From Neisseria sp. (GTDB lineage: Bacteria > Pseudomonadota > Gammaproteobacteria > Burkholderiales > Neisseriaceae): a stretch of DNA of 34,339 bases. The stretch lies in contig NZ_JAUNHL010000020.1 in NCBI RefSeq assembly GCF_030523955.1, positions 9,860 through 44,198 of the forward strand, in the 5' to 3' direction. Both the position numbers and the translations under genes were made by a program. This document shows positions 1-34,339 of the stretch, in pieces (positions within the stretch are counted from its first letter, which is position 1; the number at the start of each line of letters is the position of its first letter). The notes under the pieces were generated by a model that was not told the DNA's origin, did no database searches, and saw nothing but the letters and a program-made list of their open reading frames with translations.

Positions 1-43
1 TGGATTTCAGGTAACCGGCGGTAACGGGTTGCGGTGTTTTCAT
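1..43 (-). CDS. Possible start of an unidentified protein, cut by the window edge
   Basis: Read on the minus strand, an ATG at 43 opens a frame with no stop to the window edge (14 codons, beginning MKTPQPVTAGYLKS). Codon choice looks neisserial, and the direction matches the peroxiredoxin gene beside it. No clear Shine-Dalgarno precedes the ATG. Too short to name; it could be a chance open frame. Confidence 0.3.
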   Translation of the reverse strand, partial: MKTPQPVTAGYLKS

Positions 44-74
44 GATGTATGCAGTGTACCGGTCAATATCAGGG

Positions 75-115
75 AATGCCTGTCTGAAAAGTTTAATCGT
101 TTTCAGACAGGCATT
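75..115 (-). terminator. DUS inverted repeat, probable terminator of bcp
   Basis: Two oppositely oriented copies of TGCCTGTCTGAA (77-88 and 102-113) form a stem with a short loop, seven bases beyond the bcp stop codon on the minus strand. Paired DUS acting as terminators are well known in Neisseria. Termination is inferred from position and pairing. Confidence 0.7.
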
Positions 116-121
116 TTGCGC

Positions 122-574
122 TTAAGCGCTAAGCGTATTCAACACTTCTTGCGCGTGGCCGGCTGCTTTCACTTTGCGCCATTCGTGGATAATCTCGCCT
201 TGTTCGTTTAAGACGAAAGTGCTGCGCTCGATACCCAGCGATTCTTTGCCGTACAGTTTTTTCAGTTTGATGACGTCAAACATTTTGCACACGTTTTCAT
301 CTTGATCGCTCAGCAATTCAAACTGAAAGCCTTGTTTGGTGCAGAAATTCTGATGGGATTTTACGCTGTCGCGCGAGATGCCGACTACGGTGTAACCCAG
401 CGCTTTGAATGCGTCGAGTCGGGCGTTGAAATCCAAGCCTTCGGTGGTGCAGCCGGGGGTGCTGTCTTTGGGATAAAAATAGATAATCAGCGGCAGGTGT
501 TGCTCGGAAACGAAGTCTTCGCCAGAGCTGGAGGGCAGGGTGAAATGATAGGCGGACATGATGTATATGCTCAT
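122..574 (-). CDS. bcp: Thioredoxin-dependent peroxiredoxin, Bcp/PrxQ family
   Basis: A cytoplasmic thiol peroxidase that reduces hydrogen and organic hydroperoxides using thioredoxin. The 150-aa length fits the family. The peroxidatic cysteine is Cys42 in the motif PGCTTE, with the conserved FYPKDSTPG before it and an Arg in GIERSTF near residue 117. The PrxQ resolving cysteine five residues after the peroxidatic one is absent; the other cysteines are at about 78 and 97, so it may work as a 1-Cys or atypical enzyme. A second start at 559 (MSAYHF) matches the usual Bcp N-terminus as well or better; neither start has a strong Shine-Dalgarno. It is transcribed away from the nucleoside transporter gene. 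Confidence 0.93.
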   Translation of the reverse strand: MSIYIMSAYHFTLPSSSGEDFVSEQHLPLIIYFYPKDSTPGCTTEGLDFNARLDAFKALGYTVVGISRDSVKSHQNFCTKQGFQFELLSDQDENVCKMFDVIKLKKLYGKESLGIERSTFVLNEQGEIIHEWRKVKAAGHAQEVLNTLSA

Positions 575-581
575 TTGAAAA

Positions 582-593
582 TTCAGACAGGCC
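582..593 (-). other. DUS variant (one mismatch)
   Basis: TTCAGACAGGCC is the reverse complement of GGCCTGTCTGAA, differing from the local 12-mer only at its first base. It lies just upstream of the bcp start. Confidence 0.6.
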
Positions 594-680
594 TTATCTT
601 ACGGGATTGCCGCCGCCATGCCAAATCCGTGTTATCCGGTATCTTTGTTAAATTATGCTAATGGTGCGTGGGTTTTCCTT

Positions 681-697
681 TATAATGCCTGTCTGAA
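681..697 (+). promoter_or_regulatory. Candidate -10 box fused to a DUS, upstream of the nucleoside transporter
   Basis: A perfect TATAAT (681-686) runs directly into TGCCTGTCTGAA (686-697), sharing one base. It lies 58 bases before the transporter start. No good -35 hexamer sits at 16-18 bp, so promoter activity is only a suggestion; the DUS is certain. Confidence 0.35.
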
Positions 698-754
698 ACG
701 GGTCGTACGGTTTGGCGTGAAGCCAAATATTTTTTCGGAAGGCAGGATTCCAAT

Positions 755-2032
755 ATGATGATATTGAACAGTTTGCTCGGCATGGCGGTGTTGATTGCGA
801 TTGCGGTGCTGTTTTCTTCTAACCGCCGCGCGATTAATCTGCGTACGGTGGCCGGGGCGTTTTTGATTCAGGTAACGCTGGGCGCTTTGGTGCTGTATGT
901 GCCGCTGGGGCGCAAGGTTCTGATGGCGGTGTCGGACGGCGTGGCCAAAGTGATTTCGTACGGTAACGAGGGCGTGGACTTTTTGTTCGGCGGGCTCGTG
1001 TCCGACAAGATGTTCGAGGTGTTCGGTGGCGGCGGTTTTGTATTTGCCTTCCGTGTGTTGCCAATGATTGTGTTTTTCGCTTCTTTGGTGGCGGTATTGT
1101 ATTACCTCGGCATTATGCAGATTCTGATTAAGATAATCGGCGGTTTTTTACATAAGGTGCTGGGAACCTCAAAGGCCGAATCGATGTCGGCGGCGGCCAA
1201 TATTTTCGTCGGCCAAACCGAAGCGCCGTTGGTGGTGCGCCCCTTCATCAAAAACATGACCCGCTCCGAATTGTTTGCGGTGATGAGCGGCGGCCTGGCT
1301 TCGGTGGCGGGTACGGTATTGGGCGGTTATGCACAGATGGGCGTGCCGCTGCCTTATCTGATTGCTGCTTCGTTTATGGCGGCGCCGGGCGGTTTGCTGT
1401 TTGCCAAATTATTGGTGCCGGAAACGGAAACCATCCGTACCGAAGCGCAAGAGGATGCAAATGCGGGCGAAGAAAAACCGGTGAACGTGGTTGATGCGGC
1501 GGCCGGTGGCGCGGTAACCGGTGCGCAGATTGCCATGGCGGTGGGTGCCTCTCTCTTGGCGTTTGTGGCGCTGATTGCGATGATCAACGGCATTATCGGC
1601 GGAGTAGCCGGCTGGTTCGGCCACGGCGGCCTGACCTTGCAATCGATTTTGGGCTGGTTGCTCTCGCCGCTGGCGTGGGTAATCGGTGTGCCGTGGAGCG
1701 AGGCGGGTATTGCCGGTTCGCTGTTGGGGCAGAAGGTGGTGATTAATGAGTTTGTGGCTTATTCGGAATTTGTGAAATACCTGCAACCCGGCTCGGCTGT
1801 TCAGCTGAGCGACAGTACGAAGGCGATTATTTCGTTTGCGTTGTGCGGCTTTGCCAATTTGGGTTCCATCGCCATTTTGGTGGGCGGCCTGAGTATTATG
1901 GCGCCGAACCGCCGCCAAGACGTGGCACGTTTGGGCTTTAAGGCGGTACTGGCCGGTTCTTTGTCCAACCTGATGAGTGCGGTAATTGCCGGCTTGTTTA
2001 TCAGTTTGTCGGGCGCTGCGCTGGTGGTTTAG
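755..2032 (+). CDS. Concentrative nucleoside transporter (CNT/NupC family)
   Basis: An inner-membrane symporter that takes up nucleosides with protons or sodium. The 425-aa protein is hydrophobic throughout. CNT hallmarks are visible: [12 protein letters not shown] near residue 153, [13 protein letters not shown] near 329 and [11 protein letters not shown] near 361, which in solved CNT structures form the nucleoside and cation site. N-terminal helices, a Gly-rich interface segment and a polar loop (about 228-250) follow the family plan; the long N-terminus resembles NupX-type members. ATG at 755 follows a GGAAGG Shine-Dalgarno at about 738. hemF starts 41 bases downstream and is probably co-transcribed. 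Substrate and ion cannot be told from sequence. Confidence 0.92.
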
Positions 2033-2044
2033 GGCCTGTCTGAA
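2033..2044 (+). other. DUS variant between transporter and hemF
   Basis: GGCCTGTCTGAA, one mismatch from the local dialect, directly follows the transporter stop codon. It is a single copy with no partner, so no hairpin forms. Confidence 0.6.
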
Positions 2045-2061
2045 AATCATGCGATCCATAA

Positions 2062-3000
<939 letters not shown>

Positions 3001-3020
3001 AGTCTTAGAGCAATAAATGT

Positions 3021-3046
3021 ACCCGGGCTTTGCCCGGGTATTTTTT
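3021..3046 (+). terminator. Rho-independent terminator after hemF
   Basis: A perfect GC-rich stem, ACCCGGGC / GCCCGGGT with a TTT loop region, is followed by six T residues, 20 bases after the hemF stop codon. Confidence 0.92.
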
Positions 3047-3057
3047 GAGGTTCAGAA

Positions 3058-3136
3058 TGCCTGCCTGAAAGCTTTTACCGTATCGTACAGAGTGAATCAG
3101 CTATAGGGAAGGCTGCTCCGTTTTTTCAGACAGGCA
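3058..3136. repeat. Facing DUS pair with wide spacing between convergent genes
   Basis: A variant TGCCTGCCTGAA (3058-3069) on the plus strand faces an exact TTCAGACAGGCA (3125-3136), 55 bases apart, between the convergent hemF and kinase-like genes. The spacing is too long for a standard terminator stem. The right copy lies just downstream of the kinase-like gene on its strand. Confidence 0.6.
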
Positions 3137-3146
3137 TAGGGCGTTG

Positions 3147-3926
3147 TCAACGGGCTTCAGGGTATTCCGCCAGATAAAACAATTTACCCAATGCGCTGAG
3201 GCGTAAAGTATCGTTGCCCATCCACTTATATTTCAAATGGCGCAGCCATTGTGCGCGGCGGGTGGTTTGTTGCAATTGGCTGCGTATTTCGGCGGGTAGG
3301 CCGGCTTGATGTTGTTGCCAAACGGCGGCGGCTTGGCCAAGGTTTTGCCGGCGGTATATCCACATTGCGGTGGATTGCAGGTAACACAAATAATCGCGGA
3401 CCTGGCACAGCACCAACGGCATATACTTGCCCGGATCATCTTCAAAATCAATGAAGCTGATGGAGCCGTCGTCCGCCCGGATCATATTGCGGGCAAAAGC
3501 TTGGCTCAAGTATTGCTGTTGGGCGTGTACACCGGCTATCGCCGCCAAGCCTTCTTGCCATATGCCGACCTGATCGTCGTCATTTTCCACTTCGCTTAAA
3601 ATGGTGTCGCTGCCCACGTTACTGAACATCAAGGCACTATCGCTTTTCGCCAACAGTTGGGGTACCTTGACGCCGGAAGCCGCCAAGTCGCGCAGGCGGT
3701 GCGCTTCGATGGCCAGCGAGGCCCGCCCGCCCGGATTGGGAACCGGTTGCAATGCACCCAGCCGCAAGCCGGAAGCGATTCCGCCGAGCAGCTTGTAGCG
3801 CCATTCTGGCACGGTTTTGCCGACTTTGCGTATCCATACTTTTTCGCCGTTGGATAGCGTATGGGCGGCGATGGTTTCGGCTTGCGACGGTGCCAGTTCG
3901 GCCAAAGCTTGTGTGTAAAACGTCAT
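3147..3926 (-). CDS. Kinase-like protein (Bud32/RIO/Kdo-kinase-type fold), function unknown
   Basis: A 259-aa protein of a family widespread in Betaproteobacteria and usually labelled serine/threonine protein kinase; no substrate is known to me. Visible kinase-like elements are a basic N-lobe segment with Lys34 and Lys37, a possible helix-C Glu near 74 (SLAIEAHRL), a catalytic-loop-like stretch with His134 and ARNMI (145-149), and IDFEDDP (159-165) in the place of the metal-binding DFG. There is no signal peptide or clear membrane segment. The ATG at 3926 follows a GGAAA Shine-Dalgarno at suitable spacing. Monocistronic by layout, with repeats on both sides. Kinase activity is inferred from fold motifs only. 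Confidence 0.7.
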   Translation of the reverse strand: MTFYTQALAELAPSQAETIAAHTLSNGEKVWIRKVGKTVPEWRYKLLGGIASGLRLGALQPVPNPGGRASLAIEAHRLRDLAASGVKVPQLLAKSDSALMFSNVGSDTILSEVENDDDQVGIWQEGLAAIAGVHAQQQYLSQAFARNMIRADDGSISFIDFEDDPGKYMPLVLCQVRDYLCYLQSTAMWIYRRQNLGQAAAVWQQHQAGLPAEIRSQLQQTTRRAQWLRHLKYKWMGNDTLRLSALGKLFYLAEYPEAR

Positions 3927-3967
3927 ATTCGGTTTCCGGTAAATGATGATAGCCGGTAGTCGTTTGA

Positions 3968-4128
3968 TATAGTGGATTAAATGAACTTTCGCTACGGCGT
4001 TGCTACGCCTTAGTTTAAGGAAAACGATTTTTTCAGCCCATTAGTACGGCAACAGAATCGGTATCATACGGGTGTACTGTCTTGTGGCTTGCTGCCTTGT
4101 GCCAAAGATTAATTAAATCCGCTCTATA
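3968..4128. mobile_element. Correia repeat enclosed element, full-length form
   Basis: About 161 bp bounded by TATAGTGGATT on the left and AATCCGCTCTATA on the right, with internal CTACGGCGTTGCTACGCC, GAAAACGATTTT and TGTACTGTCTTGTGG. These are recognisable blocks of the neisserial Correia element, a MITE whose long form is about 155 bp. It lies between the kinase-like and potI genes, with a TA at each edge. Its interior is more diverged than the two short copies elsewhere in the window. Confidence 0.75.
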
Positions 4129-4142
4129 GTATCGGCGCTCAA

Positions 4143-4213
4143 TGCCTGCCTGAAAAATGGGATGTTGTCTCGTGCGTGTCGACAATACACCTTAAATCTT
4201 TTTCAGACAGGCA
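4143..4213. repeat. Facing DUS pair
   Basis: TGCCTGCCTGAA (4143-4154, one mismatch) faces an exact TTCAGACAGGCA (4202-4213) with about 47 bases between. Outer bases also pair (AATGCC / GGCATT). Confidence 0.6.
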
Positions 4214-4241
4214 TTATTATATAATTAATAATATAGTGAAA

Positions 4242-4320
4242 TATAGCGGATTAACTTGGCTTTCGCGAAGGTGCTGGGGCGTCAGTGCGTGAAGATAACG
4301 ATTTTGTCAGCCACTGAAGT
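4242..4320. mobile_element. Decayed partial Correia-like element
   Basis: Starts with TATAGCGGATTAACTTGGC, matching the terminus of the Correia copies in this window, then contains GATAACGATTTTGTCAGCC, comparable with GAAAACGATTTTTTCAGCC in the nearby full copy. No matching right terminus is visible, so it is probably a remnant. Confidence 0.4.
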
Positions 4321-4368
4321 TGCCGCGCTTGGCTAGGAAACAAGTTATTTTGCAGGTATTGCTTGATG

Positions 4369-4396
4369 AAAAAAATCGCCCCGAAGGGCGATTTTT
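4369..4396 (-). terminator. Rho-independent terminator of the pot operon
   Basis: On the minus strand, AAAAATCGCCC, a TTCG loop and GGGCGATTTTT form a strong stem followed by a T run. The stem begins inside the potI stop codon. Confidence 0.9.
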
Positions 4397-5288
4397 AGTT
4401 TGACGCGGTTTTTTCCATCGCCAATTTTTCCTGACGGTAAGCTTCTGCGGCTTCCCGGTCGCGACGGGTGGTTTGTCGCATCATATACCAGTTCAAGATC
4501 AATACCAAGGTACCGACGATGGCGATCATGATGGTGGCCAGTACGTTCATCTGCGGATCCAGGCCGCGTTTGATTTTTGAGAAAATCACTTGCGGCAGGG
4601 TAGAGGAGCCGGGGCCGGACAGGAAGGAGGTAATCACCAAGTCATCCAACGACAAGGTGATGCCCAATAAAAAGCCGGAGGCAATCGCCGGTGCAATCAG
4701 CGGCAGGGTGATGGTGAAGAAAATCTTCAAAGGGCGCGCGCCCAAGTCCATAGCCGCTTCTTCCAAGGATTGATCCAATTCCATCAGGCGCGAGCGGATA
4801 ACCACGGTGATATATGCCATACACAGCGTGGTGTGTCCGAGGAAGATGGTAAAGAAACCGCGGTCCAGCCAAGCGATTTCCGTTCCCATCCAGCCTTGCA
4901 GCATGCTTTGTACCTGGATAATCAGCAAGAGCAGCGACAAACCGGTAATCACGTCAGGCATCACCATCGGTGCGCTTACCATGCCGGCAAACAGCGTGCT
5001 GCCGCGGAAACGCTTGATGCGTGCCAGCGCATAACCGGCCATCGTGCCGAGAATCACGGCAGCAAACGAAGCGACGCAGGCAATACGTAACGATAGCCAA
5101 GCGGCGGAGAGGATTTCATCGTTTTGTAGCAAGCGGCTGTACCACTTGGTAGAAAAACCGCTCCATACGGTTACCAGATTCGATTCGTTAAACGAATAAA
5201 CCACCAGCATCACCAGCGGAATATAGAGAAAGGCCAAGCCGGCGATCAAGGCAATACGGGCAAACCAAGGCATTTTCTGACTAGACAC
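4395..5288 (-). CDS. potI: Polyamine ABC transporter permease, PotI type
   Basis: One of two inner-membrane permeases of a putrescine/spermidine importer. The 297-aa protein has about six hydrophobic helices and the EAA loop that contacts the ATPase (EEAAMDLGARPLKIFFTITLPL, near residues 175-196). The frame opens with GTG at 5288, overlapping the end of potH by eight bases, which suggests translational coupling; an ATG five codons further in (MPWF) is an alternative. A charged C-terminal tail (TTRRDREAAEAYRQEKL) is cytoplasmic. Last gene of the operon, ending inside its terminator. Confidence 0.93.
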   Translation of the reverse strand: MSSQKMPWFARIALIAGLAFLYIPLVMLVVYSFNESNLVTVWSGFSTKWYSRLLQNDEILSAAWLSLRIACVASFAAVILGTMAGYALARIKRFRGSTLFAGMVSAPMVMPDVITGLSLLLLIIQVQSMLQGWMGTEIAWLDRGFFTIFLGHTTLCMAYITVVIRSRLMELDQSLEEAAMDLGARPLKIFFTITLPLIAPAIASGFLLGITLSLDDLVITSFLSGPGSSTLPQVIFSKIKRGLDPQMNVLATIMIAIVGTLVLILNWYMMRQTTRRDREAAEAYRQEKLAMEKTASN

Positions 5289-6252
5289 GGTCGGCTCCTT
5301 CTATTTCGCGGTTTTCATAGTGATGGAAGAGAACAATCGGAATCACCAGTAACAAGACCATAATCACAGCCAGAGCGGCAGCCAGCGGCCAGTTGTTAGC
5401 ATCGAAGAAGGTCATCCACAAGGTGCGGCCTATCATCAGGTTTTCCGAGCCGCCGACCAGATCGGGAATCACAAATTCGCCCACAGCCGGTACAAAAACC
5501 AGCATTGAGCCTGCAATGATGCCGGTTTTCGATAAAGGCAGCGTGATTTTGAAAAACGAAGTTACCGGGCCGGCACCCAAGTCGGATGCGGCTTCCAGCA
5601 GGCGGTTGTCCAGTTTGATTAATTGGGTATACAGCGGCAGAATCATAAACGGCAGATAGGCGTATACCATCACCAGTTGCAGCGAGAACATGTTGTAAAA
5701 CATATCCAGCGGCGCATCAATCAGGCCGTATTTCATCAGAAAATGATTGATGATGCCGTTTTGGCTCAATAAACCCATCCAAGCATAGACACGCAGCAGA
5801 AAAGAGGTCCAAAACGGCAGCATGATGGTGAGCAGCAGGCCGTTGCGGTAGGAAGGGTTGGCGCGCGAAATGGCATAGGCCATCGGATAGCCGATAAGCA
5901 GGCAAATAACGGTGGTGCTAAATGCGGTTTTAATCGACGACCAATAAGTACGCAGATACATATTGCTATCACCCTCGGCAGCAGAGAGGGAAAGCATGCT
6001 TTTTAGGGTGTTACCGAAATTATGGAAAATATCCTGATAATTTTGGTAGACCACATGCAGGGTTTGCGCACCGGTATCCGGGTCGCTGACAAACAGCGGG
6101 GTATAGGGCGGGATGGCGATTTCCTGCTCGGCAAAGCTGATTTTCAGTACGATAAAAAACGGTACCAAGAACAGCAACAGCAACCAAGTATAGGGAATCC
6201 CGATGACCAAACCGCGCCCGGGGCGCAGGCGTTTCTTGATATTTTCGGACAT
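5281..6252 (-). CDS. potH: Polyamine ABC transporter permease, PotH type
   Basis: The partner permease in the inner membrane, 323 aa. A basic N-terminus precedes the first helix (about 20-40); a periplasmic segment of about 60 residues follows, then five more helices. The EAA loop reads LEAASDLGAGPVTSFFKITLPL (about 219-240). The ATG at 6252 has an AAGGAG Shine-Dalgarno 6-7 bases upstream and lies 11 bases after the potG stop. It overlaps potI. With PotI it forms the translocation channel. Confidence 0.94.
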   Translation of the reverse strand: MSENIKKRLRPGRGLVIGIPYTWLLLLFLVPFFIVLKISFAEQEIAIPPYTPLFVSDPDTGAQTLHVVYQNYQDIFHNFGNTLKSMLSLSAAEGDSNMYLRTYWSSIKTAFSTTVICLLIGYPMAYAISRANPSYRNGLLLTIMLPFWTSFLLRVYAWMGLLSQNGIINHFLMKYGLIDAPLDMFYNMFSLQLVMVYAYLPFMILPLYTQLIKLDNRLLEAASDLGAGPVTSFFKITLPLSKTGIIAGSMLVFVPAVGEFVIPDLVGGSENLMIGRTLWMTFFDANNWPLAAALAVIMVLLLVIPIVLFHHYENREIEGADRV

Positions 6253-6263
6253 GGGTGAACTCC

Positions 6264-7385
6264 TTAGCGAACCAGCGGGGTAGGCTGGTTTTCCGGCCAG
6301 TCGAGATACACTTCTTCACCCCAAGTCGGCGGGGTAATGTTGCGGACATACCAGTAAGGGGCGGGTACTTGGCTCTTGATGATGCGGCCGTTTTCCATTT
6401 GAACATGGTAAATGGCGAAGCTACCCAGATAGGCGATTTCTTTTACGATGCCTTTGGCCCAGTTGTGGGTGTCGCGGTGCGCGGGTTTTTCTTTGTGCAA
6501 ATCAATATCTTCAGGTCGGATGCTTACCCAGATGGTTTGGCCTGCTTCACCTTCGAATTTCTGATCGGTGTAGATTTTGCTCGGTAATTCGGGGCAGTTG
6601 ATTAAAGCGTGGTGTTCGTCTTTTTTATCGACCGTGCCTTCGAATATATTGGTTTCGCCAATGAATTCTGCGGTAAAACGGCTGTTGGGAAAGTCGTAGA
6701 TGTTGCTGGGGGTGTCGACTTGCTGCAGTTTGCCGTCGGACATAATCGCCACCCGCGAAGCCATGGTCATCGCTTCTTCCTGATCATGCGTTACCATGAT
6801 GCAGGTAGCGCCCACTTTTTCCAGCGTATTCACCAGTTCCAATTGGGTTTGCTGGCGTAGTTTTTTATCCAATGCGCCCAACGGTTCGTCCAACAATAGG
6901 ATTTTCGGGCGTTTGGCCAAGCTGCGTGCCAGTGCGACGCGTTGTTGTTGGCCGCCGGAGAGTTGGTGCGGTTTGCGTTTGGCGTATTTGGTCATTTGAA
7001 CCAGGCGCAGCATTTGCTCGACACGTTCGGCGATTTCGGCTTTGGGCATTTTGTCTTGTTTCAAACCGAAGGCGATGTTTTGTTCGACCGTCATGTGCGG
7101 AAACAGTGCATAGCTTTGAAACATCATATTGATGGGGCGGTCATAAGGAGCCAAGCGGGTAATGTCCTGACCGTCGAGAATGATTTTGCCGGCACTGGGG
7201 ATCTCCATGCCGGCCAGCATCCGCAACAAGGTGGACTTGCCGCTGCCCGAGCTGCCCAATAAGGCGAAAATTTCGTTTTTGTTGATGTTCAAGTCGATAT
7301 GGTCGACAGCGTAGTTGTCACCGAATTTTTTCACTAAGCCTTGGATTTGCAAATAAGGCTGGTTATCGGATGTGGTGGTGGTCAT
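6264..7385 (-). CDS. potG: Polyamine ABC transporter ATP-binding protein, PotG type
   Basis: Cytoplasmic ATPase that powers polyamine import, 373 aa. Motifs in order: Walker A GSSGSGKS (44-51), Q-loop Gln90, signature LSGGQ (142-146), Walker B and D-loop [12 protein letters not shown] (to 173), H-loop VTHD near 199, then a C-terminal TOBE-like domain (about 240-370) typical of the PotA/PotG/MalK group. GGAG lies seven bases before the ATG. First gene of potG-potH-potI. No binding protein (PotF/PotD) is encoded next to it, so it must rely on one encoded elsewhere. Confidence 0.94.
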
Positions 7386-7545
7386 ACCAATACTCCATTA
7401 TCGGGCAATTGGCCAAAAGCGCTTGCCAGGGTGAAAAATCGTGCTGTTTGATTGCTTTGCCGGGAGGTTTCGAGCGTTCGGGCAGCGGTTATTTGAGTTT
7501 CAAACCCATTATTATATTTTGCTTACGACTGCCAGGGCAATGAAA

Positions 7546-7588
7546 AATCCGCCTCATTTTCTTACCGGAAGAAAATCAGGCGGATTGT
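7546..7588 (-). terminator. Long perfect hairpin, terminator of the glycan operon
   Basis: AATCCGCCT / AGGCGGATT and ATTTTCTT / AAGAAAAT form an 18-bp arm with one internal mismatch and a five-base loop. Read on the minus strand it ends in a run of T, the expected direction for the operon that stops at 7631. The rest of 7386-7630 shows no gene. Confidence 0.8.
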
Positions 7589-7611
7589 TGGCATCAGGCA
7601 ACAGTAAACTA

Positions 7612-7623
7612 TGCCTGTCTGAA
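7612..7623 (+). other. Single DUS
   Basis: Exact TGCCTGTCTGAA between the phosphoglycosyltransferase stop and the terminator hairpin; no inverted partner. Confidence 0.85.
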
Positions 7624-7630
7624 AAGAAAA

Positions 7631-8854
7631 TTAGCGTGCACCCGATCCGGTGAAAATGGTGCGCACGGTTTTGAAGGCGATTAATACGTCTAACGAGAGG
7701 GAAAAATTCTTGATGTAGTAAAAATCATGCTCGAGTTTGATACGGGTTTCTTCGGGGCCTGTGGCATAACCTTGCATCACTTGTGCCCAACCGGTGATGC
7801 CGGGTTTTACAATATGGCGGTATTGGTAAAACGGCAGGTGTCGCTCCAATTCATCGGCAAACTTCTTGTATTCGGCGCGCGGGCCGATCAGGCTCATTTC
7901 GCATTTCAATACGTTGAGCAATTGCGGCAGTTCGTCGATACGGGTTTTGCGCAGAAAGTGGCCGATACGGGTGATACGGCTGTCGCCCGAAGTTGTGGTG
8001 TTGGTGGGGGCATTTTCTTTCATGGTACGCAGTTTGTAGATTTTAAACAGCCGGCCGCGGTAGCCGACCCGTTGCTGCGAGTAGAAAACCGATCCGCCGT
8101 CATCCAGTTTGATGGCGATTGCGGCCAATGCCAGTACCGGCAATACGATGGGCAGCAACAATAATGAAAATATGCTGTCGACAAATTGTTTGAAATGAAT
8201 ATACGGCTTCGACGGCATCAACGAACCGAAGTTGTTTTCATACATATGGTGGATTTTAATACGGCCGGTCAGCGATTCTTCCACTTGATGCAAGTTGAAT
8301 ACCGGAATATCCAGTAACACGCATTGGGCGAGAAAGCGCTGCCATTCGCCGCTCAACTCGGGTGCGTGCAAATCGGCGACAATGCCGTCGATTTGCGGGG
8401 GGATGCGGTTGATTTCATTCATTTCCGCCCAATCGATATCCGGCAGCGAAGCAATGTTTACGGCCTCGCCGACCGGAATATAGGCCAGCCGTATCTGTTG
8501 GCGTATGCTTTTTAAAAAATCCAGATAACTGGTGATAATGGAAGTGGAAATGCCGATAATTAGATAAGGCCGCGAATAGGGCAGTGCAAAAAAAATAACC
8601 ATGCCCATCAGTAAGCCGTACCAGATTACCAAGCCCGGCAGAATCGAAAAGGCGGTGCGGTTGCCCGGCGCGCTGGAAATGGCATAGAGGGTGGAAGCGC
8701 TGAATAAATGCGCGATAAAAATCACGGCAAAACTAACGGCCCAGATAATATAGGGGGTTTCGGTACGGATGGGCATCAGTACCGGTAAGGGAACGGCTGC
8801 GCACAGAAAAGCAATCAGCCATAAGCGCAAAGAGAGGGGATGCAGGAAATTCAT
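7631..8854 (-). CDS. Polyprenyl-phosphate sugar-1-phosphate transferase (initiating phosphoglycosyltransferase)
   Basis: Transfers a sugar-1-phosphate from a nucleotide sugar to undecaprenyl phosphate, the first membrane step of glycan assembly. The 407-aa protein has about four N-terminal hydrophobic helices (1-110), a soluble middle (115-215), then a re-entrant helix (222-250) and the bacterial sugar transferase domain (PF02397 type). Typical motifs are QQRVGYRGRLFKIYKLRTM (260-278), the catalytic Asp307-Glu308 in RIDELPQL, and SLIGPRAE (321-328), then PGITGWAQV (351-359). The sugar cannot be read from sequence. It is the last gene of the operon, after a 97-base gap. A DUS sits two bases before the ATG where a ribosome binding site is expected. 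Confidence 0.9.
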   Translation of the reverse strand: MNFLHPLSLRLWLIAFLCAAVPLPVLMPIRTETPYIIWAVSFAVIFIAHLFSASTLYAISSAPGNRTAFSILPGLVIWYGLLMGMVIFFALPYSRPYLIIGISTSIITSYLDFLKSIRQQIRLAYIPVGEAVNIASLPDIDWAEMNEINRIPPQIDGIVADLHAPELSGEWQRFLAQCVLLDIPVFNLHQVEESLTGRIKIHHMYENNFGSLMPSKPYIHFKQFVDSIFSLLLLPIVLPVLALAAIAIKLDDGGSVFYSQQRVGYRGRLFKIYKLRTMKENAPTNTTTSGDSRITRIGHFLRKTRIDELPQLLNVLKCEMSLIGPRAEYKKFADELERHLPFYQYRHIVKPGITGWAQVMQGYATGPEETRIKLEHDFYYIKNFSLSLDVLIAFKTVRTIFTGSGAR

Positions 8855-8855
8855 T

Positions 8856-8867
8856 TTCAGACAGGCA
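8856..8867 (-). other. DUS abutting the start codon of the phosphoglycosyltransferase gene
   Basis: Exact TGCCTGTCTGAA on the minus strand, ending one base before the ATG. There is no purine-rich Shine-Dalgarno, so the uptake word occupies the usual binding site. Confidence 0.8.
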
Positions 8868-8951
8868 TAATGTGTTGGTAAAAGCGGATATTTGATTTGT
8901 TATCGTTGCATTGTTTGTGTTTTGTGAAACACGGATACGCTTATGATTTTA

Positions 8952-9770
8952 TCATGGTTTGGTTTTTTTCTGTCCTTCGAGAGAGCGTAAACAGCGGCGG
9001 TTGAGTGATTTGCGGCCATTATCCAACAACCAGCCCCATTTATTGAAATAACGGATGGCGGATTGAATGTGGATGTTGCGCAGCTTGGGATTGGCATAGG
9101 AAGCTTGTTGGTGCTCATGCACGATTACGCAGTCCGGCAGATAACAGTTGCCGAAGCGTTCGGCACAGCGGCGGGATAAGTCGATATCTTCCAAATACAT
9201 AAAATAGCGCTCGTCGAAACCGCCTAATGCCAATAAAGCGGAGGATTTGAACAGCATAAAACTGCCGGATAAAAAAGGGATAAAACTCGGTTGGGTGATA
9301 TCGTAATCTGATAACATAAAACGGCGGTCCAGACGCTCGGCAAGCGATGGCAGAAAACGGCGGGCAAACAAATCCAACGGGCTGGGTAGCAAGCGCCGGC
9401 CATATTGGTCGCGACCATCGGGATAAACCACTTTGGGGGCAAATAGGCCTTCCGGGCGCTGTAATGCTTCGTGGATCAAGGTTTCGTAATCGGCGGTTTC
9501 AAAGCGGATGTCAGGATTGCAAATCAGGAATAAATCGCTTTCTTGTGCATAGCGTCGGATGGCAAGATTATGCCCGTAGCCGAAACCACCGTTGAGGGGA
9601 GCGGCAAGGTATTCGATTCGGGGGTTGTTTAGTTCAGCGGCCCAGCAGCAGCCACCGTTGTCGACTAGGATGATTTTATTGGTTAACGGGCTGGTAAGCA
9701 GGCTATCCAGCGTAGCTTGGATGTCTTGCTGTTGATGCTGGTAGAGGACGATGGAGGTAATGAGGTTCAT
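8952..9770 (-). CDS. Family 2 glycosyltransferase, rhamnosyltransferase-like
   Basis: A cytoplasmic GT-A-fold enzyme of 272 aa that adds a sugar to a lipid-linked glycan. The start (MNLITSIVLYQHQ) is the usual GT2 beta strand; LVDNGG (35-40) carries the first nucleotide-binding Asp, NGGFGYGHNLAI (60-71) is typical of WbbL-like rhamnosyltransferases, NPDIRF (85-90) holds the metal-binding motif, and FMYLEDIDLSRR (near 195-206) the ED acceptor-side motif. With rmlD in the same operon, dTDP-rhamnose is a reasonable donor, but this is inference. Its start overlaps the stop of the preceding glycosyltransferase gene (ATGA). Confidence 0.88.
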   Translation of the reverse strand: MNLITSIVLYQHQQQDIQATLDSLLTSPLTNKIILVDNGGCCWAAELNNPRIEYLAAPLNGGFGYGHNLAIRRYAQESDLFLICNPDIRFETADYETLIHEALQRPEGLFAPKVVYPDGRDQYGRRLLPSPLDLFARRFLPSLAERLDRRFMLSDYDITQPSFIPFLSGSFMLFKSSALLALGGFDERYFMYLEDIDLSRRCAERFGNCYLPDCVIVHEHQQASYANPKLRNIHIQSAIRYFNKWGWLLDNGRKSLNRRCLRSLEGQKKTKP

Positions 9771-10804
9771 ACGGTTTTAACCGGGCCGTTTTCAGATAAC
9801 AAGTCGATCAGCTCGGTGAGCCTATTTTCTACTTTGGCATGTGAGGCTGGTAGTTCTTTCATCATGGCAGTTTCAATGGCAGTGGCGATGGAATCAACAT
9901 CCATGGGATCAAAAGTGAGCGAGGGCGTGCAGATGGCATGAGTATAGGGTAAATCCGCACCAATAATTTTACAGCCTAAGGAGATGCCTTCTACCAAGCC
10001 CAATCCAAAGCTTTCTGCCAAGGAGGGAAAAATAATATATTGTGCAGCTTGGTAGCGTCGGGTGAGTTCTTCTCGGCCGACAAAGCCGATGTTCTCGATG
10101 GGATAACCTTGGGCTTGCGCTCGAGTGATAGCAACCAATATTTTGGGGTAATCTTGATTGACGGTTACGATCAGTTTGCCTTTTTGAGTGCGGTTATAAA
10201 CACGGCAGAAGGCTTGTATCAGGCGGATATGGTTTTTATTGTCTTGCGCGTTGCTGACATACAAAAAAGTATCGGCTTGCCGTTCAATGTCACTAAATGG
10301 AAGTAACTCAGGAAAAAATGGCAGAATTTCGATTTTTTCGGCTTGGCCGAAGGTGTCGGTAAATTGAGCCTGCAAAGTCGGCGACTGCACCAGCCACCGA
10401 TCGGTATTGGGGCTGCTGTGGCGGATAATGGCAACTTTCAGGCGAAATTTGAGCTTTTCCACCAGGCTGAAATCCGGCGGTACACTGATGTACATAGGAT
10501 TGTGGAAATAAGTATAGGTTTCGGCTGTTTGACGGGTGAGTGGCGGGATATTGCCCAATACAAATACTTTGGAAAATAAATGTTGGTGTTGGCGGTAAAA
10601 GCGATAGCGTGACCACAAAGGAAGAGCGGTAGACAAATAGATGGCGCGATTGGAAGATTTTATTGAATAAGGTTTGTGCGCCAGGCGTTGATCGAATAAA
10701 TAAAATACCGGAATATCGGTTTTTTCCAGATTGGTTACCAGATAATCCAGCAGAATTTTTCCACCGCCGTTGTGTATGTAAAGAGCATCAATCAGTATCA
10801 TCAT
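9767..10804 (-). CDS. Family 4-type glycosyltransferase
   Basis: A GT-B-fold transferase of about 346 aa. The N-terminal MILIDALYIHNGGGKILLDYL resembles the first strand and Gly-rich acceptor loop. The C-terminal half has the glycosyltransferases-group-1 pattern: FLYVSNAQDNKNHIRLIQAF, GFVGREELTRRYQAAQYIIFPSLAESFGLGLVEGISLG with the E-x7-E element, then IIGADLPYTHAICTPSLTFDP. The open frame extends to 10912, but those 36 codons would overlap the flippase gene by 32 bases and lack family-like sequence, so the start is placed at the double ATG at 10801-10804. No clear Shine-Dalgarno at either. It is coupled to the GT2 gene by a four-base overlap. Confidence 0.85.
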   Translation of the reverse strand: MMILIDALYIHNGGGKILLDYLVTNLEKTDIPVFYLFDQRLAHKPYSIKSSNRAIYLSTALPLWSRYRFYRQHQHLFSKVFVLGNIPPLTRQTAETYTYFHNPMYISVPPDFSLVEKLKFRLKVAIIRHSSPNTDRWLVQSPTLQAQFTDTFGQAEKIEILPFFPELLPFSDIERQADTFLYVSNAQDNKNHIRLIQAFCRVYNRTQKGKLIVTVNQDYPKILVAITRAQAQGYPIENIGFVGREELTRRYQAAQYIIFPSLAESFGLGLVEGISLGCKIIGADLPYTHAICTPSLTFDPMDVDSIATAIETAMMKELPASHAKVENRLTELIDLLSENGPVKTV

Positions 10805-10880
10805 ATTAGTGTTGTTTTCAGGGTAAGAGACAAACCGCTTAAGTGCGAAACCGAGGAGTTTGTTTGAAATAAGATAAGGT

Positions 10881-12392
10881 TTACTCGGTTTGATAAATTG
10901 TCCGGTAAACATAGCGGTTCAGCAAGCGGAATAATGGCAAAAACAGCAAAGCAGCAGCCAGAGCGCACAGTGCAGCGAAGCTCAGCCATACGATATAGCT
11001 GTGAATCGTGTAATGAGCCAGATAAGTGTTTAAGCCGTAGGCAAAGAGAACAGCGATTGTACACACGGTTAAATATTTTATCAGTGATAAAGTGAGAGGT
11101 AAGTTTAAAATATGTTGGTGAATGTAGCTGTTAATTTCCATAAAACGCCAGCCAAACACGATTAGTGAGGCGGTAACGACTCCCTGTAGGCCGAAGAAGT
11201 AAGCGGCAACGCCGGTGATGCTAATGTGTAGACCCGCTTCCAGCAGGTAACGGTTGCGGGTGGCTTTGAAGTGTCCGGCGGCTTGAATTAGGCTTTCGCC
11301 CGGTAGGCGCAGGCAGTCGGCTAAAGAGGCCAGCAGAAAAATAAAGGCAAACACCGGTTGGTAATATTCGGCATCGGTCATGTTACGGGTGTATAAGTCG
11401 ATAAAAGGCATCAGCAAAGCGCTGGTGCAGCCAAATACACCGGCAGCGGCAATCAAAAACAAGGTGTCGTAACGATGGTAATGGTATCGGACTACTTGGG
11501 TGCTTTGTTCGGCTAGGAGCTTGCCAAATACGGCCTGGGTGCCATTGGAGATAGATTGCAACAACATTTTCAATGCGGCAAAAACCAGATAGTAAATGGC
11601 ATAAATACTGGCATCTTTCAGGCTGCAAAATAACACGATATAGGCAATAGGAGCACCGTAAACAGCCAGTAGGCAAAGCTGCTGGACAAAGGCTTCCCGT
11701 TTTTGTGTGATGTGGGTGGAGCTGCCGGGTGAGGGAATGTCGGCTGGGAACTTGAGGTTGCGGTAAGCGTAGCGGATGTAGCAGTAAACGAGCGTGATGC
11801 GGATCAGTGTGGCGGCAATCAGGCTGTATTGAGCGGTTAAGACATCGTGGTTGTGGATGATTAGCCAATAGGCGATGGCGACATTAATGAGGGTCGCAAC
11901 CGATTGGATGAGGGAGTAAACATAAGTTTTCTGGTCGGCAACCAATAGCACACGGTAGGTGCCGATAAAGAAGAAATCTGCAAGGCTGGTGATACCCAAT
12001 ATCAGGATAATCTGAAACGCCAGCAGACTATCGATCTGGGTGCGGGTAACCCAAGAATAGGAGGCGGCCAGTATCAATAAACCCGCGATAAACAGGGTGC
12101 CGGAGAGTCGGTAGAGCTTACGGGTTTCGCCCAATATCCGGTTGCGGTGTAATAGGTCTTTATCTGCCAGCGGCTGATACAGTGCGGCAATGCTGGCCGC
12201 ACCTATACCGGCCTCCACAATGCTGAGGTAAAAGATAAAATGTTTGGACGAAGCTAAAAAGCCATTAACGGTTGAACCGTAATGGCTGATAATCAGAGGC
12301 GGTAGGATGAAGCCACTAACGACCGTAACGATTTGCCAGAGCAAATGTGATGAGAAGTTTTTGATAAAAGTGGCTTTAGCCGTGCTCAGCAT
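10881..12392 (-). CDS. Lipid-linked oligosaccharide flippase, Wzx/PST-like
   Basis: A 503-aa polytopic inner-membrane protein with about 12-14 hydrophobic helices, consistent with the polysaccharide-transporter family that flips undecaprenyl-linked repeat units to the periplasm. The N-terminal pattern (FIKNFSSHLLWQIVTVVSGFILPPLIISHYG, about 10-40) and the Gly-containing second helix are typical. Wzx proteins share little sequence, so the call rests on topology, size and its place between rmlD and two glycosyltransferases. It begins 12 bases after the rmlD stop. No Wzy polymerase or Wzz is present in the window. Confidence 0.85.
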   Translation of the reverse strand: MLSTAKATFIKNFSSHLLWQIVTVVSGFILPPLIISHYGSTVNGFLASSKHFIFYLSIVEAGIGAASIAALYQPLADKDLLHRNRILGETRKLYRLSGTLFIAGLLILAASYSWVTRTQIDSLLAFQIILILGITSLADFFFIGTYRVLLVADQKTYVYSLIQSVATLINVAIAYWLIIHNHDVLTAQYSLIAATLIRITLVYCYIRYAYRNLKFPADIPSPGSSTHITQKREAFVQQLCLLAVYGAPIAYIVLFCSLKDASIYAIYYLVFAALKMLLQSISNGTQAVFGKLLAEQSTQVVRYHYHRYDTLFLIAAAGVFGCTSALLMPFIDLYTRNMTDAEYYQPVFAFIFLLASLADCLRLPGESLIQAAGHFKATRNRYLLEAGLHISITGVAAYFFGLQGVVTASLIVFGWRFMEINSYIHQHILNLPLTLSLIKYLTVCTIAVLFAYGLNTYLAHYTIHSYIVWLSFAALCALAAALLFLPLFRLLNRYVYRTIYQTE

Positions 12393-12404
12393 ACAATTGT
12401 TGTC

Positions 12405-13262
12405 TTACAGTTTCGGGATAATCTGTCCCAAAGCTGCCTGCCAATCGGATACCTTAATGCCGTGCGATTTGATTTTGTCGCAGCTCATCACGCTGTAAGG
12501 CGGGCGGCTGGCCGGAGTGGGGTAGGCGCTGGTGGCGATGCCGTTGGTAACGGGTACCGGGAAAGCGGGATCTTTTTGCTGGGCAGTTTGGAAAATCGCA
12601 CGGGCAAAATCGCACCAGCTCACGGTTTTGTCGCCGCAGTAATGGTAAAGGCCGGTCGGGAAGGTGGGCAGTTGCAGGGCATCGATGATGGCTTGTGCCA
12701 AATCGCCGGCGTAAGTGGGGTTGCCGATTTGGTCGTCTACCACACCTAAGGTGTCGCGCTCTTTGGCTAGGCGCAGCATGGTTTTGACGAAATTGTTGCC
12801 GTATTCGGAGAATACCCAAGAAGTGCGGATAACCATGCTGTTGGGATTGGCAGACAAGGCCAATAATTCGCCGGCGAGCTTGGATTTGCCGTATATGCCG
12901 GTGGGCTCGGGTGCGTCTTTTTCGCTATAGGGATTTTTGGCGTGGCCGCTGAATACATAATCGGTGGAGACATGTACGAACTTGGCGGCAACGGCTTGTG
13001 CGGCGACGGCCAGATTGCGGGTGCCGTCGGCGTTGACGGCAAACGCTTTGTCGTGATCGCTTTCGGCTTTGTCGACAGCGGTATAGGCGGCGGCATTAAC
13101 GACGGCATCGGGTTGGAAGTTTTTCACCATATTCAAAACAGCGGCTTCATCGGTGATGTCCAGCGTTTGCGAGTCGGTGGCAATCAGCTCCCAGTTTTCA
13201 GGCAGGCGGTCTTTAAAACATTGACCCAATTGGCCTTTGGCACCGGTCAGCAGAATTCTCAT
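12405..13262 (-). CDS. rfbD: dTDP-4-dehydrorhamnose reductase
   Basis: Last step of dTDP-L-rhamnose synthesis (also called rmlD), reducing dTDP-6-deoxy-L-lyxo-4-hexulose with NAD(P)H. The 285-aa length is standard. The cofactor loop GAKGQLG (7-13), VNAAAYTAVDKAE (55-67), HVSTDYVFSG (97-106) and the catalytic YGKSK with Tyr124 and Lys128 are all present. An AAGGAT Shine-Dalgarno precedes the ATG. It heads the glycan operon. rmlA, rmlB and rmlC are not in the window. Its product can serve both this operon and EarP at 23,296-24,468. Confidence 0.96.
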   Translation of the reverse strand: MRILLTGAKGQLGQCFKDRLPENWELIATDSQTLDITDEAAVLNMVKNFQPDAVVNAAAYTAVDKAESDHDKAFAVNADGTRNLAVAAQAVAAKFVHVSTDYVFSGHAKNPYSEKDAPEPTGIYGKSKLAGELLALSANPNSMVIRTSWVFSEYGNNFVKTMLRLAKERDTLGVVDDQIGNPTYAGDLAQAIIDALQLPTFPTGLYHYCGDKTVSWCDFARAIFQTAQQKDPAFPVPVTNGIATSAYPTPASRPPYSVMSCDKIKSHGIKVSDWQAALGQIIPKL

Positions 13263-13329
13263 TGTGTTATCCTTTTTAATTGGTTTTTGCTTTGGCTGGT
13301 ATTGTAAAGCGATACGCTGAAAAAATACA

Positions 13330-13411
13330 GTAACCGTTTGGCGAAAATAGGTGCACAGTAGGGTTTGTTGTTTATATACTCATGTTTTTGAGGGTGCAAC
13401 CAAGCGGTTAC
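13330..13411. repeat. Dispersed inverted repeat in the rfbD-lemA divergent spacer
   Basis: GTAACCGTTTGG (13330-13341) and CCAAGCGGTTAC (13400-13411) are inverted copies with one mismatch, separated by 58 bases. The spacer between holds a plausible lemA promoter. It could be a pair of operator half-sites or coincidence. Confidence 0.35.
13352..13380 (+). promoter_or_regulatory. Candidate sigma-70 promoter for lemA operon
   Basis: TGCACA (13352-13357, four of six to consensus) and TATACT (13375-13380, five of six) are 17 bp apart, about 95 bases before the lemA ATG. Predicted by eye only. Confidence 0.35.
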
Positions 13412-13475
13412 TTTGGTGTCTGATTGTGTTGCGTACTATTTTCAAGCAGATAAATAATCAAAGGGAGTGGGTAAT

Positions 13476-14066
13476 ATGTTGAAAAAATGGTTGATGGCAG
13501 CAACGGTGGCGCTTTCGTTGTTTTCTTTGAGCGGCTGCGGTTACAACACCATGCAAACGCAGGACGAGGCGGCCAATGCGGCTTGGTCGGAAGTGTTAAA
13601 CCAATATCAGCGGCGTGCGGATTTGATTCCGAATTTGGTGAATACGGTAAAAGGCTATGCTTCTCACGAGGAAAAAGTGTTAACCGAGGTAACCGAGGCG
13701 CGCAGCAAGGTGGGCAGTATCCAGATGACGGCAGAGGACGCGGCCAATCCTGAAAAGCTCAAGCAATACGGCGAGGCGCAAGGCGAATTGAGCAGCGCTT
13801 TGTCGCGCTTATTGGTAGTAACGGAAAATTACCCGCAATTGAAAGCCGATCAGAACTTCCGCGATTTGCAGGCGCAGTTGGAGGGTACGGAAAACCGGGT
13901 GACTTTGGCGCGCAACAACTACATTAAAGCGGTGCAGACTTACAACACCACTTTACGCCAGTTCCCGCAGAACATCACCGCTAAGGTTTTCGGCATGGAG
14001 GCGCGGCCTCAGTTTACGGTTGAAAACGAGAAGGCGGTTTCTACTGCGCCTAAGGTTGAGTTTTAA
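13476..14066 (+). CDS. lemA: LemA family protein, predicted lipoprotein
   Basis: A 196-aa member of the LemA family, an envelope-anchored helical-bundle protein whose role is not settled. The ATG at 13476 has an AGGGAG Shine-Dalgarno eight bases upstream; a GTG three codons earlier lies inside that site and is not used here. The N-terminus (KK, a hydrophobic stretch, then LSGC) is a lipoprotein signal with lipidation at Cys21, where most LemA proteins have a plain membrane helix. Family motifs DEAANAAWSEVLNQYQRRADLIPNLVNTVKGYA and NYPQLKADQNFRDLQAQLEGTEN are split here by position: roughly residues 28-60 and 114-136. Two TPM-domain genes follow, a common partnership. Confidence 0.94.
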   Translation: MLKKWLMAATVALSLFSLSGCGYNTMQTQDEAANAAWSEVLNQYQRRADLIPNLVNTVKGYASHEEKVLTEVTEARSKVGSIQMTAEDAANPEKLKQYGEAQGELSSALSRLLVVTENYPQLKADQNFRDLQAQLEGTENRVTLARNNYIKAVQTYNTTLRQFPQNITAKVFGMEARPQFTVENEKAVSTAPKVEF

Positions 14067-14072
14067 TCCGCT

Positions 14073-14113
14073 TTTCAGACAGGCATGGAGGCGCAAACCA
14101 TGCCTGTCTGAAA
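14073..14113. repeat. DUS inverted repeat inside the lemA operon
   Basis: Exact DUS copies at 14074-14085 (minus) and 14101-14112 (plus) form a 16-bp perfect stem with a nine-base loop, between lemA and the first TPM gene. There is no T run, so it may attenuate or process the transcript. Confidence 0.85.
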
Positions 14114-14146
14114 CGATTAAGCTATTAATTAAAAAAGGAAATGCTT

Positions 14147-15040
14147 ATGTTGTCTGTTGTGCAACGGCTGGGTGTGTTGGTTGCCATGCTGTTTACCAGC
14201 TGTTGGCTGCTGGCGGCCGATTTGGCGGCCATTCCCAAGCTGACGGCGCCGGTAATGGATACGGCGGGCATGATGCAGCCGCAGGCGCGCGAGGAGTTGA
14301 ACCGGCATCTTTTGCAATACAGCCGCGAAAAAGGCAGCCAGATTGTGGTGCTGACGGTGCCGGCCATTGCGCCGGAAACCACGTTTGAGTATTCGGCGCG
14401 GGTGATGCAGGATTGGCAGCTGGGCCGTTCGGCGCAAAGCGACGGTGTTTTATTGTTGTTGGTACGCGACGAACGTAAGTCTTTTCTGGCGGTCGGCCGT
14501 GGTTTGGAAGGAGCGATTCCCGACGTATATGCGCGCCGGATTTTGGACGAAGTGATGGCGCCGTATTTGCGTGCGGGTAAAACCGACGAGGGCATAGGCG
14601 CGGCGGTCGGCCAGATTGAGAAATTGATCGCCGGCGAGAGCCTGCCGGCGCCTGAGCAAACACAATCGGACGAATCGGTTGCCGACCAAGTGATTACTTT
14701 ACTGGTGCTAACCATTTTTATCGGCGGCTTTTTACGCGCGGTATTCGGCCGTACTTTGGGCAGCTTGATTACCGGCGGAGCGGTGTTCAGCTCGGTATGG
14801 ATGTTATTCGGCTGGGGGGTGGTGATTGCGGTGGTAGCCGGCTTTATCGGCGCAGTAGTCACTTTTATTCTCGGTTTGGGTAATTTTGTCGGTGGCGGCG
14901 GCCGCGGCGGCGGTTGGGGCGGCGGTACCGGCGGATTCGGTGGCGGCTATAGCGGAGGCAGAAGCAGCGGCGGTTTCGGCGGCGGTTTCAGTGGCGGTGG
15001 CGGCAGTTTCGGCGGCGGCGGCGCGTCGGGGAGTTGGTAA
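14147..15040 (+). CDS. TPM-domain protein with Gly-rich C-terminus (YgcG type)
   Basis: An exported or membrane-anchored protein of 297 aa. A signal-like N-terminus (about 1-25) is followed by a TPM domain (about 30-165, DUF477/TLP18.3-Psb32-MOLO-1) with VMDTAGMMQPQAREELNRHL, SQIVVLTVPAI and DGVLLLLVRDERKSFLAVGRGLEG. Then come hydrophobic helices (about 178-245) and a Gly/Ser-rich tail ending FGGGGASGSW. The start is placed at the second ATG (14147), because AAGGAA directly abuts the first ATG (14141) and is properly spaced from the second. Biochemical role is uncertain; TPM proteins have been linked to phosphatase activity and protein repair. Confidence 0.88.
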   Translation: MLSVVQRLGVLVAMLFTSCWLLAADLAAIPKLTAPVMDTAGMMQPQAREELNRHLLQYSREKGSQIVVLTVPAIAPETTFEYSARVMQDWQLGRSAQSDGVLLLLVRDERKSFLAVGRGLEGAIPDVYARRILDEVMAPYLRAGKTDEGIGAAVGQIEKLIAGESLPAPEQTQSDESVADQVITLLVLTIFIGGFLRAVFGRTLGSLITGGAVFSSVWMLFGWGVVIAVVAGFIGAVVTFILGLGNFVGGGGRGGGWGGGTGGFGGGYSGGRSSGGFGGGFSGGGGSFGGGGASGSW

Positions 15041-15549
15041 TGGAACAAAATAAATTCAAACGTATCTGGCAACATTTGCAGCACCCGGGTTTTCGTGTCC
15101 GCCGGCTGTTTGCCGAGCGGCAGTTGCAGGCGTTGGCGGAATCCATCGCGCAATCGGAGCGGCATCATCAAGGCCAAATCCGTTTTGTGATCGAATCGCA
15201 CTTCCCGCTGGAAGCGCTGTGGCAGGGAATGACCACTCAAACACGCGCATGGCAGTGGTTTGGCGAATTGGGCGTGTGGGATACCGAAGCCAATTGCGGC
15301 GTATTGGTTTATGTTTCTTTTGCCGACCATCAGGTGGAAATCGTGGCCGATCGCGGCATAGCGGCGCGGGTGCCGCAACAGGCTTGGCAGGCCGCTTGCG
15401 ACAGTATCTTGGCCGGTTTTCGCGCCGGTGAATACGACCGCGGTTTGGGCGATGGCTTGCGGCAGATTACCGAGATTTTGCAGCAACACTACCCGCGCGG
15501 CGAATCGGCAAGCGGCGACGAGCTTCCGAACACGGTGGTATTGCGCTGA
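15040..15549 (+). CDS. TPM-domain protein, second copy, cytoplasmic type
   Basis: A 169-aa protein with a TPM-like domain (about 25-150): ALAESIAQSERHHQGQIRFVIES, then DTEANCGVLVYVSFADHQVEIVADRGIAARV and a helix ending LGDGLRQITEILQQHYP. No signal peptide or membrane helix. The ATG overlaps the preceding gene's TAA by one base (TAATG) with GGGGAG six bases upstream, so the two are translationally coupled; a TTG two codons earlier is less likely. It follows the lemA/TPM order seen in many Proteobacteria. Function unknown. Confidence 0.87.
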   Translation: MEQNKFKRIWQHLQHPGFRVRRLFAERQLQALAESIAQSERHHQGQIRFVIESHFPLEALWQGMTTQTRAWQWFGELGVWDTEANCGVLVYVSFADHQVEIVADRGIAARVPQQAWQAACDSILAGFRAGEYDRGLGDGLRQITEILQQHYPRGESASGDELPNTVVLR

Positions 15550-15569
15550 AACAGCGATGCATCCATCCG

Positions 15570-15596
15570 GCACGGGCATCCTGCCCGTGCTTTTTT
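15570..15596 (+). terminator. Rho-independent terminator of the lemA operon
   Basis: GCACGGGC and GCCCGTGC pair around a five-base loop and are followed by six T residues, 20 bases after the last stop codon. Confidence 0.92.
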
Positions 15597-15692
15597 GTCC
15601 ACAGCTTATCCCGATTGCGCCCCACAAGCTGCGTGCTCAGGGGATGGTTTGCAAATTATGCACCGAAAACTTTTTCTTCTTTGTGGGTGTTT

Positions 15693-15701
15693 TGTGGATA
15701 A
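15693..15701 (+). promoter_or_regulatory. Perfect DnaA-box word in the spacer before the DUF445 gene
   Basis: TGTGGATAA matches the DnaA consensus exactly. A related TGTCCACAGCTTATCCC lies about 85 bases upstream. The 15,597-15,906 spacer holds no gene that I can support. One box alone may be chance or a DnaA-responsive site. Confidence 0.4.
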
Positions 15702-15757
15702 GTGAAGTAAAGGGCTGAAACGGCAAGAAGAAATTGATTTGCTTAAATAATAGGCAA

Positions 15758-15868
15758 TGCCTGTCTGAAACGTATTGATGCTAGTGTCAATTGTCAACAG
15801 CCCCTAGAAGGTGAAACGGAGATGCGGATGAATCTTCGGTTTTTTAGCGATATAATTTCAGACAGGCA
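15758..15868. repeat. Two single DUS copies in the spacer
   Basis: Exact TGCCTGTCTGAA at 15758-15769 and its reverse complement at 15857-15868, 87 bases apart. They are too far apart for an ordinary hairpin; the second lies 38 bases before the DUF445 gene. Confidence 0.8.
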
Positions 15869-15906
15869 TTGAGTGAGTCTATATCAAGCCATACGGAATC
15901 TGAACG

Positions 15907-17223
15907 ATGACTATCCTTTCCCACGAAGTGCGCGCCGAAATGGCGAGAAAAAGATTGAAACACAGCCGGATGCTGGCCACCGGCTTGCTGTTGTTTGCCT
16001 GCCTGCTGTTTATTCTGGCTTCGTTGTGGATCAAACAATATCCCGGCTTGGGCTATCTCAAGGCGTTTGCCGAAGCGGCGATGGTGGGGGCGCTGGCCGA
16101 TTGGTTTGCGGTAACTGCGCTCTTTCGCCATCCCTTGGGCATTCCCATTCCGCATACTGCCATTTTGCCGAAAAATCAGGTGCGGATAGCAGAAGAACTC
16201 GGCCGGTTTATCGAGCATAATTTTATCCAGGGCAAACCGATTGCGGTGCGGGTATACCGCGCCGAGCCCAGCGAAAAACTGCTGGCCTGGTTGGCGGCCA
16301 ACCGCGAAACCTGGCTGCCGTGGGCGGTACGCCAGCTGCCGGCTTTGCTGAAGGTGGCCAAGCCCGATCAAGTCGCCCGTTTTGCGGGGCAACTTTTGGA
16401 ACAGCAATACAGCGGGAACAAAATCGGCAAAACGCTGGCCGATATGTTGGCAGTGCTTAAGGCTCAAGGTTTGGACGAAGTGTTGCTGCTTTCGCTGATC
16501 AAACAGATACGCCGCTGGCTGCACGATCCGGAAACGCGTAGCCTGCTGGAAGAGAACCTGCGCGAATGGGCGATGAAAATCGAAAGCGATGCGCCAACTA
16601 CGTGGGAGCGCATCAAATCCTCGCTTAAAGGCACCTTGGTGGATAAGGTGGACGGCTGGGTAGCGGAAAAAGCGCTGGATTGGGCCGACGCTTATCTGGC
16701 GGCGGCGCTGGAGAATCCGCAGCATACTTTGCGCCGTCATTTCGCCGAGCAGACCGAACGCATTCAGTCTGCCCTAATCCATTCGCGGCTGTGGCACAAG
16801 CGGCTGGAGGCTGGCAAGCGAGAGCTTGCGCAATCACCGGCGCTGGAGGAAAGTATGATGCGTTTATGGCGTGGTTTGCAGCATTGGAGCGAGGGCGATG
16901 TGTTGAAAGACGATTCGCTTTGCTTGGCGCAGGCCAACAAATTGCTCGACCATATGCTGGCGCAGGCGCAGGTTTATCCGCGTTTTATGAAGCGGCTCGA
17001 TATGCGGATTTCGCTGATTGTGCGGGATTTCATCCAAAACTATAAAGACCGCGCCGCCCAGTTTGTCGCCGAAAAGGTGAAAAGCTGGGACAGCGCGCAG
17101 ATGGTGGAGAAGCTGGAATTGAGCGTGGGCAAGGATTTGCAGTTTATCCGGATTAACGGTACGCTGGTCGGCGGTTTGGTCGGCCTGTTGATTTATGCGC
17201 TGTCGCAGTGGTTGTTGGCGTGA
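15907..17223 (+). CDS. DUF445 family inner-membrane protein (YjiN-like)
   Basis: A 438-aa protein of the DUF445 family, function unknown. It has a hydrophobic helix near the N-terminus (about 22-43, LATGLLLFACLLFILASLW), the family-typical GALADWFAVTALFRHPLGIPIPHTAILP (61-88) followed by NQVRIAEELGRFIEHNFI, a long helical cytoplasmic or periplasmic body, and a C-terminal hydrophobic helix (about 416-437, INGTLVGGLVGLLIYALSQWLL). The ATG at 15907 follows directly after CGATG, with no strong Shine-Dalgarno. It lies in the same direction as pip, 82 bases upstream, with no terminator between. Confidence 0.9.
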   Translation: MTILSHEVRAEMARKRLKHSRMLATGLLLFACLLFILASLWIKQYPGLGYLKAFAEAAMVGALADWFAVTALFRHPLGIPIPHTAILPKNQVRIAEELGRFIEHNFIQGKPIAVRVYRAEPSEKLLAWLAANRETWLPWAVRQLPALLKVAKPDQVARFAGQLLEQQYSGNKIGKTLADMLAVLKAQGLDEVLLLSLIKQIRRWLHDPETRSLLEENLREWAMKIESDAPTTWERIKSSLKGTLVDKVDGWVAEKALDWADAYLAAALENPQHTLRRHFAEQTERIQSALIHSRLWHKRLEAGKRELAQSPALEESMMRLWRGLQHWSEGDVLKDDSLCLAQANKLLDHMLAQAQVYPRFMKRLDMRISLIVRDFIQNYKDRAAQFVAEKVKSWDSAQMVEKLELSVGKDLQFIRINGTLVGGLVGLLIYALSQWLLA

Positions 17224-17305
17224 GCGAAAAAATGCAAGATCCGATCGGTATCTACAACCATAGCTATTAAAAATATTAGTTATTTCGAAACAGGAGGAAA
17301 CAAAG

Positions 17306-18244
17306 ATGTATCCCATTCCGGAGGTTCGGCAAAGCGGTTTGCTTCAGGTATCCGACCTGCACCAAATTTATTGGGAAGAATCGGGTAATCCGGCCGGAAT
17401 TCCGGTGATTTTTGTACACGGCGGCCCGGGCGCCGGTACTGCGCCGGTTTGCCGGGCATTTTTCAATCCCGAGCGTTACCGTATCGTATTGATGGATCAG
17501 CGCGGTTGCGGCCAATCGCAGCCTTATGCGGAAACCCGTGAAAACACTACTTGGGATTTGGTGGCCGATTTGGAGAAATTGCGCGAGTTTCTCGGCATCG
17601 ATCGCTGGCTGGTGTTCGGCGGCTCATGGGGCAGCACTTTGTCGCTGGCTTATGCGCAAAGCCATCCCGAGCGGGTGTTGGGCCTGATTTTGCGCGGTAT
17701 TTTTCTTTGCCGCCAAAGCGAAATCGATTGGCTGAGCGAAGAGGGCGGCGTGAGCCAGATTTATCCTGCGCAGTGGCAGCGTTATATTGCGCCGGTTGCG
17801 CCGGAAAAACGCCGCCAATTGGTACTGGCCTACCACGAATTATTGTTTGGTGACGATTATGAAACCGCCGTAAAGGCCGCCAAGGCGTGGAACGAATGGG
17901 AAAGTTATTTGATCCGCTTTGAGCCGCAAGAAGAGGATTCGGACGGCGAAGCATCGCTGGCGATTGCGCGGCTGGAAAATCATTATTTCGTGAACTTGGG
18001 CTGGCTGGCGGGCGAAAAAGCCATTTTGGCCAATATGAATACCATCCGCCACATTCCGGCGGTGATTGTGCAAGGGCGTTACGATTTGTGCACGCCGATG
18101 CAAAGCGCTTGGGAATTGTCGCAAGCCTGGCCGGAAGCCGAATTGCGGATAGTACAGGGCGGCCACGCATCCACCGAAGAGCCGCTGGCTTCGGCGCTTA
18201 CCGCCGCCGCCGACGAATTCGCCCACCGCTTGGCGGTACTATAA
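17306..18244 (+). CDS. pip: Prolyl iminopeptidase
   Basis: A cytoplasmic alpha/beta-hydrolase (peptidase family S33) that releases N-terminal proline from peptides. The 312-aa length matches the gonococcal enzyme. The oxyanion segment HGGPGAG (38-44), DQRGCGQSQP (64-73) and nucleophile elbow GGSWGS with Ser107 are present; the acid lies in GRYDLCTP and the catalytic His in VQGGHASTEE near residue 286. A strong AGGAGG Shine-Dalgarno precedes the ATG. Confidence 0.96.
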   Translation: MYPIPEVRQSGLLQVSDLHQIYWEESGNPAGIPVIFVHGGPGAGTAPVCRAFFNPERYRIVLMDQRGCGQSQPYAETRENTTWDLVADLEKLREFLGIDRWLVFGGSWGSTLSLAYAQSHPERVLGLILRGIFLCRQSEIDWLSEEGGVSQIYPAQWQRYIAPVAPEKRRQLVLAYHELLFGDDYETAVKAAKAWNEWESYLIRFEPQEEDSDGEASLAIARLENHYFVNLGWLAGEKAILANMNTIRHIPAVIVQGRYDLCTPMQSAWELSQAWPEAELRIVQGGHASTEEPLASALTAAADEFAHRLAVL

Positions 18245-18290
18245 GCGGCGTCTAATCTCTGTTAAAATCCAGCCCTTCTTCCAACCCGCT

Positions 18291-18325
18291 TTTTCAGACA
18301 GGCATCGGATATGCCTGTCTGAAAA
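18291..18325. terminator. DUS inverted repeat after pip
   Basis: Exact DUS copies at 18293-18304 and 18312-18323 form a 15-bp perfect stem with a five-base loop, between pip and trpS. Probably terminates pip transcripts at least in part. Confidence 0.75.
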
Positions 18326-18348
18326 CATTCCCGCAAGAAAGCCACATC

Positions 18349-19359
18349 ATGACGAAAAAACGCGTGCTAACCGGCGTTACCACCACCGGCATTCCGCATT
18401 TGGGCAATTATGTCGGCGCTATCCGCCCGGCTATCCGCGCCGCACAAGACGAACAAGCCGAATCGTTTTTATTTTTGGCCGACTACCACGGCATCATCAA
18501 ATGCCACGATCCGGCGATGATCCACGAATCCACCCAAGCCGTCGCCGCCACTTGGCTGGCCTGCGGCCTTGATCCGGAGCGCACCACGTTTTACCGCCAG
18601 AGCGATATTCCCGAAATCATGGAATTAAACTGGATACTCACCTGCATCACCGCCAAAGGGCTGATGAACCGAGCACATGCCTATAAAGCCGCGGTACAGG
18701 AAAATCTGGACAAAGGCCAGGAAGACCAAGACCACCAAATCGAGATGGGTTTATACAGCTACCCGATTCTGATGAGCGCCGATATTCTGATGTTTAAGGC
18801 AAACGAAGTGCCGGTGGGGCGCGACCAGATACAGCACGTTGAGATGGCGCGCGACATCGCCGGCCGCTTCAACCACCGCTTTAAAGAAGTGTTTACCCTG
18901 CCGGAAGTGAAGATCGACGAAAACGTCGAGCTGTTGGTGGGTTTGGACGGCCGCAAAATGAGCAAAAGCTATGGTAACACCATTCCGCTGTGGGAAAACG
19001 ACAAAAAAACCCAAAAATCGGTGAACAAAATCATCACCAATCTCAAAGAGCCGGGCGAGCCGAAACAGCCCGACGAAAGTCCGCTGTTTGAAATCTACAA
19101 AGCTTTCGCCACGCCTGCCGAAACCGCAGAATTCACTCAAATGCTGGCCGAAGGTTTGGCTTGGGGCGAAGCGAAAAAACTGTTGGCTGCTAAAATCAAC
19201 GCCGAATTGGCCGAACCGCGCGAACGCTATGCTGCACTCACCGCCAACCCTGCCCAAATCGAAGAGATTTTGCAGGCAGGTGCGGCCAAAGCCCGCCGCG
19301 AAGCGCGAGTGCTGCTCGATCAGGTACGCGATGCTGTGGGGATCCGCGCATTGAAATAA
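18349..19359 (+). CDS. trpS: Tryptophanyl-tRNA synthetase
   Basis: Charges tRNA-Trp in the cytoplasm; class Ic synthetase of 336 aa. The HIGH-type motif is PHLGN (16-20) within [17 protein letters not shown], and KMSKS lies at 203-207. The Trp-pocket region with [16 protein letters not shown] and [19 protein letters not shown] is intact. The usual short Rossmann enzyme with a helical C-terminal domain; no fusion or truncation. It sits between two DUS hairpins, suggesting its own transcription unit. Confidence 0.97.
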
Positions 19360-19381
19360 AAGACGGTTGTGGATGGTTCAA

Positions 19382-19425
19382 ATCAAAATGCCTGTCTGAA
19401 GAACTTTTCAGACAGGCATTTTGAT
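19382..19425. terminator. DUS inverted repeat after trpS
   Basis: DUS copies at 19389-19400 and 19407-19418, extended by ATCAAAA / TTTTGAT to a long stem with a six-base loop, 22 bases beyond the trpS stop. Confidence 0.8.
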
Positions 19426-19464
19426 ACTGTTGCAAAATTCTTTTCGATAACTGAAAACATTTTT

Positions 19465-19539
19465 GTCATGCTCGGGCTTGACCCGAGCATCTTTTTGTTT
19501 TGGAAAAAAGCAGATACTGGGGTCAAGCCCGAGTATGAC
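19465..19539. repeat. Palindromic intergenic repeat, about 75 bp
   Basis: GTCATGCTCGGGCTTGACCC at the left and GGGTCAAGCCCGAGTATGAC at the right are inverted copies with one mismatch. The left arm is itself partly palindromic (CTCGGGCTTGACCCGAG). This type of element is dispersed in several proteobacterial genomes; I cannot assign it to a named family. Confidence 0.75.
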
Positions 19540-19584
19540 GCGGTATCAATAAATTCAGGATGAAAACCGTTTGTTGTAAAGATC

Positions 19585-19692
19585 TATAGCAGATTTAATT
19601 AATTTTCGATACAAGGCAGCAAGCCGCAGACAGTACAAGTAGTACGGCAAGGCGCAGCAACGCCGTAGCGAAAGTTAAGTTAATCTGCTATA
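19585..19692. mobile_element. Correia repeat enclosed element, short form
   Basis: 108 bp bounded by TATAGCAGATT and AATCTGCTATA. It contains CAAGGCAGCAAGCCGCAGAC and the block pairing with GTACAAGTAGTACGG. In reverse complement it differs from the copy at 27859-27967 at only about four positions. The size matches the internally deleted Correia form. Confidence 0.85.
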
Positions 19693-19725
19693 AAAATATT
19701 TTTTCGCTATAGGGTTTTCTATAAG

Positions 19726-19765
19726 AATCATGCCTGTCTGAAAAACTTTTCAGACAGGCATGATT
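19726..19765. terminator. DUS inverted repeat, terminator of trpE
   Basis: DUS copies at 19731-19742 and 19749-19760 with flanking AATCA / TGATT make a 19-bp stem with a two-base loop. It begins 15 bases beyond the trpE stop on the minus strand. Confidence 0.8.
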
Positions 19766-19779
19766 GATGATGGGATAAC

Positions 19780-21255
19780 TTATTTATCCAATCCTTCTTG
19801 TACCATTTGCGCGGCGCGCAAAACAGCACGCGCTTTGTTTTGCGTTTCCTGCCATTCTGCTTCTTCTTCGGAATCGGCGACAATGCCGCCGCCGCTTTGT
19901 ACGTATAAAGTCTGGTTGCGGATAACGGCCGTGCGGATGGCGATGGCCAGATCCATATCGTTGTTGAAACCCCATACGCCGACAGCGCCGCCGTAAACGC
20001 CGCGCTTGGCCGGCTCCAGCTCTTCGATGATTTCCAGCGCCCTAACTTTCGGCGCGCCGGAGAGCGTACCGGCGGGGAAAGTGGCGGCCAAAATATCCAT
20101 ATTGGTGGTATTGGGCTGCAGGATGCCTTCTACATTGGAAACAATGTGCATCACATGCGAATATTTTTCGATGACCATTTTTTCGGTTACCTGAACCTGG
20201 CCGGTTTGGCTGATGCGGCCGACATCGTTGCGCCCCAAATCAATCAGCATCACATGTTCGGCGATTTCTTTGGTATCGCCGAGCAAATCGTCGGCCATCG
20301 CCTGATCTTGTTCGGGTGTGGCGCCGCGCAGGCGGGTGCCGGCAATCGGGCGCACTACGATTTTTTCGCGTTCGCGGCGCACCAGAATTTCGGGTGAGGA
20401 GCCGACCACGAAAAAGTCGTCGAAATGATAATAAAACAGATAAGGCGAAGGGTTTAAGGTGCGCAGGGCACGGTAAAGATGCAGCGGGTTGTCGTGAAAC
20501 GGCATGGTCAGCCGTTGGCTGGGCACCACCTGCATGCAGTCGCCGTCGAGAATATAGTCGCGCACACGGCGTACATAGCTTTTATAGCGCGCTTCGCCGG
20601 TTTCGTGTACGGGCTGACTCTCGACGCTGCCGAGCGAGAGCGGAATGGTACCGCTTTGGCGCAGCTGGATGCGCAGCTCCTCCAATCGGTCGCGGGCTTG
20701 TTGATAACCGTTTTCTTGCGCAGGATCGGCGTAGACAATCAAATAAATTTTGCCGCTTAAGTTGTCGATAACCGCCAATTCCTGCGACAGCATCAGGAAA
20801 ATATCGGGTGTGCCCAAGGGGTCTTCTTTGGGCGTGTTTTTTAAACGGTGGGCGAAGTGTTCGAAATGGTAAATGGTCTCGTAACCGAAATAGCCGACCA
20901 AGCCGCCGGTAAAGCGTGGCAAACCGGGTATTTCCGGTGTTTGATAACGTTCGTGGAAGGCTTCGATAAAGTGCAGCGGATTGCCTTCGTATTGTTCGAC
21001 GATTTTGCCTTGATGGTAAACATCGACATGGCGGCCGCTGGCTTTGAGATAGGTTTGGCAGGGCAGGCCGATAAAGGAATAGCGGCCGAAACGCTCACCA
21101 CCCACTACCGATTCGAGCAGATAACTGAAAGGCTGGTTGGCCAGTTTGAGATAAAGCGAGAGCGGGGTATCCAAATCCGCCAGTAATTCCTGTACCAAAG
21201 GAATGCGGTTGTAACCGGCATCGGCTTGGGCTTGGTATTCTTGTTTGCTAATCAT
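19780..21255 (-). CDS. trpE: Anthranilate synthase component I
   Basis: Converts chorismate and ammonia or glutamine to anthranilate, the first committed step of tryptophan synthesis, together with TrpG. The 491-aa protein has the N-terminal regulatory domain with the Trp-binding LLES element near residue 40, then the chorismate-binding domain: [75 protein letters not shown] and [14 protein letters not shown]. The frame runs on to 21420, but the extension covers a DUS hairpin (21326-21356) and the family start is MISKQEYQ, so 21255 is chosen. No trpG adjoins. No leader peptide or Trp-rich attenuator is seen. Confidence 0.95.
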
Positions 21256-21325
21256 GTTTCGGCGCGCCTGAGCATCTATTAAACAGGATGGCAGTATAGC
21301 AGTTTTTGCGCTGATTTTGAGAGAA

Positions 21326-21356
21326 AGGCCTGTCTGAAAGTGTTTCAGACAGGCCT
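21326..21356. terminator. Inverted repeat of a DUS variant, between recA and trpE
   Basis: AGGCCTGTCTGAAA (21326-21339) and its exact reverse complement (21343-21356) with a three-base loop. The first base of the core differs from the local dialect (G for T). The position suits a recA terminator. Confidence 0.75.
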
Positions 21357-21482
21357 GTTTGTTTTTGGGATAGGGCAAACCGGCCGCTTGGCAAACAGCG
21401 GGTTTGCTTCTCATAACCAATCAGCTTAAGTATGGCGCAATGGTTATGGAGCAAGCGGTTTAATCCTATTATGCTAAAGCGT

Positions 21483-22529
21483 TTATTCTTCCGGCTGTTC
21501 GCCGTCGGTATCGTCCAGTTTGCCTTCGGTAATCTGAACGGTGGTGCCGGCTTTTTCGCGGATTTTACGGTCGATTTCCTGGGCAACTTCCGGATTTTCC
21601 TTCAGCCATACGCGCACGTTGTCTTTGCCTTGGCCGATTTTGGCGCCGTTGTAACTGTACCAAGCGCCGGATTTTTCGACGATGTCGTATTTCACGCCCA
21701 AGTCTACCACTTCGCCTTCCCAGCTGACGCCTTCGCCGTAGAGGATGTCGAACTCTGCCTGGCGGAAGGGCGGAGCAACTTTGTTTTTAATCACTTTAAC
21801 CTTGGTTTCGTTGCCCAAAACGTCGTCGCCTTTTTTAATCTGGCCGGTACGGCGGATATCGAGGCGTACGGAGGCGTAGAATTTCAGGGCGTTGCCGCCG
21901 GTAGTGGTTTCGGGGCTGCCGAACATCACGCCGATTTTCATGCGGATTTGGTTGATGAATACGACTAAGGTATTGGTTTTTTTGATGTGGCCGGTGAGTT
22001 TGCGCAAGGCTTGGCTCATCAGGCGAGCTTGCAGGCCGACGTGGCTGTCGCCCATTTCGCCTTCGATTTCGGCTTTGGGTACGAGGGCTGCCACCGAATC
22101 GATGACCACCATGTCTACACCGCCGCTGCGCACCAGCATGTCGCAGATTTCGAGTGCCTGCTCGCCGGTATCTGGTTGGGAAACCAACAAATCTTCTACT
22201 TTTACACCGAGTTTGCGGGCGTAAATCGGGTCGAACGCATTTTCGGCATCAATAAAGGCGCAGGTTCCGCCGTTTTTCTGGCATTGGGCGATGGCTTCCA
22301 AGCAGAGGGTGGTTTTGCCGGAAGATTCCGGGCCGAAGATTTCAACGATGCGGCCGCGCGGCAGGCCGCCTACGCCCAAGGCCAGATCCAGGCTCAAAGA
22401 GCCGGTGGAAATCACTTCTAAATTTTCGTCTTGATGGCTGCCGTCCATCTTCATGATGGAGCCTTTGCCGAAGTTTTTTTCGATTTGGGCGAGTGCGGCG
22501 GCAAGTGCTTTGCTTTTTTCGTCTGACAT
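21483..22529 (-). CDS. recA: Recombinase RecA
   Basis: ATP-dependent strand-exchange protein, also central to natural transformation, 348 aa. Walker [10 protein letters not shown] (66-74), Walker [10 protein letters not shown], the L2 loop region [27 protein letters not shown] and the acidic C-terminus ([10 protein letters not shown]) are intact. The short N-terminal polymerisation motif ([20 protein letters not shown]) is present. Only a weak Shine-Dalgarno (GAGA) precedes the ATG at 22529. No LexA-type operator is obvious, in keeping with Neisseria lacking a classical SOS response. Monocistronic between DUS hairpins. Confidence 0.98.
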
Positions 22530-22617
22530 AGGTTTCTCGTTTTGCGGTTATGTTACAAATACAGTGGCGGATTATCGCATATTCGCGAAGATTTGGGCTG
22601 GAAACTTCGAGTAAGCA

Positions 22618-22653
22618 AATGCCTGTCTGAAAAAAGTTTTCAGACAGGCATTT
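22618..22653. terminator. DUS inverted repeat, terminator of efp
   Basis: DUS copies at 22620-22631 and 22639-22650 make a 17-bp perfect stem with a two-base loop. It sits 36 bases beyond the efp stop on the minus strand, upstream of recA. Confidence 0.8.
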
Positions 22654-22688
22654 TGTTTTAAAGTGCTTTGCGGCACGAAACGGCGTGA

Positions 22689-23249
22689 TTAGGCGCGTTT
22701 GCGGAATTCGCCGGTACGGGTGTCGATTTCGACTTTGTCGCCGTTTTCGATGTAAGACATCACTTGGATTTCGGTGCCGCCGACCAAGCGGGCGGTTTTC
22801 ATCACTTTGCCGGAAGTGTCGCCTTTAACGGCAGGCTCGGTGTATTCCACTTCGCGTACGATGATGGTCGGCAGTTCTACGGAAATCGGGTTCCCTTCGT
22901 AGAAGGTGACTTCGCATTGGTCTTCCATGCCGTCGACGATGAATTTCAGGGCGTCGCCGATGTTTTCGGCTTCGATTTCGTATTGGTTGAATTCTTCGTC
23001 CATGAATACGTACATCGGATCGGCAAAGTAGCTGTAAGTACAGTTTTTACGGCTCAAAACCACTACGTCAAATTTGTCGTCGGCCTTGTAGATGGTTTCG
23101 GTAGCGGCGCCGGTGAGCAGGTTTTTCAGTTTCATGCTCACTTTGGCGGAAGAGCGGCCGCCTTTGATGTATTCGGTTTTTTGTACCACCATCGGATCGT
23201 TGCCGACCATGAATACGTTGCCTGCGCGCAGTTCTTGTGCGGTTTTCAT
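22689..23249 (-). CDS. efp: Translation elongation factor P, arginine-type
   Basis: Relieves ribosome stalling at polyproline by binding near the P-site tRNA. At 186 aa it has three beta-barrel domains. The loop tip reads [10 protein letters not shown] with Arg32 at the modified position, the form rhamnosylated by EarP rather than lysylated by EpmA. earP lies 46 bases upstream in the same orientation, so substrate and modifying enzyme are probably co-transcribed. The C-terminus ([14 protein letters not shown]) is standard. Confidence 0.97.
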
Positions 23250-23295
23250 TTAAATCAATCTCACTTGGTTTGTTGTAAATAGAAAAAATAACGGG

Positions 23296-24468
23296 CTATT
23301 TTAACTTATCTGCCACAAAATTGGCTAGCCTTTCGGTGGCGCTGTTTTGTGAAAACAGGTAATTGCGCCAACTTTCGGCGGCGTTTCGCCAACTTTGTTG
23401 TTGCCGGCACAAGGTTTGCCAGGCAAAGAGGCGCTCGTGTTCCGATAGTTCGATGACGCCGTTTAAATCATCGGAAAGCTGTCGGTGCGCCGTGATAACG
23501 GGTTCTTCGAAATGAAGGTAGGAAAGCAGCCAGAATGCGTGCAGTTTTTCATGGTGGGCTTGTTCTTCCTGCGGATAAATGTGCCAGAAAAAAGGTTTGC
23601 CGGAAAATTGGGCGCGCACGAAGCTGTCTTCGCCGCGCACGATTAAGCCGTCGCACAGCGCGAGCAGGCGGTCGAAATCGTGTTGCGGAAGAAAGGGAAG
23701 GCGGTGTAATTCCAATTTGCCGAGAATGTAAGTGTCGCCGCTTTGCAGCAGGGCATTGGGCGGAATGATGCCGGCTTCCCGTAAGCTGCAAAGAACGGGT
23801 TCGGCGGGGATCAGCAGGCGCATCGCTTCACCGTGCTGCAACCACATGGTGAGCCAACGCGCCCAAGCAGTGCTTTGGTAGCCAAATAAGAGCCATTCGG
23901 GCAGGTTCTTCGGCGGTAACATCAGCTGCCGGCGTAGAGATGGCATATCAGTTATTGAACTGAGGGAGTCGAAGTTTTTCTCGCGCAACAAGCCGCCGTC
24001 TGTTTCGCTAAAACCCATCAGCCAAAAATATTTTTGTACGCCGTTGGCTTGCGGCGAGGGCTTGGCGTGCATGGTGCGCGCCCAGTCTTCGGCGCTCAGG
24101 TATTCCCAATTGAGCCAAAGCGCTTGTTGTGTTCGGATCATGTCGAGTACCGGCGGAGGCAAATCGCAGGCAAAGGTTTCAATAACCACATCGGGCGCAG
24201 GAGTATTACTTAAATCTTCCGCGTCCGCACCGGCTCGCCAGCGATGCAGGAAAACCGATTGATGAATGACCGGCAGGGCAGGTAGCGGCGGGGCGAGCGG
24301 CGCCAGGGCTTGTTCGTCATCCAGCCATAAATGCACATGCCAGCCTAATTCGCGCGACAAAATCTGCGCCAACCGCCAGCTGACGCCGATATCGCCGTAA
24401 TTATCGATAACGGTGCAAAACAGCCAGCAGCAAAGCGGGTGTTGGGATGGTGAGTGGGGAATGTGCAT
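23296..24468 (-). CDS. earP: EF-P arginine rhamnosyltransferase EarP
   Basis: Transfers rhamnose from dTDP-L-rhamnose to Arg32 of EF-P (GT104, inverting GT-B enzyme). The 390-aa protein shows the N-terminal acceptor motif DNYGDIGVSWRLAQ with Asp22 and Asp26, corresponding to the catalytic and essential aspartates of characterised EarP, and the donor-binding motif RGEDSFVRAQFSGKPFFWHIYPQEEQAH near 289-316. No Shine-Dalgarno is clear at the ATG; a candidate promoter lies upstream (24496-24523). Context with efp makes the assignment firm. Donor supply is served by rfbD about 10 kb away. Confidence 0.96.
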   Translation of the reverse strand: MHIPHSPSQHPLCCWLFCTVIDNYGDIGVSWRLAQILSRELGWHVHLWLDDEQALAPLAPPLPALPVIHQSVFLHRWRAGADAEDLSNTPAPDVVIETFACDLPPPVLDMIRTQQALWLNWEYLSAEDWARTMHAKPSPQANGVQKYFWLMGFSETDGGLLREKNFDSLSSITDMPSLRRQLMLPPKNLPEWLLFGYQSTAWARWLTMWLQHGEAMRLLIPAEPVLCSLREAGIIPPNALLQSGDTYILGKLELHRLPFLPQHDFDRLLALCDGLIVRGEDSFVRAQFSGKPFFWHIYPQEEQAHHEKLHAFWLLSYLHFEEPVITAHRQLSDDLNGVIELSEHERLFAWQTLCRQQQSWRNAAESWRNYLFSQNSATERLANFVADKLK

Positions 24469-24495
24469 AAGCTGATCTAACTGTTTGATGGTTAA

Positions 24496-24523
24496 GGTTT
24501 ACCGTCTGTTGTGGTTTTGTCAA
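24496..24523 (-). promoter_or_regulatory. Candidate promoter of earP-efp
   Basis: On the minus strand a perfect TTGACA (24523-24518) is followed after 16 bp by TAAACC (24501-24496), three of six to the -10 consensus. It lies 28 bases before the earP start. Predicted by eye. Confidence 0.35.
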
Positions 24524-24539
24524 GCCGGAAAAGCTGAAT

Positions 24540-24920
24540 TTCTTTACTATTATCCACAAAAGGAGAAAAGGTTTTTGCGGGATCGAAAAGGTTTGGGGAT
24601 GGCGCTTGACAAGTTAAAATATTTTATAAATATTTGATTTAATTTGTTTATTTTAAAAGCTTATTTTTTGTGCAATAAAACTGTAATCCCCGAATTTAAG
24701 GGAAAAATACGACTATCCCCCAAGTCTTCCACATATTTATCCACAGCTTTTGTGGGTAAGCCCGTAAAGCCAGAACAGGCATGGATTTGTCGGAATGCTA
24801 AATAAAAATTAGAGTGTTTTTTCAGACAGGCCAGGGCGTATTTGTCCGTAATGAAAAATAATTTATAAACGCTCGGATGCCTGTCTGAAAAGTTTTGTTC
24901 AGCCTGTCGATAACAGCGGA
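24540..24920. promoter_or_regulatory. AT-rich spacer with DnaA boxes upstream of gyrA (origin-like or DnaA-regulated)
   Basis: Two perfect DnaA boxes TTATCCACA (24552-24560, 24737-24745), a one-mismatch TGTGGGTAA (24751-24759) and a one-mismatch TGTCGATAA (24905-24913) flank a strongly AT-rich tract at about 24,612-24,690. No gene is visible in 24,469-24,993. The arrangement resembles a replication origin with an unwinding element. In sequenced Neisseria the origin is usually associated with dnaA, so a DnaA-responsive gyrA control region is an alternative. Confidence 0.45.
24821..24889. other. DUS variant and exact DUS upstream of gyrA
   Basis: TTCAGACAGGCC at 24821-24832 (one mismatch) faces the exact TGCCTGTCTGAA at 24878-24889. 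The latter is the last TG-type DUS in the window; none follows in the remaining 9.4 kb. Confidence 0.7.
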
Positions 24921-24946
24921 TTTTCAGCTTATTTTGTTCGCTTTTA

Positions 24947-24955
24947 TGCTAAAAT
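24947..24955 (+). promoter_or_regulatory. Candidate extended -10 promoter of gyrA
   Basis: TGCTAAAAT matches the extended -10 form TGnTATAAT with one mismatch in the hexamer (TAAAAT, 24950-24955). It would start transcription about 32 bases before the gyrA ATG. No good -35 is seen. Confidence 0.4.
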
Positions 24956-24993
24956 ACGCGGATATTTTTCCAGAGAATTTCAAAGTCGACAAC

Positions 24994-27783
24994 ATGACTT
25001 CCCATATCGATTCGCAATTTGCCAAAGAAACCCTCCCCATCAGCCTTGAAGAAGAAATGCGCAGAAGCTACCTCGATTACGCCATGAGCGTGATTGTGGG
25101 GCGCGCGCTGCCGGATGTGCGCGACGGCTTGAAGCCCGTGCACCGCCGCGTTTTGTACGCGATGCACGAGCTGAAAAACAACTGGAACAGCGCTTATAAA
25201 AAGTCTGCCCGTATCGTCGGCGACGTCATCGGTAAATACCACCCGCACGGCGATTCTGCGGTTTACGACACCATCGTGCGCATGGCGCAGGATTTCTCGA
25301 TGCGCTATGTGTTGGTCGACGGCCAGGGCAACTTCGGCTCGGTTGACGGCGACGGCGCGGCGGCGATGCGTTACACCGAAATCCGCATGGCGAAAATCGC
25401 CCACGAAATGCTGGCCGACATCGAAGAAGAAACCGTTAACTTCGGCCCCAACTACGACGGCAGCGAAAGCGAGCCGCTGGTGTTGCCCACCCGTTTCCCC
25501 GCCTTGTTGGTTAACGGCTCTTCCGGCATCGCCGTGGGCATGGCCACCAATATTCCGCCGCACAACCTGCCCGACACCATCGATGCCTGCCTGAAACTCT
25601 TGGCCGAGCCGCAAACCGAGATCGACGAACTCATCAACATCATCAAAGCCCCCGATTTCCCCACCGGCGCCACCATCTACGGCTTGGGCGGCGTGCGCGA
25701 AGGTTATAAAACCGGCCGCGGCCGCGTGGTGATGCGCGGCAAAACCCACATCGAGCCTATCGGCAAAAACGGCGAGCGCGAAGCCATCATCATCGACGAA
25801 ATCCCCTATCAGGTGAACAAAGCCCGCCTGGTGGAAAAAATCGGCGAACTGGTGCGCGACAAGGTGTTGGAAGGCATTTCCGACCTGCGCGACGAATCCG
25901 ACAAATCGGGCATGCGCGTCGTGATCGAGCTCAAGCGCAACGAAAACGCCGAAGTGGTGCTCAACCAGCTCTACAAACTCACCCAGCTGCAAGACAGCTT
26001 CGGCATCAATATGGTGGCCTTGGTCGATGGCCAGCCGCGCCTGTTGAACCTGAAGCAGATTTTGAGCGAATTTCTGCGCCACCGTCGCGAAGTCGTTACC
26101 CGCCGCACCCTGTTCCGTCTGAAAAAAGCGCGCCACGAAGGCCATATCGCCGAAGGCAAAGCGGTGGCCCTGTCGAACATCGACGAGATGATTCAGCTCA
26201 TCAAAGAATCCGCCGATGCGCCCGAAGCCAAAGAGAAACTGCTGTCGCGCCCGTGGCAGTCGGGCTTGGTGGGCGAAATGCTCTCCCGCACCGATTTGGA
26301 TATGCAGATGGCGCGCCCCGAAGGCTTGCCCGCAGGCTTGGGTTTGCAGGCGGGCGGCTATTTTCTGAGCGACATTCAGGCCGACGCCATTTTGCGCATG
26401 AGCCTGCGCAACCTCACCGGCCTCGACCAAGACACCATCGTGGCCGACTACAAAACCATCATGGGGCAGATTATTGATTTTCTGGATATTTTAGCCAAGC
26501 CCGAGCGCATCACCGCCATCATTCACGAAGAACTGGAAGAAATCAAAACTAACTTCGGCGACGAACGCCGCAGCGAAATCAACCCGTTCGGCGGCGATAT
26601 TGCCGACGAAGACCTGATTCCGCCGCGCGAAATGGTGGTGACGCTCACCCACGGCGGCTACATCAAAACCCAGCCCACCACCGATTATCAGGCGCAGCGC
26701 CGCGGCGGTCGCGGCAAACAGGCCGCCGCCACCAAAGACGAAGACTTTATCGAAACCCTGTTTGTGGCCAACACCCACGATTACCTGATGTGTTTCACCA
26801 ATTTCGGCAAATGCCACTGGATTAAAGTGTACAAACTGCCCGAAGGCGGGCGTAACAGCCGCGGCCGCCCGATTAACAACGTCATCCAATTGGACGAAGG
26901 CGAAAAGGTAAGCGCCATCATGGCCGTGCGCGAGTTCCCCGAAGACGAATACGTATTCTTCGCCACCGCGCAGGGCATGGTGAAAAAAGTGCAGCTTTCC
27001 GCCTTCAAAAACGTGCGCGCGCAAGGCATCAAGGCCATCGCCCTCAAAGACGGCGATTCGCTGGTGGGGGTGGCGAAAACCTCCGGCACCAGCGATATCA
27101 TGCTGTTTTCCAACCTCGGCAAAGCCATCCGCTTTAACGAATATTACGAGCGCAACGGCGAGGCCGACGATTTGGAAAACGAAGATTCAGACGGCCTCGA
27201 TACGGAAGCCGAAACCGAACACGACGAAACGGACGGCGCCGATGCGCCCGTGCTGAAAGGCAACGGCGTGCGTCCGTCCGGCCGAGGCAGCGGCGGCCTG
27301 CGCGGTATGCGCCTGCCCAAAGGCGGCCGCATCGTCAGCCTGCTGGTTTCCGCGCCCGACAACACCGAGCAACAGGTGCTCACCGCCACGCAAAACGGCT
27401 ACGGCAAACGCACGCCGATTGAAGATTACAGCCGCAAAGGCAAAGGCGGGCAGGGCATCATCGCCATCGACACCGGCGAGCGCAACGGCGAATTGGTGGC
27501 CGCAACTTTGGTTAACGAAAGCGACGATTTGATGCTGATTACCAGCGGCGGCGTGTTAATCCGCACCAAAGTCGAGCAAATCCGCGAAACCGGCCGCGCC
27601 GCCCAAGGCGTGCGCCTGATTAACCTCGACGAAGGCGAAACGCTGGTGAGCCTAGAGCGGATTGCCGAGCCGGAAGAAGACGAAGACGTGCCGGCAGCAG
27701 GCGAAGGCGCGGAAAACGATGGTGAAAACGCCGAAACCGAATCTGCCGCCGAAGATGCTGCCGGTGATGACGGGCAAGCGTAA
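24994..27783 (+). CDS. gyrA: DNA gyrase subunit A
   Basis: Breakage-reunion subunit of DNA gyrase, 929 aa, which with GyrB introduces negative supercoils. Catalytic Tyr127 ([11 protein letters not shown]), the quinolone region [13 protein letters not shown] with Ser88 and Asp92 (equivalent to gonococcal Ser91 and Asp95, both the susceptible residues), and the GyrA box QRRGGRG are visible. The C-terminal beta-pinwheel carries an acidic insertion (about 719-755) before [16 protein letters not shown], and an acidic tail; both occur in neisserial GyrA. The frame is open from 24895, but [26 protein letters not shown] is the family start, so 24994 is chosen. It ends in a hairpin of another DUS dialect. 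Confidence 0.97.
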
Positions 27784-27805
27784 GCGGTAAGCGGCAGTGA
27801 TAATC

Positions 27806-27840
27806 AAGGCCGTCTGAAAAATAAGTTTTCAGACGGCCTT
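27806..27840. terminator. gyrA terminator made of canonical-type DUS (AGGCCGTCTGAA)
   Basis: AAGGCCGTCTGAAAA (27806-27820) pairs with its exact reverse complement (27826-27840) around a five-base loop, 23 bases after the gyrA stop. The word is the AG-DUS of N. meningitidis/N. gonorrhoeae relatives, unlike the TG-type words in the rest of the window. Confidence 0.88.
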
Positions 27841-27858
27841 GTTGTGTCGATAACGATA

Positions 27859-27967
27859 TATAGCGGATTAACTTAACTTTTCGCTACGGCGTTGCTGCGC
27901 CTTGCCGTACTACTTGTACTGTCTGCGGCTTGCTGCCTTGTATCGAAAATTAATTTAATCTGCTATA
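27859..27967. mobile_element. Correia repeat enclosed element, short form
   Basis: 109 bp with termini TATAGCGGATT and AATCTGCTATA and the core CTACGGCGTTGCTGCGCC and GTACTGTCTGCGGCTTGC, nearly identical to the inverted copy at 19585-19692. It lies between the gyrA terminator and the IS fragment at the left border of the foreign block. Confidence 0.87.
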
Positions 27968-28022
27968 GCTATAGGCATCAGGATAACGCTCAAAATCCTC
28001 GAGTTGCGGGTTTCCGGTTGTT

Positions 28023-28169
28023 TCAGAGAGGCTTAGGGGCCGGAGGGCGTGTCCAAAGCGTGAGGGTGGAGATGGCGGTGCCGAATTTTTTTTGCCGTTC
28101 TGCAAATCGTCCACACTTGACGGAGTTTTTGAGTACGAGTTGTTTGAGGTCTCCTGAATAGGCTATAGT
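28023..28169 (-). pseudogene. Fragment resembling the N-terminus of an IS630-type transposase
   Basis: On the minus strand the frame reads IAYSGDLKQLVLKNSVKCGR followed by FAERQKKFGTAISTLTLW, then stops. This fits the helix-turn-helix start of IS630-family transposases (MAYSxDLRxxVLxFxxxGxxxxEAxxxFGIxxSTLYxW). The initiating ATG reads ATA and only about 47 codons remain. No terminal repeats or second half are seen. The family call is by pattern and modest. Confidence 0.4.
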
Positions 28170-28261
28170 GGGACTGTATCTAACAGTTTGTTTATTCTCT
28201 ATATGGCCTGTAAATCGTTTGGATTGACAATCGTAGGGGACAACAGCTGCCCCGGCTACGC

Positions 28262-29275
28262 CTATTTCAATTTTGAATATTCTTCGTCCGATACTGGCTC
28301 TAGCCATTCGTTGCTGGTGTTTTCACCGTCAACTGCCACAGCTAAGTGTTGAAGCCACGAATTTTTCGCTGCTCCGTGCCAGTGTTTGACGTTAGCTGGA
28401 ATGTTTACTACGTCGCCTGGTTTCAACTCTTGGGCTGGTTTGCCCCATTCTTGATAGTAGCCTCGCCCTGCGGTTACGATGAGAATTTGACCTCCACCTT
28501 TGGTAGCGTGATGAATGTGCCAATTGTTGCGAACCGTTGGTTCAAAGGTAACATTGTTAATTTTTACTTGCTCATTAGAGATAGGGGCAAGATAACTTTG
28601 TCCAGAGAAGTATTGGGCATAGGCATCATTTGATTGACCAAGTGGGAATTGGCTTAATTGTGGGGGAATGATTTTCTCAATTTGAGCCAGTTGTTCATCG
28701 GTTAATCCATTCTTTTTGCTGATTGCTTTGTGAGCATTAAGCTGACTTTCCGCTCCTTTAAGCTGGCTTAATGCTCCGACGGTTACAATTTCACGCTCTT
28801 GCCAGTTGAGTAAATCACTGGCAAAAATATCGCCAAATAGATGCGTTTTCAAATAACGGTCAATATCAGACGAAAGAGCAGAAAGATCAACCGGACGTCC
28901 GGTAAGATCGGTTTGTGTTTTGGTGCCAAGAGCCAGAATATCCGTATTGGTTGGCAATGCAGTAGCTACTTTGCCGTCAGTATCTTTCACGCCTTTTGCT
29001 TGACGTTCTTTTACTGTTTCAGCAAGCGTATTTAATGCATTTAAACTGCGCGGAAAGCCGGCGTAAGCATAAAGTTGCACCATCGCATCTTTAATTTCGT
29101 TAATGGTTAAATCGTTGTCTAACGCTTCTGCAACGGCGATTTTTAACGCTGAAATATCACCTGTGGCGGTAAGCGCCCCGATTTTTGCCAAGCTTTGTTG
29201 TTTTGCTGTAAGTTGCATTTGTTTATTCTCCATTTTTGTTATTTGAATCGTTGTATTTGCCGCTTGAACGAGCAC
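28262..29275 (-). CDS. Carboxymuconolactone-decarboxylase-like/cupin fusion protein
   Basis: Two AhpD/CMD-like helical domains (about 25-100 and 140-205) and a C-terminal cupin (about 240-320). The CMD domains (NEIKDAMVQLYAYAGFPRSL; LLNWQEREIVTVGALSQLKG) lack the CxxC of AhpD peroxidases. The cupin keeps HIHH and a late His (PANVKHWHG), with Gln in place of the usual motif-1 Glu. The frame begins at GTG 29275; ATG at 29218 (MQLTAKQQ) has the best Shine-Dalgarno (GGAG, eight bases). In-frame sequence upstream of 29275 reads VAVILTALSSAVLVQAAN, a signal-peptide core, with no usable start. Homologues I recall are exported. Activity unknown; base composition and uptake words indicate a Pasteurellaceae source. 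Confidence 0.82.
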   Translation of the reverse strand: MLVQAANTTIQITKMENKQMQLTAKQQSLAKIGALTATGDISALKIAVAEALDNDLTINEIKDAMVQLYAYAGFPRSLNALNTLAETVKERQAKGVKDTDGKVATALPTNTDILALGTKTQTDLTGRPVDLSALSSDIDRYLKTHLFGDIFASDLLNWQEREIVTVGALSQLKGAESQLNAHKAISKKNGLTDEQLAQIEKIIPPQLSQFPLGQSNDAYAQYFSGQSYLAPISNEQVKINNVTFEPTVRNNWHIHHATKGGGQILIVTAGRGYYQEWGKPAQELKPGDVVNIPANVKHWHGAAKNSWLQHLAVAVDGENTSNEWLEPVSDEEYSKLK

Positions 29276-29284
29276 TGCACTGGA

Positions 29285-29293
29285 AAGTGCGGT
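29285..29293 (+). other. Haemophilus-type DNA uptake signal
   Basis: AAGTGCGGT followed by TAAAATAA, matching the extended Hin-type uptake signal (9-mer core, then n-R and an A/T tract). It lies within the signal-peptide-like leader of the CMD/cupin gene. Confidence 0.85.
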
Positions 29294-29368
29294 TAAAATA
29301 ACGGCAACTTTATGTCGATTTTCGTTTTGACACCGTATTTCGCTTTTTATAAGCAGTTTTTTCTTGTA

Positions 29369-30117
29369 TTACCAAGGTTGAGCAGTTGGTCCAATCGTAA
29401 ATTCACTGATGTTTGTATCTTCCGGTTGCTTCAACGCAAATGCCACTACGTTTGCCACACGTTCGGCTGGGATTTCATAGGTATCATAAAGCTGGCGATA
29501 GCCTGCTGACGTTGAATTATCGGTAATGTGATCCACTAATTCAGATTGTACTGCAGCAGGATAAATCGTTGCGGTGCGGATATTTGTTCCTGCTTGTGCA
29601 CTTTCTATTCGTAACCCTTCCATAATCGCCTTCACCGCCCATTTAGTGCCGCAGTATACTGTGCCACCGGGGTACACTTTTAAGCCGGCAACCGATGAAG
29701 TTGCTAAAATATGCCCTGTTTTTTGTGCTTCAAAAGTCGGTAACACGGCAGCAATACCGTTTAATACACCTTTGATATTGACATCAATCATCGCATTCCA
29801 GTTATTGGTTTCTAGGGCTGAAAGCGGTGAGCTCGGCATTAAACCGGCATTTAAGAAAATCGCATCCACACGTCTAAATGCGGATTTGGCTAATTCGACT
29901 AATGCCGTGTTATCTTCAGGTTTAGTCACATCGGTTGAACGGAAGACAGCTTCACCACCTTTCGCTTTGATGTTGTTTGCAATCGACTTTAATTTATCTT
30001 CCCGGCGTGCCGCTACACTAACTTCGCACCTTGTTCAGCTAATTTATATGCAGCTGCTTCACCAATGCCTGAAGAGGCACCTGTAATAATCACGACTTTG
30101 TTTTGAATGTTGTTCAT
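29369..30117 (-). pseudogene. Short-chain dehydrogenase/reductase, frameshifted
   Basis: An NAD(P)-dependent SDR of about 249 aa if repaired. The ATG at 30117 opens MNNIQNKVVIITGASSGIGEAAAYKLAEQGAKLV with the cofactor motif TGASSGIG, then meets TAG. Restoring one base near 30015 (GTGTAGCGG read as GTGTTAGCGG) continues into LAARREDKLKS and the long frame with NAG (FLNAGLMP), the catalytic SSVAGLKVYPGGTVYCGTKWAVK (Ser, Tyr-x3-Lys) and the C-terminus SEFTIGPTAQPW. The family is the classical YdfG-like SDR. No other frameshift occurs in the neisserial part of the window, which favours real decay over sequencing error. Intact homologue substrate unknown. Confidence 0.88.
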
Positions 30118-30256
30118 CAGTTTTTCCTTTTGCTTGTTGTGAAAGATTGTTTTAACCGATAGGTTATTCTGGTTTTCCTAAATAATGTTGCGATTGTAGT
30201 CTTATCTTAATTTCAAGATAAAATAATTTAAGAATACTCAACTGCTAAAAATAGCA

Positions 30257-31417
30257 TTATTGATGTCGAGATTTTAAGATAACAATCAACCAAGTTATTC
30301 CCACTAAAACGGCATAGCCAGTGGTAATTTCAACTAAATTTAAACCGCTTGCCAATTTGCCAACAATAAGGTTCGGAACGGCAGCACCCGCATAACCGAT
30401 AATATAAATGAGGGAGAGAATACCGGCTCGTTCTTCTAATGTTGCGCTACTTAGTAGGCTTTTAATACTTGCGGCATAAGCCAGACCAAACGTTAAACTA
30501 GCAAGGACGATAATACCTAATACAGCAAAAACAGAACTTTGAGCGAGTGCAAGCACTAAGCCGATGGTGCTTAAGAAAAATCCTGTCATTCCTATTTTTT
30601 GCCCTGAAGATTGGGAGATTTTGCCGGAGAGCACGCTACCGAAGAACGCAGGAATTTGGAATGCTGCAAAGACGGTTGAGCCTACAAGAACGCTAGTTGA
30701 ATGTAATTGATCTCGTGCTATTGGGGCGGAAAATGTTTGAAAAAATCCACCAATTGCCCAAGTGCCTATAAACACGGCGGCGGCTGCCGGCAAAAAGTGA
30801 CGTAAACGTTCAGGTAAACCAATGTTGGGCACGAGAGAAATAACCGCATTTTTAACCGCACTTTTCTGCCAACCAATGGTTTCTTTTCCCAATAAAACGA
30901 GCATTGCCGCAATGACAGCAAAACCGAATGCAACCCAATAAATCGCCGTAAGTGAGCCGGTTGTTTCTACAATAAAACCAGAACCCAACGAACCGAGTGA
31001 AAGCCCAATCATTGGAGTGGTGCTCACGGCGATTGTTCCTAGTTTAGGGGAGGCAAGATCCACAACATAAGCCGCTGCCGCACTGGATGCTAATCCACAA
31101 GATAGCCCCTGCACAAACCGAGCAAAATAAAAATCGGTTACGGAGTTAAGGGTAATAAACTCAATAACGCCGAGTATGGATAAAATCAGAGCAACAATCA
31201 CCACAGGCTTACGCCCAAATTGGTTTGATAATCGGGCTAGAAATAGCAGAGCAAAGACTGTTCCTACAAAATAGCAAACAGACGAAAAAGATAAATCGGC
31301 ATTATTCAGCAATAATGTTTGACGATATACCGAATAAAGCGGAATCGGTGCAGCAGATGCGAAAAACACAAGCCCGAATGTACTAATCGCCCCGAATAAT
31401 CCAAGTTTTGATTTCAA
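30257..31417 (-). CDS. MFS transporter, drug/metabolite exporter type
   Basis: A 386-aa major facilitator with about 12 helices. The loop 2-3 motif GRKPVVI (RLSNQFGRKPVV) and a proline- and glycine-rich fourth to fifth helix region (GLASSAAAAYVVDLASPKLGTIAVSTTPMIGLSLGSLGSG; residues about 110-150) resemble proton-driven efflux proteins. The frame is open to 31489, but this would overlap the hydrolase gene by 52 bases; TTG at 31417 with an AGGA Shine-Dalgarno eight bases upstream begins LKSKLGLFGAISTFGLVFF, so that start is taken. It is the only undamaged gene of the cassette. A Haemophilus-type uptake word lies inside it. Substrate unknown. Confidence 0.85.
   Translation of the reverse strand: MKSKLGLFGAISTFGLVFFASAAPIPLYSVYRQTLLLNNADLSFSSVCYFVGTVFALLFLARLSNQFGRKPVVIVALILSILGVIEFITLNSVTDFYFARFVQGLSCGLASSAAAAYVVDLASPKLGTIAVSTTPMIGLSLGSLGSGFIVETTGSLTAIYWVAFGFAVIAAMLVLLGKETIGWQKSAVKNAVISLVPNIGLPERLRHFLPAAAAVFIGTWAIGGFFQTFSAPIARDQLHSTSVLVGSTVFAAFQIPAFFGSVLSGKISQSSGQKIGMTGFFLSTIGLVLALAQSSVFAVLGIIVLASLTFGLAYAASIKSLLSSATLEERAGILSLIYIIGYAGAAVPNLIVGKLASGLNLVEITTGYAVLVGITWLIVILKSRHQ
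30855..30863 (-). other. Haemophilus-type DNA uptake signal in the MFS gene
   Basis: Reverse complement reads AAGTGCGGT followed by TAAAAAT, again matching the extended Hin-type consensus. A one-mismatch copy (AAATGCGGT) follows immediately. Confidence 0.85.
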
Positions 31418-31437
31418 TTTATTTATCCTAAAATGTA

Positions 31438-32466
31438 TTACTTCGTTACGCTGAGATGCTGATTGAAGAACGAAGTGAATTTTTCCCAAGGAATCATTTC
31501 GGTTCTATCGTATAAATCGATGCGGTTCGCTCCATCTACTACGACTAATTCTTTTGGTTGGGCCGCACGTTGGAAGGCGGTTTCTGTGAAACTTCTCGAC
31601 GGTGCAATTTCTCCCACCACAAACAAAATCGGACGCGGCGAAATAATATCCAAGTCATTGAAAGGATAGAAATTTAAGAATTTAGCATAGGTGGCTGGTG
31701 TCGTACGGCGATCGTTGCTTGCTACTTTGCCTCGTTCGGTTTGATAGAAATCTGCAGATTCCTTCGCTTCTAAAAAGACTTTGTCATTTTGACCCGGGCC
31801 ATAAACAGGGCTGCCTGTTTTTGCCGCTTGCGTACGGAATTTCGCTGCAATGTCTAGATCGTTTTTAACGATAGCTCTATCGCGATTACCTCTTAACCCT
31901 GTGCGAAAATATTCGCCCATATCATACATACTAGAAGTCGCCACGGCTTTAATTCGAGGGTCAATTTTAGCTGCTGCTAATGAGAAAGCTCCGCTGGCAC
32001 ATACGCCAATAATGCCGATATTGTCAGCATCAACAAAGTTTTACGTTGTAAGATAATCCACTGCAGCACTGAAATTTTCAGAGTACACATCCGGTAGCAC
32101 CGCTCCACGTGGTTCACCGGTACTTTCGCCCCAAAAAGATTGATCGAAAGTGAGTGTAATAAAACCAGCATCCGCCATTTTTTGTGCGTATAAATTTGCT
32201 GATTGTTGTCTGACTGCGGCAAACGGATGGCCAACGATAATAGCTGGATATTTTTTATCACTCTGCATATTTTTAGGCGTGAATAACGTACCTGCTAATT
32301 CCATATCATAAGCATTTTTAAAATGTACTGTTTTGCTGTTAAGCTGCTGGCTGACATAAAAATTATTCGCACCACGGGACATATCCGCAGCTTGTATGGA
32401 GAGAGATGTGCATAATGCTGTCGCTAAAGCGGTCATTAAAGCAATTTTTTTGGTTGTGTTAGCCAT
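31438..32466 (-). pseudogene. Exported alpha/beta hydrolase, interrupted by an in-frame stop
   Basis: Reading from ATG 32466: a signal peptide (MANTTKKIALMTALATALCT..SIQA, cleavage near 27), then an alpha/beta hydrolase with HPFAAVRQQS, TFDQSFWGES and, beyond the stop, the nucleophile elbow IIGVCASGAFSLAA (Cys in the place of Ser, as in dienelactone-hydrolase relatives) and VVDGANRIDLYD near the end. Codon 142 is TAA (32043-32041), after YLTT; the same frame continues with NFVDADNIG and stays open for 200 codons to 31438. So a single nonsense change, not a frameshift, splits it. Repaired length 342 aa. The truncated product would lack the nucleophile. Cassette neighbours are the cyclophilin-like gene (50 bases upstream) and MFS gene. 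Confidence 0.88.
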
Positions 32467-32516
32467 TTTTGTATCCTTAATTAACGTTTAGATTAATTTT
32501 TCATTATTGGTGATGG

Positions 32517-32870
32517 TTATTTTGCGCTAAATGTTGCTTCAATATTTTCCATTTCACCCAAAGCAGAGATATCTTGATCGATACGTCCTAACTGTTGACG
32601 TTCAAAAGTATCGCCATCTTGTTTGTATAAAATGACCAAACTGCCGCGAGGGGGCCAATAAATTAAATCCCCAACAGAAAAATGATCACTACGCAGTTTC
32701 TCGGTTGGTAATGCCCCCGCTCCCAGACGATGTACCAATTCCCGACCGTATAAATTTTGCATTTTTACAGTAAAAGGCATTTTGGCAATCAGTGCGCGAC
32801 TGGCTGCGTTATTTTCCATTGTGGCAGTAAATGTTTGATTATTAACAGTGATGTTGATTTGTTGTGCCAT
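32517..32870 (-). CDS. Cyclophilin-like fold protein
   Basis: A 117-aa protein of the cyclophilin-like family related to TM1367 (INITVNNQTFTATMENNAASRALIAKMPFTVKMQNLYGRELVHRL, residues about 5-49, then GDLIYWPPRGSLVILYKQ and LGRIDQDISAL). Peptidyl-prolyl isomerase activity is not implied; the role is unknown. ATG at 32870 has a GGAGGG Shine-Dalgarno eight bases upstream. In-frame upstream codons encode FKAHLLLFTTLLCSNISTNAQ, a signal-peptide-like leader, preceded by ATA instead of ATG with AGGA six bases before it. The ancestral protein was therefore probably exported and this copy may now make only a cytoplasmic form. Confidence 0.78.
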   Translation of the reverse strand: MAQQINITVNNQTFTATMENNAASRALIAKMPFTVKMQNLYGRELVHRLGAGALPTEKLRSDHFSVGDLIYWPPRGSLVILYKQDGDTFERQQLGRIDQDISALGEMENIEATFSAK

Positions 32871-33158
32871 ACTATTGCCCTCCGAAAAAGTAGTTTGTGC
32901 ATTTGTTGATATATTGCTGCACAATAATGTAGTAAAAAGTAATAAATGAGCTTTAAATATAAATGTTCCTAAATAAGAGTAAGAAAAAAAACGTTGTTTG
33001 CTATGTGGATTATTTTAGATCGAGTGTTATTTTATGTCTAATGATTATATTTTATATAATTTTATGCATTTATAACATGGATTTGAGCAATCTGTATTTC
33101 AATTCAGGCGTAAAAATACAGTTGTGATCAAAGTAGAGGGAAATTGGAAGAGCGGGTA
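32871..33158 (-). promoter_or_regulatory. AT-rich control region between lysR and the cassette genes
   Basis: This 288-base stretch holds no intact gene apart from the leader described for the cyclophilin-like gene. A perfect -10 word TATAAT is present on the minus strand (33049-33044), without a convincing -35. It would be the natural place for the LysR-regulated promoter, but I cannot assign an operator. Confidence 0.35.
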
Positions 33159-34029
33159 TTAGAGCTGTTCTTTCACAAATTGCAAAAATTTTGCTGCTGT
33201 ACTAGAACTCTTATGCGTTTTCTTCCAAGCGAGAACAGAAGTCATCACAAGTTCAGGCTGAAGTGCTCGGAAAGTCAGGCGTGAGTGATCGAGAAGTACG
33301 GTAGCCCCTTCAATAGTTAATGCGCTGGCATAGTTTCTAGCAACAAGTGTGGTAATGTGGTTGATGAGGTTGTAAGGTAGCAACGATGTTCAGCTCAACG
33401 TTATCCGCCTGTAGCCAATGCTCCAGCTCTTTTTGTAGTGCGTAGCGGTTACTTGTGATGAGTGGTAAAGCATTCAGATCTTGCGGCGTGATATAAGTTT
33501 TTTCTGCCAACGGATTTTCAGACGACATCAGCAACCCCCAACGCTCTTGCGTGTTAAAACGCAGATAGTCGTAGCGATTGATTTCCACAGGTTCAAGCAA
33601 CACGCCGAAATCGAGCAGCCCAGTATCGAGTTTCTCTTTAATATCGTCAGCCATCGCACTGAAAAATTGAAATTCCACCTGCGGATATTGGCGTTGGAAG
33701 GTTTCGCAGTAACCCAGCATTTGTTGAGACGCTATTAGCCCTCCCATACCAATACTGATAATGCCGCTTACCGTATACCCACCCGTGAATTCGACTTTGA
33801 TTTTCTCTACCATTTCCACAACTTCTGTGGCCCGTTTGCTTAATGTTACGCCAGCATCGGTTAGCCTTAATCGCTTGCCGCGTTCAAATAATTGCACTCC
33901 TAGCTCTTCTTCTAGCTGAGCTATCCGGCGACTTAGGGCAGGTTGAGAAATGAAAGCAGTTTCTGCTGCACGAGAGATGTTTTCTTCACGTACTATGGCA
34001 AGAAAATAGCGTAATGTTTGGATATCCAC
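33159..34029 (-). pseudogene. LysR-family regulator, frameshifted
   Basis: Starts at GTG 34029 after AAGGGG. The N-terminal winged helix-turn-helix (MDIQTLRYFLAIVREENISR, then AAETAFISQPALSRRIAQLEEELGVQLFER) is intact, followed by the effector domain. At about 33373 an extra base (ACCTTACAAC for ACCTACAAC) shifts the frame after ELNIVAT, giving a stop 11 codons later. The second frame resumes with YNLINHITTLVARNYASALT and ends at 33159 (KFLQFVKEQL). Repaired length is 289 aa, normal for the family. The truncated product keeps the DNA-binding domain. It reads in the same direction as the cassette genes rather than divergently. Confidence 0.88.
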
Positions 34030-34244
34030 GAGATCCCCTTAGGAACAATTTTATGGATTTACGAATGACTCGAGACTTGTGCAACGGCTACATAATACCG
34101 AAAAATTGCCTTAAATCAGATTTTTTCTCGTGGATTATGTAGATAAATTGTCAATAAGGTCTAAATTTTCACACCTAACCGTTGTTAATATTCAGTGCGG
34201 GTATGTAGGAATTGATCGAGTTGCTGATGTACCTTGCCTTTTAC
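34030..34244. other. Right border spacer, no gene seen
   Basis: An AT-rich stretch between the lysR start and the stop codon of the next neisserial gene. It contains no uptake word of either type, no clear inverted repeat and no frame worth naming. It includes the junction where neisserial sequence resumes. Confidence 0.4.
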
Positions 34245-34339
34245 TCAAATAACCAGCCATAGCACCACCGGCAGCGTTATCATGGCCAACAAGGTTTGCA
34301 GGCTGATGATGCTGGCCATCAAAGCATGGTTGCCGCCGA
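34245..34339 (-). CDS. C-terminus of an AEC-family (auxin efflux carrier-like) transporter, partial
   Basis: The last 31 codons of a minus-strand gene cut by the window end: GGNHALMASIISLQTLLAM followed by ITLPVVLWLVI and TGA. The hydrophobic final helix with SLQTLLA...TLP is typical of the end of AEC-family permeases. GC content and codon use return to the neisserial pattern. Confidence 0.6.
   Translation of the reverse strand, partial: GGNHALMASIISLQTLLAMITLPVVLWLVI

Follow-up and report, generated by a model that had tools for sequence, protein, structure and literature searches.

The window, a 34,339-nucleotide stretch of a Neisseria genome, contains a foreign insertion, and we consider it likely that this Neisseria lineage acquired about 5.9–6.0 kb of DNA from Pasteurellaceae (28205 to ~34219), inserted after gyrA. 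The uptake words of Neisseria differ from those of Pasteurellaceae, and the block is a concrete case for asking how DNA crosses between them. Its value lies in the empty sites in two sister species, the donor uptake words and the donor transposon end. The features at and around the block are as follows:

24994–27783, plus strand: gyrA, native left flank (NCBIfam gyrA; start codon placed by eye)
27805–27841, no strand: native AT-DUS hairpin 3' of gyrA (inverted GCCGTCTGAA pair)
27859–27969, no strand: repeat, presumably Correia-like (97% identity to window 19584–19692)
27965–28204, no strand: 240-bp remnant of an ~0.88-kb Neisseria repeat, its outer end adjoining the block
28262–29275, minus strand: CMD plus cupin protein, intact (PF02627, PF07883; trees)
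29285–29293, plus strand: Hin-type USS 1
29369–30117, minus strand: short-chain dehydrogenase (SDR), frameshifted near 30013–30034 (PF00106; two reading frames; trees)
30257–31426, minus strand: MFS transporter with an open frame and an uncertain start codon (PF07690)
30855–30863, minus strand: Hin-type USS 2, inside the MFS gene
31438–32466, minus strand: alpha/beta hydrolase, interrupted in frame by a TAA codon at 32038–32040 (annotated homologues)
32517–32870, minus strand: cyclophilin-like fold protein, the frame extending to 32924 with an alternative start (PF18050)
33159–34029, minus strand: LysR regulator, frameshifted near 33337–33389 (PF00126 and PF03466 in two frames)
34077–34100, plus strand: right-hand terminal inverted repeat belonging to an IS1595-type transposon family of Pasteurellaceae; the block is on its inner side
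34101–34219, no strand: 119 bp of low GC without a match to the sister site (composition)
34220–34339, no strand: native right flank, 93% identical to sister species G021, running to the contig end

In both sister species, G021 and G185, the gap between gyrA and the gene that follows is empty, which rules out a conserved, vertically inherited Neisseria locus. Homology to the sisters ends at 27857–27860 and restarts at 34220–34225, so that the interval first proposed, 28262–34029, is indeed foreign but the true edges lie further out. On the left, some 2.06 kb of gyrA (25800–27857) is 97% identical to G021 and 95% to G185, gyrA has a GC content of 0.59 and a Neisseria-like composition, and the AT-DUS hairpin is found in both sisters too. 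On the right, 34225–34339 is 96.5% identical to G185, and the counterparts in G021 and G185 sit directly downstream of gyrA. An assembly artefact or contamination might be suspected in a draft of 107 contigs with a contamination estimate of 3.8%, all the more as the contig ends only 120 bp into the right flank. Both flanks nevertheless correspond to neighbouring positions in the two sister genomes; the block is flanked on either side by native DNA within one contig, which argues against contamination, and we regard this explanation as highly improbable. The whole block was not seen in any genome searched (best two to seven places scored per genome).

Two repeats lie between the end of sister homology and the block. 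The Correia-like one has similar copies at other places in the same genome and in other Neisseria genomes. The 240-bp remnant is 77–79% identical to 10 copies fetched from four genomes, of which nine are ~0.88 kb long, and these copies stop at the same point as the remnant. This ~0.88-kb repeat is probably an insertion sequence; a Pfam search of the ORFs in the repeat at the left edge led nowhere. Within the window, a tRNA search found none and a tandem-repeat search also led nowhere.

The original prediction had rested in part on two perfect Hin-type uptake words, and these hold up. The window holds exactly two copies of AAGTGCGGT, both within the block, against 0.042 copies expected in 28205–34100 (P of at least two ~9e-4); one of 300 simulated blocks carried at least two, as did 3 of 100 whole-window shuffles, a weaker result than the block-level figure. 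Both copies read AAAGTGCGGTTAAAA, and neither is matched by the stricter pattern AAGTGCGGTNNNNNNWWWWWW. A genome background rich in AAGTGCGGT is ruled out, as the 20 copies in 2,811,455 bases are fewer than the 33 of a reversed-pattern control. One-mismatch words number three in the block against a simulated mean of 1.17, a count reached in 28 of 300 simulations and hence no indication of many decayed words. The claimed lack of TG-wadDUS in the block was also borne out (21 TGCCTGTCTGAA, all within 1–24889), but it is weak evidence, since native gyrA lacks this word as well and the native 5.2-kb stretch 8856–14074 is without DUS; we dropped it as a strong argument for foreign origin.

Base composition points the same way. 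As had been proposed, GC is lower in the block (0.38–0.456 per kb in 28–34 kb versus 0.446–0.586 upstream of 28 kb, ranges that touch), and all six genes are on the minus strand. In 5-mer composition all six genes are Pasteurellaceae-like: their log2 odds lie between +0.054 and +0.065, where Pasteurellaceae average 0.055 and Neisseria -0.066. The test distinguishes only two classes, responds in part to GC, and gave 0.06 for the most extreme Neisseria kilobase.

Identity and trees support a Pasteurellaceae ancestry for two of the six genes, CMD-cupin and SDR, whose phylogenies are discordant with the host. In a scan of genome contigs, the best match of the CMD-cupin protein was in Pasteurella langaaensis (80% amino acid identity), the next over the full length, apart from Neisseria copies, being 54%. 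Taken alone, the CMD half reached 76% in Pasteurellaceae versus 49% outside Pasteurellaceae and Neisseria, and the cupin half 89% versus 79%. The window sequence forms a clade with 11 Pasteurellaceae and 2 Neisseria sequences (support 100/99) in a tree from which 11 distant or long-branch sequences had been removed; the fuller tree is less resolved, with the window, 8 Pasteurellaceae and 2 Neisseria sequences together (94/98) and 3 Pasteurellaceae apart. Relatives matching fewer than 250 query residues were left out, including cupin-only matches of 77–79% from gut bacteria that were tested separately afterwards: in the cupin-half tree the window and 9 Pasteurellaceae sequences fall among 26 from gut bacteria, with the other 3 Pasteurellaceae apart and weak support. 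For SDR, 31 Pasteurellaceae sequences show 80–87% amino acid identity, compared, apart from Neisseria copies, with 66% for the closest of 25 listed plasmid records and 50% for the best match among 369 genomes sampled from the class once G041 is set aside. The window, these 31 and one Neisseria sequence form a clade (96/87) in a tree with 9 sequences removed and relatives matching fewer than 180 query residues left out beforehand; the fuller tree, before removal, agrees on the placement. One duplicate (L227, of L003) was left out of all trees.

The Neisseria sequences in these clades raise the prospect that the block reached its host through another Neisseria, itself an earlier recipient from Pasteurellaceae. 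Pasteurellaceae-like CMD genes are also present in G021 and on another contig of the same genome (C14), Pasteurellaceae-like SDR genes in two further Neisseria (G002 and G014), and a single clade of the window and both Neisseria SDRs was not rejected (p 0.154). The window CMD, however, is separate from that of other Neisseria (p-AU 1.8e-6), and among 46 Neisseria genomes no other showed the block (best six places scored per genome), so that we judge such a detour quite improbable.

The remaining four genes are where the original prediction, which assigned the whole block to Pasteurellaceae, went too far. Across 140 Pasteurellaceae genomes the matches of the MFS transporter stayed at or below 32%, and at or below 28% where they covered more than 130 residues; a plasmid match reached 41%. 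The C-terminal part of the hydrolase had no full-length match above 46% in the same genomes, compared with up to 50% on plasmids (48–50% in Paracoccus, Pantoea and Scytonema); neither hydrolase piece had a Pfam match, and a UilS-like match lay far under the cut-off. LysR and the cyclophilin-like protein, searched less extensively, had no close relative in the places searched, the best LysR match being 44% in 41 Pasteurellaceae neighbourhoods, a biased sample picked for their hits, in which the cyclophilin-like protein had no close relative either. A Pasteurellaceae origin is carried by CMD-cupin, SDR, the transposon end and the six-gene composition, and cannot be claimed gene by gene for all six; transfer between families has good support for part of the block and best accounts for the whole.

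The lack of close Pasteurellaceae relatives for MFS and hydrolase would fit a mosaic, in which Pasteurellaceae contributed no more than CMD-cupin, SDR and the transposon end, while the other four genes derive from a different low-GC source and became linked to them either before the transfer or afterwards. Overlapping gene sets (LysR, MFS, cyclophilin-like, cupin/CMD, SDR or hydrolase) are found on plasmids of Priestia (NZ_CP085434.1), Peribacillus (NZ_CP017081.1), Achromobacter insolitus (NZ_CP026974.1), E. coli (NC_019094.1) and Scytonema, indicating that these gene families move and reshuffle; the first four clusters, which we compared, differ from the block in order and content, with 28–66% amino acid identity where measured. 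We consider a mosaic rather unlikely, as the second uptake word lies inside MFS, composition is similar across all six genes, and the transposon end adjoins LysR, on the side away from CMD and SDR, so that Pasteurellaceae marks bracket the other four genes.

This transposon end, missed by the original prediction, is the 24-bp repeat CGGTATTATGTAGCNGTTGCACAA. Of 140 Pasteurellaceae genomes, 72 carry it at up to one mismatch and none contains the reversed-pattern control; 12 of 18 paired copies have exact 8-bp duplications. Since the block lies on the repeat's inner side, it may be transposon cargo: a non-autonomous IS1595-type element that jumped as a unit and later lost its left end, at 28204 where the Neisseria repeat now stops. 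This is a more specific form of the Pasteurellaceae-origin reading and compatible with it, and we hold it possible though somewhat doubtful. In its favour, two 3.3-kb cassettes (L180, L181) bounded by the repeat, with exact 8-bp duplications, carry no recognisable IS1595-type transposase as judged by eye, and a relative with transposase (L176) is present in a Neisseria. Against it, no left repeat was found in the window at up to three mismatches (the best in 27701–28400 has 10), the 8-mer just outside the right repeat has its only other copy inside LysR (33662, exact, plus strand), so that no target duplication was found, and none of 14 elements compared matches the block beyond the end itself. 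The 119 bp outside the repeat, lacking a match to the sister site, also suggest that donor flank travelled along; within them, 34134–34164 is a degenerate, opposing repeat-like stretch whose score was reached in 5 of 2000 shuffles. No IS1595-type DDE transposase is among the block proteins; relatives L184 and L188 have one.

Under the preferred reading, Pasteurellaceae DNA entering this lineage, arrival would postdate the split from the two sister species, and the DNA would have gone into the intergenic gap 3' of gyrA, replacing a short spacer. The block may have lain inside, or adjoining, an IS1595-type transposon in a Pasteurellaceae donor outside the genomes searched, where all six genes would last have resided together. 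Free DNA was presumably taken up, although the USS is no uptake signal for Neisseria (in one study, PMC3630211, USS-bearing DNA gave no significant transformation of N. meningitidis), and may have integrated by non-homologous or repeat-assisted recombination. The block carries an accessory metabolic cluster with a LysR regulator, comprising the MFS transporter, hydrolase, cyclophilin-like, SDR and CMD-cupin proteins; judged from these parts only, the cluster once probably served to transport and degrade a small compound, aromatic or reactive. The block is already decaying, with three of six genes broken (SDR and LysR frameshifted, hydrolase with an in-frame stop), breaks absent from the original prediction, and the cluster is probably now non-functional.

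Haemophilus-to-Neisseria transfer of chromosomal genes, with Haemophilus uptake words kept, was reportedly described by Kroll et al. in 1998 (PNAS 95:12381); such transfer is already known, and the block is a fresh example. Like that case as reported, it places chromosomal genes of Pasteurellaceae in a Neisseria and keeps their USS; it differs in its genes, its Neisseria and the transposon end at one edge. A combined-term literature search on commensal Neisseria and Pasteurellaceae found nothing. IS1595-family transposons with passenger genes are said to have been described by Siguier et al. in 2009.

PMC12561309 describes Tn7560 as a pseudo-compound transposon with ISApl4, of the IS1016 subfamily, with 14-bp ends GGGGCTGTACTAGA. 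The family found here is like IS1595-family elements and Tn7560 in the IS1595-type transposase of intact relatives, 8-bp AT-rich duplications and cargo genes, and unlike ISApl4 in its 24-bp repeat, the block being one-ended and without transposase. An IS1016-type end is ruled out by the different ends of ISApl4. More tentatively still, and in our view on the unlikely side, the IS1595-type family with 24-bp ends could be an inter-family vehicle, and the block a transposase-less cassette that it carried past the uptake-signal barrier into Neisseria. Its ends would then bracket restriction-modification cargo as well as transposase-less cassettes of other genes, donor USS and one transposon end would remain as tags, and transposase-bearing members in other Neisseria could act as helpers. 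The family seems to have moved recently between the family of Neisseria and Pasteurellaceae. One of the transposase-bearing members in other Neisseria shares 98% identity with a copy from Pasteurellaceae across 765 bp.

Homology to the sister Neisseria species G021 and G185, whose gyrA is 97% and 95% identical to that of the window over the compared part, ends at 27857–27860 and restarts at 34220–34225; in place of the block (approximately 28205–34219) both genomes have a spacer of about 220–255 bp. With the best six places per genome scored, the block was not seen in any other of 46 Neisseria genomes. Given the empty site and the lack of another carrier, the block is a lineage-specific insertion within the sampled genomes, in agreement with the foreign insertion originally predicted. 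The draft genome comprises 107 contigs (2,811,455 bases), the window being the right part of contig C47, and native DNA flanks the block on both sides within this one contig, which argues against contamination. On the left, the block begins where a Neisseria repeat remnant ends (28204). An element that we take to be Correia-like adjoins this shortened repeat at 27859–28204, the other copies of the repeat being 77–79% identical.

The six minus-strand genes of the block gave Pfam matches to CMD plus cupin, SDR, MFS, Cyclophil_like2 and LysR, and the identity of the alpha/beta hydrolase rests on annotated homologues. Similarity to (R)-mandelonitrile lyase was seen for the cupin half, at a score under the curated cut-off. 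As read from the sequence, three of the six genes are broken, the SDR and LysR by a frame change and the hydrolase by an in-frame TAA, all of which may stem from sequencing error. Plasmids from several phyla hold gene sets overlapping that of the block, which suggests a mobile accessory metabolic cluster.

A Pasteurellaceae origin had been proposed for all six genes, and for the CMD-cupin and the SDR both identities and gene trees bear it out. In the genome_contigs scan (80 of 574 confirmed relatives kept), the top CMD-cupin match among those listed was from Pasteurella langaaensis (80% amino acid identity), and the next best full-length match outside Pasteurellaceae and Neisseria reached 54%. 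The CMD half is 65–76% identical in Pasteurellaceae versus 49% outside. For the cupin half, values were 70–89% in the Pasteurellaceae rows printed, and gut bacteria (Synergistaceae, Bacteroides, Fibrobacter) reached as much as 79%; in a tree of this half alone, resolution is weak and the Pasteurellaceae rows are split. In the full-length tree, the CMD-cupin of the window shares a clade with 11 rows from Pasteurellaceae and two from Neisseria (support 100/99). The SDR is 80–87% identical to 31 Pasteurellaceae rows, with 66% the best among the plasmid records listed, 50% the best in a sample of 369 genomes of the class once genome G041 is set aside, and 82% and 78% in two Neisseria (G002 and G014). 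Its tree places the window among Pasteurellaceae (96/87); constraining it together with the two Neisseria SDRs was not rejected (p 0.154). Across the neighbourhoods read, twelve Pasteurellaceae genomes carry CMD at 66% or more, ten of them with an SDR within about 4 kb. By these comparisons, placement with Pasteurellaceae holds for the CMD-cupin over its full length, for its CMD half and for the SDR.

A second CMD-cupin gene is found on contig C14 of the same genome (near 2246–3200 of the fetched stretch L226) and in G021 (L225). This pair, the two Neisseria rows of the clade, falls in a different Pasteurellaceae subgroup from the window, so that it probably reflects a separate, older transfer; constraining it together with the window was rejected (p-AU 1.8e-6).

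For the MFS transporter the proposed origin was not supported: its matches across 140 Pasteurellaceae genomes were all weak, the one with the best E-value at 28%, and identity was at most 29% in 369 genomes of the class (E <= 1e-20) and 41% to a Sinorhizobium plasmid protein. Nor was it supported for the hydrolase, the C part of which reaches 46% in its best full-length Pasteurellaceae match versus 48–50% on plasmids among the matches listed first. LysR is 44% identical to a protein adjoining an SDR in one Pasteurellaceae and about 40% to the plasmid records listed; of 1662 records, 12 were counted in the 60–80% band. For the cyclophilin-like protein, plasmid matches reached 39% at most, and no relative was found across 41 Pasteurellaceae neighbourhoods.

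At the right edge, a match of about 30 bp (34077–34107) recurred in the search of 140 Pasteurellaceae genomes. It contains a 24-bp transposon end (34077–34100), present with at most one mismatch in 72 of these genomes (reversed control, 0/140) and with at most two in 6 of the 46 Neisseria genomes, this one included. Its inner side faces the block; no left end was found in the window, and the 119 bp outward of it do not match the sister site. Just outside the intact copy lies a degenerate, opposing copy-like stretch (34134–34164); a score as high came up in 5 of 2000 shuffled sequences and in 33 of the 5328 Pasteurellaceae pieces. Among 18 stretches (16 Pasteurellaceae, 2 Neisseria) picked for two facing ends, exact 8-bp direct repeats lie immediately outside in 12 and with one mismatch in one; five are out of register, two of these matching at 7/8 when shifted. 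Transposases of the larger elements have DDE_Tnp_IS1595 and a zinc ribbon (3/3 proteins, two elements), with commonly two such genes per element by eye. These elements also carry genes for restriction enzymes or methyltransferases (of 10 cargo proteins tested, 9 match PADLOC R-M models).

Elements with 24-bp ends in other genomes
L171, L183–L188 (Pasteurellaceae): IS1595-type transposons of 6.5–9.4 kb with small accessory genes and restriction-modification cargo
L176:1038–8562 (Neisseria G181): element of the family, exact 8-bp duplication
L180, L181 (two species): 3.3-kb cassettes between 24-bp ends, exact 8-bp duplication each
L172–L174 (G086): three MITE-like copies of about 163 bp with ends of the family, exact 8-bp duplication each

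The two 3.3-kb cassettes hold one small operon in opposite orientations, and no IS1595-type transposase was seen in them by eye. The Neisseria element L176 is 98.3% identical to a Pasteurellaceae copy (L179) across 765 bp, which suggests recent movement between families.

Kroll reportedly described Haemophilus–Neisseria transfer with uptake words in 1998, and IS1595-type elements with cargo are said to have been described by Siguier in 2009. Starting from what is observed, namely the insertion, two genes placed with Pasteurellaceae and one transposon end, a Pasteurellaceae donor may have held the cluster inside or next to an IS1595-type element; cargo carriage by such elements is already known (PMC12561309, in the part available). 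Donor fragments would then have got into Neisseria and been joined by non-homologous or repeat-helped recombination. No description of the 24-bp-end family was found in the literature searched, which was partly accessible and may have missed it.

Both AAGTGCGGT words (the Hin-type uptake word) counted in the window lie within the block, as first observed, where 0.042 would be expected at the rate of its own genome. Copy numbers per neighbourhood ran from 2 to 22 in the Pasteurellaceae stretches of about 20 kb that were read, a range that accommodates a pair in 6 kb. USS-bearing DNA gave no significant N. meningitidis transformation in one study (PMC3630211, in the part available), and we therefore read these words as donor tags rather than as the cause of uptake. 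The Neisseria word TGCCTGTCTGAA (TG-wadDUS) occurs 21 times in the window and never beyond 24889; its noted absence from the block holds, but is a weak argument, because native gyrA also lacks it and a native gap of 5.2 kb exists. GC drops in the block, as had been noted, and all six genes are Pasteurellaceae-like in a two-class composition test that partly reads GC and in which one Neisseria kilobase, the most extreme, equalled the block genes. Words of the other Neisseria dialect, AT-DUS, lie around gyrA at 27186, 27809 and 27828, and the G021 spacer contains a second AT-DUS hairpin. In the 19.9 kb fetched from C14, AT-DUS is mixed with TG-wadDUS (13 versus 9), one genome thus holding two DUS dialects.
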